Below are positions 1 to 64,000 of a stretch of 64,000 bases of DNA, in pieces. A model generated the notes under the pieces. The model ran no database searches, was not told where the DNA came from, and saw nothing but the letters and a program-made list of their open reading frames with translations. The stretch's first letter is position 1; each line of letters begins with the position of its first letter. The stretch comes from a virus: the IMG/VR virus record IMGVR_UViG_3300034374_005666, positions 39,256 to 103,255 of that record. The stretch is one strand, 5' to 3'. Both the position numbers and the translations under genes were made by a program.

Positions 1-136
1 GTTTAATTGTCCCATAGGAATCATTTGTTGGTCTGATAGGACGCTCTTGACGCTGTCCTTGAATGTGTTTAATACAATAGACTTTATCAGGTAAAGCTAC
101 TTTAGTGCAGTTTTTAACCCTGCAGATTTCTTTCAT
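1..136 (-). CDS. Partial small Cys/His-rich protein
   Basis: The ATG at 136 opens a frame that runs off the left edge of the window (45 codons visible). The N-terminus MKEICRVKNC is followed by YCIKH, so the visible part holds a C-x4-C-x(about 14)-C-x2-H pattern that could bind zinc. The gene starts inside the stop codon of the upstream membrane-protein gene (ATGA, 4-nt overlap), which implies coupled translation. No family is recognised. Confidence 0.55.
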   Translation of the reverse strand, partial: MKEICRVKNCTKVALPDKVYCIKHIQGQRQERPIRPTNDSYGTIK

Positions 137-300
137 AGTAAATTTTGAAATGTTATTGTGGATTTTTTTACCCCATGATAAAGTAAAATGATAGCTACAA
201 AATAAGCAAATAATTCTCTACATTCATCTAAAATACAGATGACAGCTAGTAAAAAATATACTAGCATAGACATAAATTCCCACCAATCTATCTTTTTCAT
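133..300 (-). CDS. Small two-helix membrane protein
   Basis: A 55-residue frame with start ATG at 300. It begins MKKIDWWEFM and has two hydrophobic stretches (about residues 11-24 and 30-41) separated by the charged DECREL, consistent with a small inner-membrane protein crossing twice. Its stop overlaps the next start as ATGA. The size and topology would fit a holin-like or host-envelope-modifying peptide, but nothing in the sequence decides this. Confidence 0.55.
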   Translation of the reverse strand: MKKIDWWEFMSMLVYFLLAVICILDECRELFAYFVAIILLYHGVKKSTITFQNLL

Positions 301-336
301 ATTCCTAATTGTTTAATAATTAATTAAAAAAGCTGT

Positions 337-513
337 TCATTGTAGTTTTGAAATATATAGTTTTTTCTTATACCATATTTTACTTGATGCTGCTAATAAG
401 GTTCTTAATGTTAAGTAGCTTATATCCTCTCCTTCAGCAGCCTCTCTAATACTTTCATATATAGTAAAGCTGCCATCAGGATATTGTACTTTAATCTTAA
501 TCTTAGCTGGCAT
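337..513 (-). CDS. Small NUMOD/IENR-like DNA-binding module
   Basis: A 58-residue basic protein from ATG 513. The stretch PDGSFTIYESIREAAEGEDI, followed by a possible recognition helix and a Trp-Lys-Lys tail, resembles the modular repeats (NUMOD1/IENR1 type) that accompany homing endonucleases in phages. The similarity is in pattern only and there is no nuclease domain. The start lies 11 nt inside the end of the upstream dNMP kinase gene. It may be a stand-alone DNA-binding fragment left by a homing nuclease. Confidence 0.5.
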   Translation of the reverse strand: MPAKIKIKVQYPDGSFTIYESIREAAEGEDISYLTLRTLLAASSKIWYKKKLYISKLQ

Positions 514-1279
514 ATAAGATTGTTTTTACTTCTTCAACTAAATCTTCCATGCTCCCATTATTATCAATAACTATATCTATATATTCATCTGATATACCTT
601 TCTCTGAAGCATGAGTATCTGTAATACCTACATCTCTTTCCACTTTGATAATTATTCCACCTCTGTCTTTAATAGCTTTAGCCTCGTTATTATACCTAAC
701 ATCTGGTATAATCCAGCGTTGTTTCTTAAAGTCAAAATCTTTTATTTCGACACACCTTTCACAACCACCGTAAGGACCATGTTTACAATTCTTATAATGA
801 CTCTCATCTTCAATTACTTTCTCATTATAATTAGCAAACAAAGCATTAACCCAGATATTTTTATGTATTTGTCTACCTACCTCTGTACCTATTAATTGCA
901 TAAGTAAACGCGGTGTTATAGATTCCTTTTCTACATGAAAATCTCTCTCATCAGTACGACCCATAAAAGGCAGCTTATTAATAATAAAGTCATTAGCTTC
1001 CTTTTTAGAAGTAAATACTTTAGCAGTACCAGCAAGAACGAAGTATCTTTGTCCTTTTTTAATAAACCACCTATCCCACTCTTTACTTAAAACAGTCTCT
1101 TTATAAGCTCTATCTTCTAGTAGTTCTACAGGTACACCTAGTATATCTGCTACAAATCTTTTAAGTGGATTAGCAAATCTTTTAGTCTTATACTGTTTTT
1201 GATGAAGAGTATTTATAATCTTAGCTACTGTATCTTTGCCCGAACCTTTAAGACCTGTGACACCAATTAAGTTATTCAT
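503..1279 (-). CDS. Deoxynucleoside monophosphate kinase
   Basis: 258 residues. The P-loop GLKGSGKDT lies at residues 9-17, and the family-typical segment LLMQLIGTEVGRQIHKNIWV follows at about 125-144, as in phage dNMP kinases (T4 gene 1 type). PDVRYNNEAK near 192-201 is the usual late motif. These enzymes phosphorylate dNMPs to dNDPs for phage DNA synthesis. An insert with Cys165, Cys173 and Cys176 (CKHGPYGGCERC) could bind a metal and is not typical. The start ATG 1279 is the only good one and lies 1 nt after the upstream membrane-protein gene. Confidence 0.8.
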   Translation of the reverse strand: MNNLIGVTGLKGSGKDTVAKIINTLHQKQYKTKRFANPLKRFVADILGVPVELLEDRAYKETVLSKEWDRWFIKKGQRYFVLAGTAKVFTSKKEANDFIINKLPFMGRTDERDFHVEKESITPRLLMQLIGTEVGRQIHKNIWVNALFANYNEKVIEDESHYKNCKHGPYGGCERCVEIKDFDFKKQRWIIPDVRYNNEAKAIKDRGGIIIKVERDVGITDTHASEKGISDEYIDIVIDNNGSMEDLVEEVKTILYAS

Positions 1280-1280
1280 A

Positions 1281-1559
1281 TTAAAACCTTTTACTTTTCA
1301 TAGATAAGTAACTACCTATTAATCCACCAGATAGTGAACATAAAACAATAGGTATGTATTGCAATTCAAAATTAGATATAATCTCATGCATACTTACTGC
1401 TCCAATAGAAATTGATACAAGCCATGACAAGTGCACAAATGTACCTGAAATAAGAACTTGTGGAATATCTTGTTTTGCTATAGCTTTAACATTCCATGTC
1501 CTACAACCTATAAATACAAGCTGTGTAATAAAAATAATAATTGAATACTGTAGTATCAT
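1281..1559 (-). CDS. Small multi-pass membrane protein
   Basis: 92 residues with three hydrophobic helices (about 3-18, 40-57 and 67-87) and a basic C-terminus KSKRF. The charge pattern suggests the C-terminus stays in the cytoplasm. No enzyme motif is seen. It sits between the radical SAM gene and the dNMP kinase with only 1-3 nt on either side, so it belongs to the same operon. A role in the host inner membrane is all that can be inferred. Confidence 0.6.
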   Translation of the reverse strand: MILQYSIIIFITQLVFIGCRTWNVKAIAKQDIPQVLISGTFVHLSWLVSISIGAVSMHEIISNFELQYIPIVLCSLSGGLIGSYLSMKSKRF

Positions 1560-1562
1560 AGT

Positions 1563-2414
1563 TTAGAATATGTATCTAATGTTTACTTCAGGTATATACT
1601 CATTATACATTTGAGTAAACTGATTAATTAATTGAGCTTTCATACGATGCTCATACCTTAGTGTGCATTGTCTATGCTGACTGTTCTTAATCTCTTGTAT
1701 ATCTGGTTGCCACAGTAGTTCTTCAGCTTCAGGGTAGTTTACTAGATTGTATTCGTGTAGACCTTTGTCATGTGTTAAGAAAATAACTTCTGACTGTATT
1801 CTATCTAAGTACTTAGACTTAGCTATTTGTTCAAACAAATCTCTGTATAAATGTGACTCACTGGCTCTATATATAACAGGGCTTAGATTAATATTTACGT
1901 CCCAACCATGCTCAATAAATCTATCTATAGCTTTTATTCTAATATGTATGGGAGTAGTCCCAGGCTCTAATATAGAACTATACTCTTGTGGCATTAAACT
2001 AAATCTAATCCTACCTGTATGCTTGAGTAGTTTGTTATTGACAAACTTTGTTGCAAAAGTAGGAAATATCTTAGGTCTATCCTTGAACCAATCAAATACA
2101 TAAGACCAATTGTAGTCAGCATAGTGTCTACTAATATCTGTAGCATTAGCTATATCTACACCATACATAGTCTCATGTACTTGATTGGGTATTTTAGGAT
2201 ATGGTTGCTCATTAGCCCACTTGTCTATTACAGCCAGAATATCCAGCATGTTTTCATTAATGTAACCATGTGTCCTAAATCTTGGATTACGCTTACAATA
2301 ACAATATCTGCACGATGCACCACAAAAATACAGAAAGTTAGGACTAGTAATATCTGCACTACGTTTATTAGCCTTCATAGCTAATGTTTTAGTCCTCTGT
2401 TTCTTGATTATCAT
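1563..2414 (-). CDS. Radical SAM protein, spore photoproduct lyase-like
   Basis: 283 residues. Cys31, Cys35 and Cys38 (CGASCRYC) form the CX3CX2C motif that holds the [4Fe-4S] cluster cleaving S-adenosylmethionine. Residues 135-181 (RIRFSLMPQE, then EPGTTPIHIRIKAIDRF and INLSPVIY) match the core of the spore photoproduct lyase (SplB) family, and the C-terminal IRYIF also fits. Known family members repair a UV-induced thymine dimer. In a phage this could repair virion or host DNA or act on another substrate. The start overlaps the upstream coiled-coil gene by 26 nt. Confidence 0.75.
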   Translation of the reverse strand: MIIKKQRTKTLAMKANKRSADITSPNFLYFCGASCRYCYCKRNPRFRTHGYINENMLDILAVIDKWANEQPYPKIPNQVHETMYGVDIANATDISRHYADYNWSYVFDWFKDRPKIFPTFATKFVNNKLLKHTGRIRFSLMPQEYSSILEPGTTPIHIRIKAIDRFIEHGWDVNINLSPVIYRASESHLYRDLFEQIAKSKYLDRIQSEVIFLTHDKGLHEYNLVNYPEAEELLWQPDIQEIKNSQHRQCTLRYEHRMKAQLINQFTQMYNEYIPEVNIRYIF

Positions 2415-2901
2415 TGATGCTCTTTAAGATAGAAGTATATGTATCAAACTTCTCTTTGTGGTAAGAGTATTCTTCAACTGTTTCTTTGTACTTTGTATAC
2501 TGTCTTTCGTGGTACTCAGTTTGACCTTTAATATAATCTCTATATTGATCTTTAACTATGTCAAAGTTCATAGGAACTTTCTTAGTATCTTCAAGTTCTT
2601 TCTGTAATCTTTCTATTTGACGTTCAATTCTTTCAATCTTTTTAGTCTGAAGAGTTTCAGATATTCTATTTCTATTCTTGATAAAATACTGTGCAAACTC
2701 TGCACTCATACTGCTTACATGGTCATATAGAATATCATCTAAGCTTTCTTCAATATCATCGTAATTGACTATTTCAGGATCAACATACACTCTAAAAGTA
2801 TACAAGTCCTCTCCATCTTCTATACGTACATAGAGTTGACGTTGCAAGTCACTATTAAATAGATTATATCTACCTATAAGATCTGTTGTTTTAATTTTCA
2901 T
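2389..2901 (-). CDS. Unknown protein with coiled coil
   Basis: 170 residues, strongly charged. Residues about 85-120 (KIERIERQIERLQKELEDTK) form a clear heptad-like coiled coil, and the N-terminal 80 residues look like a small mixed alpha/beta domain. There is no signal peptide or membrane segment. It overlaps both neighbours (11 nt upstream, 26 nt into the SPL-like gene). No family is recognised; the coiled coil suggests it multimerises. Confidence 0.6.
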   Translation of the reverse strand: MKIKTTDLIGRYNLFNSDLQRQLYVRIEDGEDLYTFRVYVDPEIVNYDDIEESLDDILYDHVSSMSAEFAQYFIKNRNRISETLQTKKIERIERQIERLQKELEDTKKVPMNFDIVKDQYRDYIKGQTEYHERQYTKYKETVEEYSYHKEKFDTYTSILKSINDNQETED

Positions 2902-3325
2902 CTTTGATTAATTTTAAAGCTCTGTAAAGACCTTTCTCAAGTGCTTCCTCATAAGTACTAAAGACTTCTACAGAAGCTATTGTAGAGCCTGTATATGTAG
3001 CTTGTGGATGTAATGATTGAATGGTGTAAACCCAACTAAGTGTAATATCTGTACTAATATGTACTGCTATACCATGCTTATCTCTGAGCCATTTTTGTAA
3101 CATAGACTGAGTAGGTACAGAACAATAGTTTCCTATTAAGTTTTTGTCATTGTAGTCTTCTAACAAATCTTCTACATCAGCTTCAAATTCTACATCAGTA
3201 CTACTACCATTTTCTGTCCAATTTGGATATAGTTTTTCTTTATGATAGTGATAAAGACATAGCCAATTAAACCCTATCTTTTTAGCTAACTTAGCTACAT
3301 CAAAAGATATCAATTGTTCATTCAT
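2891..3325 (-). CDS. Unknown protein
   Basis: 144 residues from ATG 3325, acidic in the middle (DVEFEADVEDLLEDYND) and rich in aromatic residues at both ends. There is no recognisable motif, signal peptide or membrane helix. The C-terminal part (STYEEALEKGLYRALKLI) resembles the closing helix of many small phage proteins encoded in replication arms, but that says nothing about function. It overlaps the downstream coiled-coil gene by 11 nt. Confidence 0.6.
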   Translation of the reverse strand: MNEQLISFDVAKLAKKIGFNWLCLYHYHKEKLYPNWTENGSSTDVEFEADVEDLLEDYNDKNLIGNYCSVPTQSMLQKWLRDKHGIAVHISTDITLSWVYTIQSLHPQATYTGSTIASVEVFSTYEEALEKGLYRALKLIKDEN

Positions 3326-3336
3326 TATATTACATT

Positions 3337-3609
3337 TTAAAGTCCAATGTTTCTAAATACTTTATAACCTGGAGTCTTTTTTAACTTATTAAACAAAAAG
3401 TCTATAGCATCTTTTATCATATCAGTGTGAGTCCAATCTTCTCCATAAAAAAACCCTTTAACTTCTATACGACCTTTTATTTTATACCATAATTGTCTAT
3501 CTGCATCTATTCTCCAACTTACAAAATGACTGACTACATCCATTTTATCACCTACTGCAAAGTCATTGTCTTTAACTACACAGTAGCTATGAGTTGTTAT
3601 TGTTGGCAT
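3337..3609 (-). CDS. Unknown small protein
   Basis: 90 residues, with predicted beta strands at the N-terminus (HSYCVVKDNDFAVGDKMDVV) and a basic C-terminal helix. The start ATG 3609 lies 13 nt inside the end of the upstream zinc-ribbon gene, so the two are translationally linked. No family recognised. Confidence 0.55.
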   Translation of the reverse strand: MPTITTHSYCVVKDNDFAVGDKMDVVSHFVSWRIDADRQLWYKIKGRIEVKGFFYGEDWTHTDMIKDAIDFLFNKLKKTPGYKVFRNIGL

Positions 3610-3812
3610 TGTGTTTTTTTAATAGGATTACCCCAATCATCTTCTGTTTTATCTCCTGTATAAGGAGTAACTTTAAGCGTAAGAACAGGTTTGACTATAA
3701 AAGCTGTACCACAACAATTAGAAACAGCTAAGTTTGTATTGTGATATCTTTCTGCATTCCTGTACACTACAAAGTCTATATCTATTTCTTTATTACAATT
3801 AGGACATTTCAT
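3597..3812 (-). CDS. Small zinc-ribbon protein
   Basis: 71 residues starting MKCPNCNKEIDIDF, with a second Cys pair in SNCCGTAF about 28 residues later: a CxxC...CC arrangement typical of zinc ribbons. Such proteins bind nucleic acid or partner proteins. It overlaps both neighbours (14 nt upstream, 13 nt downstream). Function cannot be narrowed further. Confidence 0.6.
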   Translation of the reverse strand: MKCPNCNKEIDIDFVVYRNAERYHNTNLAVSNCCGTAFIVKPVLTLKVTPYTGDKTEDDWGNPIKKTQCQQ

Positions 3813-4116
3813 CTTCTTTCTTTGTTAATTTAAAATCACCATAGTATAAAGAACCTGATAATACAAATACTTGATTGTTCTTTTTATAAGTATTCCAAAA
3901 GTCTACTTGGAAACCATTAATATCTGATTCTATAAGTTCAAAACCTGCATCTTTAATAATTTCATCTATTAAGCCTACAGGAATAAATGGTAACTTGCCA
4001 GTTTTATCATAAGCCTGGTCTTTCAGAATACTCTCAATCCAACCTATTCTGTTAGAAAGTTCTACGTCATTTAGCTTATAAAACTTTTTGAGTCTATCTC
4101 TCTTTTCTTCATTCAT
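3799..4116 (-). CDS. Unknown small protein
   Basis: 105 residues from ATG 4116. The N-terminal third is basic and helical (EEKRDRLKKFYKLNDVELSN); the rest alternates strands and acidic loops. No signal peptide, membrane helix or catalytic motif is visible. First gene of a short run of overlapping genes after the terminator at 4131-4165, so a promoter may lie just upstream, though none is obvious. Confidence 0.55.
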   Translation of the reverse strand: MNEEKRDRLKKFYKLNDVELSNRIGWIESILKDQAYDKTGKLPFIPVGLIDEIIKDAGFELIESDINGFQVDFWNTYKKNNQVFVLSGSLYYGDFKLTKKEDEMS

Positions 4117-4130
4117 AAGTTTATTAAATT

Positions 4131-4165
4131 AAAAAACCAGCTTACCCATTACAGATAAACTGGTT
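4131..4165 (-). terminator. Hairpin terminator
   Basis: AACCAG (4135-4140) pairs with CTGGTT (4160-4165), and the minus strand continues into a run of six T. It ends the transcript of the 80-residue gene at 4187-4429. Confidence 0.6.
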
Positions 4166-4186
4166 CAAATAAGTTTGGAGTTAATT

Positions 4187-4429
4187 TTAACCAAAGACTA
4201 CCTCCAGTGTAATACCATCTGAGTCTACTGATTCAACAGTAAAACCTGCTTCTTTCATAGGAGCAGTGACATCTTCAGTGAAAGACAGATCATCTGTACG
4301 TAGTTCCACTTTAGTGATTTGCTTTTCTGCATACGGAAGATCACTGTCTTCTACTTGAAGACGAATGGTTCCCTCTGCAAATAAACCAAGCAGTGCGGGG
4401 TCTTGAGCCAAAAATTCTGTAACAGTCAT
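4187..4429 (-). CDS. Small acidic protein
   Basis: 80 residues, very acidic (TVTEFLAQDPALLGLFAEGT...), with an alternating strand pattern and no Cys or membrane segment. It is bracketed by hairpin terminators at 4131-4165 and 4507-4542, so it looks like a single-gene unit. An acidic protein this small could mimic DNA or inhibit a host enzyme, but that is speculation from charge alone. Confidence 0.6.
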   Translation of the reverse strand: MTVTEFLAQDPALLGLFAEGTIRLQVEDSDLPYAEKQITKVELRTDDLSFTEDVTAPMKEAGFTVESVDSDGITLEVVFG

Positions 4430-4506
4430 AATATTTTTATTTGATGAGTTGCCAATATAGGTATAATAAAGCTATTATGCTATACCTTTTATATTAAGCA
4501 ATCATT

Positions 4507-4542
4507 AAAAAAGGCTGATCCAGATTGTAATCCAGACCAGCC
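4507..4542 (-). terminator. Hairpin terminator
   Basis: GGCTG (4513-4517) pairs with CAGCC (4538-4542), with further pairing inside the arms; a T run follows on the minus strand. It closes the transcript ending with the lysine-rich gene at 4569-4721. Confidence 0.65.
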
Positions 4543-4568
4543 ACTAAACCAATCAATTATGAAAAACA

Positions 4569-4721
4569 TCAGTTAAGACCTTTCTCCCATTCATCTTGCT
4601 TCTTCTTACGAATGAGCTTACGTTTTTCTTTTGCTTGTTTACGATTATCTCTATTAGTCTTTCTCTTAGAACTGCCTGGTTTTAGTAGTTCTTTGATTTC
4701 GTTCTTTTTTCCATTTGCCAT
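4569..4721 (-). CDS. Small Lys/Arg-rich protein
   Basis: 50 residues from ATG 4721, beginning MANGKKNEIKELLKPGSS and continuing as an almost uninterrupted basic helix ending WEKGLN. It overlaps the end of the secreted-protein gene by 40 nt and stops just before a terminator, both signs that it is translated. High positive charge suggests nucleic-acid or ribosome binding. No family recognised. Confidence 0.55.
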   Translation of the reverse strand: MANGKKNEIKELLKPGSSKRKTNRDNRKQAKEKRKLIRKKKQDEWEKGLN

Positions 4722-5164
4722 TTGAATCCAATATTAAAGTTAAAAAATCCAGTGTTATCAATCATACCTAGTTTCCAACCCATGTTGAAATCCAGCTTCT
4801 TTACAATAGTAATTAAATCTGCCTGAAGCTCAAGACCGTACATCAAATGCTTTCTTTGCCATGCATAATCCATAAAGAATCCAGCATAGTAATCTACCTC
4901 ATCTGATACACCTGCCTTTACACCTATAGTATTAGCTCTGTTGAGAACCTGTTCATTATACTCTTCCAGGTAGCCTATTCTTGCACCTACGTATGTAGCT
5001 ATTTCATTAGGTATTTTATTAAATTGATAAACAACTTCTTTGTTAGACCATGATCCAACATTAACAGTATTGTCTCCATTATTGTAGATCATCACGCCAC
5101 CATTAATACTACTACTCAATTGTCCAAACAGGCTAAATGGTAAAAATAATAGTATATATTTCAT
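4682..5164 (-). CDS. Secreted beta-rich protein, outer-membrane-like
   Basis: 160 residues. The N-terminus MKYILLFLPFSLFGQLSSS is a typical Bacteroidota Sec signal peptide with cleavage expected near Gly-Gln. The rest alternates polar and aromatic residues (AGFFMDYAWQ, GLELQADLIT, NFNIGFKWQM), as in small outer-membrane barrels. It is overlapped 4 nt by the amidase gene. An envelope role, either in lysis or in blocking superinfection, is plausible from the neighbour and the signal peptide; not proven. Confidence 0.65.
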   Translation of the reverse strand: MKYILLFLPFSLFGQLSSSINGGVMIYNNGDNTVNVGSWSNKEVVYQFNKIPNEIATYVGARIGYLEEYNEQVLNRANTIGVKAGVSDEVDYYAGFFMDYAWQRKHLMYGLELQADLITIVKKLDFNMGWKLGMIDNTGFFNFNIGFKWQMEKRTKSKNY

Positions 5165-5904
5165 AGTTCATTAATTTGTCTCAAGCTATCAATAACTGCT
5201 CCAGCCTGCATTTCATCACCAGAATTAGCTAAGTACTTAGCTTTCTCTATGTTTGTATAGAACTCAGGCTCAAGTATAAAACTCAGATAAGGTGTATCAT
5301 AGAGCATAGGAAAACGTCTGTTGTTATTCATCTTAATACCTCTGTCTCTGGATTGATGACGTTTGACCATGTTATCCTGAAATATCTGAGCATACAGCAA
5401 TCTTTTTGCTCTATTGGCTAGTACATCAGCAATCCATGTTTCAGAGCCTGTGACGTTGTTCCAAGAGTCTGTATGAGCATTTGCGTGTTGATCTATAATA
5501 ATAGGTTCAAGACCTGCTGGTACAGAAATTAAGTACTTAATAATTTGCACCCTTTCAGGTATGCAGTTACCATAGCATTCCACTAAGTAATCATTACCAA
5601 TAGCATATTTCCATCCAAGATTATCAAGTTTATTTTTAATAATTTCTACAGTACGTTTGTTGTACTCATACTCTATAAACTGAAACCCATTATACTTAGG
5701 TGATCTTTTACCCTTAGTCATTGGCCCATGCCCATAGAATAGAATAGGAAATATCTTTTGTACAGTTTTCGGCTTAACTTCTATAACTGGTTTATTAACT
5801 TTTACTGTAATAGTATCAGTTGCAAGTATTATCTCTGACGCATCTACTATATCTCTGGTAGGAGTAAACAGATTTATCAACCACCTAAGTATACGAGTTA
5901 TCAT
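5161..5904 (-). CDS. N-acetylmuramoyl-L-alanine amidase (Amidase_3-like)
   Basis: 247 residues. The segment from about 53 (ILFYGHGPMTKGKRSPKYNG, then EYEYNKRTVEIIKNKL) matches the N-terminus of zinc amidases that cut the lactyl-amide bond in peptidoglycan. IIDQHANAH supplies the middle His motif, and a late Glu in LSFILEPEFYTN matches the usual catalytic-Glu segment. An N-terminal hydrophobic stretch (ITRILRWLINLF) could anchor or export it. It is the likely endolysin. It overlaps the secreted protein by 4 nt and the upstream gene by 4 nt (ATGA), forming a probable lysis cassette. Confidence 0.75.
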   Translation of the reverse strand: MITRILRWLINLFTPTRDIVDASEIILATDTITVKVNKPVIEVKPKTVQKIFPILFYGHGPMTKGKRSPKYNGFQFIEYEYNKRTVEIIKNKLDNLGWKYAIGNDYLVECYGNCIPERVQIIKYLISVPAGLEPIIIDQHANAHTDSWNNVTGSETWIADVLANRAKRLLYAQIFQDNMVKRHQSRDRGIKMNNNRRFPMLYDTPYLSFILEPEFYTNIEKAKYLANSGDEMQAGAVIDSLRQINEL

Positions 5905-6116
5905 GTCTGGTCTATTTCATCGTCTAAAGGAAGTATTCTCTCAATAAGCTCTTGGCTCCAACTGGCACTTAATAACAGAGACTTAAATATTTCAGCCATT
6001 TCCCAGATAGTTAAATCATCATGGTCTTTTTCTATTGTTATCTTTTTGCCGTGTACTTCCAGGCTTATTTTGAATTTGCTTTTTGATTCTGTCATTTTCT
6101 GCATTGATTTTGTCAA
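5901..6116 (-). CDS. Unknown small protein
   Basis: 71 residues. After a short basic lead it reads FKISLEVHGKKITIEKDHDD, a beta hairpin, then a helix ending in an acidic tail. Both ends overlap neighbours by 4 nt (ATGA type), so it is part of the lysis-side operon. No family recognised; a chaperone or regulator of the amidase would fit the position but is a guess. Confidence 0.5.
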   Translation of the reverse strand: MTKSMQKMTESKSKFKISLEVHGKKITIEKDHDDLTIWEMAEIFKSLLLSASWSQELIERILPLDDEIDQT

Positions 6117-6361
6117 TTACTTTCTTGAGCTTTTCTTTTATAGGAGTCGTATCCATGCTGCTTTATAATTTGTTCTACATCACCAATAATTTTATCAGCT
6201 ACTTCATCGTCAGGAAAAGACAAATATAATTCTCTACTTGCTCTATCGTGCCCTTCGTAAGTAACAGTTTTGCTAGTCTTGAGTTTCTTAGCTATATTTT
6301 TTACAAATCTTCTAAACTGTTGTCTGTTAACAGATATGAGCTTTAAAGTTCTATAAACCAT
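6113..6361 (-). CDS. Unknown small basic protein
   Basis: 82 residues. The first 30 residues are strongly basic and helical (QQFRRFVKNIAKKLKTSK), followed by a strand-rich part and a C-terminal helix. Overlaps the next gene by 4 nt. No motif recognised. Confidence 0.5.
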   Translation of the reverse strand: MVYRTLKLISVNRQQFRRFVKNIAKKLKTSKTVTYEGHDRASRELYLSFPDDEVADKIIGDVEQIIKQHGYDSYKRKAQESN

Positions 6362-6400
6362 AATCTTTTCTTTTACTTACTGCAAGTATAAAAAGTACCA

Positions 6401-6826
6401 TTAATCCAATAACCATGACATATCTGCTTTAGTATAGTTAATGCCTTTCTTGTACTTACCAGATTTAGAGTCATAGATAACATAGTACTCTCCATCTTCA
6501 TCAGTATGTTTTTCGTACATACAGTCTACATTCTTTTCTTTATACTTCTCAATAGAGTCTTCAGCTTGTTTCTGAGTCAGACAAACTTTAGACATATTGG
6601 ATAGATATACTTCTCTGTAAGCTTTTAGAGTATTGTTATATCCTATACTGGCTATCAACCATCCAATAACTACCCACAATATATCTACTGCTTCTTTAAC
6701 TTGTTCAGGTAAAGTTTTAGCTTCAAAGAACTCATCTACTTCTTCTTGTATCAAGTTTCTGTATAGCTCAGCATCTGGTTCTTGCTTAAACTTCTTGAAT
6801 GTAAGTTTAACAAATTCGTGTATCAT
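6401..6826 (-). CDS. MazG-like / PRA-PH-like NTP pyrophosphohydrolase
   Basis: 141 residues. Glu28, Glu29, Glu32 (QEEVDEFFEA) with Glu45 and Asp48 (VKEAVDILWV) form the metal-binding EExxE...ExxD pattern of all-alpha NTP pyrophosphohydrolases. The segment SNMSKV near 76 and the closing KSGKYKKGINYTKADM are typical of phage phosphoribosyl-ATP-pyrophosphohydrolase-like proteins. Such enzymes convert dNTPs to dNMPs or lower alarmone levels. The gene opens after the terminator at 6851-6886. Confidence 0.75.
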   Translation of the reverse strand: MIHEFVKLTFKKFKQEPDAELYRNLIQEEVDEFFEAKTLPEQVKEAVDILWVVIGWLIASIGYNNTLKAYREVYLSNMSKVCLTQKQAEDSIEKYKEKNVDCMYEKHTDEDGEYYVIYDSKSGKYKKGINYTKADMSWLLD

Positions 6827-6850
6827 TTAGTATTAGTTTTTCAAAATCTT

Positions 6851-6886
6851 TTTAAAAATGTAGAGGAGATCAATGTCTCCCCTACA
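6851..6886 (-). terminator. Hairpin terminator
   Basis: TGTAG-AGGAGA (6859-6869) pairs with TCTCC-CCTACA (6876-6886) with one mismatch, followed by a T-rich tract on the minus strand. It closes the long transcript that ends with the 211-residue gene at 6894. Confidence 0.65.
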
Positions 6887-6893
6887 AATATAG

Positions 6894-7529
6894 TTATTTA
6901 TAATTAAATATTTCTTCTACCTCTCTAATCATGTAGTCTAATTCACTGTCTTCAAACAGTGTAATCCATGTAGTGTCATTGACCTTTCTCTCTATAGCAT
7001 CTTCTGTATTATAATACTTTCTATAGTGATTTAGCTCTTCCTCAAATGCAATACGTCTTTCTTCAGTTTGCAGCATAGTTGCAGTAGCTTGTGTATTACC
7101 TATATGCTTAATAATATATTCATACACTTGCTCTTTACTGAACATCTTACTATACTTAGACTGCATGAACATATCATAGGCTTGTCTAAATTCAGATGGC
7201 ACATTGATAACAATCATGTGCAGTCTTCCACCTAAAAGTTCTCCAAATGGATAGTCTGATACATAACTGTTGCTCTGTAATAGCGGAAGTACTCTTGCAA
7301 AGTCATTGCTCTTAGCTACATCTACAAGCAAGAATAAACTGTAATCATGTGGATTATCATAGTCATTAATACCTACTGCATATACATACATATGCTTAAG
7401 GCGTTCTACAAACAATTCACCATAGTACAGAATGACAGGAGCTAGAAGATACTTTCTGGTCTTATTATTGTACTCACGTACACCAAGTTCTATATCTTTA
7501 CTGATACTCTCTAATGTCATAATGCCCAT
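6894..7529 (-). CDS. Unknown protein next to nuclease gene
   Basis: 211 residues, mixed alpha/beta, without signal peptide or membrane segment. The start is ATG 7529 or the second Met at 7520 (MTLESISKDI); the 13-nt overlap with the upstream nuclease gene favours coupling at either. Aromatic-rich middle (HMYVYAVGINDYDNPHDYSL) and a long helical C-terminus with EERRIAFEEELNHYRKYY. No family recognised. It is the last gene of the nuclease/ubiquitin-like block before a terminator. Confidence 0.6.
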   Translation of the reverse strand: MGIMTLESISKDIELGVREYNNKTRKYLLAPVILYYGELFVERLKHMYVYAVGINDYDNPHDYSLFLLVDVAKSNDFARVLPLLQSNSYVSDYPFGELLGGRLHMIVINVPSEFRQAYDMFMQSKYSKMFSKEQVYEYIIKHIGNTQATATMLQTEERRIAFEEELNHYRKYYNTEDAIERKVNDTTWITLFEDSELDYMIREVEEIFNYK

Positions 7530-8608
7530 GCGTTTGTGTGGAATATACCACCATTCTCAATAACCTCTTTATCATATTGCATTTCTGCATGATACTCCTG
7601 ATACCATCTGTACAGATACAAAGCTTGTCTCCAACCAAGTACATCCAAATCAAGCCTGGAAGACAGAGTATTCAAATCTACATTGAATGTAGTTGCAGGC
7701 ATAACTTCATAACCTTTATCAGTAGGAATACGCCTACCTCCCCATTCACCAACTTGTTCGTCGTAGTTACTCAGTACATGTACATATGGAGTTTGTCCTA
7801 TACCTCCTACTATAAAGTGGAAGTTGCATAGTTCATACTCATGTAATGCGTTATTGAGCATCCATTGTTTCAAGCCATATCTGTAAAAGCTTCCCTGAAT
7901 ATCATATCTGAACTTAAGCAAATTAAAATACCTGGTACTTGTAGTAATTACTTTATAGTCAATGGGTACAATAGACTTAGCAGGTATAATATAGCCATCA
8001 TTGACCATTATAGGACTGTCATTATGATTGATAATAACATAGTCCAGCATACCTTTCAAATCAAATCCATCTGCTGTAAAATAAATCTCTAATTGAAATT
8101 TAGTTTCACATCCATCTGGTAGATCATGGAATGCAGATGTAAATGTACCATGCAGTATACTATCTCTGACTTTGATAGCATTATCAAATGTCTCTTGGTC
8201 TATAATAGTCTTGTCAATATGTTCAAGACGATTGTTGTAATAAGTTACACATTCTCTATACAGGTAATCAAAACGTCTGTCATCAGCTGGGTCTTTGTAT
8301 GTAGACCTGTATTCATTTTTATCCATCAAATGCTGTAGATAATCTTTATCCAGTTCTTTAAAACCAACCTTGTCTACTCCTGAGCTATAGTAGTTGTCAA
8401 TAATGTCATCCACAATAGTTCTTGGTTTGTCTCCAATTTTATCATCTATAATAGCATATTGCTCATCTACTAAATCAGGCGTAGTAAGTAAACAATCTAC
8501 CAAGCTTCCAAACTGCATGGCTGAACTTTCCTTTGGCTCAGCAAATCTGCCAGAAATCAATCTTTTCAACTCTGATTGACTAATCTCTGGTCTTTCTCTG
8601 TAATTCAT
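7517..8608 (-). CDS. PD-(D/E)XK exonuclease, RecE/Cas4-like
   Basis: 363 residues. The N-terminus (SQSELKRLISG, then FGSLVDCLL) is the usual opening of RecE/Cas4-like nucleases. Glu174 in QLEIYF, Asp189 in GMLDYV, Asp217 and Lys219 in IDYKV, and Gln238 in RYDIQGSFY match the metal-binding and catalytic PD-(D/E)XK pattern. Such enzymes resect double-stranded DNA ends in phage recombination and replication. It overlaps the smaller nuclease upstream by 29 nt and probably works with it. Confidence 0.75.
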   Translation of the reverse strand: MNYRERPEISQSELKRLISGRFAEPKESSAMQFGSLVDCLLTTPDLVDEQYAIIDDKIGDKPRTIVDDIIDNYYSSGVDKVGFKELDKDYLQHLMDKNEYRSTYKDPADDRRFDYLYRECVTYYNNRLEHIDKTIIDQETFDNAIKVRDSILHGTFTSAFHDLPDGCETKFQLEIYFTADGFDLKGMLDYVIINHNDSPIMVNDGYIIPAKSIVPIDYKVITTSTRYFNLLKFRYDIQGSFYRYGLKQWMLNNALHEYELCNFHFIVGGIGQTPYVHVLSNYDEQVGEWGGRRIPTDKGYEVMPATTFNVDLNTLSSRLDLDVLGWRQALYLYRWYQEYHAEMQYDKEVIENGGIFHTNAWAL

Positions 8609-9011
8609 ATTTATGTTTTATCAAGTTCTCAAATGCGTCAAGACGCATAGTCACTACATCTCCATAGTACATCTTATTGCGTTTCTTCTTGACTCTTATC
8701 TCTGTAAGTAGATAGTCTATATCCAGATCAAATAGTGGCTGTACATCTATTGGCTTAGTCTTTGTGCTTGAAGTAGTTGTACCTTTACACTGATACTTAT
8801 CTGTAATACCAGTTCGTGGATTGAAATAAATATCAACACCCAGATTATCCAGGTGTTGATTAATTAATTCTGATCTGGCTATGTCAAAGTCATGTACATT
8901 ACTAGTACCATCACGGTTCTTTCTGTATATTACAAGACCAAATATATCAGCTAACCATTTAATGAATTTAGACTCTACTCTCCTCCCATATGCTTTATTG
9001 CGGCTCGCCAT
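8580..9011 (-). CDS. Small PD-(D/E)XK nuclease, resolvase-like
   Basis: 143 residues. Glu13 (RRVESKFIKWL), Asp60 (LGVDIYF) and the Gln74-Cys-Lys76 triad (DKYQCKG) reproduce the E...D...(E/Q)xK core of Holliday-junction resolvase or Vsr-like folds, with Gln in place of the more usual Glu. The length suits a homodimeric resolvase. It overlaps genes on both sides. Likely role: processing branched replication or recombination intermediates. Confidence 0.65.
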   Translation of the reverse strand: MASRNKAYGRRVESKFIKWLADIFGLVIYRKNRDGTSNVHDFDIARSELINQHLDNLGVDIYFNPRTGITDKYQCKGTTTSSTKTKPIDVQPLFDLDIDYLLTEIRVKKKRNKMYYGDVVTMRLDAFENLIKHKYELQRKTRD

Positions 9012-9570
9012 TGTAAATTAATTTACCAAGACTACTATAATAGTTCTGCATCTCTGCAAAGTCTTTAAACTCAGGAGATGGTATTTTGTCTATAAATATA
9101 TCCTCTATACTTTTTACAACAAGAAACTGTGCTCCCTGAGCTACATGTGGCAGGATAAACTCATCATTAACTCTCTTGTATAAGTTCTTATACATTGAGT
9201 CTTTACTAACAAACTCATAACTGACATAGATACGTATAGATTTATTTATAGCATTCCTGCATACAAGCAAACCTGTACCATTGTTATTAGCTATATATCC
9301 ACGACCTATATAAAACCTGTTATCTAATCTGTCTATAGTTCTGTACAACTTATTATATTTACTAATAAAGACTCCTTGAATATTATTATAACTATATCCA
9401 ATTCTGTCTGAAATCATGTCTCTATTAGGAAACTTATAAACACTAGCGTCAGCAAGTGCCTCAAACCATACAGGATGCCATAATCTGGATGTAACATTAC
9501 AATAATCTGCTACTGCTTTTTCGTAATCATAGCTTCTTCTACGATAATATACTTCATTCAAACTCCACAT
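8995..9570 (-). CDS. Unknown protein at the end of the Ubl cassette
   Basis: 191 residues, basic and aromatic, N-terminus MWSLNEVYYRRRSYDYEKAV. No signal peptide or membrane segment. It follows the E1-like gene with a 17-nt overlap, so it is cotranslated with the ubiquitin-like cassette and may be a target, adaptor or fifth component of it. No family recognised. Confidence 0.6.
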   Translation of the reverse strand: MWSLNEVYYRRRSYDYEKAVADYCNVTSRLWHPVWFEALADASVYKFPNRDMISDRIGYSYNNIQGVFISKYNKLYRTIDRLDNRFYIGRGYIANNNGTGLLVCRNAINKSIRIYVSYEFVSKDSMYKNLYKRVNDEFILPHVAQGAQFLVVKSIEDIFIDKIPSPEFKDFAEMQNYYSSLGKLIYNGEPQ

Positions 9571-10192
9571 AACTCATCGATGTTACATTAGTAGTTCTAA
9601 ATTTATACGGTCTGCCAGCTACATAGTTAATTAATCCTTCTACAGCATGCGCTACATGGAATGCAATATGAGTAGTCTGCTTCATAGTACAGACTGGATC
9701 AGTTACTTCTGAATCATCAAACAGTGTACTCTCATACTTTTCTATACTCGATTCATCTACAATAAATATATCTGACTGTTCAAAGTCTAGTCTGACATCT
9801 ATAAACAAACTCTTATTCTCATATCTCTTCCATTTATCAAATGCAATCTTTCGTGTAGCCATATTGTCTACCATACTACACATAATAGGTGCTACCATAG
9901 AATTAGCTGTATACTTCTCTTGCAATGTGATTATCTCTACATCTGTAAACTCTTTCACGTTGGTTTTCAAAGCTTCAACTTTGGGTTGTCCAACCTGATT
10001 AAGTTTAAAAAATTGCCCACTATTATTTCTGGACTCTATCAAATCATCGTCATATACAGCCAGGTTTGTAACTCCAGCTCTGGCTAATAATAGAGTTAGC
10101 CATGAGCCTGTTCCACCTGCACCTATTACAAGTACTTGTTGTTTACGAATATCATCGTACCAGCTTGCTCCTTTAAAACTATCGTGGTTCAT
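9554..10192 (-). CDS. ThiF/E1-like adenylyltransferase
   Basis: 212 residues. The nucleotide-binding GAGGTGS lies at 24-30, the acidic VYDDD at 46-50, the family hallmark ESRNNSGQFF at 53-62, and Lys71 follows. These are the ATP-binding elements of the ThiF/MoeB/E1 superfamily, which adenylates the C-terminus of ubiquitin-like proteins. Cys168 (DPVCTMKQTT) is in the position where E1-like members carry the thioester Cys. Its neighbours, a JAB peptidase, an E2-like protein and a beta-grasp protein, make a ubiquitin-like conjugation role the best reading. Confidence 0.8.
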   Translation of the reverse strand: MNHDSFKGASWYDDIRKQQVLVIGAGGTGSWLTLLLARAGVTNLAVYDDDLIESRNNSGQFFKLNQVGQPKVEALKTNVKEFTDVEIITLQEKYTANSMVAPIMCSMVDNMATRKIAFDKWKRYENKSLFIDVRLDFEQSDIFIVDESSIEKYESTLFDDSEVTDPVCTMKQTTHIAFHVAHAVEGLINYVAGRPYKFRTTNVTSMSYVEFE

Positions 10193-11234
10193 ATCCTGTT
10201 GTTAATTCTGTAATTACTGAATACATAATGTCATGTGCTTTTCTGAATTTCTGTTGCCATTGATCCAGATAGTAGCTTAGTTTAGATAGTACATCCAGTT
10301 GATGCCCATCAGTCTCAAAAAACTCATCATAGAAATAATCAAAGCCTTCTACCATAGCCTGAATGAACTTATCTTTTTCTTGAGTAGACTTATTAATTTC
10401 TTCAAGTGCTTTATAAATAGTACCATCATAATCTAAATCACCCTTAAGATATTTGGCAATAAAGATAGCTTCATTAGAAGTATTGTAAGGGCGTAAGTCA
10501 GATGCTACGTTATCCCAAGTCCATGCTGAACTAACAAACTCTTTTGGACTATTAAAACCAACGACCTTCTTAGGCTTAGCATCTTCTATAATCTTATCTG
10601 TTCTATCTTTAAACCATTTCTCTACTTCAGGTTCATAAGTATAAATATCACAATCATAATGTTCCAGTACAGTCTCTTTGATAGTTTGTGTAAAAGGCAA
10701 TCTTAATTTACCTTTCATACCCATTAAATTTCTACTACCATGAATTTTATACTCTTGCTCTACATGTATACCTACTTTAGCTACTATATCAGTAGCATTG
10801 TTAACTACCATGCTTAAATAAAATTGATGATTTTCGCAATTATCTGCAAGCTCTGACATATCAGTCTGACTGAAATAGGAATTCATACTGTGATGGCTGT
10901 GTATCATACCCTGTCGCATGTTCATACACTCTGGATGTTGCATCATAAATTGCATAACATCTTCGTTGTATTCAAAACCTGTAGCAGCTGTAGTATCTTT
11001 AGACATAGGATAAACAAACTCAGCTGTCATTTCCAGATTCTCTGATTCTATGTCTCCTTTATCTACTGTATAGAATAAAATACCAGACCATTCTACTTTA
11101 GAAATTCTTGAGCATAAATACTTGATCTGGTTCAGACATTTGTCTGATACTGTCAATGAAAAGCGTTGCTTCTTGCTGACTTGCTTTAATGCTTTCTTCT
11201 GAGATTTGCTCTCGAAGCTTTTTACTGAGTTCAT
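10179..11234 (-). CDS. JAB/JAMM-domain metallopeptidase
   Basis: 351 residues. Glu48 (VEWSG), His112-x-His114, Ser122 and Asp125 (HSHHSMNSYFSQTD) form an exact JAMM zinc motif, E...HxH-x7-S-x2-D. JAB peptidases remove or process ubiquitin-like proteins. After about residue 170 there is a helical extension of unknown role with an acidic middle. The start ATG 11234 gives a 137-nt overlap with the E2-like gene; no later start keeps Glu48. It overlaps the E1-like gene by 14 nt. Confidence 0.8.
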   Translation of the reverse strand: MNSVKSFESKSQKKALKQVSKKQRFSLTVSDKCLNQIKYLCSRISKVEWSGILFYTVDKGDIESENLEMTAEFVYPMSKDTTAATGFEYNEDVMQFMMQHPECMNMRQGMIHSHHSMNSYFSQTDMSELADNCENHQFYLSMVVNNATDIVAKVGIHVEQEYKIHGSRNLMGMKGKLRLPFTQTIKETVLEHYDCDIYTYEPEVEKWFKDRTDKIIEDAKPKKVVGFNSPKEFVSSAWTWDNVASDLRPYNTSNEAIFIAKYLKGDLDYDGTIYKALEEINKSTQEKDKFIQAMVEGFDYFYDEFFETDGHQLDVLSKLSYYLDQWQQKFRKAHDIMYSVITELTTGYEPR

Positions 11235-12012
11235 TACTGATTATTTTAAATATAGATGGATTAATACGTAGGCTGCCTTCCTCTGGCTTAACACTTGTTT
11301 CCTGCTGATATATTTGTCCTTGTACAGGTTTTCCTTTAAACCATAATACTACAAATGGGTCAAGTACTACTTTAGAAGTAGCATAATTAAATGCTACATA
11401 CTCTCCATTAATATAATGGCATGTAGGGGCTGAACCTTCATAGATTTCAAGTAGTAAATCATGGTTATGTTTATTATCTACCAGTTGATAATCCTTGTCA
11501 AATATAAGTTTTTGTATTTGAGGATAGTCGTATAGAGTGTCTCTAAGCTGTGGAAAATAAGAATACTCAGGAGGAGTAGTAATAGGAAAAACATTCTCTA
11601 TTCTGGTATATGGGTTACTGTCATCCTGATAAGTCAGAAAGTAACGCAAGTGCATTAGAAAAGCATACATTTCATCTTCTGTAACTCCTGAATTTACCTG
11701 AGCGTACTGCATACTAAATGCCCCATCGCCTTTACAAAAATCTTCAAACTCTATAGCATTAATTCTACGAGTAGGTAAATGTGGATGAGTAAAACTTGTA
11801 TACCATTCTATATTAGACTGAATAGTCCTAATGCCTTGAAGATTTCTCAAATAATGCTTATCCTCTTGAGTATAATAATTAAGCCGTAAGTACATACCTT
11901 TAATAAGATGTTTATCTCCTCTTTTATTATGTACATAAAAATCATCCAGTTCTATTGTATACTCACTACCATTTTCATCTACATTATCTTCTCCAAAAAA
12001 TTCTTCAATCAT
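11098..12012 (-). CDS. E2-like (PRTRC-B type) protein
   Basis: 304 residues. His76-Pro77-His78 (SFTHPHLP), followed 15 residues later by Cys93 in FEDFCKGDG, reproduces the HPH...C pattern of bacterial E2/UBC-like proteins in PRTRC-type operons, where the Cys carries the ubiquitin-like protein. The C-terminal 80 residues are helical and are coded in the stretch shared with the JAB gene. Order Ubl, E2-like, JAB, E1 matches the PRTRC order of proteins C, B, A and ThiF. The call rests on motif and context and is less sure than the E1 and JAB calls. Confidence 0.6.
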   Translation of the reverse strand: MIEEFFGEDNVDENGSEYTIELDDFYVHNKRGDKHLIKGMYLRLNYYTQEDKHYLRNLQGIRTIQSNIEWYTSFTHPHLPTRRINAIEFEDFCKGDGAFSMQYAQVNSGVTEDEMYAFLMHLRYFLTYQDDSNPYTRIENVFPITTPPEYSYFPQLRDTLYDYPQIQKLIFDKDYQLVDNKHNHDLLLEIYEGSAPTCHYINGEYVAFNYATSKVVLDPFVVLWFKGKPVQGQIYQQETSVKPEEGSLRINPSIFKIISNELSKKLREQISEESIKASQQEATLFIDSIRQMSEPDQVFMLKNF

Positions 12013-12033
12013 GTTTTCACTTATTTAAAATAA

Positions 12034-12055
12034 GCAGAGGCTGTTACACCTCTGC
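12034..12055 (-). terminator. Hairpin between Ubl and E2-like genes
   Basis: GCAGAGG (12034-12040) pairs perfectly with CCTCTGC (12049-12055); AT-rich sequence follows on the minus strand. It lies between the Ubl gene and the rest of its cassette, so partial termination here would make Ubl more abundant than its enzymes. Confidence 0.6.
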
Positions 12056-12076
12056 CTAATATTTTATAAGAAATTC

Positions 12077-12619
12077 TTAGCAAGAAAGCTCATCATGTGC
12101 TGAACAAATCTCTTCTGCCCAAGCTTCTTCCTCTGTACGCTCATCTGTAGACATGCCAATAACTTTCTCAATAATAGTAGGATCTACTCCACATGCACGA
12201 AGTTTCTCTTCAAGAGTAGCTGGAGTTGTTTGCTCAGTATCATACTGGTCAACATAGCTTTCCAAATCTTCAGTACTAATGTTAGTGTAGTGACGCCCTG
12301 CCTGCTCATTAAAGAAGTTATTGACAGCCTCTTTTCCATCACGCTGAATAAACTCTTTAATACGAGTATACAAATCTGTACGCAAGCTGCCTGCTTTAGT
12401 TTTCTTTGGAAACAAGCCCAAGATAAAATCTCCTTCAGGTAGAGCTGAGTTGTTAAGCTCAAGGCTTGTATTGTTGACAGACTCAATAGCTTTCAGAGAG
12501 CTGTTGAACTCAATGTCATTAGCATCCAGAACTTCTTTCAACTCTCCAAATGTGGTTACATCTGTCTGGATAGGAGTAGTTGATCCATTGCGAGTGGAAA
12601 ATACTTTAATAGTACGCAT
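12077..12619 (-). CDS. Ubiquitin-like beta-grasp protein with C-terminal extension
   Basis: 180 residues. Residues 1-77 look like a beta-grasp domain: strand TIKVFSTRNG, helix FGELKEVLDANDI, then SLELNNSALPEGDFILGLF ending at PKKTKAG (71-77). LPEGDFIL plus FPKKTKAG is the signature of Ubl proteins in bacterial PRTRC-like operons. Residues 78-180 form an acidic helical extension. The JAB peptidase encoded downstream might cut near Gly77 to expose a C-terminal glycine for the E1-like enzyme; there is no Gly-Gly pair, so this is inference. Confidence 0.65.
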   Translation of the reverse strand: MRTIKVFSTRNGSTTPIQTDVTTFGELKEVLDANDIEFNSSLKAIESVNNTSLELNNSALPEGDFILGLFPKKTKAGSLRTDLYTRIKEFIQRDGKEAVNNFFNEQAGRHYTNISTEDLESYVDQYDTEQTTPATLEEKLRACGVDPTIIEKVIGMSTDERTEEEAWAEEICSAHDELSC

Positions 12620-12646
12620 TGTGTAAATAATTTAATTAATTAAATA

Positions 12647-13327
12647 TTAAAACCACTTGATAGTGGTCTGATCTATGTTATAGGTAATCTCATCTATGCT
12701 CTTAAACATCTCACTCTTAGTGAAATCTAAATGAGCAGGTACATTACCTCTTTGTTTAGCATATACAGTAGCTGCTGGATGGCAGTAATTCAGTATGTAA
12801 TTTCTAGCTGATACATGCTTGTTTAATTCTTGGGCATCTTTACCTAAGAATACAAACACTATACTGTTAAACAACCTATCTAATTCAACTATAACTGACT
12901 CTGTAAATGTATTCCATATATGCATGTGTGACCTGGCTTCTCCAAATGGAGTACAAGTCAATGACTTGTTTAATAAGAATACACCTTGGTCTAACCAATC
13001 AGATATTCTGGTACACTCTGATCTAATATCATTGTAGTCATTCCATAAACATTCTCTGATTATCTCTAAACTAGGTCTATCGTAGCCTTTAGGTACATCA
13101 AATGGTATACCTGTAGCTAATGCTCTACCATCTGCAAGCACTGTATTGTATGGAGCCAGACCTACTATAACTACACGTATAGACTTTGGACTAATAGAAA
13201 AGCCCCTAAATATATCAGAGGCTTCTGGAACAAAAGAAACTGTACTTAGCTTCTCTCGTATATTATCTATATCAGACCATATATTTAACTCATGCCAATC
13301 CTTGTTAACTATCTTTGGTAGACTCAT
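12647..13327 (-). CDS. Uracil-DNA glycosylase homologue, catalytic Asp missing
   Basis: 226 residues with the layout of family 1 uracil-DNA glycosylases: IVGLAPYN at 54-61 in place of the GQDPYH water-activating loop, LLNKSLTCTPFGEARSH at 118-134 for the uracil-binding strand, and HPAATVYAKQRG at 183-194 for the DNA-intercalation loop. The water-activating Asp is Ala58 and the following His is Asn61, so ordinary uracil excision is doubtful. UDG homologues are common in crAss-like replication modules; this one may bind DNA or a partner without cutting. Confidence 0.7.
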   Translation of the reverse strand: MSLPKIVNKDWHELNIWSDIDNIREKLSTVSFVPEASDIFRGFSISPKSIRVVIVGLAPYNTVLADGRALATGIPFDVPKGYDRPSLEIIRECLWNDYNDIRSECTRISDWLDQGVFLLNKSLTCTPFGEARSHMHIWNTFTESVIVELDRLFNSIVFVFLGKDAQELNKHVSARNYILNYCHPAATVYAKQRGNVPAHLDFTKSEMFKSIDEITYNIDQTTIKWF

Positions 13328-13472
13328 CTGGTTTCTTTATACGTTTGAGCTTAAGCCTTTTGAATTTAGACTCTGTATCTCGAATAATCTTGTTAGCTCC
13401 ATTATCTGGATTGCAGGTAGGACAGTTAAGAAGCTTATGTGCTCTGCACTTACCACTAATTTTGAATTTCAT
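13305..13472 (-). CDS. Small basic zinc-knuckle-like protein
   Basis: 55 residues from ATG 13472. CRAHKLLNCPTC gives a C-x2-H...C-x2-C pattern, followed by a strongly basic tail (KFKRLKLKRIKKPDE). It overlaps the upstream gene by 17 nt and the UDG homologue by 23 nt. Likely a small nucleic-acid-binding protein of the replication operon. Confidence 0.55.
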   Translation of the reverse strand: MKFKISGKCRAHKLLNCPTCNPDNGANKIIRDTESKFKRLKLKRIKKPDESTKDS

Positions 13473-13893
13473 ACCCTTTGATTAGTTTTTTGTCTAAAGT
13501 ATATTCTACCTTAATGTACTCTTTTACCTTACTGTCAAACATTACGTAGCAAGAACAGTCTTTAGTATAAAAAATATTTCTTTCTCCAGGCTCTGTTATA
13601 ATACGTCCTACAAACCAAAAAAGCTTATCTTTTAAATAACTTCTTCTTACTTCTTCTACAGTAGTAGCTATATGACAAAAAGATCCACTACCAAAATCAA
13701 GTTTATACAGTCTGTCTTTACGTAAGTCTCCTTTAAAATATTCAGGCTTTACTCTGTAAATATAGTGATCCAGCCATAGTTTATTGTTGTCTTTTATAGT
13801 ATACCATCTGTCATTTTCAAAGTATTGAACTTCAGCTCCATTAGCCCAAGCTTCAATTACATCTTTGTATTTATTATAAGTTTCTCTTGTCAT
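13456..13893 (-). CDS. Phage protein with YRVKPE motif
   Basis: 145 residues. IEAWANGAEVQYFENDRW followed by YIYRVKPE is a small all-beta motif seen in many phage proteins of unknown function (pattern known to me, family name uncertain). The C-terminal part is also strand-rich with two Cys (KDCSCYVMF). It overlaps the primase by 4 nt and starts immediately after it. Confidence 0.6.
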   Translation of the reverse strand: MTRETYNKYKDVIEAWANGAEVQYFENDRWYTIKDNNKLWLDHYIYRVKPEYFKGDLRKDRLYKLDFGSGSFCHIATTVEEVRRSYLKDKLFWFVGRIITEPGERNIFYTKDCSCYVMFDSKVKEYIKVEYTLDKKLIKGYEIQN

Positions 13894-14894
13894 TTTACTC
13901 CCATGTTTTGTAATTCATTAACCATATGACTGTAGCTATAATTTTTAACTACATCTGCTGAATCTTTGATGCTTTTATCATCATACCATATAGGTATGTA
14001 TCCATTGTCAAAACCATTAGCATATTCAGCCAGATTGTTACTGGCTTTAATACCTGCTTCATCATTGTCAAATAAGATGAACTTTGTTCTGTATTGTTGG
14101 AGTTGTATCAGTCTGTCAAAAGGTATTCTGCAACCTTCATTCTGTAACCATATAGTATTATATCCAGCATTCTTGAGTACTCTCCAATCTTTGTAGCTTT
14201 TAGTAATAAGCAATTGGTCATCCGAACCAAGGTCATCTATACCACCAATATCTTCTTCTGTACAGGTAGACAGCCATTTTAGTTTATGGTAAGGGTTATA
14301 AACTTTGACATGATTGTTTACATGTATAGCATAGCTTGGGCTAGTCTGTAAACTGCTAAGGACATCTGGATTGTTCTTTGTATTATAGAGTATGCTTTTA
14401 CAACTGGCTACTCTGTCTTCACGTAGATTTTGCTCAGATATACCATATGGTGACCAAAAGAGTTTGTCTTCTTTAATATATGCTATTCTATTCCCTACAG
14501 TCCAAGGTATATAATCCAGATAGAAGTTAAACTTTGGCTTTTTACTTTGTTCAATACGAACATTAGGTAACTCGCCTTTATGAAAGTTATCTAGTATATA
14601 TAAACAAGCATCATAGAACTCTATAGACTCTCTGTACATGATTGCATCAAATATAGACATACCATGAAAGAATCTATCTCCAAAGTCATAAAGAACAACT
14701 AAGTTGTCATTCGACCACTTGAAATCACACCATACATTAGGATGAGAATCAGTCCGAAGTGGATTACAAAAGCGTTGTCCACTACTAACCCTAAAACCAA
14801 GAAACCAACTCCATAAATCAAACTGGTCTGTATACTGAATAATCTGCTTATAATCAACATGCCTGCGTTTCTTATCAAATATTTTACCATACAT
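13890..14894 (-). CDS. DnaG-like primase
   Basis: 334 residues. The N-terminus FCNPLRTDSHPNVWC (43-56) is the zinc-finger-like or DNA-recognition part of phage primases. LLITKSYKD followed by the acidic FILFDNDEAG is the TOPRIM core in the phage variant where Thr-Lys-Ser replaces the first Glu motif. It makes RNA primers for the DnaB-like helicase and family B polymerase encoded nearby. The gene begins just upstream of a terminator-closed unit and heads the UDG/Ubl transcript. Confidence 0.75.
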   Translation of the reverse strand: MYGKIFDKKRRHVDYKQIIQYTDQFDLWSWFLGFRVSSGQRFCNPLRTDSHPNVWCDFKWSNDNLVVLYDFGDRFFHGMSIFDAIMYRESIEFYDACLYILDNFHKGELPNVRIEQSKKPKFNFYLDYIPWTVGNRIAYIKEDKLFWSPYGISEQNLREDRVASCKSILYNTKNNPDVLSSLQTSPSYAIHVNNHVKVYNPYHKLKWLSTCTEEDIGGIDDLGSDDQLLITKSYKDWRVLKNAGYNTIWLQNEGCRIPFDRLIQLQQYRTKFILFDNDEAGIKASNNLAEYANGFDNGYIPIWYDDKSIKDSADVVKNYSYSHMVNELQNMGVK

Positions 14895-14913
14895 AGATTT
14901 AGAGTCTGAATAT

Positions 14914-14950
14914 AAAAAAAAGGGAGCTACTAATATAGTAACTCCCTTTA
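14914..14950 (-). terminator. Hairpin terminator
   Basis: AAAGGGAG and GTAC-rich arms: GGGAGcTAC (14922-14930) pairs with GTAaCTCCC (14938-14946), followed by eight T on the minus strand. A strong intrinsic terminator for the transcript ending with the gene at 14970-15560. Confidence 0.75.
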
Positions 14951-14969
14951 AATAAACAATAGCTCTAAT

Positions 14970-15560
14970 CTACCATTCTACAGGCTTAGTAGGTTTTTCT
15001 GTTGCTTCTGAATTAACCTTGTGTACTTTAACTTTATCAGAAACTGTCAAGTCTTTCTGTCCATTAATGGAGAAGAAGTGTCCTGTAATCCACATATAGC
15101 GTGGCATTTCAAGATAACCTCCATTATTGTAGCCAAGAATAACTTGTCCAGGCTTGCTGTCAAAGTCTTCAGGAAGCTTGTCTGTCAAAGCATTAATGTA
15201 TGCCTCAAAGCTATCTGCTGTAACAGACTCAAACTCTTCCTCTGACATAAAGTTAGTAAAGATGTGCTTTACTCTGCTGTTAAATTCACCATAGGTACGC
15301 TCTGTAGCTTCCTGTATAGACTCTTCACGAGTTTCTCCTGTATTACGATCACGCAAGCTACGTGGACGAATACTGTTAGGATTGACAGGAAACATACGAT
15401 CTCTATACTCTTGACCATTCTTTACAATAACCAAGTCAAGAACTTGACCTGTGTAGTTTGGAGAGTCTACATTTACCAAGCCAAGTGTTTTGACATTATC
15501 AAAATCATTGATACCTGGTTTCCATACTGGTGTGTTGTCTGTGAATACTTTTCCGTACAT
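14970..15560 (-). CDS. Unknown replication-module protein, possibly ssDNA-binding
   Basis: 196 residues, mostly beta-strand with an internal helical insert (about 70-110). The C-terminal half (LGYNNGGYLEMPRYMWITGH, then SDKVKVHKV) alternates aromatic and basic residues as in OB-fold single-strand-binding proteins. It is placed between the P-loop ATPase operon and the primase, where an SSB would be expected. No family is identified with certainty. The upstream gene's stop coincides with its start (1-nt overlap). Confidence 0.55.
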   Translation of the reverse strand: MYGKVFTDNTPVWKPGINDFDNVKTLGLVNVDSPNYTGQVLDLVIVKNGQEYRDRMFPVNPNSIRPRSLRDRNTGETREESIQEATERTYGEFNSRVKHIFTNFMSEEEFESVTADSFEAYINALTDKLPEDFDSKPGQVILGYNNGGYLEMPRYMWITGHFFSINGQKDLTVSDKVKVHKVNSEATEKPTKPVEW

Positions 15561-16039
15561 TATGCAAATACATTTTGTTCGTTAATAATTTCTTCTGCTG
15601 CGTCATATGCCTGAGCTTCATAGCGTTCTGCTTCAAGAGCATTGACAAGCTCATAGACATTTTCTTGATACTCAGTAAAGAATAAATCCTGCTCTCCATT
15701 GAGCCATGACAGACTATTGTGAATCCATGTAGCTACTGGCTTGGAAGCAGCCTTACGTACTCTACCTAGTTCTGTAGTCTGATCTGTTTTACCAATAGAC
15801 AGTGCGCGTGGCTTAGTGCCTTCTGGTAGTTCAGGTACTACTGTAGCAAACAGCCTGTCATCCTCAATAGCAAATACCAGATAGTTCTCTGGAGTAAGCT
15901 GTAGAATGTCAATAAGTGCTTGATTAAATTCAAAGGTTGCTCTTGAACCTTGTACTTCAGGTACACGTAGTGCAGGCTGAGTGTACTTTTCCCGAACTGA
16001 GCTAGTTCGTCCTTTCTCTGGAAAGAAATTCAAATCCAT
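15560..16039 (-). CDS. Unknown replication-module protein
   Basis: 159 residues, opening MDLNFFPEKGRTSSVREKYT, with an alpha/beta middle and a long acidic C-terminal helix rich in Glu and Ala. No catalytic motif, signal peptide or membrane segment. It sits directly between the recombination-type ATPase and the SSB-like gene and is cotranslated with the latter. Confidence 0.6.
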   Translation of the reverse strand: MDLNFFPEKGRTSSVREKYTQPALRVPEVQGSRATFEFNQALIDILQLTPENYLVFAIEDDRLFATVVPELPEGTKPRALSIGKTDQTTELGRVRKAASKPVATWIHNSLSWLNGEQDLFFTEYQENVYELVNALEAERYEAQAYDAAEEIINEQNVFA

Positions 16040-16088
16040 AGTTTAAATATATATTTAGTTGATTAAAAACCGTGGGTTACAAAGATAG

Positions 16089-16787
16089 TTAATACTCGTC
16101 TAACTTCTTCAAAATAAAGCTGAAATCATTAGGAATAAGCTCGTCTTCAAATAAGCCTTCCATAGTACGACAAGTATCAGAACCTGAGTTCTTTGTTCTA
16201 AAATAATACTTGGTTTCTGTTTTATCTTTTACCACATGAGTATAAAGAGTATTCTCGAATAAGCCTTCTACTGATAGATTACGTGCTAAGTTACCGAGTA
16301 TCTTCAGACGATATCTTACTTCACCATTAGGAGCTTTATACTCTTCTGTATGACCGATAACAAAAGCTACTGGATTTTCACTAAAAGCTGCTCTACCTTT
16401 AGACTGAATGTCGTTTAGTATTTGCTGATAACTTGAAGGGATCATTTGGTGTGCAGTTGGCTTAGTCTTAGTACCAAATATTTGTTTACCTCCACGCCAA
16501 GTAGGATTTTTTGCATCTGAGTTATACCACATACATTCTCCTTCTTTTAGAGTAGAAATACCAAAACTTTTACCAGAACCAAAATCACCAAGAACTGCTA
16601 TCTCAGTAAATCCAAGTTTCTGTAAGCTTTTAATAAAATTATACAACTCTACCCCGTAGTTACGCCATTTGTCGAAATTAGGTTTAGAGCTTTCTGCACT
16701 GTATTGTGCGTCTTGAATACCGTTTAGAGTATCCACTACAATTGCTTTGTAAGGCATGTTAAAGTTCAATTTCTTTAAATTCATCAA
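16089..16787 (-). CDS. P-loop ATPase (Sak4/AAA_24-like), motif order permuted
   Basis: 232 residues. The Walker B-like strand YKAIVVDTLNGIQD comes first (about 13-26), then a helix containing KWRNYG, and only then the Walker A GDFGSGKSFG (about 69-78). The C-terminal half (FVIGHTEEYK, YRLKILGNLARN, YYFRTKNSGSDTC) matches the end of Sak4/AAA_24 phage recombinases. In ordinary members Walker A precedes Walker B. The likely role is single-strand annealing or recombination at forks. The start (Met at 16787 or 16784) overlaps the DnaB-like helicase by 29 nt. Confidence 0.65.
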   Translation of the reverse strand: MMNLKKLNFNMPYKAIVVDTLNGIQDAQYSAESSKPNFDKWRNYGVELYNFIKSLQKLGFTEIAVLGDFGSGKSFGISTLKEGECMWYNSDAKNPTWRGGKQIFGTKTKPTAHQMIPSSYQQILNDIQSKGRAAFSENPVAFVIGHTEEYKAPNGEVRYRLKILGNLARNLSVEGLFENTLYTHVVKDKTETKYYFRTKNSGSDTCRTMEGLFEDELIPNDFSFILKKLDEY

Positions 16788-17811
16788 TTACGAAGTTGCA
16801 AGCTAAAGGTATCTCTCTATCCTCTACTGCACCTTCGCGTGTTTTAAGTACGCTCAGTGATCTGAAACTAAAGCCTAATTCATCAAGAATTAAACCTCCA
16901 TATTCTTTCTCACCTACACGTTTTGGATCAAATAAGCCAAATGCTAAAGTAGCATCTTCTTGCGTTAGTTTACACTTAGCAAGAGTGGCTAAACTAGGCT
17001 TCATCTTTTCAAGTATCGTACTGCCTTTATAAGTAGTCTCTACTTTTTCTTTGTCTGAAACTTGTTGCTGCACAAGTACATTAATAGTACCACACTTAAG
17101 ACCAAGGCGTGATCTCATATATACATTGCTAAACATTTTAAGTGTCTCATATTGAGACATACTTTGTCCCTGTATATGTTCACCTGGATATTTGTCTATA
17201 GTGTCACTAATACATATAACCAGTCGTGTAGGATCATCAGGTATATATGTAGACCACATTTCTCCTCTATCTACTTCTTTACCTTCGTGCACAAACTTGC
17301 CTACTGTAGCTAGATAATCTCTGCAATGTTTATAGAAACCTGTAGCTGATGGTATTTGTACTACTTCTAAATCACTGTATTTAGACTCAGCTATTTCTAC
17401 ACATTCTGACACTCTCTTCATTGTTAAGTCATCAAGAGACTTTTCTCTGTAATTATTGAGAGTGTAATAGTCCAAACTTGTATTGTACTTTCTATAGTAT
17501 ATCTCTGCAATAAGTGTACTTGCTACTTTCTCTGCTGGTTCTTCTAAACTATTTAGTATAATCTTTACAGGCATATTATGCTCATTAGCGTATTTAAGTA
17601 CATCTTTTACAAATACTTTTCTTGTAAATCTGGACTTACCTACACCTGAACTGGCAGTAACTAATACTTGTTCACCTCTAACTATACCTGGTATGTACTG
17701 AGATAGTTTATTACTAAATGTCCAAGGTATAATAACTGGTTTACCTGAGTCTATAGACTGCTTATTAGCCAGTGACTGCTGATAAAAAGATTTGTATATA
17801 CTCATAACCAT
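16759..17811 (-). CDS. DnaB-like replicative helicase
   Basis: 350 residues of RecA fold. Walker A TASSGVGKSR lies at 52-61, LNSLEEP follows where DnaB proteins have their catalytic Glu, Walker B is RLVICISDTIDK, and NVLVQQQVSDKE is the sensor strand. The N-terminal domain of full-length DnaB is missing, as in many phage helicases. It unwinds DNA at the phage fork together with the primase and polymerase encoded on the same arm. It overlaps the gene upstream by 10 nt. Confidence 0.75.
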   Translation of the reverse strand: MVMSIYKSFYQQSLANKQSIDSGKPVIIPWTFSNKLSQYIPGIVRGEQVLVTASSGVGKSRFTRKVFVKDVLKYANEHNMPVKIILNSLEEPAEKVASTLIAEIYYRKYNTSLDYYTLNNYREKSLDDLTMKRVSECVEIAESKYSDLEVVQIPSATGFYKHCRDYLATVGKFVHEGKEVDRGEMWSTYIPDDPTRLVICISDTIDKYPGEHIQGQSMSQYETLKMFSNVYMRSRLGLKCGTINVLVQQQVSDKEKVETTYKGSTILEKMKPSLATLAKCKLTQEDATLAFGLFDPKRVGEKEYGGLILDELGFSFRSLSVLKTREGAVEDREIPLACNFVIDEFKEIEL

Positions 17812-18266
17812 TTTACACTAGAACGTTCACTACTGTCCTCTACAATAGCTGCTAAATGTGATTTATCATTCTTATCCAGAATGAAATTATCACACTTTAA
17901 AAGGTATTGTTTGTCTGTTGAATCTACGTATTCTTTTGCTGCTAGACAACACTGCTCAAATGTAATGTTATACCTTTTCATAACAGCTCTAAGTAACTTT
18001 TCTACTACATCTTTAGTTGAAGCATACCCAGTTCTACCTGAATAAGCTTTCATCCAATACTTTCTAAACTTATCTATATCTATAATATCTCCTTCAGGCA
18101 CATATCTCAATCTGCACTGTTTATCATAGTCAAGAACTAATAATCCTTCTCCATACAATTCAGAACTTACTCTTTGAATAAGTTCATGTTTATCTGGATG
18201 TGCCCATGTCTTGTAATCCAAATCGTATTCAACCAATGCAATAACAAATTTCTGTTCATCATTCAT
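17802..18266 (-). CDS. Unknown protein, possible helicase loader
   Basis: 154 residues, mainly helical, cytosolic, with a basic centre (FRKYWMKAYSGRTGY) and a C-terminal segment KCDNFILDKNDKSHLAAIVE. No ATP-binding motif. Its place directly upstream of and overlapping the DnaB-like helicase gene is where many phages encode the helicase loader or a primosome organiser; the function is inferred from this alone. Confidence 0.55.
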   Translation of the reverse strand: MNDEQKFVIALVEYDLDYKTWAHPDKHELIQRVSSELYGEGLLVLDYDKQCRLRYVPEGDIIDIDKFRKYWMKAYSGRTGYASTKDVVEKLLRAVMKRYNITFEQCCLAAKEYVDSTDKQYLLKCDNFILDKNDKSHLAAIVEDSSERSSVKWL

Positions 18267-18304
18267 AGTTTATTCAATTTCAATGATTGCTGCACCAATG
18301 TACA

Positions 18305-18520
18305 TTATTCTTTGTTTTTGTAATAGTGATTAAGCACCCTTCTGGATGATTTGATTTTCTTTTGTTTCTTTTCTTCTCTGAGCTGTTCTATCCATTGTTT
18401 TGCTCTTTTCAGTGCAAACTCTGGAAAATAGAATGGAGTAGCTGTTTTATGGATAATTTCTCCATCATTCTCAACTACTCCATAGTACATGTCATTCTTC
18501 TTTTCTGTCTTTGCTTCCAT
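18305..18520 (-). CDS. Small basic protein
   Basis: 71 residues. It begins MEAKTEKKNDMYYGVVENDG, has a middle helix ALKRAKQWIEQLREEKKQKK, and ends in a basic tail. This resembles small phage proteins of unknown role. It overlaps the membrane peptide gene upstream by 29 nt. Confidence 0.5.
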   Translation of the reverse strand: MEAKTEKKNDMYYGVVENDGEIIHKTATPFYFPEFALKRAKQWIEQLREEKKQKKIKSSRRVLNHYYKNKE

Positions 18521-18611
18521 ATGTAAACAATGCTTGTATAAATGATATAATGAAAAATATTGGTATTAGTGCAGGTAAGATAAACAATAGACACCCTCTT
18601 TCAGATTTCAT
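18492..18611 (-). CDS. 39-residue single-pass membrane peptide
   Basis: Start ATG 18611, sequence MKSERGCLLFILPALIPIFF followed by IISFIQALF and a charged tail. One hydrophobic helix of about 20 residues flanked by charges suggests an inner-membrane peptide. It lies 4 nt after the SF2 helicase stop and overlaps the next gene by 29 nt, which supports translation. Confidence 0.45.
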   Translation of the reverse strand: MKSERGCLLFILPALIPIFFIISFIQALFTYGSKDRKEE

Positions 18612-18615
18612 AATT

Positions 18616-19905
18616 CTAATTTTGAGACAGCAATACTCTGCTATCGTAATGTCCAACAATATTCAAGTCATGCTCTTGGATTAATTCTCCACGCATGCCT
18701 TTTTCTTTCTTTAACTTATCAAACCATTTTTCTTCAAGAGTACCTTGGGTGACTATAAAGTACAGATTAGCTACACCTTCAACCCATCTGATTCTAGCTC
18801 TACGTTGTTCCATATTATGCCACTTAGAGCTATAGCTGAAGAAGATAATATTCTGCACTCCTTCCAATGTAATACCTTGTTTAAGCATTTTACTGGAAGC
18901 AATAACAGGTTCTTCTCCACTATTGAATTTTTCAATCAACTCTAGCGCATTATCTGATCTGACTACAGGGCATATATTCTCTAGTATATCAAGACGTTCA
19001 CCAAATATGAGTGTCTTACCAGATAGTGTACTCAGTAAAGCTTTTGTTGTAGCTACTTTGGACTTCAGATTGTACAGAAAGGTAGTTAATTCTCTACCAA
19101 TAGCCATCTTAAGATACTTTGGTTTACGAAAATCCTTTCTGAAGTTATCTTTCTTTAGATAATACTCTTGCTCTGTACCTAATGTATCATAGCTCTTCCA
19201 TATCTTGATTGATCTGTCTTGAGTATCCAGATGGTGATTGATTATCCAAGTTTGATACTTAGCAATCATACCTTCTTCAATAGCCTGTTTAGTCTCTACT
19301 TTGTATACTACAGGAATATACATAGATAGCAATTGCCCCTTACTAATAAACTCTGTAATCTCTCCTCTTTTAGTTTCTGCATCTGTCTGATAAATTGTAA
19401 GAAGGTCAGCATTATCCTGTATGTCTTGAGGATATACGTGCTGGTCTAAAGACATAGCTCCAGTCAATGCAACAACATGCTTACACTTGTTGTTTATTAT
19501 ATTCTCACTATACTTAGCTGACAAGCCATCTTGAATTTCATCTGCTACCAGTAAACCTATGTTTTCAAAGTTATTAAACTCTTCCACAGGCATAGCTTGA
19601 TAGCATCTGAACTGAATGTTAAAATCAGCTACAGGGTCTTTATCAAACAGGCTTTTAAACTTAGGTATTTCATCTTCAAACAATGTCTTTTCACGTACTA
19701 TAGTCTCTGCCAGAAATACAATAGTATCTCCTTTATTGATCTTTCCATCTTCCAGCAATCTATATGCAGCCTTCAGGGAAGCTATAGTTTTACCAGCACC
19801 AGGAAACAGCATCCATGTACCTACATAGTTATTTTGTACCCAAGCTTCTACAGCTTGGTCTTGATGGTAATTCAGTCTTTCTATATTTCTTTTCATAGTC
19901 TGCAT
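18616..19905 (-). CDS. SF2 helicase (SNF2/DEAD-type)
   Basis: 429 residues. Motif I FPGAGKT lies at 34-40, motif II DEIQ at 122-125, then SKMLKQGITLEGVQ (motif V region) and QRRARIRW (motif VI). Both RecA domains are present but compact. SF2 helicases of this kind are constant members of crAss-like replication modules. The start ATG 19905 lies inside the conserved tail of micro-ORF I-18 with the same 13-nt overlap used between micro-ORFs, so translation of this gene is wired to the array upstream. Confidence 0.8.
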   Translation of the reverse strand: MQTMKRNIERLNYHQDQAVEAWVQNNYVGTWMLFPGAGKTIASLKAAYRLLEDGKINKGDTIVFLAETIVREKTLFEDEIPKFKSLFDKDPVADFNIQFRCYQAMPVEEFNNFENIGLLVADEIQDGLSAKYSENIINNKCKHVVALTGAMSLDQHVYPQDIQDNADLLTIYQTDAETKRGEITEFISKGQLLSMYIPVVYKVETKQAIEEGMIAKYQTWIINHHLDTQDRSIKIWKSYDTLGTEQEYYLKKDNFRKDFRKPKYLKMAIGRELTTFLYNLKSKVATTKALLSTLSGKTLIFGERLDILENICPVVRSDNALELIEKFNSGEEPVIASSKMLKQGITLEGVQNIIFFSYSSKWHNMEQRRARIRWVEGVANLYFIVTQGTLEEKWFDKLKKEKGMRGELIQEHDLNIVGHYDSRVLLSQN

Positions 19906-20030
19906 ATTATTCTGTTGCTTAAAGTTAAATCAATTGCTCTATCTGGAATAGAGTATGCTGTTCTATTGTAATACTTGTATTCATATCTAAATAAAGGATA
20001 AAAGAAACAGTAATATTTTAGATATAACAT
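19893..20030 (-). CDS. Micro-ORF I-18
   Basis: 45 residues, MLYLKYYCFFYPLFRYEYKY then a Pro-Asp-Arg core and the tail SNRIICRL. Unusually Tyr-rich. It is the last member; its tail overlaps the helicase start by 13 nt, and its stop is TGA. Confidence 0.7.
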   Translation of the reverse strand: MLYLKYYCFFYPLFRYEYKYYNRTAYSIPDRAIDLTLSNRIICRL

Positions 20031-20149
20031 AGTATTCTGTTTGAAATTCTTCTGGCTCGAAAGCCAGCTCTTGTCCACCCAGCAGCATTAAAATGAAATA
20101 AATCTATATAGCTTGCTTTTTTGTAAAGTTTAGTCTTTATAAGTAGCAT
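20018..20149 (-). CDS. Micro-ORF I-17
   Basis: 43 residues, MLLIKTKLYKKASYIDLFHF, one Trp in NAAGWTRAGF, tail SNRILCYI. Basic overall. 13-nt overlaps on both sides. Confidence 0.7.
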   Translation of the reverse strand: MLLIKTKLYKKASYIDLFHFNAAGWTRAGFRARRISNRILCYI

Positions 20150-20280
20150 AGTATTCTATTTGATAAAGCATCAAGACCTGATATATCCCACTCATAAACT
20201 TTAACCCAATCTTCTGGTTCTTCCCTATAACGGTTAGCCCATACTAACCTAGTACCATAAATCATATTTATACAAAACAT
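20137..20280 (-). CDS. Micro-ORF I-16
   Basis: 47 residues, MFCINMIYGTRLVWANRY, then EEPEDWVKVYEWDISGL with three Trp in all, tail SNRILCYL. Acidic core. 13-nt overlaps on both sides. Confidence 0.7.
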   Translation of the reverse strand: MFCINMIYGTRLVWANRYREEPEDWVKVYEWDISGLDALSNRILCYL

Positions 20281-20408
20281 ACTATTCTATTTGATGCAAA
20301 CTGATAGTTTACTTGGCTCCAATGTTTGACACAAGTAATTGTGTGGTCTAGATAAACTGATGACCATCTAAAATTATAACTATCATAAAGTTTATTTAAC
20401 AGTAACAT
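20268..20408 (-). CDS. Micro-ORF I-15
   Basis: 46 residues, MLLLNKLYDSYNFRWSSVYL, then a Cys and CVKHWSQVNY, tail SNRIVCFV. The YNFRW segment resembles the F/Y-x-W segment of several other members. 13-nt overlaps on both sides. Confidence 0.7.
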   Translation of the reverse strand: MLLLNKLYDSYNFRWSSVYLDHTITCVKHWSQVNYQFASNRIVCFV

Positions 20409-20545
20409 ACTATTCTTATTGTGTTGTCTGAAGGTGGTATGAATCTACTGTAGTAAGGGTCTTCCCGTTCTTCATGGTAAAACACAGATCTGTAGTTACT
20501 ATGACAGTAAAAAGTTATTGCTGTAACTATTTCTATATTACACAT
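20396..20545 (-). CDS. Micro-ORF I-14
   Basis: 49 residues, MCNIEIVTAITFYCHSNYRS, then FYHEEREDPYYSRF, tail TIRIVCYC. No Trp, but Tyr- and His-rich. 13-nt overlaps on both sides. Confidence 0.7.
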   Translation of the reverse strand: MCNIEIVTAITFYCHSNYRSVFYHEEREDPYYSRFIPPSDNTIRIVCYC

Positions 20546-20670
20546 AATATTCTATTTGTAATAAACCAAGCTCCTGCATGGCTATAAAAATCATGGAAAT
20601 CCCATCCTGGTTCAAATGACCAGTCATATACGTGCTCACCATATAAAGCAGAGTGATTTAAAATATACAT
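20533..20670 (-). CDS. Micro-ORF I-13
   Basis: 45 residues, MYILNHSALYGEHVYDWSFE, then PGWDFHDFYSHAGAWF, tail TNRILCVI. Three Trp; one of the most aromatic members. Stop is TAG. 13-nt overlaps on both sides. Confidence 0.7.
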   Translation of the reverse strand: MYILNHSALYGEHVYDWSFEPGWDFHDFYSHAGAWFITNRILCVI

Positions 20671-20798
20671 ATTATTCTATTTGTAAATCCGTTATCGTGA
20701 TATTCCATTATACTTAATATTGCTACATACCTATACGTAGTCCAGTAATAATGATCTAATACTATAAATCCATATGTTGTGTAACTTATATGTAGCAT
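20658..20798 (-). CDS. Micro-ORF I-12
   Basis: 46 residues, MLHISYTTYGFIVLDHYYWT, then a hydrophobic VAILSIM segment, tail TNRIICIF. 13-nt overlaps on both sides. Confidence 0.7.
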   Translation of the reverse strand: MLHISYTTYGFIVLDHYYWTTYRYVAILSIMEYHDNGFTNRIICIF

Positions 20799-20926
20799 AC
20801 TGTTTTGAATGTTTGTACTCTGTTTAATCTTCTAATAAACCAAAGAATCAGCCTATATTTAAAAGAAAACCTTGTTTTATGTATATAGTTAACTCCTTTA
20901 GGACTAACTATCATTATACGTAGCAT
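20786..20926 (-). CDS. Micro-ORF I-11
   Basis: 46 residues, MLRIMIVSPKGVNYIHKTRF, then FKYRLILWFIRRLNRV, tail TFKTVCYI. The only member with Lys instead of Arg at position -6 of the tail. Strongly basic. 13-nt overlaps on both sides. Confidence 0.65.
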   Translation of the reverse strand: MLRIMIVSPKGVNYIHKTRFSFKYRLILWFIRRLNRVQTFKTVCYI

Positions 20927-21036
20927 ACTGGCCTAATTGTGTCTATTCTTATAAATAAAGTAATTGGAAACCATCTATTAGAAAAAGAACACTCAAAGTT
21001 ATAGTTCAAGCATTGTTTAAATCCTAGTTTTCGCAT
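20914..21036 (-). CDS. Micro-ORF I-10
   Basis: 40 residues, MRKLGFKQCLNYNFECSFSN, then RWFPITLFIRI, tail TIRPVCYV. First member after the inserted plus-strand gene. Its start is not embedded in an upstream tail; a degenerate copy of the motif (AGAATAATATAAAC) lies about 20 nt upstream. Confidence 0.65.
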   Translation of the reverse strand: MRKLGFKQCLNYNFECSFSNRWFPITLFIRIDTIRPVCYV

Positions 21037-21045
21037 GTGCGTATA

Positions 21046-21076
21046 TTGTTTATATTATTCTGAATACCTATGTTTG
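21046..21076 (+). promoter_or_regulatory. Bacteroidota-type promoter for the phosphoesterase
   Basis: TTG at 21046-21048, 20 nt, then TATGTTTG at 21069-21076, fitting the Bacteroidota TTTG/TAnnTTTG promoter. It lies 18 nt before the plus-strand ATG at 21095, giving this gene its own transcript against the array. Confidence 0.55.
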
Positions 21077-21094
21077 TTGTAAACAGAATAACTT

Positions 21095-21910
21095 ATGCAG
21101 ATCAATAAGATTAATGATCTATACATGGAAATACGTATTCCATACAGATCAATGAGGACTTCTTCCTATTTTCATTTATGCTCAGATGTTCACTTCGATA
21201 ATCCAGACTCAGACCAAAAGCTCTTCTTTAGCCATCTGGACAAGATTAAAAGCCTTAATGGTAAAAGCTTAATCTTTGGTGATTTCCTCTGTTTAATGCA
21301 GGGAAAATACGACCTGCGTAGTGATAAATCTAAGATCAGACCAGAGCATAACAAGAGCAATTATCTTGATGCTGTACTTGACGATACGGCGGATAAACTC
21401 AAACCTTACAAAAAGACTTTGGGTATGATTAGCTTAGGTAATCACGAAAGCCGCGTTATTGAAAGAAATGAAATTGATCCATTGCATAACTTAGCATTAC
21501 GTCTCAAAGGACTAAATACTATGGGTTATCATGGATTTATAAAGTTTATCTTTCACAACAATGGTTCTAAAGTAAGGTCATGTCTTCTCTATTTCCATCA
21601 TGGTAAATGGGGCAGTATAACCAGTTCAGTTAATAAACATGGACTTTCTGTACCACAAGCAGATATTATTGTCTCAGGTCACACACATTCTGAATTTTAT
21701 GTACCTGTACCTAGATTAAATCTGCGACAAAATGGTGAAGTAAGTATTACTAAACAGCATCACATTAAGTGTGGTACTTATAAAGATGAGTTTTTGACTA
21801 CTAAAGGTTTTGGAGTAGAAAGAATAGCTGTACCTAAGAATATAGGTTCATGGCTACTCAAGCTTACACCTACAGAAAAAGATGTAGATATTAAGTTTGA
21901 GTCTATGTAA
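21095..21910 (+). CDS. Calcineurin-like metallophosphoesterase
   Basis: 271 residues. Asp31-x-His33 (SDVHFD), Gly62-Asp63 (FGDFLC), GNHE at 115-118, His in YFHHGKWG and GHTH in VSGHTHSEFY are the five metal-binding blocks of the calcineurin-like phosphoesterase fold. Substrates of the family include nucleotides, cyclic nucleotides, RNA and DNA; none can be chosen here. It is the only plus-strand gene in the left 37 kb, sits inside micro-ORF array I, and ends 8 nt into micro-ORF I-9, so it looks like a later insertion with its own promoter. Confidence 0.8.
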   Translation: MQINKINDLYMEIRIPYRSMRTSSYFHLCSDVHFDNPDSDQKLFFSHLDKIKSLNGKSLIFGDFLCLMQGKYDLRSDKSKIRPEHNKSNYLDAVLDDTADKLKPYKKTLGMISLGNHESRVIERNEIDPLHNLALRLKGLNTMGYHGFIKFIFHNNGSKVRSCLLYFHHGKWGSITSSVNKHGLSVPQADIIVSGHTHSEFYVPVPRLNLRQNGEVSITKQHHIKCGTYKDEFLTTKGFGVERIAVPKNIGSWLLKLTPTEKDVDIKFESM

Positions 21911-22049
21911 TGCAGATTATTCTATTTGTTAACCAATAAGACCTTTCTAAGAAATTATCATGGTAAGGCCATTTGTTCCAATCAGCTAATTCAGCTTCAA
22001 AATCTTCATGGTTGTAGTAAAGAAATAAACATTCATTTACATGTAACAT
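21903..22049 (-). CDS. Micro-ORF I-9
   Basis: 48 residues, MLHVNECLFLYYNHEDFEAE, then ADWNKWPYHDNF, tail TNRIICIT with stop TAG. Next to the inserted gene its tail has CTG where others have ATG, so no start is embedded, yet Arg and Cys are kept. Its end overlaps the convergent phosphoesterase by 8 nt. Confidence 0.7.
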   Translation of the reverse strand: MLHVNECLFLYYNHEDFEAELADWNKWPYHDNFLERSYWLTNRIICIT

Positions 22050-22183
22050 ATCATTCTCATTGTAGTATTGCTGTTAAGCACAGCATGTATAATCTTACGA
22101 CTTTCTAGTATTGCATCTATTCCCTCAAACAAATTATCAAAAGTTTCAAACAGAATAAATCTAAAACAATTTATAGTATGCAT
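22037..22183 (-). CDS. Micro-ORF I-8
   Basis: 48 residues, MHTINCFRFILFETFDNLFE, then GIDAILESRKIIHAVLNS, tail TMRMICYM. No Trp. 13-nt overlaps on both sides. Confidence 0.65.
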   Translation of the reverse strand: MHTINCFRFILFETFDNLFEGIDAILESRKIIHAVLNSNTTMRMICYM

Positions 22184-22305
22184 ATAGTACGTATTGTAGT
22201 GTCTGTATATCCAAAGTTTCCACCATAAACAAAAGAGTATTTAAATAAATTACCCATTGACAAATAGCATGTGTATGCTTTAATACAATTGAGTAGTTTT
22301 ATCAT
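22171..22305 (-). CDS. Micro-ORF I-7
   Basis: 44 residues, MIKLLNCIKAYTCYLSMGNL, then FVYGGNFGYTD, tail TIRTICIL. The tail Arg is coded CGT, not AGA as in its neighbours, so the residue rather than the codon is kept. It starts by a 4-nt ATGA overlap with I-6b. Confidence 0.65.
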   Translation of the reverse strand: MIKLLNCIKAYTCYLSMGNLFKYSFVYGGNFGYTDTTIRTICIL

Positions 22306-22469
22306 ACTTCAAACGTTTTATTCCACACATACACTAGTATGTGATAGAATCCATCATTCTTAGCTACTATATAGTAACCTTTCATATCTGTAACTAATCT
22401 TTCTAATTCAATCTCAAGCATATATGCAGGTATAACTGCAATATATGCACCATTCAAGTCTTCCAGCAT
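22302..22469 (-). CDS. Atypical small ORF I-6b
   Basis: 55 residues, MLEDLNGAYIAVIPAYMLEI, ending VYVWNKTFEV. It has no Cys tail and is in a different frame from the expected member I-6, which stops after 12 codons. It may be a real unrelated peptide or the rest of a frameshifted member. Confidence 0.4.
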   Translation of the reverse strand: MLEDLNGAYIAVIPAYMLEIELERLVTDMKGYYIVAKNDGFYHILVYVWNKTFEV

Positions 22470-22492
22470 TTGTTTACTATTATAAGTGACAT
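22454..22492 (-). pseudogene. Truncated micro-ORF I-6
   Basis: Starts at the expected ATG 22492 with the regular 13-nt overlap, reads MSLIIVNKCWKT and stops at TGA. A one-base shift would join it to the frame of I-6b. It is the only regular start in the two arrays that does not lead to a full-length member. Confidence 0.5.
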
Positions 22493-22608
22493 AATATTCT
22501 TATTGATTGGTCATCTATTCTCATTGCCATTACCCAATGATTATTGCTGTATTCAAAATTATAAGATGGAAATTTTGGATAGCTTATAAGCCGTTTTATA
22601 CATAGCAT
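22480..22608 (-). CDS. Micro-ORF I-5
   Basis: 42 residues, MLCIKRLISYPKFPSYNFEY, then NNHWVMAMRIDD, tail SIRILCHL. 13-nt overlaps on both sides. Confidence 0.7.
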   Translation of the reverse strand: MLCIKRLISYPKFPSYNFEYSNNHWVMAMRIDDQSIRILCHL

Positions 22609-22727
22609 AATATTCTGTTTGATTTGTCTCGTATTTCTAAAGAAGTATTTATAAAAACATTATCTTCATACCATTTATAACTGTATGAGTCATATACTTT
22701 TGTTATACATTTTATTATAGTTGACAT
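22596..22727 (-). CDS. Micro-ORF I-4
   Basis: 43 residues, MSTIIKCITKVYDSYSYKWY, then an acidic/aliphatic EDNVFINTSLEIRD, tail SNRILCYV. 13-nt overlaps on both sides. Confidence 0.7.
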   Translation of the reverse strand: MSTIIKCITKVYDSYSYKWYEDNVFINTSLEIRDKSNRILCYV

Positions 22728-22834
22728 ATTATTCTATAGTTTGTGTATCTTTGTCTCAAGTATTTAAGTGCAAAAGACTGGAATTTAAAATTGAGTAAGT
22801 AATGACGAGTACCTTTTGCTATAAATGACAGCAT
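22715..22834 (-). CDS. Micro-ORF I-3
   Basis: 39 residues, MLSFIAKGTRHYLLNFKFQS, then FALKYLRQRY, tail NYRIICQL. Basic. The upstream junction is the one exception to the 13-nt rule (16 nt). Confidence 0.7.
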   Translation of the reverse strand: MLSFIAKGTRHYLLNFKFQSFALKYLRQRYTNYRIICQL

Positions 22835-22959
22835 ATTCTTAATGATTCATCTAAACTAAAGTGAAGAAATACACCAAACTTTTGATCTAATAAAATCTCT
22901 TTATGAGAGTATGTTATCCAAAGTCTTGTATAGGTTAAAAAAGTCTTTATATGTAGCAT
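22819..22959 (-). CDS. Micro-ORF I-2
   Basis: 46 residues, MLHIKTFLTYTRLWITYSHK, then EILLDQKFGVFLHFSLD, tail SLRICCHL, stop TAG. Here the next ATG generates the Cys at -4, yet a separate TGT keeps Cys at -3. Confidence 0.7.
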   Translation of the reverse strand: MLHIKTFLTYTRLWITYSHKEILLDQKFGVFLHFSLDESLRICCHL

Positions 22960-23084
22960 ATAACTCTATTTGTGCTGCTAAGAAAGCTTACATACTTGTT
23001 CTTATCTATATTGGTAAAGAAACGTGCATTAAAGCTAATCAACTGTTTGTTTATAAATGACTCATAAAAAATAATTCTTAACAT
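22947..23084 (-). CDS. Micro-ORF I-1
   Basis: 45 residues, MLRIIFYESFINKQLISFNA, tail TNRVICYI. First member of array I, about 20 nt after a terminator. Its start is not embedded in an upstream tail but its residues 1-4 (Met-Leu-Arg-Ile) match the later members. Confidence 0.65.
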   Translation of the reverse strand: MLRIIFYESFINKQLISFNARFFTNIDKNKYVSFLSSTNRVICYI

Positions 23085-23105
23085 AGTTCAGCATAAATTA
23101 AAGAA

Positions 23106-23133
23106 CCCTGACATCCAATTAAGGACATCAGGG
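23106..23133 (-). terminator. Hairpin terminator
   Basis: CCCTGA (23106-23111) pairs with TCAGGG (23128-23133), with extra pairs inside and a TTCTTT tract on the minus strand. It separates the gene at 23171 from micro-ORF array I. Confidence 0.6.
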
Positions 23134-23170
23134 TCTTGTTTACCAATAACCAGCTTGGTTAAAAAAATAA

Positions 23171-23455
23171 TTAGTCGTACATCTCCATGTTACGCTCAGT
23201 AAATGGGTTGTATTCCCGTGCAATGATATTCTCATGTACACCTGCTGGAACTTGTACAGCTCCATGAGGTTCACGTACTTGAGAGTGACCTTTTACAGGT
23301 ACTTCATGGTTGATTACGCTGTCTACAGTAGTCTGATACAAGAAATTGCTCAATGGAGCATCGCCTTTGATAGTGATTTTCTTCTTCACTACTGGCTGTG
23401 CTGATTTCAGTACGTGCGCATGTGTACCTTCAGCAAGAACTAATTTGTGATTCAT
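23171..23455 (-). CDS. Unknown His-rich small protein
   Basis: 94 residues. The N-terminus MNHKLVLAEGTHAHVLKSAQ and a middle with several His and Pro (INHEVPVKGHSQVREPHGAV) suggest metal binding or an extended strand-rich fold. No signal peptide. It is a single gene between a 43-nt spacer and a terminator. No family recognised. Confidence 0.55.
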   Translation of the reverse strand: MNHKLVLAEGTHAHVLKSAQPVVKKKITIKGDAPLSNFLYQTTVDSVINHEVPVKGHSQVREPHGAVQVPAGVHENIIAREYNPFTERNMEMYD

Positions 23456-23498
23456 TGTTAAACTAGTTTTAATGATTTACAAATATAATAAAATAATC

Positions 23499-24239
23499 TT
23501 AAGTCTGCTGATTAATGAGCTTAAAGAACTCATCTCCAGACAAATAGTAAGGTGTGACAGGTTTTAGCTCAGAACTATCTTTAACATCGTAAGTAACTGT
23601 ATAGACCTCACCTTGACGATTGATCTCTTTAATCTGCTTTTTGTCGTGTGTGATTTCACACAGCCAAGCTACTGCGTCTTTGACAGAATAGCTACCCTGC
23701 TGGCAAAAGTTTTCTCTGTCATCTACAGTTGCCCAATACTCTCTGTGAGTAGAAGGACACCAGAACTGAATAGCAAACACATCTCTACGCCTGTCTTCAA
23801 AGCCTAGTTCTTTTGGGCTGATAGACCATAAATGATATGTATCACCTATGTTAGACTCCCTGTTATCAGGCTCAAAGTTGAAAGTATCTACTTTCTTTTT
23901 GTTCTCTATATTATTGAACATTTGAGCAGGCCCAATATAGAAGAAAGCAATACGGCGCAGGTCTATATTCTCAATATGACTGGCTGCCTTAAAGTCAATA
24001 GCTTCTACTGAAGCCCAAATATCATCTAAGAAGCTCTTTAGCTCCTCCAGTGCCTTATTGTAAGCATTAATATGCTCCATGTTAAGATTCGTACCTTTGA
24101 TCTTCTTAGGCTCAAAGATGTCTGTTTCTTCTCTGTACATTTCAGCTGTAGTATCATATCTGGCTTTCATAATGCTACAGAACATATCAAACTTGATAGG
24201 CACATTGTCGATTGTAAAACTCAGTTTGCTAGGATTCAT
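23499..24239 (-). CDS. Unknown protein in polymerase operon
   Basis: 246 residues, cytosolic, mixed helices and strands. The middle reads RRIAFFYIGPAQMFNNIENK and later VFAIQFWCPSTHREYWATVD. No catalytic motif is recognised. It follows the FGE-like gene by 4 nt and so belongs to the DNA polymerase transcript. Confidence 0.6.
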   Translation of the reverse strand: MNPSKLSFTIDNVPIKFDMFCSIMKARYDTTAEMYREETDIFEPKKIKGTNLNMEHINAYNKALEELKSFLDDIWASVEAIDFKAASHIENIDLRRIAFFYIGPAQMFNNIENKKKVDTFNFEPDNRESNIGDTYHLWSISPKELGFEDRRRDVFAIQFWCPSTHREYWATVDDRENFCQQGSYSVKDAVAWLCEITHDKKQIKEINRQGEVYTVTYDVKDSSELKPVTPYYLSGDEFFKLINQQT

Positions 24240-24243
24240 AGAC

Positions 24244-24885
24244 TTAATCTTTTTTAGTTACATACTCTACACATACTTCAAGAAAGTTACCAATCATGTC
24301 ATACAGACCATATTTATTTGGCATCTTGGTTCCAGGCAGTGCAGGTTTTTGCCCACTATTACCAGGATGGACAGCTACTGCATCAAGACCATGCTCTTTA
24401 ATCTGGTCTTCTGCATCTGCTTTAAGGAACTCCCACTCATCTACTGAGGGAAGTCTAAAGCCTTTCACATTAATATCTGATAGAAATACCCCATCATCAT
24501 TAATGACATATGGTAATTCAGGTAATCCAAGAAAAACATTATATTCAGCAAATGTTTTGTCTGCATGTTCGTGATTAGCATCCATCTCACCTACTTTAGT
24601 AACTTCAGTAAGCCAGTTTAGATAGTGACACACGTCAATATCTCTGATATTAGCTACTGGTAGATTTCCCCTACCAAAGCCTGAATCTGACGGGAGTGTA
24701 CGTCCTGTAGCAATACAGAACTTAGCCCATTGATTATGGCTAGTAGGATAGATTGCAGCAAAGAACCTACTGTTAAAGTTCTCTGGCTTAAGTACTTCAA
24801 TATACTCATTAGTAAGTTCCACAAATGGTGGCAACTCATGGTCAGTCTGTGTGACAACAGGCTGTGCTCCAAATGTAAATTCCAT
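24244..24885 (-). CDS. Formylglycine-generating-enzyme-like domain protein
   Basis: 213 residues. PTSHNQWAKFC (opening strand), NLPVANIRDIDVCHYLNWL, GFRLPSVDEWEFLKA and the closing PNKYGLYDMIGNFLEVC are the successive landmarks of the FGE-sulfatase (SUMF1) domain, a C-type-lectin-like fold. Phage members usually act as binding domains; I cannot see the paired active-site Cys of true FGE. Its place between the polymerase and an unknown gene in the replication arm is odd, since such domains normally sit in tail genes. The usual GNVWEW is GNFLEV here. Confidence 0.7.
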   Translation of the reverse strand: MEFTFGAQPVVTQTDHELPPFVELTNEYIEVLKPENFNSRFFAAIYPTSHNQWAKFCIATGRTLPSDSGFGRGNLPVANIRDIDVCHYLNWLTEVTKVGEMDANHEHADKTFAEYNVFLGLPELPYVINDDGVFLSDINVKGFRLPSVDEWEFLKADAEDQIKEHGLDAVAVHPGNSGQKPALPGTKMPNKYGLYDMIGNFLEVCVEYVTKKD

Positions 24886-24896
24886 AACTTGATTGT

Positions 24897-26756
24897 TTAG
24901 AAGATTGTTAGTTGATTATTTCTTTCAATTGTTTGTATAATACTGTTAGCCTGATGAATATAAAAGCTGTAATCTATGTCAGATATAGCTTCATCAGTAT
25001 GAGTGTTATACAGTTTAACACCATAGCCTTTTAGCATATGGGTCTTTTTATTGTTCTTTAGCTTGTACAAGTATTTTCCTTTCTTACTTACATAGTACCT
25101 ATTTAATCTTTGAGGAAGAACCTCATCTCCATATACAACTTTAAAGCTTTTATCTACTTTTTTAGACAAACAGTAATTGAATATATGATGGTCACCTTTA
25201 ATGTAGCTGTCTACAGATTGTCCTGTTCTAAAATAGTTTACTATAGCTTTTGGTACAATTAGCATATTACAGCTATCACCAAGATTAGGATTTTCTATAA
25301 AGCTTGAACCTTTAGTCTTGTATTTACCATTAGGTTTAATGGCAATATAGTTATTTACATTAGCATAGCATATTTTAGAATATTGCTCATGCTCAAATTC
25401 AAGATTAAATGTTTTTCCTACATTATCTACTATAGATAGGTATTCTTGTTCTCTATCGACAGGTACTATACACTCAAGACCGTCTGTATTCAAGCTGACT
25501 ACCTGAAAACCAGCAATAGCTAAATCTTCAAGAGTTTTAGTGAGTACAAGTTGTCCTTGCAGTCTCATCTTCATAGCTCCTTCTGGATAATACAACCATG
25601 AGTAAGGACTATCAAGTAAACCCGACAGACTATTAAGTACAAGCTTTAGAGTAACATTCTTTGCTCCATCACCTGTACGCTTAGCTTCCATACGTTCATC
25701 TTTGATACGTATGTAACTATTAAGTACTTCAGACTGTCTAATCAAACCATAGTTAATGATAAGATTTGGATATAGTGAACCTACGTCTGATGTATACACA
25801 ATATTGTGCTTATCAGATGTATATATTTCATTATTGTTTACTGAATGTATACCACCTACACCATAGCTCAATTTAATAGCAGTATTTCTATGTATAAAGT
25901 TTAATTCTGTATGAAATTCTCTACCTGCACATTGCATAGATGTGTATAATGTCTTGAAAATATGAAGCTTAAACTCTGGATTATGTAGTTCAAGACATTC
26001 ATTGCTATTGTATGTGCTTTTACGAGTTTCGTATTTGTCTGCACCTGTTTGTTTACAATATTCATCAAGCATAATCTCAGATGCAATCTTAGGAGCATCC
26101 CAAGACAAGCAATCAAGGTTATATGTTCTTTGAATATTGCGTCTAAGTTCTATCTGTTCTGCTACTGTAGTAGGTTTACCTTGCCATCTGATGGTATCAA
26201 ACAGTATTTTACGCATAATACCCATATCATGCTCATAATTGTAGTGTTTGACTTCTTCAGCCTGACTACGACTTAAATGCATACCAGGTGGATATGGCAG
26301 CTCTTGCACTATAGGATATCCAAGTTGTATACCTAAAGATTTCAAACTAATCTTTTTACTCAGTCTGAGCATTCTAGACCAGTGTAGATATACATCTATA
26401 TCAATCCAGGGATGATTGTATTTGTACTTTTTAAGATTCTGTTGTCTCCACCACATATCAGTACGTATAATATACTGACTAAATTTATCAATCTCTGCAC
26501 ATATTTCATGTACAGGTAATTGTTTGAGACTATCGTATTGTACTATTATAAATTTGATAACAGGACTATCATAGTGTATACCATTAAAACTAACTAGTTC
26601 TGCATTATGCAAGGCAGTATTATATGTCCATACTATTTTATCTAAATCATCTTGCCACTCACTAATTTCTAGTATTTCTTTCTCACCTGTATTATAGTTT
26701 TCTATAGTAGTACAAAAAAAGTTAGGATATACTTCTATGTCATGTCCATACATCAT
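24897..26756 (-). CDS. Family B DNA polymerase
   Basis: 619 residues. The 3'-5' exonuclease is marked by Asp6 and Glu8 (GHDIEVYPNF) and SFNGIHYDSPVI. Polymerase motif A is SDVGSLYPNLI, motif B TLKLVLNSLSGLLD and motif C SLNTDGLEC, where the first Asp of the usual DTD is Asn. The length is short for family B, as in protein-primed or crAss-like phage enzymes. The ATG at 26756 overlaps the stop of micro-ORF II-9 as ATGA. Confidence 0.75.
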   Translation of the reverse strand: MMYGHDIEVYPNFFCTTIENYNTGEKEILEISEWQDDLDKIVWTYNTALHNAELVSFNGIHYDSPVIKFIIVQYDSLKQLPVHEICAEIDKFSQYIIRTDMWWRQQNLKKYKYNHPWIDIDVYLHWSRMLRLSKKISLKSLGIQLGYPIVQELPYPPGMHLSRSQAEEVKHYNYEHDMGIMRKILFDTIRWQGKPTTVAEQIELRRNIQRTYNLDCLSWDAPKIASEIMLDEYCKQTGADKYETRKSTYNSNECLELHNPEFKLHIFKTLYTSMQCAGREFHTELNFIHRNTAIKLSYGVGGIHSVNNNEIYTSDKHNIVYTSDVGSLYPNLIINYGLIRQSEVLNSYIRIKDERMEAKRTGDGAKNVTLKLVLNSLSGLLDSPYSWLYYPEGAMKMRLQGQLVLTKTLEDLAIAGFQVVSLNTDGLECIVPVDREQEYLSIVDNVGKTFNLEFEHEQYSKICYANVNNYIAIKPNGKYKTKGSSFIENPNLGDSCNMLIVPKAIVNYFRTGQSVDSYIKGDHHIFNYCLSKKVDKSFKVVYGDEVLPQRLNRYYVSKKGKYLYKLKNNKKTHMLKGYGVKLYNTHTDEAISDIDYSFYIHQANSIIQTIERNNQLTIF

Positions 26757-26869
26757 AATTTACATATTATTCTTATTGTAAAGTAGTCAGGTCTAGATTG
26801 CCATGACCAAACCCAAAAGTCTGTATACGCTGTTTTACCAACATCTTTAAAGTATTTTATATGTAGCAT
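26753..26869 (-). CDS. Micro-ORF II-9
   Basis: 38 residues, MLHIKYFKDVGKTAYTDFWV, then WSWQSRPDYF, tail TIRIICKL. Three Trp in five residues. Its embedded ATG is followed at once by TAA, so it is dead; coupling to the polymerase is by a 4-nt ATGA overlap instead. Confidence 0.7.
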   Translation of the reverse strand: MLHIKYFKDVGKTAYTDFWVWSWQSRPDYFTIRIICKL

Positions 26870-26994
26870 ATTATTCTTATTGTATAAGATTCAGGGAGTA
26901 TCCAACCCATTAGAAACCACTTAAAAAGAAATACACTTTCATCTCTAAAGAAATAAGAAAAACCAGAAAGTCTATATTTATCTATATATAACAT
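26857..26994 (-). CDS. Micro-ORF II-8
   Basis: 45 residues, MLYIDKYRLSGFSYFFRDES, then VFLFKWFLMGWILPES, tail TIRIICYI. The central part is hydrophobic enough for a membrane contact. 13-nt overlaps on both sides. Confidence 0.7.
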   Translation of the reverse strand: MLYIDKYRLSGFSYFFRDESVFLFKWFLMGWILPESYTIRIICYI

Positions 26995-27125
26995 ATTATT
27001 CTAATTGTAGTACCTCTTGGAAAGACCATATCTATTAAATTCCAATGAAACGTAGACTTATGCTTAAACAACCTTTCTACATATCTCTCTGAACCTATTA
27101 AAACTAAATTATCTACATAACGCAT
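26982..27125 (-). CDS. Micro-ORF II-7
   Basis: 47 residues, MRYVDNLVLIGSERYVERLF, then KHKSTFHWNLIDMVFPRG, tail TIRIICYI, stop TAG. 13-nt overlaps on both sides. Confidence 0.7.
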   Translation of the reverse strand: MRYVDNLVLIGSERYVERLFKHKSTFHWNLIDMVFPRGTTIRIICYI

Positions 27126-27256
27126 ACTATTCTATTTTCAACTGTTGAGGGAAGATTCATTCGTAAAATAGACCAATCAAAATTATTCCAAGGTTTATCA
27201 AATGTTGACATGTAAGTAATATTCTCTAATAGTCTATAATGTTTTATACGTAGCAT
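27113..27256 (-). CDS. Micro-ORF II-6
   Basis: 47 residues, MLRIKHYRLLENITYMSTFD, then KPWNNFDWSILRMNLPS, tail ENRIVCVM, stop TAG. 13-nt overlaps on both sides. Confidence 0.7.
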   Translation of the reverse strand: MLRIKHYRLLENITYMSTFDKPWNNFDWSILRMNLPSTVENRIVCVM

Positions 27257-27387
27257 ATTATTCTAGTTGTCATTGACATAGTAATAGGCCAATTAGGCTC
27301 AAAAAACCAAGAAAAGCCATTGAAATCTATATCTCCTGAATTATAGCTATAATTTTCTTTTCTGCATATTCTATTTATACGTAACAT
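27244..27387 (-). CDS. Micro-ORF II-5
   Basis: 47 residues, MLRINRICRKENYSYNSGDI, then FNGFSWFFEPNWPITM, tail TTRIICYV. INRIC near the start repeats the tail motif, as if two members had recombined. 13-nt overlaps on both sides. Confidence 0.7.
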   Translation of the reverse strand: MLRINRICRKENYSYNSGDIDFNGFSWFFEPNWPITMSMTTRIICYV

Positions 27388-27518
27388 AGTATTCTAATTG
27401 TTTCTACTCTATCAAAAAATATATTATTATCATTTTCAAGTATCCATTGTAAAGGTCTGTCTCCTACACGCCCATAAGTAAATCTTCCTTCGACACCTAT
27501 ATATACTATAAGTTGCAT
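27375..27518 (-). CDS. Micro-ORF II-4
   Basis: 47 residues, MQLIVYIGVEGRFTYGRVGD, then RPLQWILENDNNIFFD, tail TIRILCYV. 13-nt overlaps on both sides. Confidence 0.7.
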   Translation of the reverse strand: MQLIVYIGVEGRFTYGRVGDRPLQWILENDNNIFFDRVETIRILCYV

Positions 27519-27664
27519 ATTATTCTGATTGTTTCATCGTTAAGCATGATATCAAGCGGGCTAGAATCTCCACTAAGGCCAAACTCCAAAGCATCAATTT
27601 CTATAGAATTTGAAAACCATGAAAAACCTGAAGTAAGCTTATACATTAATGTTATATTACGCAT
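27506..27664 (-). CDS. Micro-ORF II-3
   Basis: 52 residues, MRNITLMYKLTSGFSWFSNS, then an acidic IEIDALEFGLSGDSS, tail TIRIICNL, stop TAG. The GFSWF segment recurs in II-5 and, as GFSYF, in II-8. 13-nt overlaps on both sides. Confidence 0.7.
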   Translation of the reverse strand: MRNITLMYKLTSGFSWFSNSIEIDALEFGLSGDSSPLDIMLNDETIRIICNL

Positions 27665-27810
27665 ATCGATCTTATTGTTTCTACATCATCTGTACGTAAA
27701 GAAGATGTACTTATTATAAACCAAGCTCTAAGCTCTATATCATCTCTTTCATGTTCATATTTCCATGAACATGTGCCTAATGTTCTTATCAATCCTATTA
27801 CAGCATGCAT
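27652..27810 (-). CDS. Micro-ORF II-2
   Basis: 52 residues, MHAVIGLIRTLGTCSWKYEH, then ERDDIELRAWFI, tail TIRSICVI. 13-nt overlaps on both sides. Confidence 0.7.
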   Translation of the reverse strand: MHAVIGLIRTLGTCSWKYEHERDDIELRAWFIISTSSLRTDDVETIRSICVI

Positions 27811-27950
27811 ATTATTCTAATTGATTCAGTATCTCCTGTGTTTACAGGCCAGTGAACTAATAAATTCCATGCCTTTATAGCATGAGGATAATAATGTTTA
27901 TCCCTGTTTGAATAATTACCTAAAACAATTAATGTTTTTACATTCATCAT
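27798..27950 (-). CDS. Micro-ORF II-1
   Basis: 50 residues, MMNVKTLIVLGNYSNRDKHY, then PHAIKAWNLLVHWPVN, tail SIRIICML. First member of array II; ATG at 27950 or 27947. Confidence 0.65.
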   Translation of the reverse strand: MMNVKTLIVLGNYSNRDKHYYPHAIKAWNLLVHWPVNTGDTESIRIICML

Positions 27951-27963
27951 AGGCTGTTAGATT

Positions 27964-27997
27964 AAAAAAGAGCAACTCAATTAAGAATTGCTCTTTT
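27964..27997 (-). terminator. Strong hairpin terminator
   Basis: AAAAGAGCAA (27966-27975) pairs perfectly with TTGCTCTTTT (27988-27997), with a T run on the minus strand. It ends the cell-wall hydrolase transcript just before array II. Confidence 0.8.
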
Positions 27998-27999
27998 GT

Positions 28000-28515
28000 T
28001 TATTTGTATTTTGGATCGAAGCAATATACATGGTAGCCTACCTGCTTCCATGCGTATTTTTCAATGTATTTATACCAACTTGTATTAGGATTGTCATTTG
28101 CACCTATAAAGTATGCAATTCCTTCAGGTGCTGGCCTGTAACCCTTAAGAACCATCTCTGCAGCCTCATAGTGGACTTCTAGGGGCTTTTTATTGAAGTT
28201 GTCTGTATACGCTCCATAATAAGCCTTGCCTCTGCTGTAGGTCTTAAAAATGGCTCCATACACATCCGTATTATATTTTTTGGTTTTGTGTAACACAGTC
28301 TGAGCTATTATCATATTGGACAATAGACCTTGGTTGCAATCTTCCGATCTGATAAGTCTTGCAATAAGTTCTTTATCAGTCTGATTGACTGGTCTCACTG
28401 TGATTTCAGGGAGCGTTATGGTAGGAATAAGAATATGCTCATAAGTATGAGCTGACTGAATGGTTAATGGTATAAATATCAGTAGAAATACAATAAATCT
28501 AGCATACATGTTCAA
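28000..28515 (-). CDS. Secreted SleB-like cell-wall hydrolase
   Basis: 171 residues. The N-terminus MNMYARFIVFLLIFIPLTIQ with SAHT is a Sec signal peptide. The mature part opens with LIARLIRSEDCNQG (Glu in RSE) and MIIAQTVLHKTKKYNTDVYG, and YFIGANDNPN lies near the end; this order resembles cell-wall hydrolases of the SleB family (Hydrolase_2). It would cut peptidoglycan from the periplasm, complementing the amidase at 5161. It is monocistronic. Confidence 0.6.
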   Translation of the reverse strand: MNMYARFIVFLLIFIPLTIQSAHTYEHILIPTITLPEITVRPVNQTDKELIARLIRSEDCNQGLLSNMIIAQTVLHKTKKYNTDVYGAIFKTYSRGKAYYGAYTDNFNKKPLEVHYEAAEMVLKGYRPAPEGIAYFIGANDNPNTSWYKYIEKYAWKQVGYHVYCFDPKYK

Positions 28516-28533
28516 TTGGTATTGTGAAAAAAT

Positions 28534-28559
28534 AAGGTGAACAGTTTCCCATTCACCTT
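28534..28559 (-). terminator. Hairpin terminator
   Basis: AAGGTGAA (28534-28541) pairs with TTCACCTT (28552-28559), with a T run beyond on the minus strand. Ends the SANT-like gene. Confidence 0.75.
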
Positions 28560-28575
28560 TTATTCTTGGGTAAAG

Positions 28576-28983
28576 TTACAAAGAATAAACTTTGTCTACA
28601 ATACTACCTCTTATCTCTTCAATGTTACTCAAGAGTGAACCACCTTCAAACAGTACATAAGTAGTACCATTGAGTGTGGTGTACACTTTTGTAATCTTTC
28701 TAAGCCTCATGCCATAAATAGCATGTTGACCAAGAAGAGGATGTGTTTCATTTTCTTCTTGAGGCTCTTCTGTATTGACAAGAAGATTGTGTAGTTCAAG
28801 TTGGTTTTCATCAGGCTCACACCTGATTTGTACAATCTTACCAACTACTGCGTGTTCAGTACGCTTAACAAGTCTTGCTATTTTAGCAGTTTCTTCTTTA
28901 GCTATATAAGCATTCACTACAGCCTGTTCTTCTTTAGAAGTCCAACGTTTATAATGATTTTCTGGACGCGATGTTACTAACAT
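28576..28983 (-). CDS. Myb/SANT-like DNA-binding protein
   Basis: 135 residues. Residues 13-53 (YKRWTSKEEQAVVNAYIAKE, then ETAKIARLVKRTEHAVVGKI) show the Trp, acidic helix and final RT-x2-AV helix of a Myb/SANT-like helix-turn-helix. The C-terminal half is beta-rich (YVLFEGGSLLSNIEEI) and could be an effector or dimerisation part. It is a monocistronic unit with its own terminator. A transcription regulator of the early region is the likely role. Confidence 0.65.
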   Translation of the reverse strand: MLVTSRPENHYKRWTSKEEQAVVNAYIAKEETAKIARLVKRTEHAVVGKIVQIRCEPDENQLELHNLLVNTEEPQEENETHPLLGQHAIYGMRLRKITKVYTTLNGTTYVLFEGGSLLSNIEEIRGSIVDKVYSL

Positions 28984-29009
28984 AATTTATTTCAGTTTAA
29001 AGAAAAAGA

Positions 29010-29039
29010 ACTGCCCCACAGATAATTCCATGAGGCAGT
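29010..29039 (-). terminator. Hairpin terminator
   Basis: ACTGCC (29010-29015) and CCA with GGCAGT (29034-29039) and TGG-type inner pairs; a run ending in TTCTTTTTCT follows on the minus strand. It ends the OB-like gene. Confidence 0.7.
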
Positions 29040-29064
29040 CTTTACAAACACCCTATGAGAACTC

Positions 29065-29445
29065 TTAGATTACAGCACCTGCTTGACGAGCTTCTGCTTC
29101 AGTCTTTGCATTTGCCTGAGCAAACAGTGACTTAAATGCATTTGCATCAGGACGTGCTGCCTGAGTCAAAGCACTTACTGTAATCAGTACACCTTGGTCT
29201 GTCTGGATAAAAGTAGCCAGATAGGATGTACCTACTGTCATGCCTTTATCGTAGTTCTTAGCATGAATAATAGCTTGTGAATTTACGACTTGCCCATTAG
29301 GGTCAGTATACTTCACAGTACATGGGTAGTAAAGCTTACCATTACTGTTAGGCATGGGAGCTTCTGCTACTGATACCAGTTCTACCTGGCTTTGAAGATC
29401 ATACTGCTTAGTGTGGTCGTTCCAAACTTTCTGAAAATTGTTCAT
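29065..29445 (-). CDS. Unknown beta-rich, OB-fold-like protein
   Basis: 126 residues. The central part is a series of strands (GKLYYPCTVKYTDPNGQVVN, then SQAIIHAKNY and TSYLATFIQT) as in small OB folds; the C-terminus is an Ala/Gln-rich helix. Single gene with terminator. It could bind single-stranded nucleic acid, but no family is recognised. Confidence 0.55.
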   Translation of the reverse strand: MNNFQKVWNDHTKQYDLQSQVELVSVAEAPMPNSNGKLYYPCTVKYTDPNGQVVNSQAIIHAKNYDKGMTVGTSYLATFIQTDQGVLITVSALTQAARPDANAFKSLFAQANAKTEAEARQAGAVI

Positions 29446-29495
29446 AATTAAATGATTTAATGTAAATTAATGATTAAAAATAATTGAATGAAAAG

Positions 29496-29524
29496 GAGAC
29501 TACAGGTATAATACCCATAGTCTC
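29496..29524 (-). terminator. Hairpin terminator
   Basis: GAGACTA (29496-29502) pairs with TAGTCTC (29518-29524); inner GGTAT also pairs with ATACC. It closes the 50-residue gene at 29532. Confidence 0.65.
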
Positions 29525-29531
29525 ATTTAAA

Positions 29532-29684
29532 TTAAAATCGTGACCTAATTTTTGCGTTTTCTCCTCTTTTGAGATCAAGCACATGACCAAGCAAATTATC
29601 TTGCTTGGCTTCTTTTTTCTTAATCTCAAATGCTGTCTTATTCATGTAGACAGTCTTGTCTTTTTTGGTTCTGATGATCTTCAT
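29532..29684 (-). CDS. Small basic protein
   Basis: 50 residues from ATG 29684: MKIIRTKKDKTVYMNKTAFE followed by a Lys-rich helix and the C-terminus GENAKIRSRF. It is bracketed by hairpin terminators and has an AT-rich leader, so it is probably a single-gene unit. No family recognised; nucleic-acid binding is suggested by charge. Confidence 0.5.
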   Translation of the reverse strand: MKIIRTKKDKTVYMNKTAFEIKKKEAKQDNLLGHVLDLKRGENAKIRSRF

Positions 29685-29718
29685 AATTGTTGACTTTAAT
29701 TTGTTACTAAATAAAAAA

Positions 29719-29750
29719 GCCCCAACTACAATATATTCTGTAGCTGAGGC
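29719..29750 (-). terminator. Hairpin terminator after tRNA-like element
   Basis: GCCcCAaCTACA (29719-29730) pairs with TGTAGcTGaGGC (29739-29750), followed by six T on the minus strand. It lies 26 nt past the tRNA-like element. Confidence 0.7.
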
Positions 29751-29775
29751 ACAAATTCACTCTAAAAACAATAGA

Positions 29776-29860
29776 GAGGTATGGTGGATTTGAACCACTA
29801 GACATCCGACCCTTAGTTTAACGTCAATGGCTTAGAAGACCACGTAGAGTCTCATACCCC
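29776..29860 (-). tRNA. tRNA-like element, anticodon-like TCT (Arg?)
   Basis: Read on the minus strand, GGGGTAT (29860-29854) pairs with ATACCTC (29782-29776) as a 7-bp acceptor stem with one G-U. AGTGG-TTCAAAT-CCACC is a T-arm with a canonical TTCAAAT loop and one A-C mismatch. GTGGT-CTTCTAA-GCCAT is an anticodon arm with loop CTTCTAA, giving TCT. The D-arm is only about 10 nt and the variable region about 27 nt, with its own small stem. Total 85 nt. It may be a decayed tRNA, a type II tRNA or a tRNA mimic. Confidence 0.45.
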
Positions 29861-29869
29861 TTATTTAAG

Positions 29870-30352
29870 CTAGTTTTTTAATGAGTAAGACTTATTAATA
29901 ATAAAATGCAAAGTTCCTTTACTAGAAATATTAAATTTTTTCATGGTTTTATTATAACTTTTTACTTTATTATAATAGTCTATAATCTCTTTGTGTTTGT
30001 GTTTACGTACTTTAGATGTAGCAATTAATGCTCTTTTTATTCTTATTTGCTCAGGGATATCCATTTGATTTTCAGACTGATTACCTATAGCAATATTTTC
30101 CCAAGAATTATCTAAAGGGTTTCCATTTAGATGTCTAACTTGAATACCTGCTTCAAAGATTTTATCACCGTATTTTTGATAAGCTTGTATTCTGTGAATA
30201 CTAAATTTTTTATTACGACCTTTAATTTTTATAGCAACTTTGTAATATCCATTGTTTATATAACCCACTTGATTGCCTCTTTTGCTGTAACATAACCCTT
30301 CTTCTGTTACAAAATAACCTCTTTCGATCGCAATTTTTTCTATTCTTTTCAT
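29870..30352 (-). CDS. HNH homing endonuclease
   Basis: 160 residues. An N-terminal strand domain (GYINNGYYKVAIKIKGRNKK) is followed by HRIQAYQKYG and IQVRHLNGNPLDNSWENI, the His-Asn-His core of HNH_3 phage endonucleases, and a basic C-terminal helix-turn-helix. Free-standing enzymes of this kind cut at a homing site and spread themselves. It lies 9 nt upstream of the tRNA-like element, so the element may be part of the mobile unit. Confidence 0.75.
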   Translation of the reverse strand: MKRIEKIAIERGYFVTEEGLCYSKRGNQVGYINNGYYKVAIKIKGRNKKFSIHRIQAYQKYGDKIFEAGIQVRHLNGNPLDNSWENIAIGNQSENQMDIPEQIRIKRALIATSKVRKHKHKEIIDYYNKVKSYNKTMKKFNISSKGTLHFIINKSYSLKN

Positions 30353-30411
30353 AGTTCAAATATAAAGAAAATAATTGAACCGTACAAATATACATAACTA
30401 TAAAGAAAAAA

Positions 30412-30443
30412 CAAGAGCAAGTACGATTAAGTACCTACTCTTG
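30412..30443 (-). terminator. Hairpin terminator
   Basis: CAAGAG (30412-30417) pairs with CTCTTG (30438-30443), inner GTAC with GTAC; a TGTTTTTTC tract follows on the minus strand. It ends the operon finishing at 30467. Confidence 0.7.
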
Positions 30444-30466
30444 CCAATCTTAACAGTCGTCATATC

Positions 30467-30880
30467 TTAGCAATAGAGTGACTTTGCAATAAACGCCACA
30501 TCTGGGTAGCAAGCAAAATCAAACAACTCTTCAAGCTCATTACAGTTATCCTCACATTTGTTCATAAACTGAACGCTCTTATAAGGATAATACTGTGCAT
30601 AAACATCAAGCCATGCAGAAGTTGCGTCCAGACCTTCGTTGATAAGCATATCAACGTGAGCCTTCATTGCGTTGAACTTGCTCAGTCTGATACGTGTAAC
30701 TTGGTCTTGACAAGTCTTAAGAAATGCCATACCAAAGCTGTCAGACTTTGGATTAGCAAAACCCTGAGCAGCCTGAGCTACTTCTTTAAGGCGTTCTGCT
30801 TTATCTTCTGGGCTAAGTACCAGTGTACCATCCAGAACCTGAGTCAGCGTCTGAAATACACGCTTAAAATTGATCTCCAT
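30467..30880 (-). CDS. Unknown helical protein
   Basis: 137 residues, almost entirely helical, opening MEINFKRVFQTLTQVLDGTL. Five Cys are spread through the sequence. No signal peptide or membrane segment. It starts at the stop of the preceding 74-residue gene (1-nt overlap). No family recognised. Confidence 0.6.
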   Translation of the reverse strand: MEINFKRVFQTLTQVLDGTLVLSPEDKAERLKEVAQAAQGFANPKSDSFGMAFLKTCQDQVTRIRLSKFNAMKAHVDMLINEGLDATSAWLDVYAQYYPYKSVQFMNKCEDNCNELEELFDFACYPDVAFIAKSLYC

Positions 30881-31104
30881 TAGTTCTCTAATTTAGCAAT
30901 TAACAATCCAGCCTCTAGTCTGAGCTTAAACTCATCCTCTGGCTGATTAACATAAAGATTCTGCATCTGGTAAAGCTCAGTCAAAACACTATTAGCATAC
31001 AGTCTAAAAGGATGCCCTTGACTGTTAGCTATTTTTTCAAGCCTCCACTTACCAGGTAGGACTACATTCATAAATAGTCCCTCATTATCTGGTATGTTTA
31101 CCAT
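30880..31104 (-). CDS. Unknown small protein
   Basis: 74 residues. PDNEGLFMNVVLPGKWRLEK, then a helical half ending ARLIAKLEN-like (RLEAGLLIAKLEN). It overlaps the 75-residue gene upstream by 7 nt. No family recognised. Confidence 0.5.
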   Translation of the reverse strand: MVNIPDNEGLFMNVVLPGKWRLEKIANSQGHPFRLYANSVLTELYQMQNLYVNQPEDEFKLRLEAGLLIAKLEN

Positions 31105-31325
31105 GCTCCCAGTTTTTGTTTTAAGATAGCTACTTCACGTTCAGCAAGATTGAGCTTGTGCTTAGCTTGCTTGATAGTCAAGTGTTCATTTAGAAATGTA
31201 CAGAACTTTGTAGTCTGTTTTCCAAAGTTACCAATAAAATCTGTGTACTGCTCAATATTTTGTTTACGTCGAGCCAGAGCTTGCTCTTGACGAATTTTAT
31301 GCTTAACTCCACTTGTAAGCTTCAT
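31098..31325 (-). CDS. Small basic coiled-coil protein
   Basis: 75 residues, helical throughout, N-terminus MKLTSGVKHKIRQEQALARR and a leucine-heptad C-terminus (HKLNLAEREVAILKQKLGAW). Net positive. It is cotranslated with genes on both sides. A structural or nucleic-acid-binding peptide is likely; no family recognised. Confidence 0.5.
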   Translation of the reverse strand: MKLTSGVKHKIRQEQALARRKQNIEQYTDFIGNFGKQTTKFCTFLNEHLTIKQAKHKLNLAEREVAILKQKLGAW

Positions 31326-31336
31326 AGTTAATTATT

Positions 31337-31603
31337 TTATTGTGTTAACAAATTGATGTATTTTTTATCCAGTTCTTCAAAGAAGGCTTTACCCTTCTCT
31401 GTTTGCTGTTCTGGATTATTGTAATCATACTGTATCTTTTTAAATACAGTTATGATATAGTCACGCTGCATTCTAGACATCTGAGAGTTTTTATCCTGAA
31501 TTAAGATATACTCATCAAGAATGTCTGTAACTGCCATATCATCAATTGCTCTTTGATATGGTTTGCGTGGGTCAATATGACTTAAGTCTAGTATTTTCTT
31601 CAT
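31337..31603 (-). CDS. Unknown small helical protein
   Basis: 88 residues, opening MKKILDLSHIDPRKPYQRAI, helical and polar, no Cys. First gene of the four-gene unit ending at 30467. No motif recognised. The 104 nt upstream hold short inverted repeats but no recognised promoter. Confidence 0.5.
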   Translation of the reverse strand: MKKILDLSHIDPRKPYQRAIDDMAVTDILDEYILIQDKNSQMSRMQRDYIITVFKKIQYDYNNPEQQTEKGKAFFEELDKKYINLLTQ

Positions 31604-31707
31604 TTGTTAATTTTTAAAAAGATTAGAAAAAGCAGCACGGACAAACACTGCCTGACGAATATTCCCAATTTGCCAAATGATTAATAAATTGATAGTCCGT
31701 TAAAAGT

Positions 31708-31914
31708 TTAAGAAGATTTATTAAATCCTAGTAAACTTACTAAAGTTGCAATCCAAAAAGCTTCCCAAAATTCAATCTCTGATGTAATGTAATTTTTTTC
31801 TACTACCATAGGAAATAGCTCTGGAATAAGCCATGCCCACAGATACTGTAGTAAAAGAGTTAACAATACAACTACTGCGATAATTGCTCCAATAGCACCA
31901 ATAATTTTACTCAT
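31708..31914 (-). CDS. Small membrane protein, holin-like
   Basis: 68 residues with two strongly hydrophobic segments (ISKIIGAIGAIIAVVVLLTL region and WEAFWIATLVSLLGF) separated by a polar, Glu-rich loop. This two-helix layout is seen in many phage holins but also in unrelated small membrane proteins. It is not adjacent to either lysin gene, so the lysis role is only one option. Confidence 0.55.
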   Translation of the reverse strand: MSKIIGAIGAIIAVVVLLTLLLQYLWAWLIPELFPMVVEKNYITSEIEFWEAFWIATLVSLLGFNKSS

Positions 31915-31935
31915 AATAATATATTTTTGAAAAGT

Positions 31936-32649
31936 TTAAAGATTCTCGTTAACCCATTCTTTGCCCTCCAAGTATTGAGCACCTAAATGGTGATTATAGC
32001 CTGCGTAGAAAGCTTTAATTGCAAAGTTTACAACTTCTTCTCTACTATAGCTATCTTTTACTTTACGAATAGTTATAGTATTGTTGTTGTCTACTTTAGG
32101 TAAATACCCTTCTCTTACAGTTTCTATACAAATGTCAGAAGCTCCAACATTACCACAAACTGTACATTTATAAAAGTCAGTTCCGTTGCTGTCACAATCT
32201 ATCCAATTGGTACTACTGTTACACTCTTGCTCGACATACTCATATTCTACATCTATTTCAGTAATCTGCTGGCCTTTATTATAAAGTTCAACATACTTCT
32301 GGATAAATGCTTTACTAGGTTGTGGTAAACCTAGCTGTGTATCAGTAGAGGCAATGACTTTAAAACAGTCATTTACATCTCCAGAATTAAGCCATTCTGA
32401 GTTCATAAACGCTTTTTTGTCTTCTTTGTATAAAGAAGGTTTATTGTTAAAACTTCTCATCTTAACAAACCAATCTCCATCTTGGATTGGATCATCAGAT
32501 AGAATGTAGAGATGTTGTTGATTGTTAGTTGCTAGTCCTTTAGAATAGCTGACAAGATGAATTACATTATTATATCTAATAATAATATAATCACCAACAT
32601 TTGCTTTTTGATTAGTAGCAAGCATAGCTACTTTGTGTCTTTTAAGCAT
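31936..32649 (-). CDS. Unknown protein with zinc-ribbon-like insert
   Basis: 237 residues. The first 60 residues are beta-rich (GDYIIIRYNNVIHLVSYSKG). A Cys cluster near 155-175 (DFYKCTVCGNVGAS plus upstream and downstream Cys) could bind zinc. The C-terminus is a helical FAIKAFYAGYNHH segment. The leader contains TAACTCTTAAAAG, similar to the motif before other genes of this region. No family recognised. Confidence 0.6.
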   Translation of the reverse strand: MLKRHKVAMLATNQKANVGDYIIIRYNNVIHLVSYSKGLATNNQQHLYILSDDPIQDGDWFVKMRSFNNKPSLYKEDKKAFMNSEWLNSGDVNDCFKVIASTDTQLGLPQPSKAFIQKYVELYNKGQQITEIDVEYEYVEQECNSSTNWIDCDSNGTDFYKCTVCGNVGASDICIETVREGYLPKVDNNNTITIRKVKDSYSREEVVNFAIKAFYAGYNHHLGAQYLEGKEWVNENL

Positions 32650-32696
32650 GGTTTTAGCTTTTAAGAGTTAGTTAATTAGTACATATTAGTATTAAG

Positions 32697-32823
32697 TCTC
32701 CTATGCCACGTAAAGGCTTGTACTATATAGGAGATTTTGTAAGACACATCAGTAAAAGAACCAGAATTGATTTGCATTCCCCAGTTTACTCTGGTACAGC
32801 TAGATGGTTCGTATGTGTCTTAC
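32697..32823. ncRNA. Structured element, two long perfect stems
   Basis: TCTCCTAT (32697-32704) pairs with ATAGGAGA (32727-32734), and GTAAGACACAT (32739-32749) pairs perfectly over 11 bp with ATGTGTCTTAC (32813-32823), enclosing a small CCAG/CTGG hairpin. It fills the gap between two minus-strand genes. It could be a long-armed terminator region or a separate RNA; the strand cannot be fixed. Confidence 0.5.
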
Positions 32824-32843
32824 AGGAATTTCAACCTTAATTC

Positions 32844-33236
32844 TTAATAGCAACCACTACCTACACTACCCGTAGGTAGCATATAGATAGCAGACACACC
32901 CACTCTCTGTGTATTCAACTGAACACCTATGAGAAGGTTATCCACTATGTTGTAGTGGTATTCCAACGTGGCCATCTGGCCTCTAACATGTTGACCAAAG
33001 AACTTCAAATCTAAGCTTATCAAATGGTCATACTGAATGTACAAACCTGTCTTAAATCCTACATGGACTTGATTGTTCAAGTTGTAGCTTAAAGTAGCCA
33101 CAGCTTGTACACCTACTTCAGCAGGCTCGTCCCATCCTACCAAGAGTTTGACATCTTGGTTGGTCAGTTGTAAACCAACTTGTCCTTGTACTGATATAGT
33201 AATCAGTACAAAAACGATAATGATAAATGGACGCAT
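32844..33236 (-). CDS. Secreted outer-membrane beta-barrel-like protein
   Basis: 130 residues. MRPFIIIVFVLITISVQGQV is a Sec signal peptide of Bacteroidota type. The mature part alternates strands with aromatic ends (VGVQAVATLSYNLNNQVHVG, GLYIQYDHLISLDLKFF, LEYHYNIVDNLLIGVQL), as in small outer-membrane barrels. The last residues GSGCY contain its only Cys. A leader motif ACTCTAAAAC lies 12 nt before the ATG. It might alter the host surface, for example against superinfection; inference. Confidence 0.65.
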   Translation of the reverse strand: MRPFIIIVFVLITISVQGQVGLQLTNQDVKLLVGWDEPAEVGVQAVATLSYNLNNQVHVGFKTGLYIQYDHLISLDLKFFGQHVRGQMATLEYHYNIVDNLLIGVQLNTQRVGVSAIYMLPTGSVGSGCY

Positions 33237-33320
33237 AATTGTTAATGTTTTAGAGTGTAAATCTTATTCTGTTAAGTAATGTGCCAGAGCAGGGTTTAAT
33301 CTACTCTGGCTTTCAGTTTA

Positions 33321-33464
33321 CTACTTCCACAAGATAATGGCTTTGTAGCCACTTGCTGTCTCAGTAATGTTGATGTTCAACGCTTTTTTCTCTGGCTTTT
33401 TAGTGAGCCAGAAATTTACTCTTTCAAGAGTTTCTTCTAACGTTGATTCATTAATCTCAATCAT
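33321..33464 (-). CDS. Small protein
   Basis: 47 residues from ATG 33464: MIEINESTLEETLERVNFWL, then INITETASGYKAIILWK. A helix followed by a beta hairpin. Its leader TTACTTCACTCTAAAAC is nearly identical to that of the next gene upstream. A GCCAGAG/CTCTGGC hairpin follows the stop. No family recognised. Confidence 0.5.
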   Translation of the reverse strand: MIEINESTLEETLERVNFWLTKKPEKKALNINITETASGYKAIILWK

Positions 33465-33494
33465 ACCTTAAAGTTTTAGAGTGAAGTAATTTTG

Positions 33495-33746
33495 TCATTT
33501 AACCTTAAACTGTAAAAGTTGGCTCCAAGTCATTTGAAACTCAAAGCTTTCAAGTTTAAGACCTTCCACTTTGAACTTGCACATCTCTACTTCATAAGGC
33601 AAAGATGGAAATTCTTCAGTCAGATAGTACTCTTCCTGAGCAGGGTAAATGTTGTCATCTAGTTCTGCTACAATACCAGACATCAGTTCTTCGTTATTAT
33701 CTTGACGAAGAATACGCCAAGCATAAGCTTCTGTTGGATATTCCAT
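33495..33746 (-). CDS. Unknown small acidic protein
   Basis: 83 residues, opening MEYPTEAYAWRILRQDNNEE, acidic, with a strand-rich C-terminus (CKFKVEGLKLESFEFQMTWS). Leader TTACTTCACTCTTAAAC lies 12 nt before the ATG. No family recognised. Confidence 0.5.
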   Translation of the reverse strand: MEYPTEAYAWRILRQDNNEELMSGIVAELDDNIYPAQEEYYLTEEFPSLPYEVEMCKFKVEGLKLESFEFQMTWSQLLQFKVK

Positions 33747-33779
33747 TTTTCTTGTTGTTTAAGAGTGAAGTAATGTCGC

Positions 33780-34345
33780 TATCCTACGCATAGTATTTCT
33801 ACTAGCTTAACCAAGAATAGCTCGCACAATAGGTTTATCATCAAATGTGATATAACCTTACTCAAGTGGCTATTAACCACCATAATGTATTCCTACTTCC
33901 TAAGTTATGGAAGTAACCATAGTCTAAAAGAATACATCTGCTCACCTGCATGTTGAGGATTTTGCATTAAGGTTTTACTTGAGGCAATAACAGTCTCTGG
34001 CTAACAGGTAAGTTTAACCCTTGCTAACTTGATACAGTATTAGTATCATACTTGGTTAACTCTTATACTTTGTTATTGCTGCCGCCTCCTAAAAGAACTG
34101 ACGCTCAGTCTTATAGGATTTACATTGTACACCGTTACTCCAGGATAGTTACGATGTCAGATGTTAAAAACTACTACTGTGATCTACCAGCACTATTTCA
34201 CATTACTTGTATATGTATGGCTTTACCCATATTGTAAAGGCTCTTACGTCCTACCATATACTTTCAATCAATAGAAATAGCAAGATATTAAGATAACTCT
34301 GCGGTATTGTAGCATTGTTATCACTTGTTATTTATTATGCTGTAC
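33780..34345. ncRNA. Large structured-RNA candidate A
   Basis: A 615-nt gap without a credible gene but full of perfect helices: CTCAAGT (33861-33867) with ACTTGAG (33977-33983), which encloses GTGG/CCAC (33866-33880, alternative pairing), TGTATTC/GAATACA (33886-33936) and ACTTCC/GGAAGT (33895-33914); then AGTTTAACC/GGTTAACT (34011-34061) around TGATAC/GTATCA (34030-34048), ACTGA/TCAGT (34097-34109) and CTTTAC/GTAAAG (34221-34239). Nested helices at this density are not expected in spacer DNA. The neighbouring genes suggest minus-strand transcription. Confidence 0.5.
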
Positions 34346-34361
34346 TACAGTAGTAGTTCAA

Positions 34362-34646
34362 TTAGTAGCTTGAAAATCTTTGCTTGTAGTGCCGTTTTAG
34401 TACTACACAGTGTAGCCGTCTAACGCTTGTCCTAATCTCAGGGAGAAACTTGGAGGCAGGGCTTACTGTACTGGTTGTGTGGGCATAGTCTACCTTTACG
34501 GTATCTGTGTACAACACACCTTGCTGGGTGTAATTGTAGACAAACTCATCACCTACTTCAGGGATTGTGTCTGAGGGCGATAAAATGTCTGTGCATTTAC
34601 CATTTATATGCAATTCTGTTCTTACGTATTCCATATATTCCTTCAT
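34362..34646 (-). CDS. Unknown small protein
   Basis: 94 residues, opening MKEYMEYVRTELHINGKCTD, with a strand-rich middle (GDEFVYNYTQQGVLYTDTVK) and a basic C-terminus. The leader contains CCTCTAAAACTCTAAA. It lies between structured stretches A and the hairpin at 34670. No family recognised. Confidence 0.5.
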   Translation of the reverse strand: MKEYMEYVRTELHINGKCTDILSPSDTIPEVGDEFVYNYTQQGVLYTDTVKVDYAHTTSTVSPASKFLPEIRTSVRRLHCVVLKRHYKQRFSSY

Positions 34647-34669
34647 TGTATTTAGAGTTTTAGAGGTTA

Positions 34670-34721
34670 TACTATCTACATCACATGCTGTTTAGGCTGT
34701 GACCTACTATTGTAGATAGTA
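34670..34721. ncRNA. Structured hairpin element
   Basis: TACTATCTACA (34670-34680) pairs perfectly with TGTAGATAGTA (34711-34721), and TCACA (34681-34685) with TGTGA (34698-34702) continues the helix with one large bulge. It is in the leader of the gene at 34362 and after the stop of the gene at 34757, so it could serve as a terminator or as a 5' regulatory structure. Confidence 0.5.
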
Positions 34722-34756
34722 TGTTAGTAATCCACAAGTAGGCTGTGGTTTGGTCT

Positions 34757-35242
34757 TTACTTAAATGTTGGCTCAAACTCCAACAAATAAGTTTTCAACG
34801 CTACCTTTTTAGAAGGTGTCTGGAACGCTTGACCCTCTTCGTTAGGGTCAAATGCAAATTTCCAAATCTCCAACAGCATGTTACCTGCTGTTGTCTGAGT
34901 ACTGGAAATCCATAGTTCTTCACTTGCGAAGTGGTAGTTTCCACCACCATCTTCATTTAATTCGGCTACCTTGATGGAAAATCCACCGATCAGCCACTGT
35001 ATGGCTTTTTCAAACCATACTACAAGTGAATTGGTGTCTCGGTAAGTGCCAAAATCACCTTCTTCTGCGTCTTCCCACTGTGTAAATGGAATTACGCAAG
35101 GTTTTAATGGAGTTGTGTACACGAGACTGCCATAGTGATAGCCTTCGCAACGAAGCTTGGAAGCTTCTTCTTTTAGCACGTTAAAGATCACATCAAGATT
35201 CTTGGATTCTATACTAGTAGTACGCATAATTTTACTAGGCAT
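34757..35242 (-). CDS. Unknown protein
   Basis: 161 residues, ATG 35242 or the sixth codon (MRTTSIESKN). Mixed alpha/beta with Trp-rich segments (FEKAIQWLIGGFSIKVAELN, ELWISSTQTT). No signal peptide, membrane helix or catalytic motif. It follows structured region B on the minus strand. No family recognised. Confidence 0.55.
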   Translation of the reverse strand: MPSKIMRTTSIESKNLDVIFNVLKEEASKLRCEGYHYGSLVYTTPLKPCVIPFTQWEDAEEGDFGTYRDTNSLVVWFEKAIQWLIGGFSIKVAELNEDGGGNYHFASEELWISSTQTTAGNMLLEIWKFAFDPNEEGQAFQTPSKKVALKTYLLEFEPTFK

Positions 35243-35280
35243 TTCACCTATACGGACTGTGGGTTAGGAATTGAAAGAGC

Positions 35281-35830
35281 CAGCCTGTAACTCTAACAAT
35301 TGTTAATAAATGATACTAACCACTACCACATGGTTAGTCTGCACAATAGAGAATAGTGGTAGATATTCTCTTAGGACTACAGTCATTTCCTACTGTAGAA
35401 CGCTTACCTTTGGTCAAAGGAGCTGGTAAGCTGCCATCATATAGAGTACTCCTCAGTACATCTCTATACTTATCCCAATTGAATGGGCTTTCACAATCAT
35501 CCCTACTACGTTCAGGATGTTGATGATAAAAAAGCTGATATTATTTTTGTTTAGACACTTAATGTCTAAACCCTAGGTGACTAACCTAGTTACTCGGAGC
35601 GAACAGGGAAGTTTCATCCTTCTGTCTGTATCGGCAACCTTTATCTTTAACGAGCACTTGTCATTATTACCTACAATTAAGCAAGTATAAAAAGATAAAG
35701 TCTCCTTATTCAGGTACACCTTCAGCTATTAGTGTACCATATCCTAACCCTCATATATGTATGAGTGTCTCTATTATACTGCTGTTAGGAATAGCAGTAA
35801 GCCCCTTTGATGTTATCGCAGGGGCTGTGT
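35281..35830. ncRNA. Large structured-RNA candidate B
   Basis: About 550 nt with at least eleven perfect helices and no credible gene: ACTAACCA/TGGTTAGT (35315-35338), GAGAATA/TATTCTC (35350-35370), CTACAGT/ACTGTAG (35377-35398), CTTACC/GGTAAG around CCTTTG/CAAAGG (35403-35430), TATAGAG/CTCTATA (35441-35467), GTTTAGACA/TGTCTAAAC (35549-35571), CTAGGT/ACCTAG (35574-35589), CTTTATCTTT/AAAGATAAAG (35639-35700), GGTACAC/GTGTACC (35713-35738), TACTGCT/AGCAGTA (35777-35799) and GCCCCT/AGGGGC (35801-35825). A compact structured RNA is the best explanation; class and strand are unknown. Confidence 0.55.
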
Positions 35831-35847
35831 TTTAGTTTAAAAGTTTA

Positions 35848-35991
35848 TTATGCTGGACATCCACAGTTTTCGCAAAATGTGGTGTTTTCATCAGGAAGAT
35901 TAGGCCCACCTTCACACTGACAGGTTACAGCCTCTTCTTCAGGAATTTCATTTTCTTCGTGGAATTCAAGCCACATATTTCCGTTTGTCAT
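35848..35991 (-). CDS. Small acidic zinc-binding-like protein
   Basis: 47 residues from ATG 35991: MTNGNMWLEFHEENEIPEEE, then CQCEGGPN and FCENCGC, a CxC...CxxCxC cluster that could bind zinc. Strongly acidic N-terminal half. It lies between structured regions B and C. Confidence 0.5.
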   Translation of the reverse strand: MTNGNMWLEFHEENEIPEEEAVTCQCEGGPNLPDENTTFCENCGCPA

Positions 35992-36021
35992 TTTATTCTA
36001 GTTTAATAGATTAAAAAAAGA

Positions 36022-36431
36022 AGTCTAGTAGGCATGATTACTGATGGTCTTAAGACTACTTTGATTTGACTAGCTAAATCTCATCAGAGCATTGCATATC
36101 ACTATGCTAATTTCAGTCTCCTATTACTCGGGTGCAATCATGCAGCAGTGCCGAGTCTCCCTACTAGACTATTAAGTTAGTGTATTAACTCTCCATCGAG
36201 GTTGCATAACTTAATATGCTCAAACCCATAGAGTTTTATTTACCTGTTAAGGAAGTATGCTCACTACACATACTTGTAAGATTGTTTTTATAGTTTAACA
36301 ATCCAATGCCTTTATGTATGGCTTAGATTGTATAGGTTAAAATTGAAGTGGAGAAAAGGTTAGGATTTGGGGAAAGTGGTTGTAGAAACCACACTAACCC
36401 TATCACTTGCATTTTGCAAGTAATCCTAACC
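36022..36431. ncRNA. Large structured-RNA candidate C
   Basis: A 410-nt stretch without a gene. AGTCTAGTAGG (36022-36032) pairs perfectly over 11 bp with CCTACTAGACT (36160-36170). At the right end GGTTAGGATT (36358-36367) pairs over 10 bp with AATCCTAACC (36422-36431) and encloses GTGGTT/AACCAC (36376-36392) and ACTTGCA/TGCAAGT (36405-36421), an exact three-way junction. AGATTGTT/AACAATCC and GCATA/TATGC hairpins lie between. On the minus strand the junction directly follows the gene stop at 36441 and ends in TTTT, so it may also terminate. Confidence 0.55.
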
Positions 36432-36440
36432 TCTTGATTA

Positions 36441-36779
36441 TCAACTCATTAGCTCTCTTACAATGGCAGCTACAGCCTGTGCTTTAGCAGCTACAGTAGC
36501 TGATCCTGGACTAACTGCATACGTTGCCCATGTAGGGAAATGTGGGAAGTTTAAGTTCAGCATTTGATCCTTTGTCAAATAGTAGGACTTGAACCAATCC
36601 TTAGTCTTTCCGTCTGAGTGACGGACGTCCAAGGCAATAGGAAACTGAGCTTCAGCCCCATTATCTTCATCTGCCAAGAAAGTGAGAACTGCACTTACTT
36701 CTTCTGCGGAGTAAATCCCTTGAGGATTTTCAAACCCTGTTCTGGCTAGATCTAGGTTTCTGTTGGATAAGATATTCAT
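36441..36779 (-). CDS. Unknown small protein
   Basis: 112 residues, opening MNILSNRNLDLARTGFENPQ, with a central acidic/basic strand region and an Ala-rich C-terminus (GSATVAAKAQAVAAIVRELM). The leader ATACTCTAAAAC lies 12 nt before the ATG, and a three-way-junction structure follows the stop. No family recognised. Confidence 0.55.
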   Translation of the reverse strand: MNILSNRNLDLARTGFENPQGIYSAEEVSAVLTFLADEDNGAEAQFPIALDVRHSDGKTKDWFKSYYLTKDQMLNLNFPHFPTWATYAVSPGSATVAAKAQAVAAIVRELMS

Positions 36780-36896
36780 AGTCTTATTGTTTTAGAGTAT
36801 AAGTAAAAAACAAGCTGGAGTTTACTACTTTTATAGTATAAAACTATAGATTTTAAATGTGGTTTACTCCACTTTACCTCACAGCCTGTTTGTTAA

Positions 36897-37070
36897 TCAA
36901 TTAGTTATTGCTATCAATGCGATACAAGATAGTACTGTAATAAGAGCCAAAACAGCTCCTGCAGCCAGCATAATACTGTCCTGCGTAATGTAACCTACTG
37001 GAAATAGCACCAGTATGGCTGCGAACAGACATACTATAATGATAGCAATTGTGAATTTATACTTTTCCAT
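36897..37070 (-). CDS. Small two-helix membrane protein
   Basis: 57 residues from ATG 37070: MEKYKFTIAIIIVCLFAAIL, then QDSIMLAAGAVLALITVLSC and a short tail. Two hydrophobic helices joined by a short polar turn. It could be a holin-like or early host-membrane protein. No ACTCT-type leader is seen here. Confidence 0.55.
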   Translation of the reverse strand: MEKYKFTIAIIIVCLFAAILVLFPVGYITQDSIMLAAGAVLALITVLSCIALIAITN

Positions 37071-37172
37071 TGTTCGTATTTAAGTCTTAACAATTAGGTG
37101 AAAACTCTATCGTATTTGAGTCTCACCCTTTAGAAACCCCACACAACCCGAAGGCTGTGCAGGGCTTGAGGT

Positions 37173-37424
37173 TTACCAGGTCAGCTCCTCTACTGCTTCC
37201 ACGTTAGGCAGACGGAACATCCAGTTGCCGTACTGAGTTTTCACAGGCTTGAGTGCCTTGAGTACATCAGCAGGGCTACCATAAGCTTTCAACTCTTGCT
37301 CAGAGTTGATTACCTTAAGAGGTGCGCCAGCACTGTTACGTGCCCAAATAGCAATGACCTCAGCACCTGTATCAGGATGGAAGGTACGACCTCTAAATAA
37401 CGCTGTTGCTTGTGCGTTTTCCAT
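37173..37424 (-). CDS. Unknown small protein
   Basis: 83 residues from MENAQATALFRGRTFHPDTG. The longer frame up to 37478 has a weak N-terminus, and the leader motif TTTCACTCTTAAAC lies just before this ATG as it does before five to six neighbours, so 37424 is preferred. Middle ELKAYGSPADVLKALKPVKT, end VEELTW. First gene of the leftward arm next to the divergent switch. Confidence 0.55.
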   Translation of the reverse strand: MENAQATALFRGRTFHPDTGAEVIAIWARNSAGAPLKVINSEQELKAYGSPADVLKALKPVKTQYGNWMFRLPNVEAVEELTW

Positions 37425-37526
37425 AACATTAAGTTTAAGAGTGAAAAAATACGCAACGGGGGGTATTCGCTGCGCCAAGTTATAGTAGGGGTTGTGGAAT
37501 AGATCGGGACATTTTCTACATATTTC

Positions 37527-37557
37527 TTTGTTTTTCAGATAATTAGTTGTATTTTTG
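37527..37557 (+). promoter_or_regulatory. Bacteroidota consensus promoter
   Basis: TTTG (37527-37530), exactly 19 nt, TATTTTTG (37550-37557): a perfect match to the Bacteroidota primary-sigma promoter. It lies 22 nt upstream of the GIY-YIG gene and marks the start of rightward transcription. Confidence 0.8.
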
Positions 37558-37579
37558 TATACATCAAAATCAACTAGAC

Positions 37580-38560
37580 ATGAACAAAGATCAAGGTATT
37601 TACATGATTAAAAACACCGTCAATAACAAAGTGTACATTGGCAGTTCTAAAGTTATTCGTAAAAGAAAATACCAGCACTTTAACGCTTTAAAAAACAACA
37701 AGCATCATTCTTATCATTTACAAAATGCATACAATAAGTATAAGAAAGAAGCTTTTATATTTGAAAAATTAGAGTACGTAGAAAATGTAGAAGATTTATT
37801 TACAAGAGAGAAATATTGGCAAAGTATATTCGAGTCGTATAATGACAAATACGGATATAATATTGTAGAAGTAAATGAGAATGGCTCATATGTCTATACA
37901 GATGCTATTAAAAAGAAAATCTCCAGAAGCCTCAGACAAACACTCAAGACTAAAGGCGCTCCTCATCTAAGAGCTATAGACGTTTATAAGATAGGTTCTA
38001 GAAAGATGTATAAATTTGACTCTATACAAGAAGCTGCTAACGCATTAGAGCTTGATAGGTCTACTATAGAAAGTAAGCTTAATAGAATAGCTCATAATGA
38101 TATCATATTTGTACATGAAGGAAAGAAGCCCTTTAAAGTTTATTTGCATACTCTAAAAGTTAACTCTGGTTTTTACGTAGAAAACAAGACCAAGGGGTTT
38201 TATGGCTACAATAAAAAGACGGGGGCTATCAAATATTTTTCAAGTAAGAGGGAGTTCCTTTCTTCAGTTAATAAGAAAAACCCTCGTTCTACAGATACTC
38301 TTGTAAATGGTAAGCGTGTATATGGATATGTTCTAGCTTATACTAAAGAAGAACTTGAACAAAAGATTAAATCTCGTACCAGAGCTAAAAAGACTACAAA
38401 GTTCAAATACTTTGTAGAAGAGGAAAATAAGTGTACTCTGTTTTTTACTATACCTGAAATGCTAGACACTTACAATGAGTTTTCTTTAACCGGTGTCAAT
38501 AAGTGTTTGTATGGTTCCAGACAGTCTCATAAGGGCATGAGTATAGCTAAAATAGCATAG
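37580..38560 (+). CDS. GIY-YIG homing endonuclease
   Basis: 326 residues from ATG 37580 (MNKDQGIYMIKNTVNNKVYI); the frame is open further upstream but overlaps the promoter. GIY and YIG-type motifs (GIYMIK, VYIGSS) with the Arg-Lys helix and Glu in FTREKYW define the nuclease. The C-terminal half carries several NUMOD/IENR-like repeats (MYKFDSIQEAANALELDRST) for DNA recognition. It is a free-standing homing nuclease with its own promoter, inserted at the divergent switch. Confidence 0.8.
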   Translation: MNKDQGIYMIKNTVNNKVYIGSSKVIRKRKYQHFNALKNNKHHSYHLQNAYNKYKKEAFIFEKLEYVENVEDLFTREKYWQSIFESYNDKYGYNIVEVNENGSYVYTDAIKKKISRSLRQTLKTKGAPHLRAIDVYKIGSRKMYKFDSIQEAANALELDRSTIESKLNRIAHNDIIFVHEGKKPFKVYLHTLKVNSGFYVENKTKGFYGYNKKTGAIKYFSSKREFLSSVNKKNPRSTDTLVNGKRVYGYVLAYTKEELEQKIKSRTRAKKTTKFKYFVEEENKCTLFFTIPEMLDTYNEFSLTGVNKCLYGSRQSHKGMSIAKIA

Positions 38561-38589
38561 GGAGGGGTAATCAAAATTTCAAATTATTT

Positions 38590-38625
38590 CTACTAAAAAT
38601 AGTAGTTGTCATTTTTTTATTTTAA
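38590..38625 (+). terminator. Weak hairpin terminator
   Basis: CTACT pairs with AGTAG around a short A-rich loop (near 38590-38605) and a run of T follows. It lies 30 nt past the GIY-YIG stop. Confidence 0.45.
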
Positions 38626-38694
38626 AATAGAGAATAACTGTCTATAAAGAAATAAGAAGCACAACTCTGTAACCCCTATAAATCCTACATTTAC

Positions 38695-38748
38695 TGTCCA
38701 GAAAGTGGACAATATCGTCCATAAAGTGGACAGTAAAGCTTATATTTG
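38695..38748 (+). promoter_or_regulatory. Paired palindromic operator and -7 element
   Basis: Two near-identical palindromes, TGTCCAGAAAGTGGACA (38695-38711) and CGTCCATAAAGTGGACAG (38716-38733), have centres 21 bp apart, two helical turns. They lie just upstream of a -7 element TATATTTG (38741-38748); no TTTG is found at -33. This is a dimer-pair binding site next to a promoter, and could also be a replication iteron since the next gene looks like an initiator. Confidence 0.7.
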
Positions 38749-38772
38749 CATTAAACCAAAGTAAAAACCACT

Positions 38773-39297
38773 ATGAAATCATACGATTACGAAGCTACTT
38801 TGAAGCTTACTCACAAAGAAACAGCAGGCGTCCTTAATAAAGAAACAGGTGAGTTCAAAGAAATAAAAAGTCGTCCGGCTGGGCATATGGTGAAGCATGA
38901 TAAAAACATGACTTTTAAAAAGATATATCCTAAGTCATGGGCTTTACTAAAAAAGATGACTACTAAGAGACAGTATATGGTTGCTTTTGAATTGGCTCAA
39001 ATGGCACATGCTTTTACAAATAGTCTTAGACCTCTTAATCCTAATTCATCTACTAGAGAACTTGAAGAAATATTAAGTGTAAATAAAAGTTTAATTAAAA
39101 AAGATATTGATGTTTTACATGAGTTGGGAGTTATTGGTATGTTTTCTGTTGGAGAATTAGTCGAGCATAAAAGTTTAACTGAGATAAAGGAGTATTGGAT
39201 ATTCAATCCTTATTTGTCTTTTAATGGTAATGTAATTTTATCTGATTTGGCTAGATTATTTCAAAATACGCTATTTGCTAAAATATATAATAATTAA
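38773..39297 (+). CDS. Winged-helix replication initiator or regulator (RepL/Rep_Org-like)
   Basis: 174 residues. A basic N-terminal region is followed by FKKIYPKSWALLKKMTTKRQ, then SSTRELEEILSVNKSLIKKD and LHELGVIGMF, a winged helix-turn-helix, and EYWIFNPYLSFNG, a common ending of plasmid/phage replication initiators of the RepL or Rep_Org type. It lies 25 nt after the -7 element with the paired palindromes, which it may bind itself. Confidence 0.6.
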   Translation: MKSYDYEATLKLTHKETAGVLNKETGEFKEIKSRPAGHMVKHDKNMTFKKIYPKSWALLKKMTTKRQYMVAFELAQMAHAFTNSLRPLNPNSSTRELEEILSVNKSLIKKDIDVLHELGVIGMFSVGELVEHKSLTEIKEYWIFNPYLSFNGNVILSDLARLFQNTLFAKIYNN

Positions 39298-39298
39298 A

Positions 39299-39886
39299 AT
39301 GACTGATATAGATATCTACAGTAAACTAGATGTGGAAGATTTATGGGTTTATGATAAACTTATATTATCTAAGAAACTAGGTTATAATTGTAATCCAGCT
39401 GGTGTACCTGTAAATAAAGCTGGTTGGTATATGGTTAAGCCTATTACTAACTTGAGAGGGCTTGGTGCTGGTAGCAAAAGAATGTTCTTAACTCCAGCTA
39501 AATCTAACATACCACCTGGTACATTTTGGACAGAGTTCTTTGAAGGTACACATAGGTCAGTAGATTATATGGCCCATAAGTATGCTTTTACAGTTAAGGC
39601 TTTCAAGAAGGATGGTGAGTTTAAACTATGGGAGAGAGATAATTTTGAACCAGAAAGACATCCTATAGTAGATTACTTTGTTAAGAAGAAGTATTATGTT
39701 AATGTGGAATATATTGGCGATAAGATTATAGAAATACATCTTAGATATAATCCTGATTTTTACAATAAGAACTATAAGAAAATCGAAGTGGTTTATACAC
39801 CAGAGCAGATTAAAGATAGTTTTGTATTAGATGAAGATGACGCAGATGGTTATGCAAAACGAAGATTAGGTTTTAATGTTTTATAA
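39299..39886 (+). CDS. Possible ATP-grasp-like protein
   Basis: 195 residues from MTDIDIYSKLDVEDLWVYDK (ATG 39299 directly after the upstream stop; a longer frame starts at 39275). DKLILSKKLGYN, GWYMVKPITNLRGLGAGSKR and FWTEFFEGTHRSVDYM resemble the order of Lys and Glu motifs in ATP-grasp ligase folds. The match is by eye and partial. A terminator follows the stop. Confidence 0.5.
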   Translation: MTDIDIYSKLDVEDLWVYDKLILSKKLGYNCNPAGVPVNKAGWYMVKPITNLRGLGAGSKRMFLTPAKSNIPPGTFWTEFFEGTHRSVDYMAHKYAFTVKAFKKDGEFKLWERDNFEPERHPIVDYFVKKKYYVNVEYIGDKIIEIHLRYNPDFYNKNYKKIEVVYTPEQIKDSFVLDEDDADGYAKRRLGFNVL

Positions 39887-39913
39887 CTATCTGAAACTAG
39901 CTGTAATTATTAT

Positions 39914-39942
39914 AAGAGAGGCACATACTGTCTCTCTTTTTT
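39914..39942 (+). terminator. Hairpin terminator
   Basis: AGAGAG (39915-39920) pairs with CTCTCT (39932-39937), then TTTTTT. It ends the initiator-containing transcript before the morphogenesis promoter. Confidence 0.75.
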
Positions 39943-39953
39943 ATTGTGCGTAC

Positions 39954-39983
39954 TTGTATTTTATTTAATAGTCTGTATATTTG
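39954..39983 (+). promoter_or_regulatory. Bacteroidota promoter of the morphogenesis operon
   Basis: TTG (39954-39956), exactly 19 nt, TATATTTG (39976-39983). The first gene starts 88 nt later, so the transcript has a leader of about 80 nt containing the hairpin at 40005-40049. Confidence 0.75.
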
Positions 39984-40004
39984 TAAACATGTATAAGTTA
40001 TGTC

Positions 40005-40049
40005 AGAGGCAGGATGAAGTTTTACGAATCTAATTTATAACCTGCCTCT
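40005..40049 (+). promoter_or_regulatory. Leader hairpin
   Basis: AGAGGCAGG (40005-40013) pairs perfectly over 9 bp with CCTGCCTCT (40041-40049). No U run follows, so it is more likely a regulatory or stabilising 5' structure than a terminator. Confidence 0.6.
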
Positions 40050-40071
40050 AATTTATAAATCAATTTAAACT

Positions 40072-40458
40072 ATGGTCTTAAACATAATGACTAGTAAAAC
40101 AGGAAATGCTGCTAAAGAGCCGTATAACCTGGAAACAGAAAGAGATTTCTGGAGAATATATCTTAGACTGATATATGCAGTAGGAGTTAAACTTAATCCA
40201 AGAGAGGAAGATGTGCTTAGTTTTATACTTGCAGGAGTACCTGAGATTGATTATTTCTCAAGCCCTAATAGTAAACATCTTAAGCAGACTGTAAAAATAT
40301 CTAACTCAGAAGTTACAAGGCTCAAACAGAGTTTAAAGTCTAAAGGCTTAATTGAAAGAGATACTAATGTACCTACAAGGTCACTTGTAAACTTGCAAAA
40401 GTTTATTAAGACTAAAGGTAAAGTAGAGTTTACATTTCCTTTGACTATTGGAGTATGA
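40072..40458 (+). CDS. Winged-helix transcription regulator (MarR-like)
   Basis: 128 residues (ATG 40072; a second Met at 40087 is possible). LNPREEDVLSFILAGVPEID, then a helix-turn-helix VKISNSEVTRLKQSLKSKGL and a wing. It is the first gene of the morphogenesis operon, a usual place for a late regulator. It overlaps the IHF-like gene as ATGA. Confidence 0.6.
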   Translation: MVLNIMTSKTGNAAKEPYNLETERDFWRIYLRLIYAVGVKLNPREEDVLSFILAGVPEIDYFSSPNSKHLKQTVKISNSEVTRLKQSLKSKGLIERDTNVPTRSLVNLQKFIKTKGKVEFTFPLTIGV

Positions 40459-40820
40459 CGCAGGAAGATATATATAAACGTACAGCAGAGGAATTGGACA
40501 TGCCAGTAAATCATGTTAAATTTGTTATAGAGAACATGTACAGTACGCTTATTTATTATCTACGCAATCCTTTAATGGTAGGAGAGAAAATACAGATTAC
40601 TAATAGTTTTACAGTTAGGTTTATGCCTAATAGGATAGATAAAGATATAAAGGATAGCAAATGGAGGCTTGGATATTCTAAGAATGAAAAGTATATTGAG
40701 CAAAAGAAGACCAGAATAGCATATCTTGAGATGGTATGGGAACAACTAAAACAGTTTAATTATTACAAATATTTCTTTAAAAGACATGAAGGACAAACCA
40801 AAGAACAGAACCAGCCTTGA
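40455..40820 (+). CDS. HU/IHF-like DNA-binding protein
   Basis: 121 residues. DIYKRTAEELDMPVNHVKFV is the helix pair of the HU/IHF fold, and GEKIQITNSFTVRFMPNR the strand leading into the DNA-binding arm. crAss-like phages carry IHF-like genes next to the capsid block, consistent with this position. It would bend or package DNA. It overlaps the following gene by 35 nt. Confidence 0.65.
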   Translation: MTQEDIYKRTAEELDMPVNHVKFVIENMYSTLIYYLRNPLMVGEKIQITNSFTVRFMPNRIDKDIKDSKWRLGYSKNEKYIEQKKTRIAYLEMVWEQLKQFNYYKYFFKRHEGQTKEQNQP

Positions 40821-41391
40821 AGAATTTGCTGGGGATTACAAATCAACTAAACGTAAATCAGGACTATTTATGCCAGAGGAACCAAAACTTGTAGATGTTA
40901 AGACAGATAGTAATTTTGATAAAGACAAGCTTACAAGAGAGAACTATAATAAAGCTATAGTTAATATTGATGAAGACTATGCCAGATTTATTCCTAACAA
41001 TCGTAAGATTCTTGTTAGATGTAAAGTACTTGAGTATCATGTATCTAAGACAGGTATTGTTACTAAACCTGATAATCTTGTAGCTGTAAGAACTCAGAAT
41101 GGATATGGTATTAAAGGTTTGGAAGAAAATCCTTATCCTTATTCAGTAGAAGCTGTAGTTATTTCTGTACCTGAAGGCTATGATAAATATGCTAAAGGTA
41201 ATAATGTAATTATTCCTAAACGTAATACAATAGCTACTAAAGAGAATACTGAAGTACCTTTCCATATGCCTAACAGTTTTATGTTGCCTGAATGGAAGGG
41301 TCTTGAACCACCTACTAATATGAATAACAAACATTATGGTTATTTGCTATTGAATGACCATGATATTCTTGGACAAATTAAATCAAACTAG
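40786..41391 (+). CDS. Unknown morphogenesis protein, possible GroES-like fold
   Basis: 201 residues. RKILVRCKVLEYHVSKTGIV, then YSVEAVVISVPEGYDKYAKG and NNVIIPKRN follow the order of strands in the GroES/gp31 co-chaperonin barrel (drive strand, mobile-loop position, EAVV and GD/GN-V strands). The resemblance is weak and the N- and C-terminal parts are unrelated. A capsid-folding co-chaperonin would suit a capsid operon. Confidence 0.45.
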   Translation: MKDKPKNRTSLEEFAGDYKSTKRKSGLFMPEEPKLVDVKTDSNFDKDKLTRENYNKAIVNIDEDYARFIPNNRKILVRCKVLEYHVSKTGIVTKPDNLVAVRTQNGYGIKGLEENPYPYSVEAVVISVPEGYDKYAKGNNVIIPKRNTIATKENTEVPFHMPNSFMLPEWKGLEPPTNMNNKHYGYLLLNDHDILGQIKSN

Positions 41392-41393
41392 AA

Positions 41394-41732
41394 ATGAACA
41401 AAAGAAAAATGGAAGAAGCAATGGCTGTACTTGAGAGTTACAATAAAACTACTCCTGGTAAAGCTGATGACTTTCTTGAAAGTGGTGCTTGCTTTCTTGA
41501 AGAACTTGCACAAACTCTACGATATGCCAATGAGAACTACGTAGATGCAGATGGTACTTTCCAGAATATCAAAATTGCTGAGGTAGATAAATGGCTGCCT
41601 ATTGTACGATATGTACTTCAGAGAGCACAAGATATTGCTGAGAAATGCTTTGATACAGATATTGTACCAGATGCTAAGAGTGAAGTAGTTAAGCTTCTTC
41701 TTGGATGGCTTGGACTAAGAGTGGGAAACTAA
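41394..41732 (+). CDS. Unknown small helical protein
   Basis: 112 residues, all helical (MNKRKMEEAMAVLESYNKTT, FLEELAQTLRYANENY), acidic. Its stop overlaps the next start by one base (TAATG). No family recognised; a small assembly or host-takeover protein. Confidence 0.55.
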   Translation: MNKRKMEEAMAVLESYNKTTPGKADDFLESGACFLEELAQTLRYANENYVDADGTFQNIKIAEVDKWLPIVRYVLQRAQDIAEKCFDTDIVPDAKSEVVKLLLGWLGLRVGN

Positions 41733-42319
41733 TGAAGAATATTTTGAGTCATATAGGAGTAGCTGCTGTCGCTGTAGTGGCTACTCTTTTATTCGTTAGA
41801 GGTTGTAGTAATACAGAAGTTATCAGGCAGACTGAGACTATTGTAGAATGTACAGTAGATACTGTCAGTATAGTAGATACTTTTAATGTTGTCAAGATTA
41901 AGCATATTAAAGATACAGTAGAACGTGTAGTTTATATAGATACAAGTCAGACTGTCGATGAGTCTCTTATGACCTACGAAGAACATTATGTAGATAGTAG
42001 CTATAGTGTATATGGTAATATATTTTATGAAGGTACTATAGTACGTCACGATCAGATGTTTGTACAGAACAAAGAGCAGATTCAATTTATTCCAAAAACA
42101 AAAACTGTCTTTCATACCAGAGACAATATTGTAGTCAGAAATGCAGACATGCCTAGAGTATACGTAGGTTTATACAGTACTTTTGATACATATATTCCAC
42201 AGCAAGCTGGTATTAGTGTAGCTGTTGCTGATAACAGGCATAGGCTTTATACAGTAGGTAAAGACTTGACTACACTCGATAGATGGTCATTAGATATTAA
42301 AATACCCGTAGCATGGTAA
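41732..42319 (+). CDS. Membrane-anchored beta-rich protein
   Basis: 195 residues from MKNILSHIGVAAVAVVATLL, a single N-terminal membrane helix (about 5-23), then a long strand-rich part with repeated Asp-Thr-Val motifs (VECTVDTVSIVDTF, KDTVERVVYIDTS) typical of DUF6549-like Bacteroidota phage proteins. The C-terminus RWSLDIKIPVAW ends as a strand. It could act as an envelope-spanning lysis factor. An alternative start at 41705 overlaps the previous gene. Confidence 0.55.
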   Translation: MKNILSHIGVAAVAVVATLLFVRGCSNTEVIRQTETIVECTVDTVSIVDTFNVVKIKHIKDTVERVVYIDTSQTVDESLMTYEEHYVDSSYSVYGNIFYEGTIVRHDQMFVQNKEQIQFIPKTKTVFHTRDNIVVRNADMPRVYVGLYSTFDTYIPQQAGISVAVADNRHRLYTVGKDLTTLDRWSLDIKIPVAW

Positions 42320-42567
42320 AAGAAATAATTGAAGGTTGGGCTAACCTGACACTGGATAGACTAGGTAAGCTTGACCAGGAAACTAAGGAAATAGCAGAGT
42401 ATAGGCTTGCTCATTGTACTACTTGTAGTATGAGAGAAGGTAATACTTGCGCAAGAAGCAAAAAAGGAATTAATGTTAAAACACTCGAAAGCAAAAAAGG
42501 ATGTGGATGTAAGTTGTCTGCAAAAACCTTGAGCATGAGTTCAAAATGCCCATTAGGAAAATGGTAA
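42313..42567 (+). CDS. Cys-rich zinc-binding phage protein
   Basis: 84 residues. CTTCSMREGNTC, then GCGCKLSAK and KCPLGKW: a pattern shared by many small Bacteroidota phage proteins (known to me by sequence pattern, function unknown). Six or more Cys suggest a zinc knuckle. It overlaps both neighbours by 7 nt. Confidence 0.65.
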   Translation: MVKEIIEGWANLTLDRLGKLDQETKEIAEYRLAHCTTCSMREGNTCARSKKGINVKTLESKKGCGCKLSAKTLSMSSKCPLGKW

Positions 42568-42905
42568 CAGATATATTAGGAAAACTCTTTCAGGCACAAG
42601 TGCTTACGCATTACTGGCATCTAAGGACTAGTAGTTATGCAGAACATAAAGCACTTAATAAGTTTTATGAAGAGCTTGTGGATATGATAGATAGCCTGGC
42701 TGAAGCACTTATTGGTAAGTATGGTACTAAACCAGAAATACCTAAGATAATTATGCTGGACAAGCCTGATGCAAAAACTTATCTGAAAGAGCTTGGTGAC
42801 TACATGGATGTATATATTCAACAAGCTAGTCCAGACTGTCAGGATTTAATGATTGATATAAAGAATTTGATTAATACTACTCTTTATTTACTTGAACTAA
42901 AATAG
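42561..42905 (+). CDS. DUF5856-like helical protein
   Basis: 114 residues from ATG 42561 (overlaps the upstream stop as ATGGTAA). QAQVLTHYWHLRTSSYAEHK, then FYEELVDMIDSLAEALIGKY, is the helical pattern of a ferritin/Dps-like family of phage proteins next to terminase genes. Role unknown, perhaps packaging or capsid assembly. Confidence 0.6.
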   Translation: MVTDILGKLFQAQVLTHYWHLRTSSYAEHKALNKFYEELVDMIDSLAEALIGKYGTKPEIPKIIMLDKPDAKTYLKELGDYMDVYIQQASPDCQDLMIDIKNLINTTLYLLELK

Positions 42906-43499
42906 ATGGCATTCGCTAAAATAAATAAGCCAGTAAATCCTGATGATAACTTTTGGGAACTTAATCCCTGGTTAAAGATTCATCCACCATACAGTAAACT
43001 GCTTACTGAATATGGAAATGAGTTATCATCTAAGTACATGCTGGCTATTTTTTTAATGTGTGACCCAGATGAAGAAATGAACCCTTTCTTTAGAATGGAT
43101 GAAGAGTATAGAAAATCAGTTATTGAAAATGAGTATGTAGAGATAGACTGGAATGATACTTTGATTAAAGAATGCCTTGAAAGCTATCCATTTGATTGTA
43201 TGGACTCTATAGAGAGAGCATTCAAAGAAGAAAAAGAGCAACTCAAACAGAGGGCTAGGTTTCTTAAAGATACAGCTATTACACTGGATAGGACTGAAGT
43301 AGAAACAGATGCTAGTACAGGTAAGAAATATGCTATAAATATTAAAGGCACAGCCAGTCAGTTAGAGCAAATGCGCAAGAATACAGATAGTATATATAAG
43401 CAATATGAAAAGATAGAAGATAAGTTTATCAAAGGCAAATCTTCAGCTACAGCCAGAGGTGGTAGACGACTTACTAAATCTGAAAAGAGGGAACTGTGA
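42906..43499 (+). CDS. Candidate small terminase subunit
   Basis: 197 residues, helical, ending in a basic tail (SSATARGGRRLTKSEKREL). NFWELNPWLKIHPPYSKLLT is the opening. Position directly before the large terminase with GTGA overlap suggests it is the small terminase or its equivalent; there is no helix-turn-helix that I can see, so this is inference from order. Confidence 0.5.
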   Translation: MAFAKINKPVNPDDNFWELNPWLKIHPPYSKLLTEYGNELSSKYMLAIFLMCDPDEEMNPFFRMDEEYRKSVIENEYVEIDWNDTLIKECLESYPFDCMDSIERAFKEEKEQLKQRARFLKDTAITLDRTEVETDASTGKKYAINIKGTASQLEQMRKNTDSIYKQYEKIEDKFIKGKSSATARGGRRLTKSEKREL

Positions 43500-46400
43500 A
43501 TTGGATTAAAACAGAGGATTTATCTAGGTTTACAGATCAGTTTAAACCACAACTTATACATCCAGATGACCCACGCTGGTTAAAGTTTTGGCGTGAAATG
43601 AAACGCAGATGTATTGAAGGTACATGGTTTGAAGACTTTGGAGGATGGAGATATGGCAGAGGTAACCTTGGATTCTATCATCATTATTGTAGAATACCTG
43701 ATGTAGATAAAGTTAATAAGACACATGGTAAGCTGATTAAGCCTCTTATTAGAGACTTGGAGTGGCACTATAGTTATAATGTAGGAGTAGCCAGAGGTTT
43801 CTCTGGATTTAGTGAAGATGATAAATACACATCAGATTTTAGAGTATTTAATATAAATAAGACTAAGTTTCCTGAAGATAATGAGTTATGCCTGTATAAG
43901 TCTGATGGAACATTCAAAGAATTTATAGAGCCTCTAGAGAATATAGCTAAAAGACATGATAATCCTGTAGGTATTCCATTGTATAATAATGATGCTAAGA
44001 ACGTAACAATTTTGGGTTGCCACGGTAAAGGCACACAGGTACGTATGTATGACGGAAGTCTTAAAAATATAGAGGATGTAGAAATAGGAGACAGATTAAT
44101 GGGGCCTGATTCTACTCCTAGAATAGTTAAAAACTTATTTACAGGAGAAGATCAACTTTATAAAGTAACTCAAGCAAAAAGAGAACCTTATATTGTAAAC
44201 TCTAAGCATTTACTTCATTTAGATAAAGTTTCCACTGTTAGAAGAAAAGGTAGTTTAAAAAGAATAAATATAGAAACAGAAAAACTATATAATAAATTTA
44301 AAACGAGCTATAAAAATTGTAACGCTAAATATAGAGGAGTAACAGCAGTACCGATAGAGTATGATAAAAAAGATTTAAAACTTCATCCTTATTTTATAGG
44401 CCTTTGGTTAGGAGATGGTTTTAAAAGAGAAAAATTAATATGCTTTGCAGAAAACGAAATAGAAATAAAAAGATGGCTAATTGGATATGCTAAGTCTGAT
44501 CCTGAAAGGTTTTCTTATAACATAAAGCTAGCTTCTAATCAAGGTTCTTTTGGGGATATGAATGTCTATAGGTTTAGGCTTATAGACAAAACTATGCTCT
44601 ATAAAAATAATTATTGGTCAAAAACTTTTAGGAATAACAAACATATTCCAATAGAATATCTACAGTCTTCTATAGACCAAAGATTAGAACTATTAGCAGG
44701 ATTACTAGACTCTGACGGGAATTATTCTAAAAAGATGCATAGGTATACTTTTTGTAATTCTGATTTTAATCTAATTAAGCAGGTTGAAGAACTTTGCTGG
44801 TCATTAGGTTACAGAACTACTATAAATTCCAGAAGAGTAAGTATTAAAAATAATGCTAATTACAATCTTAGAATTTATGGAGAAATAGGTAGAATACCTT
44901 GTAAGATAAAAAGAAAGAAAGCTCCTGTTAGAGTTTACAAAAACAGTAAAGGTTCTAATAAAAATGTTATAAATATAGAAAAGTATTCTTATGATACATA
45001 TTATGGAATAGAAGTAGATCAAGATAATTTATATTTGCTAAAAGACTATACTGTAGTACATAATTGCAGAGGTGGCGGGAAATCGCTGTACCATATACTG
45101 GCAGAAGTATTCTACGATATAACATTTGATGGAGCTAAAGTTTACAATGAGCAAATTATACGTAACCCAAACCAGATACTTATAAATGTAGGTGCAGGTA
45201 TTAAAGGTAAATCTGCAAAGACGCTGGCTTTTATGAAGATTAGTTCTAACTTCCTTAAAACTAGCCCAGAAGCAGGTACATGGGGTAAGATTGGAGATGA
45301 TGATTGGGAACCTTGTCCTTTCTATAAGGAGATGACGGGAAGCTTTGATACAGATGATGAAAGAGGATGGACTAATAAATTTTCTGTTAAAGTAGGTAGT
45401 GCATGGGAAGAAAGAGGTACAGGCAGTACAGTATACCATGTAAGTTATTCTGCTAACAAACGTACAGGTGCTGAATCAGGTGCAGGTGGTAGACGTTCTT
45501 TAATAATGTATGAGGAGATAGGTCTGTTTGAAGATTTATTAAATGCATGGGGTTCTGACGAAGCTGTTGTAAGTGTAGATGGTGTACAGTTTGCTCCCAG
45601 AATAGGTGTAGGTACATCTGGTAATATACACACTATTAAAGCTGCACAAAAGATATTTACTCATCCTGATGACTATAACTGTATAGGATATAAAGGTAAA
45701 GATGGTGAAAAGCATTGTTTCTTTTTGCCTGCATATATAGTAGATAAAAGATTTAAAGACAAGAATGGTAATACTAATCTGGCTAAAGCTAAGAAGTATT
45801 ACGATGACAAACTGGAAGAGAAGCTACGCACTAACGATCCAGCTATTATTAATAACTGGAAAATGAACTATCCTACAGAGATAGAGCATATGTGGATAGC
45901 TTCAGAAGGCCAACTACTTCCTGGTAAAGAAGCTGAACTACGAGAAAAACAACTATTAAAAAACAACTTGTATGAGTCTATAGGTACGCCTATTAGTCTA
46001 TTTTGGGATAACAATCATCCAGACGGAGTTAATTATGAGGTTGACCCTACAGCTTATCCAATCTATGACGATAACTTACAAGATAAGGAATCTCTTGAAG
46101 GAGCTGTAATGATGTATGAGCAGCCTTTTAGGATAAATGGTAAGATACCTATTGATGCTCATATCTTTACACATGACCCTTATGTATCTGATGCTTTTGA
46201 CGAAGGTGGATCTCTTGGTGTAACTCACGTATGGATTAATCCTAAATATATACCTTACGGTGCTAAGGGTAATTGCCTTGCAGCTACCTATATAGGCAAG
46301 AATAAAAATGGTCTTGATGGTTATAATCAGGTACTTGAAAAAATGCTTGCTTTTTATGGTAATCCTATGAGGCAATTATGGTATGAATCAAACAGAGGGG

Positions 46401-46810
46401 ATAGGCTTAGATCACACTTTATTAAAAAGAATAAAGCATATCTGTTATGTCTTCAGCCTCAGTTTGAACAAGGACAGCATATATATCTGAAGAATACAAC
46501 AAAGACTGGATTTGTTGTAGGTAGCCAAGTCAGTAAGATATCAATGCTTGACAGGCTTAATGATTGGTTGCTTGAAGAGACAGATATTAATGACGAGGTT
46601 GAAAAAAATATATTTAGGATACCTTGTATATTTACAATACGTCAAATAAGAGATTATACACTTAAAGGGAACTATGACGCAGTATCTAGTATGATGGGGT
46701 TACCACTGGCACTTGGAGAGATTGAGCACAATATCAAAGAGGGCTTATCCAGACAGAATAATCCTTTCAGTAAAATGTCAAAATTCCTTAAACAACGAAT
46801 AGGACAATGA
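43496..46810 (+). CDS. Large terminase with intein in Walker A
   Basis: 1104 residues; the start is GTG at 43496. The extein is the packaging ATPase and nuclease: Walker A is split as TILG | CRGGGKS, Walker B is RRSLIMYEE, GTSGN is motif III, and nuclease Asp and Glu lie in IFTHDPYVSD and LWYESNRGD. Residues 175-523 form an intein (see its own entry); the spliced protein would be 755 residues. The enzyme cuts and pumps DNA into the prohead. The portal gene overlaps its stop by 4 nt. Confidence 0.85.
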   Translation: MNWIKTEDLSRFTDQFKPQLIHPDDPRWLKFWREMKRRCIEGTWFEDFGGWRYGRGNLGFYHHYCRIPDVDKVNKTHGKLIKPLIRDLEWHYSYNVGVARGFSGFSEDDKYTSDFRVFNINKTKFPEDNELCLYKSDGTFKEFIEPLENIAKRHDNPVGIPLYNNDAKNVTILGCHGKGTQVRMYDGSLKNIEDVEIGDRLMGPDSTPRIVKNLFTGEDQLYKVTQAKREPYIVNSKHLLHLDKVSTVRRKGSLKRINIETEKLYNKFKTSYKNCNAKYRGVTAVPIEYDKKDLKLHPYFIGLWLGDGFKREKLICFAENEIEIKRWLIGYAKSDPERFSYNIKLASNQGSFGDMNVYRFRLIDKTMLYKNNYWSKTFRNNKHIPIEYLQSSIDQRLELLAGLLDSDGNYSKKMHRYTFCNSDFNLIKQVEELCWSLGYRTTINSRRVSIKNNANYNLRIYGEIGRIPCKIKRKKAPVRVYKNSKGSNKNVINIEKYSYDTYYGIEVDQDNLYLLKDYTVVHNCRGGGKSLYHILAEVFYDITFDGAKVYNEQIIRNPNQILINVGAGIKGKSAKTLAFMKISSNFLKTSPEAGTWGKIGDDDWEPCPFYKEMTGSFDTDDERGWTNKFSVKVGSAWEERGTGSTVYHVSYSANKRTGAESGAGGRRSLIMYEEIGLFEDLLNAWGSDEAVVSVDGVQFAPRIGVGTSGNIHTIKAAQKIFTHPDDYNCIGYKGKDGEKHCFFLPAYIVDKRFKDKNGNTNLAKAKKYYDDKLEEKLRTNDPAIINNWKMNYPTEIEHMWIASEGQLLPGKEAELREKQLLKNNLYESIGTPISLFWDNNHPDGVNYEVDPTAYPIYDDNLQDKESLEGAVMMYEQPFRINGKIPIDAHIFTHDPYVSDAFDEGGSLGVTHVWINPKYIPYGAKGNCLAATYIGKNKNGLDGYNQVLEKMLAFYGNPMRQLWYESNRGDRLRSHFIKKNKAYLLCLQPQFEQGQHIYLKNTTKTGFVVGSQVSKISMLDRLNDWLLEETDINDEVEKNIFRIPCIFTIRQIRDYTLKGNYDAVSSMMGLPLALGEIEHNIKEGLSRQNNPFSKMSKFLKQRIGQ
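44018..45064 (+). mobile_element. LAGLIDADG intein in the large terminase
   Basis: 349 codons in frame. It opens with Cys1 (CHGKGTQVRMYDG...IGDRLMGPDS, splicing block A) and ends VVHN followed by extein Cys (block G), so all four splicing residues are present. Two LAGLIDADG-type helices, LHPYFIGLWLGDGFK and LELLAGLLDSDGNY, make an intact homing endonuclease. It sits exactly between G and C of the terminase Walker A GCRGGGKS, so the ATPase is inactive until splicing. Confidence 0.85.
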
Positions 46811-49296
46811 GTTATTTTGAACCTATATACAGACTTAGAGTATCTGAGATTGAGAAATACAAAAAAGATGGTGAGTGGTTCAGAGATTATCTGGACTATA
46901 TTGTGCCTTATGATACTACTGTAGTGCATAACTACAAACAGATGAAGCTATGGTATGATGTCATCAATGATCGCATCGACGGTTTTAGAGAAGCTCTCAA
47001 AGAGTTCTGTAGAGTCAATATACCAAATGAGCTTAGCCAGGAAATAGATATTGACGAAGAGATTATACACTATAATAGAATATTCTCTAAATATAGTTAC
47101 TTGAATGGTGAAATGCTTAAGCGTAGAGACAACTACCATGCAAGTTTTATCAGTCAGGAAGCAGTTAGAAAGTTTAATGAAGAACTATCTAAAGAAATCA
47201 GAAAGGCTGTCATTGAAAGAATGCTGCTGAAGTTTGAACAGACAGATATGGCTATGGCTGGTGCAAGTCAGATAGAAGCTAATGATTATGTGCAGGAAAT
47301 GCAGTCTACACCTGACCCAGCTGAAATAGCACAAGATTTTAAATCCAGCCTTGAAATATTTGCTAATCAGGTATTAGAGTATTTTAACTACTCAGAAGAA
47401 GTTGTACGTAAAATGAGCTTAGGTTGGAAACATGCAATTACTTCTGACAGAGAAATATGCTATGTAGGAGAGCACTATGGAAAACCCGGTATTACTGTTA
47501 TCAATCCTTTACATTTTGGCTTTCATAAAAGCCCGGATGAATACAGAATAGAGAAAGGAGATTATGCCTGGACTAGAGTAGCTTTGACTATGGCTGAGAT
47601 TATGAATCTCTATGGTGATGAGCTTACGCAAGAACAGATAGAACGTCTTGGCACGTACACATATAGTTCAAGCCTGGCTGTTAATGACAGGCATAATGTT
47701 ATTGGAGGAAGCAATCCAAAGGTTACTTATGACCCAACCAGTTTTGAGCTTGGCTTGCATCTGCAAGATACTCAGCATAAAACAGTTGGGCAAGCACAGG
47801 GTTCTGGTACAAATAGAAGGTATAATAATGAGCGTCTTGTATTCAAGACTCATTTTGAGTTCAAGGCATTTAGAGAACTTATATTCCTGAGCTATCCTAA
47901 TGAGTATGGAGAGCTACAAACTGAAGTACATCCTAAAGGCTATGAAATACCAGAAGAAGCTACAAAAGTTAAATACACAAACAGATATGGTAGAAAAGCT
48001 ACTAAGTTTGAATGGGTAGAGAATAGTGTACCATATGTGGCTGAACAAATATGGATACCAAGAAGGTATGAAATTACTCGTCTTGGACAAGATGTATATT
48101 TAAACTATCGTGAAGTACCTAATCAGCCTATCAATTTAGATGATCCTTACGGTAGCTTTGAGCTAAGTTATAAAGGTAGAATATATACTAATGTTAACTC
48201 TGAGTCTATTAGTCTTGTAGGTAGAGCTATTCCTGCTCAGTTTCAGTACAATCTGATTAAGAACCTACAAAGCAAAGAGATAGCTAAGTATGAAGGTTAC
48301 ATTAAGAATATTGACATAGATCAAATACCAGATTATCTTGAACTGGATGAGAATGGAGAAAGTATTGGTGTAGATAAGCTTGCTATTTGGAGATATTACA
48401 GACGAGTGCTTGGAGACAGTTATTATTCTGGCTCACAGAACTCTATGGGTTTACCCAATCCACAACGTACTGCTGCTGTAAGACCAGAAGTAGCTGGAGC
48501 TATGGGTGAGATTATTAATATGCAACAACTGCTTGACCTGATTGATAGAGAGATTGGTTTCTCTATGCTTGTACCATTACAGGCAGAAGGTCAATTTAGT
48601 GCTAACTCAAATGCATCTGATAATCAACGTGCTCTTCAGCAAGGTTTTACTATGATTGAGTGGTATATGATAGAACACTCAGAACTATGGAGATCTATTT
48701 CAGCTGAATATCTTGCTCAATTTAGAATGTATTATCAGAATTTCTTTGAAGAAAATGATGATACTGAGTTTACTATGCTGCACTATGTTACTCCAGACAA
48801 TACCAAGCAGGTACTCAGAGTAATGCCTGAATATCTTGGGTATGGTGATATAGGATTGTTCTTGACTAGTAATCAGTCTGATGATGATTACAGACAAATT
48901 ATGCTTGGACAAGCACAAGCTATTGCTCAAAATGCTGGTGAAGGTGTAGAAACACTCAGTACATTGATTAGAGCTATTACCAGTAAGAAAGCTCCATCTG
49001 AAGTACATAAGATGATTATGATAGCTGCACGGGAACAAGAGCAGCGTAGACAGCAGATGGAAAAAATGAGAGGAGAAAATGCTGCTAGATTACAGCAAGC
49101 TAAAAGACAGCAGGTTGAGGATGAGCAATCACATGAGATTGATAAAATTATTCTTCAGAATCAGCTTAAAACTGATGCTGATGAAATACCTAAAGAGCTT
49201 GAAGCAACTAAGGTACTTAGAGAATTAGCTCAAAAGGATAGAAAGTTAGATATAGAGCAACAAGCTGTATCTGAATCTAAAAGTAGTACAGATTAA
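46807..49296 (+). CDS. Portal protein
   Basis: 829 residues, large and mainly helical, between terminase and scaffold as in most tailed phages. The N-terminal EKYKKDGEWFRDYLDYIVPY, a central stem region with aromatic strands, and a very basic, Gln-rich C-terminal coil (REQEQRRQQMEKMRGENAAR) fit crAss-like portals. It forms the dodecameric DNA gate at the capsid vertex. Confidence 0.7.
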   Translation: MSYFEPIYRLRVSEIEKYKKDGEWFRDYLDYIVPYDTTVVHNYKQMKLWYDVINDRIDGFREALKEFCRVNIPNELSQEIDIDEEIIHYNRIFSKYSYLNGEMLKRRDNYHASFISQEAVRKFNEELSKEIRKAVIERMLLKFEQTDMAMAGASQIEANDYVQEMQSTPDPAEIAQDFKSSLEIFANQVLEYFNYSEEVVRKMSLGWKHAITSDREICYVGEHYGKPGITVINPLHFGFHKSPDEYRIEKGDYAWTRVALTMAEIMNLYGDELTQEQIERLGTYTYSSSLAVNDRHNVIGGSNPKVTYDPTSFELGLHLQDTQHKTVGQAQGSGTNRRYNNERLVFKTHFEFKAFRELIFLSYPNEYGELQTEVHPKGYEIPEEATKVKYTNRYGRKATKFEWVENSVPYVAEQIWIPRRYEITRLGQDVYLNYREVPNQPINLDDPYGSFELSYKGRIYTNVNSESISLVGRAIPAQFQYNLIKNLQSKEIAKYEGYIKNIDIDQIPDYLELDENGESIGVDKLAIWRYYRRVLGDSYYSGSQNSMGLPNPQRTAAVRPEVAGAMGEIINMQQLLDLIDREIGFSMLVPLQAEGQFSANSNASDNQRALQQGFTMIEWYMIEHSELWRSISAEYLAQFRMYYQNFFEENDDTEFTMLHYVTPDNTKQVLRVMPEYLGYGDIGLFLTSNQSDDDYRQIMLGQAQAIAQNAGEGVETLSTLIRAITSKKAPSEVHKMIMIAAREQEQRRQQMEKMRGENAARLQQAKRQQVEDEQSHEIDKIILQNQLKTDADEIPKELEATKVLRELAQKDRKLDIEQQAVSESKSSTD

Positions 49297-49362
49297 AATA
49301 AGAGCTATTAATGACTTTAATAATATTTATTCACATACTTTTGATTAAACTAAACTAAAATA

Positions 49363-50403
49363 ATGGAAGAGAACAAACTGCCAGAATTTGAATTTGGCAT
49401 GGAAGAAGTAATTCCAGGACAAGACACTCAAGAAACTCCAAAAGAGGAGATTAAAGAAACTATTGAAGAACCTGAGCAGATTACAGAAGAACCTGTTATA
49501 CAACAAGGTGATCCTTTTGAAGTAGAAACTGAAGATGGCGCAGAACCAGAGTCAGAAGATTCTGAGTATCTTAAGAGCTTGTATAGTTTCTATAAAGATA
49601 AGGGCTTACTTAACCATGAAGGTGACTTTAATGGTACTGCTGAAGAGTTTGAGAATATTCTGCAAGAGAACATTGCGTCCTATTATAATCAGGTAGAGCA
49701 AGAGCTAATTGATGCTGTACCAGATGAAGGTAAATCTGTAATGGAATATATCTTGTCAGAAGGAGATGGGTTTTCAGTAGATAAATTGAATGAGTTTCTA
49801 TCTAACAGAGATACAGTAGTACCTACAGAGTTTAATGAAGATTCTGCACGTAGCTTTCTAATTAATCATTATACAGATAAACTTGGAAATAAAGCTAATG
49901 CAGAACGCTTTGTAGATACGCTGGAAGATGATGGTAAACTTGTAGATTCAGCTAAAGATATTACTGAACAACTTAAGCAACAGCAATCTGAACTTGAAAA
50001 GCAGAAGATTGAGGAAGCTAAAAAGAATAAAGAACTTAGAAAGCAGAAGCAGCAAGAGTTTCAACAGACAGTTGCTGAACAGCTTAAAGGTACAGAGTGG
50101 GATGATAGTATACGTAAGAGAGTATTTAATGAAGTATTCTCTGGTAATCTTAGAGCTAAGACACAAGCTATTGTACAACATCCTAAAGCTTTGATACAGT
50201 TTGCAAACTATATGCAGTATTATGATCCTGAAAAAGGAGAGATTGATGAGCAGGCATTTGCAAACAGTACTTTTAGTAAAGCTGCTGCTAAAGTTAAAAG
50301 TAGTATAGAACGTCATTTTAGAAAGAGTGACGCACACAGATCAGGTAAGTCTAGTACTAAGACCAGATCAGATAAAAATGCAAAATTTGAATTTGTTGAC
50401 TAA
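49363..50403 (+). CDS. Scaffold-like protein
   Basis: 346 residues. A very acidic N-terminal 70 residues, a long Gln/Lys/Glu coiled coil (about 195-245, LKQQQSELEKQKIEEAKKNK), and a basic C-terminus rich in Arg-Lys-Ser. Charge layout and place between portal and major capsid match scaffolding proteins. A -7-like TACTTTTG at 49336-49343 lacks a good -33 partner. Confidence 0.65.
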   Translation: MEENKLPEFEFGMEEVIPGQDTQETPKEEIKETIEEPEQITEEPVIQQGDPFEVETEDGAEPESEDSEYLKSLYSFYKDKGLLNHEGDFNGTAEEFENILQENIASYYNQVEQELIDAVPDEGKSVMEYILSEGDGFSVDKLNEFLSNRDTVVPTEFNEDSARSFLINHYTDKLGNKANAERFVDTLEDDGKLVDSAKDITEQLKQQQSELEKQKIEEAKKNKELRKQKQQEFQQTVAEQLKGTEWDDSIRKRVFNEVFSGNLRAKTQAIVQHPKALIQFANYMQYYDPEKGEIDEQAFANSTFSKAAAKVKSSIERHFRKSDAHRSGKSSTKTRSDKNAKFEFVD

Positions 50404-50418
50404 AATTTATAATAAATA

Positions 50419-52014
50419 ATGATTCGTAAAACTGCAATCCCCGTTACGTCTCGTAAAGGTTTTGGTGGTAGTTTTCACGACTCCGTTGCTCATGCAGCTA
50501 TGTTTCGTGATGAACAGCCATATGACTTTGGCGTAAAAACCTCTATGCTGTATTCAGCAGAGTTGGATTCTGACATTGTGAACAAGAAGTTCACATATCA
50601 CACTTATGCTTCTGGTAATTACTATGTGATTCCAGGTGGTAAAGATGAATATCAGTGGTCTGTTATTGGCGATGCTGATGTTGATTTTCGTATTACAGAA
50701 CTCCTTGTGGCAGCAGACAGCCAGCCAGGTAAGGATGGACAAGAATTTGAAATTGCTCTTGACAAAGACTGGCTACATGAGCCTGCTATTCTGTTGACTG
50801 AAAATCCTAATCTTCCACAGCTTCGTATTATTGGACAACCACGTCCTCTTGGTAATCAGTCTTGGGCTTATACCGTAGAAGTACAGGATGGTAATCCTAA
50901 CAGCTGGATTCCTGTAGATTATCTGCAACCAGGTCGTATTCTTGTACGTACATCTACTGCTACAGCAGATGAATTGAACCAGAAGTATGGCCCAGATCAG
51001 TATAGCTCAATGATGAAACTGCGTTCTGTAACAGGACAGTTTAGTAACAAGATTGAGTTCACTGATAAGTTTGTACGTATGGAAATTGCCGCAGCTAAGC
51101 GTGGTTCTCAGAACAAAGAGAGCTATGACTTTGCTGGCAAAAAGTATTCTGATGCTTTCACTGACCAATATATCTATCAGGCTAAACTGAAGCAGTCTGG
51201 CAAGAATGATATTATTGAGAAAGGTGTCTTTATTAGCAAAGCTGAAGCACGATTGCTTGAGCGTTGTGAAATGGACAGAGAGCTTATGATGGAATTTGGT
51301 CGTCTACAGATTACTAAAGACCGTGATACAGACAGACCTATTAAGATTGCTCCAGGTTGGAGAGAGATTGTAAAAGATGGTAACTACTTTACCCACAATG
51401 GCTCACTAACACTCAAGCAACTGTATGAGTATGTACGTAGCATTTACTTCCGCCGCCATAACTTCAAGAATCGTAAGATTATGATTTATTCTGGTGAAGG
51501 TGGTATTGCATTCCTGTCTGAATTGATTAAGCAGGAAGCCAGCCAATTCCAGACACTGGAACCAGGTGTATTCATTAACAAGCGTAATGATCCTAAAGGT
51601 TACCACTCTAATGAATTTGAGTATGGTGCTCAGTTCACTAAGATCAAATTCCCAATGGGAATTGAAGTGGAAATCATGTATGATCCAATTAAAGACAACG
51701 ATCAGTTGTTTAAAACTAAAGCTCCTGGTAGCAATCTGCCACTGGAAAGCTTCCAGATGGATATCTTTGACTTTGGACATACAGAAAACAGACCAGAAGG
51801 TGCTCCTGTTGAAAACATTACTATGGTAATGCAGGATGGTGTTGAAGAATACTATCAGGTAGGTGGTGTTTACGATATTCGTACTGGTGCTCCAACTGAT
51901 GGTTCTGTCAGACCTACTAACTCTAAGAAAGTAGGTATCTACCGTACTTGTGCTGGTGCATTGTGCATTTGGGACGTTTCGAGAGTGGGAAGAGTGGAAT
52001 GGGTTGTAAATTAA
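50419..52014 (+). CDS. Major capsid protein
   Basis: 531 residues. The opening MIRKTAIPVTSRKGFGGSFH and the all-over mixed strand/helix content fit an HK97-type capsid subunit of crAss-like size. It directly follows the scaffold-like gene. Codons are more uniform than in the neighbours (many GGT, CGT, GAC), as expected for the most expressed gene. The next gene is a homing endonuclease inserted right after its stop. Confidence 0.7.
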   Translation: MIRKTAIPVTSRKGFGGSFHDSVAHAAMFRDEQPYDFGVKTSMLYSAELDSDIVNKKFTYHTYASGNYYVIPGGKDEYQWSVIGDADVDFRITELLVAADSQPGKDGQEFEIALDKDWLHEPAILLTENPNLPQLRIIGQPRPLGNQSWAYTVEVQDGNPNSWIPVDYLQPGRILVRTSTATADELNQKYGPDQYSSMMKLRSVTGQFSNKIEFTDKFVRMEIAAAKRGSQNKESYDFAGKKYSDAFTDQYIYQAKLKQSGKNDIIEKGVFISKAEARLLERCEMDRELMMEFGRLQITKDRDTDRPIKIAPGWREIVKDGNYFTHNGSLTLKQLYEYVRSIYFRRHNFKNRKIMIYSGEGGIAFLSELIKQEASQFQTLEPGVFINKRNDPKGYHSNEFEYGAQFTKIKFPMGIEVEIMYDPIKDNDQLFKTKAPGSNLPLESFQMDIFDFGHTENRPEGAPVENITMVMQDGVEEYYQVGGVYDIRTGAPTDGSVRPTNSKKVGIYRTCAGALCIWDVSRVGRVEWVVN

Positions 52015-52027
52015 TACGCCACAATAC

Positions 52028-52058
52028 TTGCTAAATCCAAACGGAAGTTGTATATTTG
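52028..52058 (+). promoter_or_regulatory. Bacteroidota-type promoter for the endonuclease
   Basis: TTG (52028-52030), 20 nt, TATATTTG (52051-52058), 38 nt before the ATG of the homing endonuclease. It lets the inserted gene be transcribed separately from the capsid operon. Confidence 0.6.
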
Positions 52059-52095
52059 TGCTGTTGAAGTTATTCATTAATTAAAAACAGTAAAT

Positions 52096-53166
52096 ATGCA
52101 ACTTCCACAGGATTTAGTTAAAGACATCATTGAAGCTTTTGAAACAAGCAAAAAAAAGACTTATGCTCATGTTTCAAGAAAATTAAATTTACCCAAAGAG
52201 CTAGTAAAAACAGTTCTCAACGATGCTGGTATTAAAAGTACTGGTATGGGTATTACTGATGAGCAAAAACAAGAAATTATCAAACTGTATCAAGAACATG
52301 TACCTGTAAGGCACATTGATGAAAGGACTGGTATTTCTTATAAAACAGTTTATCAGGTTATTAAAGAAGCTGGTATTTATAGACCAGGTGCAAGAAAAAC
52401 TATAAGTGAGGAGCAAGAAGAGCTAATTCAAGAATTGTATAGTAAAGGCTATAGTTCCAGAGAAGTAGCAGAAAGAGTAGGTGTATCAAAGGATACAGTA
52501 TTAAGATATATTGAAAACCCAAGAGCTAGTAAAGTAGTTGCTACTCCTCATAACGGCTACTATTTTAGTAGCATAGATACTAATGAGAAAGCTTATTGGT
52601 TAGGAATGATGTTTGCCGATGGTAATGTTAGTAGCACAGATAATTCAATTACTTTGAGTCTGGCAGATGAAGATGTAATTGAAGATTTTAGGAATGCTAT
52701 TGAAGCACATACTAAAAAGATTGCTGTTACTAATCGTAAAACCAAAGGTCATAAAAATTTATACACGTTACGTATATTTAGTAAGCAGCTACATAGTGAT
52801 TTAATAGAGTGGGGATGTATTCCTAATAAGACAGCGCAATTAGAAGAACTTCCTAATATAGAAGATAAATACATGTCTCATTTTATTAGAGGTTATTTTG
52901 ATGGTAATGGTTCTATATGGTTTTCTACCAATAGACCACATACATCTATATCTGGTCATAGACCTTTTTTGGCTAATATTCAAAAGATAATGGTAGAGCA
53001 AATAGGCCTTAATTTTACTAAAATTACTACCAGAAAGAAAAACTCTGGAGATATAAGATATGGTGGGTTTGCTAATGTAGAAAAAATCTACAATTATCTT
53101 TACAAAGACGCTACAGTATATATGTCAAGAAAAAAGACTAAATTTGAACAAATTTTATTTAACTAA
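52096..53166 (+). CDS. Free-standing LAGLIDADG homing endonuclease
   Basis: 356 residues. The N-terminal 140 residues carry repeated helix-turn-helix units (SSREVAERVGVSKDTVLRYI and two earlier copies). Two LAGLIDADG-type helices, EKAYWLGMMFADGNVSS and SHFIRGYFDGNGSI, form the nuclease. It has its own promoter and lies between two structural genes, typical of a homing insertion next to a conserved target. Confidence 0.8.
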   Translation: MQLPQDLVKDIIEAFETSKKKTYAHVSRKLNLPKELVKTVLNDAGIKSTGMGITDEQKQEIIKLYQEHVPVRHIDERTGISYKTVYQVIKEAGIYRPGARKTISEEQEELIQELYSKGYSSREVAERVGVSKDTVLRYIENPRASKVVATPHNGYYFSSIDTNEKAYWLGMMFADGNVSSTDNSITLSLADEDVIEDFRNAIEAHTKKIAVTNRKTKGHKNLYTLRIFSKQLHSDLIEWGCIPNKTAQLEELPNIEDKYMSHFIRGYFDGNGSIWFSTNRPHTSISGHRPFLANIQKIMVEQIGLNFTKITTRKKNSGDIRYGGFANVEKIYNYLYKDATVYMSRKKTKFEQILFN

Positions 53167-53183
53167 ACTATAATAAGAAACTT

Positions 53184-54263
53184 ATGATTTTTTTACCTAA
53201 AAGAATGTTTGTGTATCCAGCTCCTCGTCAATCAGCACAGGGCAGAGGTAATTACAGCTACGTAACTACAGATGGTACACAAATTCCTGCTGGTCGTACA
53301 TTTGCTAAGAAAGCTACTAAAAGCTACATGTTTCCAAGTACACCAGATAATACTAAGATTTCTACAGGTCTGTCAGAACAAATTGAAAATCCATTTAAGA
53401 ATAAAGAGTTTGCTGATAAGTATATTGGTAATCAATGGACAGACAAAGCTGAAGAGCTACAATCAAAAGATTATATTAGTAAACAGACTTTCCTTGAAGT
53501 AGTACACAATCGTCCTGCTGGTACTTATACAGATGAAAAAAAGGTCAAAGAAGCATTTGATATTGAAGCCAAAGAGAATAATTTCTTTGAGCGTTTCTCT
53601 GTCAGTCTTGTAGATGATACAAACATCTTTACTTCAGATGATCCAGAAGGTGCATTAGCTATGATGCTTATGTATCAAAATCCAAAGATTGCTAATAGTA
53701 AAGATACATGCAACTCAAGTTTGCATGATTTCTATATTGGGCAAGAACATCAGGCTTTGATTGAAAAATCTAATAAGCGTGAAAAAGCAGGTAGAGCAGT
53801 AGCTAAGCTTCAGCATCTGAAAGAAAACTACGATGGCTTTGCACTGTATAAAGTAGCTATTGTACTTGGTATTGTAAAAGGTACTCGTATTAGTGAACGT
53901 GTAGTTATTGATCGTCTTGAAGATTATATCTGGACTCAATCCAAAGACTTTACAGATAAGCTGGATAGATTTATGAGTATTGCAAGCTTACTTGATGATG
54001 ACACAGGTATCAGAGAATTGAATATGCGTTATCTTGTCAAGCAGGCTATGAATACACACACTATTACTATTAGTGGTGGCAGCTTTATCTGGCACTCACA
54101 GAAGAATATTCCAAACTTGTATAATCTTGGACGTAAAGAAGAAATGATCTGGAATATGCTTTCACAGGAATACATTAAGTATAATCCTGAGATTGATGAT
54201 GACAATATTTATGGTAAGTTGATTAACGAACTTAGAATAAAAGACATTAAAGTTGAAGGTTGA
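53184..54263 (+). CDS. Structural protein, probable connector
   Basis: 359 residues, ATG 53184 or the seventh codon (MFVYPAPRQSAQGRGNYSYV). Mixed alpha/beta with a Tyr- and Asn-rich middle. It follows the capsid gene (apart from the inserted endonuclease) in the position of head-tail connector or ring proteins of crAss-like phages. No motif proves this. Overlaps the next gene by 11 nt. Confidence 0.55.
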   Translation: MIFLPKRMFVYPAPRQSAQGRGNYSYVTTDGTQIPAGRTFAKKATKSYMFPSTPDNTKISTGLSEQIENPFKNKEFADKYIGNQWTDKAEELQSKDYISKQTFLEVVHNRPAGTYTDEKKVKEAFDIEAKENNFFERFSVSLVDDTNIFTSDDPEGALAMMLMYQNPKIANSKDTCNSSLHDFYIGQEHQALIEKSNKREKAGRAVAKLQHLKENYDGFALYKVAIVLGIVKGTRISERVVIDRLEDYIWTQSKDFTDKLDRFMSIASLLDDDTGIRELNMRYLVKQAMNTHTITISGGSFIWHSQKNIPNLYNLGRKEEMIWNMLSQEYIKYNPEIDDDNIYGKLINELRIKDIKVEG

Positions 54264-54972
54264 AGAACTGCACTTTGAATTTAAAAGACGTTGGGATAAA
54301 CAAGCTAACAACCATCGTAAAGGATTTACTGATGTAGAAATAGATCAGACACTAAATTCTGCTGTCAATGAGTATATGTACATATTTGGCACAGGAAGAA
54401 ATCCTAAGAACTACGATGTAGGGTTTGAAGTAAATCAACAGATGATTGATATGCTTCAGACTCTGGTTGTTAGCTATCCTGAAACTGGTACAATAAATAG
54501 TATAGATGTAGATAGCAATATTGATTATGCTAATCTACCTAATGACTATAGATATTTTGTATCAGCTTTTGCAGTAGACCCTATCTGTGGAGATGTAGGT
54601 ATTACTATAGAGCAGCATGGTGATTTATCATCTGTACTTAAGAACTTCCATAGAAAAGCTAATAGAAAGTTTAGAAACATTCCTGGTACTATTAGAGCTA
54701 ATAAACTCTATATGTATCATAATGGAGTCTTCGATATTCAGTCAGTCAAACTGACTTATATTAAAGACCCAGCTAAGATTTGTATTGGTACGTATACGGA
54801 AATTCCTACAGCAGAAAATCCTAATCCACCAACAAAGCCTAAACAAGAATGTGACCTACCTGTAGATTATCACGATATTCTTGTAGATATTGCAGTACAG
54901 GAAACAAGTCGGATTTATCTAAATACAAATAGATACCAACTTGGAAAGGATAAACTTAATGACATAACTTAA
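54253..54972 (+). CDS. Structural protein, probable neck/adaptor
   Basis: 239 residues; no ATG is available at the front, so TTG 54253 is taken as start (MKVEELHFEFKRRWDKQANN). Helical N-terminus and strand-rich middle; the arrangement resembles phage adaptor proteins that join portal and tail. The function rests on gene order. Confidence 0.55.
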   Translation: MKVEELHFEFKRRWDKQANNHRKGFTDVEIDQTLNSAVNEYMYIFGTGRNPKNYDVGFEVNQQMIDMLQTLVVSYPETGTINSIDVDSNIDYANLPNDYRYFVSAFAVDPICGDVGITIEQHGDLSSVLKNFHRKANRKFRNIPGTIRANKLYMYHNGVFDIQSVKLTYIKDPAKICIGTYTEIPTAENPNPPTKPKQECDLPVDYHDILVDIAVQETSRIYLNTNRYQLGKDKLNDIT

Positions 54973-54984
54973 ATTTCAAATTAA

Positions 54985-56781
54985 ATGAAACGTACTAATC
55001 AAAAATTTAGTGAAGTGTTTTTGGTAGCTTCTGGCGATCAGGCTCTTGCTAAATCTGGTAATATTTCAAGCGCAGGACAATCAGTAAATATTGCTAATGG
55101 TCAGCTTGGAGTAATTGCAGCCACTGCTGCTCAACCACACTTGAACCCAGGTGACTTCCTAAGCTCTACTAATGATCCTGCTGGCTCAGCTGCTAACGAT
55201 AGCTCTGATGTACCTGCTATTCGTATTGTACAGGGAACTCCCAGTTCTGCTGATACTTCTGAGCTTTATGGTTGGTTCAATGAAGACCCTTCCTATGTAA
55301 AGTCTGGTATTATTCGTAGAAATACAGTTAAGAGCTTTACTGCACAGGTAGCAGCTACTCCTGTACTTAGCTCTAAGTTGTTTTCTGGAATGACTGATGC
55401 TGGTGTACTTAGCTCCAAAGACTATGCTGCATTCCTTGAGTTCCGTAGCCGTCGTAATGACAGAGACTATGGTTCTAATGTAGAACAGCTTCCTGTAGTA
55501 ATTACTACTCCTGACTTTACAGTAACTACTGTAGACTCTAAGCTGGACTGGCTGATTACCAATATGGTACAAAGCCTGAATTTGAACTCTAAACTCTTCA
55601 ATAATGCTGAGCGCAGAGGTAACAAAGACTTCGTTAGCTTTGCCATTAATACTACAGGTAGCAATACAGGTGGTGTTACTCTTGGTACTATTGAGGTAGG
55701 AGACACAGTTCCATTCCTGAAAGTAGGTGGTACTACTTACTCTGCAACTGTTACTAAGGCAATGCTTGAAGCATTTAATCAGCTGATTGCTAACTCTACT
55801 GTTACAGCTACATCTACTCTTGAAGTAGTTGATCTGGACACAGCTGGAGACGGTACACTTGCTACTGGTACACTTACTGCTACTGGTAACTTTACTGCTA
55901 ACGATGCAGTAACTATTGGTGATGAAACTTATACTTTTGTAGCAGCTCCAGGCACTACTGCAAACAATGTAGATCTTGGTGTAGACCTTGCTACAAGTCT
56001 TAGCAATCTTGCTGCTGCTATTAATGGTACTGGCACTCCTGGTACTACTTATGGTACAAATACTGTTGCTAATGCTGACGTTACTGCTGTAGCTACTGCT
56101 ACTACTGTTGTAGTTACTGCTAAGCAAGCTAATGCAGGTACTGCTGGTAACTCTATTGTATTTACTGAAGATACTGATGCTGGAGGCGAATTTGAACTAG
56201 CTCCAGCCTCTGGTACACTCGCAGGTGCTACTAACACCAACAAGGATGCTTTTGTAATTGTAGGTCTTCCACAAAGACGTGCTGTTGGATTCGACGGTAT
56301 TGCTGAAACACTGATGCGTGTAGATGTACAGTTTGGAGAGCAGTTCCAAATTAGCCCTAAGCCTACACTGACTACTGGTTCTAATAGCTTTGAAGGCTAT
56401 GGACAAGGCACACTGCTTAAGGTTAGATATGACAGACGGGCATTCGGATTTACTGGTACACTCCAGCAGACTGGTCATGCAGATGAAGTAATTACTGCAC
56501 CAAATTATATTAATGCAGCTACTAATTACACTGCATACGTCATTGATTACACTGATGATGAGCGTACATTGACTGTAGATCAGGAGGTTCAGAAGAGAGT
56601 ATGGATTCTTGTACCAGCTACAGATGACAGTGCAACTGCTACTGTAGCATCTGGTATTACAGCATCTACTAATGCTTCTAACACTACTACTGATCTTGAA
56701 GCAATCCTGAAACCTTGGTTAAGCTCAAATGTAGGTGTAGAATTGCTCGGTGATGCTACCAGCTCTACTTACTTTGCATAA
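54985..56781 (+). CDS. Structural protein with Thr/Ala-rich inserted domain
   Basis: 598 residues. The outer parts (about 1-260 and 420-598) look like one globular structural protein. The middle (about 285-415) is a low-complexity Ala/Thr/Val domain with the pattern AVTIGDETYTFV...LAAAIN...AGNSIVFTED seen in phage tail and decoration proteins. It is probably a tail-tube-like, ring or decoration protein of the virion. The repeated GCT/ACT codons also create long antisense frames with no other support. Confidence 0.6.
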   Translation: MKRTNQKFSEVFLVASGDQALAKSGNISSAGQSVNIANGQLGVIAATAAQPHLNPGDFLSSTNDPAGSAANDSSDVPAIRIVQGTPSSADTSELYGWFNEDPSYVKSGIIRRNTVKSFTAQVAATPVLSSKLFSGMTDAGVLSSKDYAAFLEFRSRRNDRDYGSNVEQLPVVITTPDFTVTTVDSKLDWLITNMVQSLNLNSKLFNNAERRGNKDFVSFAINTTGSNTGGVTLGTIEVGDTVPFLKVGGTTYSATVTKAMLEAFNQLIANSTVTATSTLEVVDLDTAGDGTLATGTLTATGNFTANDAVTIGDETYTFVAAPGTTANNVDLGVDLATSLSNLAAAINGTGTPGTTYGTNTVANADVTAVATATTVVVTAKQANAGTAGNSIVFTEDTDAGGEFELAPASGTLAGATNTNKDAFVIVGLPQRRAVGFDGIAETLMRVDVQFGEQFQISPKPTLTTGSNSFEGYGQGTLLKVRYDRRAFGFTGTLQQTGHADEVITAPNYINAATNYTAYVIDYTDDERTLTVDQEVQKRVWILVPATDDSATATVASGITASTNASNTTTDLEAILKPWLSSNVGVELLGDATSSTYFA

Positions 56782-56810
56782 GAGTTTCATAAGCAACTGT
56801 TTTAATAAAA

Positions 56811-56840
56811 GAGAGGGGAGGTATAAAACCTCTCCTTTCT
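56811..56840 (+). terminator. Hairpin terminator between virion genes
   Basis: GGGGAGGT (56815-56822) pairs with ACCTCTCC (56828-56835), one G-U pair, followed by TTTCTACTTT. It may limit read-through from abundant capsid genes into fibre genes. Confidence 0.65.
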
Positions 56841-56855
56841 ACTTTAAAGGAAACA

Positions 56856-57437
56856 ATGAGTAAGCAATATTACATAAAGAAGTTTGTTATTCTTGAAGAA
56901 AATAATAATGAAGCTATAGCTGGCCCTAACCCACCTGTAAAAAGCCTATACTCTATGGTACAGGATGGAATTGACCAGAGCGACATTATTACTTATCAGG
57001 AAACAGATTATGAGTTATTGCTTACAGAAGGCACTACAAAAGTTTATGTTAAGTACTTTGATAAAAAACCTACTATAAACCTGAGTGGAGCCAGTGACGA
57101 ACAAGTTACTATTACTTGTTTACAAAGGCCTTTGAGTTTTATTGTACATGGTACTGACAGTAATGTAGTAGATGGATATAGAACTATTACTTTTAGAGGA
57201 GCAGGTATTCCAGGTAATACATCCAGTTCACATATTGTTACTCCGGTTATAACTAAGATTAGTTCTACACTAGCAGATTTTGGTAATCCAAGTATTAGTA
57301 ATCCTTATTCAGTAGATCAGGATAATAACCCATCTGTAGACATCGTAGGTATAGGTAATAGTACAAACCCTAGTATATCACTTAGATTTGGTAATTTGAA
57401 CTTTTCAAACCATATTCTTCAATTTGATTGGAAGTAG
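56856..57437 (+). CDS. Structural protein, strand-rich
   Basis: 193 residues, nearly all beta (KQYYIKKFVILEENNNEAIA, YELLLTEGTTKVYVKYFDKK). No Cys, signal peptide or membrane helix. It immediately precedes the large fibre gene with no gap, so it probably forms the base of the same appendage. Confidence 0.55.
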   Translation: MSKQYYIKKFVILEENNNEAIAGPNPPVKSLYSMVQDGIDQSDIITYQETDYELLLTEGTTKVYVKYFDKKPTINLSGASDEQVTITCLQRPLSFIVHGTDSNVVDGYRTITFRGAGIPGNTSSSHIVTPVITKISSTLADFGNPSISNPYSVDQDNNPSVDIVGIGNSTNPSISLRFGNLNFSNHILQFDWK

Positions 57438-60400
57438 ATGAAAAGATATTTATACATACTGATTGCATTATTGAGTTTTACATCTATTGAAGCTCAACAG
57501 CTAGATACCATACTTAATGGTTATCTAAGCCCTATTACACGTACTGGTGGCTCAAGCCCTAACTTTAACTTTAAGGGTATCTTTAGAAACAACACTATTG
57601 GTACAGGCTTTGATACTACAAATACTAACTTGAATATTATAGTAGCTACAGATGGTAAATGCTATCAATTACCTGTTACTAATATTACAGAAATACAGCA
57701 ACCACTTGCAAGAAATACAGTTATTCAGGGTACAGCAGTAGATTTATCAGGAGAGTTATCTACTATACCAACAGGAGTTGCTGCATTTGTAGATTTAACA
57801 GATACTTTAAAGCTTATACCTTATATTAATCAATTACCTGAAGATTTACAAGCGTGCATTGTAACTCACAATATGCTTCAACTAGACAGTTTATCACTTA
57901 CAGGAGTCGCTTCTAATGTTATTAGAAATGACAGTGTGTTTATTGTTTTAGCAGACGGTATGGAGTTCTTTACAGGTATTAATACTGCATCAGGTATTAG
58001 CCCTTCTACTGTACTAAGCAATGATAGTTTGTTTATCAGAATTTCTAATACCAACTATTTTTCAGGTATGAGGAACTTTGAGCAACAAGTAAACGCTGGT
58101 AATAAACTTATAAATGCAAATGATAATCAGTTGGCACTTACAGGTTTTGATAGATTTGCGATACAAAGTACTACAGATCAAGGCTTGTTTATTATAGATG
58201 ATATTCTTGGAATAACTCTGTATGGACCTGTAGGAGTCTCCAGCCCAAGAGAAGGGGTACTTTTTGACCAACTTGGCGGTGGTATTCAGTATATAGATGA
58301 CTACACATCCAGAACAGGTTTTGGAGATTTAAATATACCCCATAAATTATGGGTTAAAGAAAATACCATAGATACCATAACAACTATTGCTGATTCAAAC
58401 TCTTTAGTTAAAAACGTTTCAAGACTTATATTGGATAATTCTACAGGAGATTATTGGTTTGTAAATGCAAATAGTTACTTACAGAAACTACAAATTGACT
58501 TAACTCCAGACATAGACATTGCATATTTTAATACTTCCACTACAGAGGAAGTACAGAATCCAGGCGAAGTAGCGTGGAATGACCAAGAAGGCACACTTGA
58601 CTTAGGCTTACTTAATGGCTCTGTATTACAAATTGGCCAAGAGCAGCCAGTGCTTGTTAAGAACAAAACAGGCTCTACTATACCAGATGGAACACCTCTT
58701 AGGTTTGTTGGCACTGAAGGTAACTCAGGAAGAATACTTGTAGCTCCGGCAATTGCAGACGGGAGCTATTCTTCGTATTACAACTTTGGCGCAGCTACTC
58801 AGGAGATACTAAATGATGAAGTTGGATATGCCACTCCTTTTGGCAAGGTAAGAGGGATTGAGCTTGACGATGATAATACAGACTTAAACTGTAATTCGGA
58901 AGTATGGGGAGACTCTATTATCTTATATCTGGACGCTTCAACCCCCGGCTGTTATACTAAGGTTAAACCTACCGGAGCTAATCAAAAGATACCATTTGCA
59001 GCTATTATATCTGCTGGAAACAATGGTACTATGTTTGTAAGGCCTACTTTGTTTGCGGCGATTGAAGATGTATCAGGCGTAAACATAGATACAGCTAACC
59101 TTGAAGTAGGCCAATTCCTAAGATACCAAAATAGCTTATGGGAGAACGTACTTCTTGAAGCAGGGATTATTCCAGTAGAAGATGCATCTGGCTATTATAC
59201 AAGTGGGAATATAGAAGGCGCACTTCAGGAAATAGGTTCTGATATGCAATCTCTCGTAGAAGGAGGATCAGATGGAGATGGCATCTACGATGGGAATGGA
59301 ACAACACCGAGTAATACTGTAGTAACTCTTACTGATAATATTACAATAGGAGGTGTTCAAATCAACAACACTCAGGACATTTCAAATGTCAACACGATAA
59401 ATGGGACAGACCCTTCTACATATTTGACATCTGAGGTAGATGGCTCTATCAGCAATGAAGGAAGTTTATCTGTGCTCGTGGGAGCATCGAACACATCAGT
59501 TATTAGGTCAAACACTTCTGGATCAACTGATGTAACACTTCAGGTTGGTTCTAACATGACAATAAATGAGTCAGGAAACATTATAACTTTAGATATTATT
59601 GAAAGTCAAACTGCTGCTGATATAACTTACGATAATACTGCATCAGGGCTAGATGCCACAAATGTAAAAACAGCTCTTGACGAGGTAGTAGTTGATTTAC
59701 AAGCTATTGCATCAGGTGCTTCTGACGGAGTAGCAGAGTCAGGTACTTTTACTTCAGGAACTGAATTGTTAACAATAAATGTAGCTTCTCCTGGAAGTTC
59801 TTTTAATGTTGATTTATCTTCCATAGATTTAATGCCTAGTTTCTCAGGATGGGATACTGATGTAAGCGATGATTTTGATGGAAATTATACAAGCTTAGAT
59901 TTCACAGGTACAACTGGTCTATCTGATGGTATAGATAATGAGGGGACAGACGATCAAACTGCATCTGAAGTGAGTTATGATAATTCCATATCAGGCTTAT
60001 CTGCTACTAATGTAGGTAGTGCTATAAATGAGCTTACTGTAAATTTATCAAATGTAGACCAAAGTGAAACTAATGAATTACAAACTATTAGCAAGGTAGG
60101 TTCTACTGTAACTCTATCTAATGGAGGTGGTAGTTTTACAGATGCAGTCAATGATGCAGATGCAGATGCTTCAAATGAATTACAGACTTTAAGCCTTGCT
60201 GGAACTAATTTATCTATTTCAAGTGGAAATACAATCAGCCTTGCAGGTCTTGGTGATGGTACTGGTACAGACGATCAGACAGCAGCAGAAGTAAGCTACG
60301 ACAACGCAGATTCTGGTCTTTCAGCAACTAATGTAAAAGATGCACTTGATGAGCTTGACTCCGATGTAACAGCAAATTCAATAACAGCGGGTAATGGTAT

Positions 60401-61625
60401 TACAAACAATTCCAGTAGTTTTGATCTCGGAGGGACACTAACTCAAAGAACAACATTGGATTTAACTGACCACGTTTTTGAAATAGATGGTACGAATGCT
60501 CCGGGGGATAGTTTGATATTTCGTTGGATTGATGGCAGTGGCCAAGTGTATGGCTTTGGTTTGGATGATGGGAATAGGAGCGGTTATATGATTGTCCCTG
60601 ATTTAAGACTTCCAGCTATAGGTAGTTCCTTACTTACTTGGAATGAAACTGATATGATTAAAATTGGCAATACAACTGATTCTTTAGAAATTGAAGGAGA
60701 TTTGATTTTTATGGATTTTGAAGTAGCCGATAGCTTAACACAAGCTGAGTATGATTATTTAATAGGCTTTGATTCATCTACTGATGAAGTTGCTCCTGTT
60801 AAGCTTGATCGTTTTATTAGCTCAAGTAACCCAGATGGTGTAGCTACAGCAGGTACGTTAGATACTGGAAATGAAGAGATTGACATTACAGTAAATGGGG
60901 CTGCTGATTTTAGTATTGACATATCTAACATAGCTAATATTGCAGCTTTCAATCAATTCTTAACCAGTACACTTACTCAGCCTTTAATACTTAACGACCA
61001 GATTATTAAAAACGGATTGACTACTCCCGGCATAAGTATGACAGACGGAGGTGCATTAGTCCTTCCTGAAGCTACAGGTACTTATAGCCCTTCTTCTAAT
61101 GGAGAGGTTTTTTATGATAACAACCAATTGCAGTATCAAGCTAATGGTACAACCAGAGTAGTTAATGATTGGGATGATTTATTAAACATCCCATCTGATT
61201 TATCAGACGGCACTGTAACAGCAGCAGAAAGCTCTTATAGTACAACAAGCAGTGGCCTTTCAAGTACTACTGTTCAAGACGCTATAGACGATATTGCTGT
61301 AACTCCTAACGACACTACATTAAGCCCAACTGCAACTACGCATTCTGTAAATTTAGGCAACAAGCAAAACCACATTGAACTAATAAGCCTAACTTCTACT
61401 GATACAAACGATCAAATAGACTTAACTGTAACGAACCCAAAGAACGGAGGTGTGTACACTTTCCACTTTATCGGTGCAGACGGGGAAGAGATTGGATGGC
61501 CCAGCAATTTTTATTATGCAAATGAGACACAGATGCCACAAGCTGCCAGTCCAATGTCACTTACAGCTTCTGATTTTTTTACTTGCTACTACTCATCTAC
61601 GAACTCTAGATTCTATTGCAAATAA
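57438..61625 (+). CDS. Large appendage/fibre protein with signal-like N-terminus
   Basis: 1395 residues. The first 20, MKRYLYILIALLSFTSIEAQ, look like a Sec signal peptide, unusual for a virion protein. The middle has five copies of a fibre repeat of the form AxVSYDNxxSGLSATNVKDA (coding 59175-59260, 59605-59707, 59951-60055, 60270-60372, 61216-61302). The C-terminal 80 residues are a compact aromatic beta domain ending FTCYYSSTNSRFYCK. It is likely a receptor-binding or side fibre. Confidence 0.7.
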   Translation: MKRYLYILIALLSFTSIEAQQLDTILNGYLSPITRTGGSSPNFNFKGIFRNNTIGTGFDTTNTNLNIIVATDGKCYQLPVTNITEIQQPLARNTVIQGTAVDLSGELSTIPTGVAAFVDLTDTLKLIPYINQLPEDLQACIVTHNMLQLDSLSLTGVASNVIRNDSVFIVLADGMEFFTGINTASGISPSTVLSNDSLFIRISNTNYFSGMRNFEQQVNAGNKLINANDNQLALTGFDRFAIQSTTDQGLFIIDDILGITLYGPVGVSSPREGVLFDQLGGGIQYIDDYTSRTGFGDLNIPHKLWVKENTIDTITTIADSNSLVKNVSRLILDNSTGDYWFVNANSYLQKLQIDLTPDIDIAYFNTSTTEEVQNPGEVAWNDQEGTLDLGLLNGSVLQIGQEQPVLVKNKTGSTIPDGTPLRFVGTEGNSGRILVAPAIADGSYSSYYNFGAATQEILNDEVGYATPFGKVRGIELDDDNTDLNCNSEVWGDSIILYLDASTPGCYTKVKPTGANQKIPFAAIISAGNNGTMFVRPTLFAAIEDVSGVNIDTANLEVGQFLRYQNSLWENVLLEAGIIPVEDASGYYTSGNIEGALQEIGSDMQSLVEGGSDGDGIYDGNGTTPSNTVVTLTDNITIGGVQINNTQDISNVNTINGTDPSTYLTSEVDGSISNEGSLSVLVGASNTSVIRSNTSGSTDVTLQVGSNMTINESGNIITLDIIESQTAADITYDNTASGLDATNVKTALDEVVVDLQAIASGASDGVAESGTFTSGTELLTINVASPGSSFNVDLSSIDLMPSFSGWDTDVSDDFDGNYTSLDFTGTTGLSDGIDNEGTDDQTASEVSYDNSISGLSATNVGSAINELTVNLSNVDQSETNELQTISKVGSTVTLSNGGGSFTDAVNDADADASNELQTLSLAGTNLSISSGNTISLAGLGDGTGTDDQTAAEVSYDNADSGLSATNVKDALDELDSDVTANSITAGNGITNNSSSFDLGGTLTQRTTLDLTDHVFEIDGTNAPGDSLIFRWIDGSGQVYGFGLDDGNRSGYMIVPDLRLPAIGSSLLTWNETDMIKIGNTTDSLEIEGDLIFMDFEVADSLTQAEYDYLIGFDSSTDEVAPVKLDRFISSSNPDGVATAGTLDTGNEEIDITVNGAADFSIDISNIANIAAFNQFLTSTLTQPLILNDQIIKNGLTTPGISMTDGGALVLPEATGTYSPSSNGEVFYDNNQLQYQANGTTRVVNDWDDLLNIPSDLSDGTVTAAESSYSTTSSGLSSTTVQDAIDDIAVTPNDTTLSPTATTHSVNLGNKQNHIELISLTSTDTNDQIDLTVTNPKNGGVYTFHFIGADGEEIGWPSNFYYANETQMPQAASPMSLTASDFFTCYYSSTNSRFYCK

Positions 61626-62587
61626 TGAGGCACTTAATCTACATATTACTTTTCCTTCCGCTGGCTGCTTATAGTCAGCTAGGGATGTTTTTGCGCTCGG
61701 CGTTGAATGAAACAGACGCTATCCTAAATGCGCATGAAACAGGTATAACTGCTGCCTATGCATTAGACGAACTCTTTTTTGATTCTTACGCGGATAGCCC
61801 ACCTACTGACAACGTGCCTTCATCTACTACCAATGATGGGATAACAGCACGTCCTTGGACTGTCACATTAAGAAGAGGCGATGGTGTTTTGAGGTCTTTT
61901 ACTTATGATGAAGTACTGGAAGAAACAGTTGTAGAGACTTGGGCTAATGCAAGTGCTGCTGCTAAAAATTCTTTTGTATACAGAATATGGGATCAGTCAG
62001 GAAATGGCTCTCATTTGGAACAAACTAATTCTTCAAGGCAACCTGCTTTTACTGATGCTGATGGATTAGTTTTAAAAGACAGTGATACGGATTTTAAAAT
62101 ATATGCAAAGTTTGATGGTGTAGATGACTATATGGAAAGCTTAGGCGGCGCATTTGAAATGGGTATCACAGGAGATATGGCATTGTTTACCATCTTTAAG
62201 CTTCAGTTTGAAAATGGTCAAACAAATAGCGTGTTTGATGGAAGAACTCCTGACAGAATAACTTTAGTAAAACTATCAACTGGTTCTCAACAATATAGCG
62301 TTTTTACAGGAAATACTTTTGCTTCTACTGGTGTTAGTCCGGGCGTACCTGATATTGTTTTTTCACTTCTTAGATATGGTAGTCCAGAAACAGTAGAAGC
62401 TTATATTAACACCCTTTTAAGAGTTACGACTTCTGGTAATAATAATTGGGAAAGATTAGTTTTAGGCGCAAGTAATGTAAACTCTAATCATGCTGATATG
62501 AAATTTGAATGCTTCTTGGTATACAATGAAGATAAATCATCATCTCGGTCTGGTATTGAGCAAATCTTAATAAACAATTACAACTGA
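61625..62587 (+). CDS. Appendage protein with lectin-like domain
   Basis: 320 residues from MRHLIYILLFLPLAAYSQLG, again a signal-peptide-like start (TAATG overlap with the fibre gene fixes the ATG). VYRIWDQSGNGSHLEQTNSS with KFDGVDDYMESLGGA and later strands resemble concanavalin/LamG or arabinofuranosidase-type sugar-binding domains. Probably a carbohydrate-binding tip or accessory of the fibre. Overlaps the next start by one base (TGATG). Confidence 0.65.
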   Translation: MRHLIYILLFLPLAAYSQLGMFLRSALNETDAILNAHETGITAAYALDELFFDSYADSPPTDNVPSSTTNDGITARPWTVTLRRGDGVLRSFTYDEVLEETVVETWANASAAAKNSFVYRIWDQSGNGSHLEQTNSSRQPAFTDADGLVLKDSDTDFKIYAKFDGVDDYMESLGGAFEMGITGDMALFTIFKLQFENGQTNSVFDGRTPDRITLVKLSTGSQQYSVFTGNTFASTGVSPGVPDIVFSLLRYGSPETVEAYINTLLRVTTSGNNNWERLVLGASNVNSNHADMKFECFLVYNEDKSSSRSGIEQILINNYN

Positions 62588-64000
62588 TGGCACTAGGACT
62601 TGGCATAGGATTAACAAAGCTCCGCACTGTAGGAGGTGCAGGGCCAGTCAATACCGTAGCTCCAGTTGTAACAGGAGTAACGGAAAGAGGTGAAGTACTG
62701 TCTTGTACTACTGGTACTTGGACAGGTGTAGGCACAATAACTTATGCATATAAGTGGAGAAGAAACGGAGCCAATATTACAGGAGCTACATCATCTACTT
62801 ATACACTTGTAGCAGCAGATGATGATGCAGATATCAACTGCGTAGTTACTGCAACAGACAACGAAGGCTCCAGATCAAGAAGCTCAAATGTAGTTGGGCC
62901 AGTCCTTGGCGATCCATTAAACCTTACTCTGCCTTCTATTACTGGTACAACCACGGTAAGGGAAACACTTACTGTAAGCAATGGCACATGGCAAGGCGTT
63001 GCTACAATTACCTTTACATATCAATGGAGAAAAGATGGCGTAAACATATCTGGCGCAACAAACAGCACATATACATTACTTGATGCTGATTACGACAGCA
63101 ATATTGATTGTATTGTAACTGCAACAAATAGCTTAGGTTCTACACCAGCTACTGCTCCACAGACAGCCGCTATTGCTGGCCTCGCACCTACAGTAGATAC
63201 AGCACCAGTTATTTCTGGCAGCACCAGCCTTGGAAGCACGCTTACACGTACCAGCCAAGGTGTTTACGATGCTGTCCCAGCAGCTACAATTACAGGTGGA
63301 CAGTGGAGAAGAAATGGCACACCAATACCGGGAGCTACTGGTACAACTTACGATATTACTCTGGCTGATTCTGGTGCAGATATAGATTATCTTGAGACTG
63401 CTGTTAACGTAGAAGGAAGCACAACTTCTGACTCTAACGATATTACAGCTCAGACATTTACAGCACCTACAAATAGCCAGTTACCTGTTATTAGTGGAAC
63501 AGTTCAATTAGGTGACACATTAACTGTAGCAGAAGGTACATGGGTAGGTAATCCTACTCCAACTGTTACTGGAGGTCAGTGGTTTAGAAATGGAGTATTT
63601 ACTGGAGAAACAGGTACTACATATTTAATTACACTGGCAGACGATAACGCTGAAATTACTTATGTTGAGACAGCTTCAAACGCTGTAGGAAGTAATACTG
63701 CCACATCTGATGCAGTACAAATTGCTGACTTTACAGCACCAGTCAACACAGTCGCACCTAGCATCACAGGTAATGACCCTGCAACGATTGACGATGTACT
63801 GACGCGGGTAGAAGGCACTTGGTCAGGCAATCCTACACCTACCCTTGCAGGCGAGTGGTATCGCAATAACGTTGCAACAGGAGAGATAGGCAGCACGTAC
63901 ACTGTCACAGCAGCAGATGACGATAGCTTTATCTTCTACAGAGAGACAGCTACAAATGCAATAGGCAGCGCAAGTGAGGATTCAGCAGCGGTAACAGTTG
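62587..64000 (+). CDS. Partial Ig-like repeat protein
   Basis: 471 codons visible, open to the window edge. After a short Gly-rich lead (MALGLGIGLTKLRTVGGAGP) come five repeats of about 90 residues, each with PVISG...LGDTLTV...GTW...QWRRNG...GATSSTYTL...ADIDCVVTATN, the pattern of bacterial Ig-like domains in phage appendages. Ig-like repeats attach phages to mucus or cell-surface glycans. The terminal function lies beyond the window. Confidence 0.75.
   Translation, partial: MALGLGIGLTKLRTVGGAGPVNTVAPVVTGVTERGEVLSCTTGTWTGVGTITYAYKWRRNGANITGATSSTYTLVAADDDADINCVVTATDNEGSRSRSSNVVGPVLGDPLNLTLPSITGTTTVRETLTVSNGTWQGVATITFTYQWRKDGVNISGATNSTYTLLDADYDSNIDCIVTATNSLGSTPATAPQTAAIAGLAPTVDTAPVISGSTSLGSTLTRTSQGVYDAVPAATITGGQWRRNGTPIPGATGTTYDITLADSGADIDYLETAVNVEGSTTSDSNDITAQTFTAPTNSQLPVISGTVQLGDTLTVAEGTWVGNPTPTVTGGQWFRNGVFTGETGTTYLITLADDNAEITYVETASNAVGSNTATSDAVQIADFTAPVNTVAPSITGNDPATIDDVLTRVEGTWSGNPTPTLAGEWYRNNVATGEIGSTYTVTAADDDSFIFYRETATNAIGSASEDSAAVTV

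Follow-up and report, generated by a model that had tools for sequence, protein, structure and literature searches.

The window, that is, the whole 64,000-nt stretch of phage DNA analysed here and presented as one strand, contains two arrays, each a chain of minus-strand micro-ORFs, on either side of a DNA polymerase gene (24897..26756, minus strand; PHROG 1252, E 1.4e-110). The 26 micro-ORFs have 38-52 codons, and all were found where a first-pass annotation had placed them, nine in array A (26753-27950) and 17 in array B (19893-23084). Array A, on the minus strand throughout, begins with ORF 1 (27798..27950, 50 aa), which has no overlapping tail upstream, and continues with ORF 2 (27652..27810, 52 aa), whose tail reads ETIRSICVI, ORF 3 (27506..27664, 52 aa), four ORFs of 47 aa each (ORF 4, 27375..27518; ORF 5, 27244..27387; ORF 6, 27113..27256; ORF 7, 26982..27125), ORF 8 (26857..26994, 45 aa) and ORF 9 (26753..26869, 38 aa), which retains the tail though TAA directly follows the ATG within that tail and whose TGA overlaps the polymerase start. 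Just upstream of this array lies a gene resembling cell-wall hydrolases (28000..28515, minus strand), with a match to Pfam Hydrolase_2 below the cut-off of that family.

Array B, also on the minus strand, is split by an opposite-strand gene for a metallophosphoesterase or exonuclease-like protein (21095..21910, plus strand; PHROG 7339, E 9e-13; Pfam Metallophos, E 1.7e-4). Its first part comprises ORF 1 (22947..23084, 45 aa), ORF 2 (22819..22959, 46 aa), in which the next ATG lies one codon earlier and Cys at -3 is still present, ORF 3 (22715..22834, 39 aa), ORF 4 (22596..22727, 43 aa), ORF 5 (22480..22608, 42 aa), an interposed tail-less ORF of 55 aa (22302..22469, minus strand) that overlaps the next array ORF, ORF 6 (22171..22305, 44 aa), ORF 7 (22037..22183, 48 aa) and ORF 8 (21903..22049, 48 aa), the end of which is overlapped by no array ORF. 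The second part consists of ORF 9 (20914..21036, 40 aa), ORF 10 (20786..20926, 46 aa), ORF 11 (20658..20798, 46 aa), ORF 12 (20533..20670, 45 aa), ORF 13 (20396..20545, 49 aa), ORF 14 (20268..20408, 46 aa), ORF 15 (20137..20280, 47 aa), ORF 16 (20018..20149, 43 aa) and ORF 17 (19893..20030, 45 aa), within whose tail lies the ATG of a DNA helicase gene (18616..19905, minus strand; PHROG 62, E 4.8e-15; Pfam Helicase_C and ResIII). No tRNA was found in the window with ARAGORN. The phage belongs to Crassvirales by its capsid (Pfam Crass_capsid, E 2.2e-49), and its portal and TerL match PHROG 6547 and PHROG 6681, respectively. Most crAss-like phages infect Bacteroidetes (excerpts of PMC7886860).

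Successive ORFs form 25 pairs, 22 of which overlap, 21 by 13 nt and one by 16 nt; the other three are separated by the polymerase block, the opposite-strand metallophosphoesterase gene and the 55-aa tail-less ORF. The ATG-N7-stop overlap noticed earlier at nearly every junction is thus exact at 21 of the 22 touching junctions, and the helicase gene, starting at 19905, also shares 13 nt with the final ORF of array B. The longest chain of equal overlaps is 9, compared with 2 in 60 first-order Markov simulations of 64 kb.

The 26 ORFs end in the consensus [S/T]-x-R-I-[ILV]-C-x-[ILV]. As had been described in the first-pass annotation, counting from the stop, Cys is found at -3 in all 26, Arg at -6 in 25 (Lys in array B ORF 10), Ser or Thr at -8 in 24 (16 T and 8 S; the exceptions are E and N) and I, L, V, M or F at -1 in 24, while residue 4 is I, L, V or F in every one. 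That residue 4 is aliphatic is largely forced, because codon 4 (NTA) takes its last bases from the TAA or TAG stop of the preceding ORF, and much of the Cys at -3 results from the overlapping ATG plus the C or T after it. Upstream of the next ATG, A is located at -12 in 21 of 22 junctions, at -6 in 20 and at -3 in 18. Thr in the tail is encoded by ACA in 16 of 16 cases, Ser by TCA in 7 of 8, Arg by AGA in 23 of 25 and Ile by ATA in 20 of 20, and the wobble bases of these codons, nearly always A, fall at -12, -6 and -3 of the next ATG. The last 8 codons of each gene constitute an A-rich, Shine-Dalgarno-less sequence of the initiation type for the next gene; in F. johnsoniae, A at -3, -6, -12 and -13 promotes initiation (excerpts of PMC6847099).

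The tail could accordingly be a nucleic-acid signal only: a Kozak-like start site, repeated at the junctions, that gives S/T-x-R-I-I-C by coincidence when read in the frame of the upstream ORF, with no common function of the C-termini. The wobble A at the three positions agrees with this reading, and ordinary genes of these phages are also A-rich at -14 to -11 and at -3, albeit more weakly. However, Arg is preserved as CGT (array B ORF 6) and as AGG, and Ser as AGC (array B ORF 17); none of the 23 NCA codons at -8 encodes Pro or Ala (P 7e-5); and the base after the overlapping ATG is C or T in 22 of 22 cases, whereas ordinary genes have A there in 59%. At this position A would give a stop and G would give Trp. 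In addition, the tail is retained in ORFs whose tail ATG is missing (21903-22049, with ATC TGC) or opens 12 codons or fewer (1 in 26753-26869 and 12 in 22480-22608), although these may be relics. What had been taken for a shared Cys tail of the proteins thus looks like a composite, made partly of overlap geometry, partly of a Kozak-like signal that starts translation of the following gene and partly of some protein-level constraint, and is only in part a protein feature. The cores, once called unrelated-looking, are not fully unrelated, with a mean pair score of 20.3 against 18.7 ± 0.26 after shuffling (0 of 60 shuffles as high).

That the region is non-coding or degenerating and its ORFs accidental might be suspected from the AT-rich DNA and from the lack of credible database matches for the 26 proteins. 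This reading is already contradicted by the chain statistics given above, by codon use and by purifying selection in the arrays of related phages (dN/dS 0.35; see below), nor was any Rfam match found in 18000-30500, and its probability is negligible. Codon use is coding-like in 24 of the 26 ORFs (positive scores), the proper frame scores best in 20 of 26, and 0 of 200 base shuffles scored as high. The cores score 0.212 bits per codon, against 0.242 for 11 other small ORFs of the window, and -0.006 and -0.225 in the two other frames. Trp amounts to 4.0% of residues (1.2% expected), and the products are rich in aromatic residues, their ends being conserved and their middle parts variable. Codon use in the window and selection in the relatives support the earlier suggestion of genuine microproteins; dN/dS comes from the relatives' arrays only, because the only close relative that turned up, L001, shows no difference along 19,764 nt spanning both arrays.

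For the 26 ORFs, no match at E 1 was obtained in Pfam, PADLOC (whose models cover defence rather than counter-defence) or PDB sequences, and nothing credible in PHROGs (best E 0.035, for 1 of 26 members). The micro-ORFs of two related phages, L080 and L081, gave a best E of 0.024 in PHROGs, in 1 of 58, and those of another, L082, a best E of 0.74 in PDB; AlphaFold2 predicted no confident fold for two models (pLDDT 56 and 65). The claim of an undescribed family is therefore borne out as far as Pfam, PADLOC, PDB, PHROGs and the literature were searched.

Arrays of 19-53 overlapping micro-ORFs each exist in four related phages, L080, L081, L082 and L093. The counts for the first three refer to ATG-started ORFs of 25-80 codons, minus those overlapping a longer ORF by >40 nt and leaving out gap-filling GTG-started ORFs, and may include a few spurious ones; the count for L093 is from hand-picked ORFs of an array that runs off the contig end. 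These arrays adjoin the same hydrolase-polymerase-helicase block, for which homology of hydrolase and helicase was checked and found, and their shared tails differ from that of the window. The hydrolase-like protein of the window shows 24-30% in BLASTP to L080, L071 and L093, and homologues of its gene adjoin the polymerase in other array-bearing phages. The window and these four phages thus have one kind of array, composed of co-directional overlapping ORFs of about 30-60 codons with a common tail at the same block. A crAss-type major capsid protein is present in the L080 and L081 records (E 5e-23) and was not found in the fragments with L082 (47.7 kb) and L093 (33.2 kb); polymerase identity links these two to L080 (67% and 62%).

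In the relatives the ORFs overlap less strictly, mostly by 4, 7, 10, 13 or 19 nt, and short gaps occur as well. In the window, L080, L081 and L082, the majority of overlap lengths equal 1 modulo 3 (4, 7, 10, 13, 16, 19), which places the next ORF in the -1 frame and would be expected of one long tandem-repeat polyprotein read by -1 frameshifting at each junction. Inspection of the junctions, however, found no conserved X_XXY_YYZ slippery heptamer; each unit has its own ATG in a context of the initiation type, and at the short gaps the next ATG lies just past the stop. The polyprotein, which we rejected for want of a slippery site, is very improbable.

Most polymerase relatives show no array in the stretch covered, which counts against our main reading. 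Among 54 polymerase relatives, screened over up to 10 kb and often less on each side, L001, L055, L057 and L071 carry an array, 49 have no chain longer than 5, and L058 begins too late to tell. Likewise, the crAss-like phages cr10_1, cr52_1, cr272_1, cr130_1 and cr118_1 from human, pig and macaque feces have no such array in the stretch examined near the polymerase, their longest chain being 4. Searches with DNA patterns of the R-C tail matched only the identical copy of this phage, apart from single-match loci without linked arrays, and those for the K tail matched L080/L081 only, plus two chance loci without arrays. In tblastn, the 26 peptides joined as one query gave two matches (E 2 and 5) among 50,697 phage records, and a profile search of genome contigs with the polymerase alignment found no relative. 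No sequence homology was detectable between the window ORFs and the other arrays, either by HMM cross-search or by hhalign (not significant against alignments A5, with 58 of 68 K-tail ORFs, A6, with 20 of 24, and A8), so that the selection measured in the relatives carries over to the window by architecture and position only. Among the relatives' arrays, a relationship was seen only between those of L080/L081 and that of L082, at 95% and confined to the tail. A G-x-[SC]-[WY] motif considered common to the window and L093 was dropped, since it occurs in 9 of 19 ORFs of L093 (0 of 1000 shuffles) and 4 of 26 of the window (53 of 1000).

Between L080 and L081, 39 reciprocal-best pairs of micro-ORFs, all in the same order, gave a dN/dS of 0.349 (bootstrap 0.299-0.406), compared with 0.849 and 1.086 in the other frames, which contain 207 and 164 stops. 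Substitutions at codon positions 1, 2 and 3 number 231/1431, 172/1458 and 282/1434, and of the 30 gaps in the nucleotide alignment no more than 8 have a length divisible by 3. When tails and cores are treated separately, as the first-pass annotation had advised, the reading frames are under purifying selection, but the last 8 codons (0.41) are no more constrained than the core (0.31; 32 pairs with >=60% identity), which counts against a protein role of the tail in these two phages. This result speaks for a tail that is a signal only, as does the spacing in the K-tail arrays, where the Lys codon stands at a constant distance from the next ATG but at a variable one from the stop, one set having been selected for that spacing. 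Weighed against the codon evidence from the window, a tail without any protein function is still unlikely, though it deserves more weight than the other alternatives.

Turnover in the relatives takes the form of gains, losses and tandem duplicates: 7 of 46 and 14 of 53 ORFs have no partner between L080 and L081, and adjacent ORFs are more alike than other pairs in five of five arrays (P 0.0005-0.05), weakly so in four (P 0.015-0.05). Taken together, the arrays are probably real, selected and fast-turning microgenes, the selection being that of the relatives, extended to the window via architecture and position. We favor, with reasonable though far from full confidence, two operon-like arrays that lie in the replication-gene arm of this crAss-like phage, expanded through local tandem duplication with rapid divergence and possibly serve as an early repertoire of small binders. 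A ribosome ending one ORF would re-initiate on the ATG 10 nt back, so that one message could yield many microproteins at similar levels, and with the junction conserved, unequal recombination could insert, remove or exchange units and leave expression intact. The products may act early as small binders of host targets that vary, with host takeover or counter-defence as their most probable task. This is our best guess at their role; the repertoire for host or defence interaction proposed earlier fits the turnover and duplication in the relatives, and the function itself we only infer.

The products might instead serve as decoys or as structural parts that are required in many versions, such as host protease sponges or subunits of hetero-oligomers, and not as individual inhibitors of distinct host targets. 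Conserved ends, variable middles, many copies and probably similar expression from one message would suit such parts, but strong divergence of the cores and high turnover between close phages fit target diversity better, and we consider decoys or structural parts rather improbable. If the repertoire reading is true, each array amounts to a ready-made natural library, with tens of microproteins already tuned to host targets, and the arrays model how phages create new small genes while keeping expression.

We give about even chances to the wider view that the arrays represent an undescribed phage gene innovation, in which tens of tandem-duplicated, translationally coupled microgenes use their C-terminal codons both as a protein motif and as the next start signal. 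They would form a self-perpetuating cassette for recombination and expression that provides a standing variable repertoire, with several tails that arose more than once or diverged beyond recognition across crAss-like phages.

In the human gut, crAss-like phages belong to the most abundant viruses, and their short-gene regions have resisted annotation (excerpts of PMC7886860); for such regions the arrays supply a rule, namely genuine genes with a fixed junction that multiply by duplication and are under measurable selection. Short ORFs 'of different polarities', unmatched between close genomes, were noted mainly in the zeta group, and counter-defence roles are suspected for short genes of crAss-like phages (Yutin et al., 2021; PMC7886860, in excerpt). 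Those blocks likewise are runs of short genes without homologues in Crassvirales, but the arrays here are co-directional with a fixed overlap and a common tail, and those of L080/L081 are orthologous, syntenic and under purifying selection; ordered arrays of this kind are not described in the excerpts of that paper. In T4, recombination-driven amplification of the counter-defence gene tifA (excerpts of PMC9391042) is also a change in gene copies that answers host defence; there, however, a single known gene was amplified recently, under selection in the laboratory, whereas 19-53 long-diverged ORFs are present here as standing variation. A at -3, -6 and -12 before the start, a property of single genes in Bacteroidetes (excerpts of PMC6847099), is built into a repeated C-terminal coding motif here.

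Like anti-CRISPR loci, the window ORFs are runs of short genes for small phage proteins specific to a lineage, but they match no known family. acr genes are themselves mostly unrelated to one another. Hyperplastic regions of T4-type phages reportedly contain shuffled regulatory cassettes, each a promoter plus stem-loop, between small ORFs; they resemble the arrays in combining small variable early genes with a repeated regulatory element that possibly permits modular exchange. In the arrays, unlike those regions, the initiation-type element is part of the coding ends that overlap, the genes have the look of paralogues arisen in tandem, and the overlapping ORFs leave no room for such cassettes between most genes.

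The phage record containing the window comprises 103,255 bases. A Pfam search matched its major capsid protein to that of Crassvirales (E 2.2e-49), and its portal and terminase are of the crAss type. Both micro-ORF arrays lie in the replication arm on the minus strand, in the order hydrolase-like gene, array A (9 ORFs, 26753-27950), DNA polymerase, further genes, array B (17 ORFs, 19893-23084) and helicase. Array B is interrupted twice, once by a metallophosphoesterase-like gene on the plus strand and once by an ORF of 55 aa. The 26 ORFs of 38-52 codons and their common tail, [S/T]-x-R-I-[ILV]-C-x-[ILV], are present as the first-pass annotation described them.

By computational criteria, these 26 ORFs are coding. 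Overlapping junctions number 22, with an overlap of 13 nt in 21 and 16 nt in one, and the longest chain of equal overlaps is 9, against at most 2 among 60 simulations of 64 kb that matched the window in first-order composition. In frame, the cores have a codon preference of 0.212 bits per codon, which falls to -0.006 and -0.225 in the two remaining sense frames; 11 other small ORFs in the window give 0.242. The true frame scores best by this measure for 20 of the 26, and none of 200 base shuffles reached the mean value of the cores. The cores are rich in aromatic residues (Trp 4.0% against 1.2% expected, Phe 8.8%, Tyr 8.8%). To call them unrelated, as was done initially, overstates the case: they share a weak likeness that was equalled in 0 of 60 shuffles.

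The tail can be separated into three layers, namely geometry, initiation signal and protein. First, the ATG-N7-TAR overlap requires codon 4 of the next ORF to be NTA, and the overlapping ATG fixes TGN at residue -3 (residues counted from the stop). Second, A occurs upstream of the next ATG at base -12 in 21, at -6 in 20 and at -3 in 18 of the 22 overlapping junctions. Where the overlap is 13 nt, these bases are the third codon positions of residues -8, -6 and -5, respectively. Compared with 19 ordinary genes of the window, synonymous choice in the tail is strongly biased: Thr is ACA in 16/16 (P 4e-6), Ser is TCA in 7/8 (P 4e-5), Arg is AGA in 23/25 (P 1e-4) and Ile is ATA in 20/20 (P 5e-8). 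Such uniformity could be left over from recent duplication, but the codons of residue -7 (third base at -9) ought then to match too, and no synonymous bias was found there. According to a study on Flavobacterium johnsoniae, this bacterium lacks Shine-Dalgarno sites, and adenines at -3, -6, -12 and -13 promote its initiation (PMC6847099). Ordinary genes in these phages are also A-rich, though less so than the array junctions, roughly between -14 and -11 and at -3.

Third, some features belong to the protein layer. Where residue -8 has an NCA codon, it is exclusively Thr or Ser, with Pro or Ala in 0 of 23 (P 7e-5). Arg is retained with the codons CGT and AGG, once each, and Ser once with AGC. 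The base after the overlapping ATG is C or T in 22/22, which keeps a stop or Trp out of the tail, whereas A occupies this position in 59% of ordinary genes. The tail is also retained in ORF 21903-22049, where it is spelled ATC TGC without an ATG, in ORFs 26753-26869 and 22480-22608, where its ATG opens just 1 and 12 codons, respectively, and in ORF 22819-22959, whose tail ATG is placed one codon further upstream. Some of these tails could be relics.

Only one near copy of the window phage was found (L001), identical across 19,764 nt spanning both arrays. In 49 of 54 polymerase relatives, the stretch examined around the polymerase contained no array (no chain >5). Arrays of 46 and 53 ORFs lie upstream of AAA ATPase, hydrolase and polymerase in two related phage loci, L080/L055 (record of 105 kb) and L081 (102 kb), whose records contain a crAss capsid. 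A third locus, L082, has 28 ORFs and is 99.9% identical in L057 and L083; a fourth, L093, with 19 ORFs, came from a further search. The crAss capsid was not found in the shorter fragments holding L082 and L093, which are linked to L080 by polymerase identity (67% and 62%). A piecewise scan of four array-phage records (G000-G003) found no further chain of at least 4 ORFs elsewhere.

The tail in L080, L081 and L082 is T-L-K-[HYQL]-[IV]; for overlaps of 4 nt and of 10 nt alike, the Lys codon usually precedes the next ATG by 8 nt. L082 ORFs also share a central Cys, and many L093 ORFs end in [S/T]-I-[T/I]-[I/L]-L-[Q/C]. Sequence homology between the window ORFs and the other arrays was undetectable by hhalign and HMM cross-search, and the one pair of related families is L080/L081 and L082 (hhalign 95%, in the tail only). 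Nevertheless, the polymerase-adjacent hydrolase is homologous in the window, L080, L093 and the related locus L071 (BLASTP 24-30% against the window), as is the downstream helicase (21-25%, E 7e-10 to 4e-5; Pfam Helicase_C), so the position of the arrays is conserved. A comparable position upstream of the polymerase is occupied in five annotated fecal crAss-like phages by about 2 kb without an annotated gene (L111 7551-9628, L112 8442-10552, L113 4411-6635, L114 8066-10092, L115 7511-9432), perhaps a large non-coding element; L111 and L113, the two inspected, have only short stop-to-stop frames there on both strands.

Between L080 and L081, array ORFs are under purifying selection. Their 39 reciprocal-best pairs keep their order and yield, over 1463 codons, dN 0.134, dS 0.385 and dN/dS 0.349 (bootstrap 0.299-0.406), against 0.849 and 1.086 in the wrong frames, which contain 207 and 164 stops; 11 flanking genes give 0.05-0.26. 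In the nucleotide alignment, substitutions at codon positions 1, 2 and 3 are 16.1, 11.8 and 19.7%, and just 8 of 30 gaps are divisible by 3, indicating that it contains poorly aligned or frame-broken stretches. The separate comparison of tails and cores suggested by the first-pass annotation gave 0.41 for tails and 0.31 for cores in the 32 closest pairs; the tail is thus not more constrained, an argument against its having a strong role as protein in this family. Partners are missing for 7 of 46 ORFs in L080 and 14 of 53 in L081, adjacent ORFs resemble each other more than distant ones in all five arrays (P 0.0005 for L093 and 0.015-0.05 for the others), and L093 contains plain tandem triplets. 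Therefore, the arrays seem to grow and renew through local duplication, with the survivors constrained.

Searches of the 26 ORFs against Pfam, PADLOC and PDB sequences returned no match, PHROGs gave none that is credible, and no confident fold was obtained; the L080/L081 family likewise has no credible PHROGs match or confident fold. The location of the arrays in the replication arm, the small size and rapid turnover of their ORFs, and a constraint that is relaxed yet real lead us to infer a repertoire of host-directed microproteins produced in a coupled fashion. Coding status is shown here, as is selection in a single pair of relatives; translational coupling is likely, and the class of target remains a guess. 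Yutin et al. (PMC7886860) describe blocks of short genes in crAss-like phages, including zeta-group regions of short ORFs without a match between close genomes, and suspect counter-defence. Those zeta-group regions are of mixed polarity, whereas the present arrays are co-directional and overlapping with a shared tail, an arrangement for which a search of open-licence papers found no description.

Several other genes of the window deserve mention. An FGE-sulfatase-domain protein (24244-24885, minus strand; Pfam E 2.7e-9) lies between arrays A and B; folds of this type are variable proteins of retroelements elsewhere. Within 9554-12619 (minus strand), a ThiF/E1-like protein (NCBIfam ThiF E 9e-20, below cut-off; PRTRC ThiF E 2e-10) is adjoined by three unmatched proteins, of which 10179-11234 appears JAB-protease-like and 12077-12619 ubiquitin/PRTRC-C-like by eye only; this may be a PRTRC or ubiquitin-like module. 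The minus strand also encodes a uracil-DNA glycosylase-like protein in the replication arm (12647-13327; E 2e-29, below cut-off) and a spore-photoproduct-lyase-family protein (1563-2414; TIGR03886 E 3e-68, below cut-off) with a homologue in L003. On the plus strand, the large terminase (43496-46810) carries an apparent Hint/LAGLIDADG intein (Pfam Hom_end_hint, LAGLIDADG_3), and a group I intron endonuclease (37580-38560; TIGR01453, above cut-off) has relatives beside or within the polymerase gene in L007 and L009.
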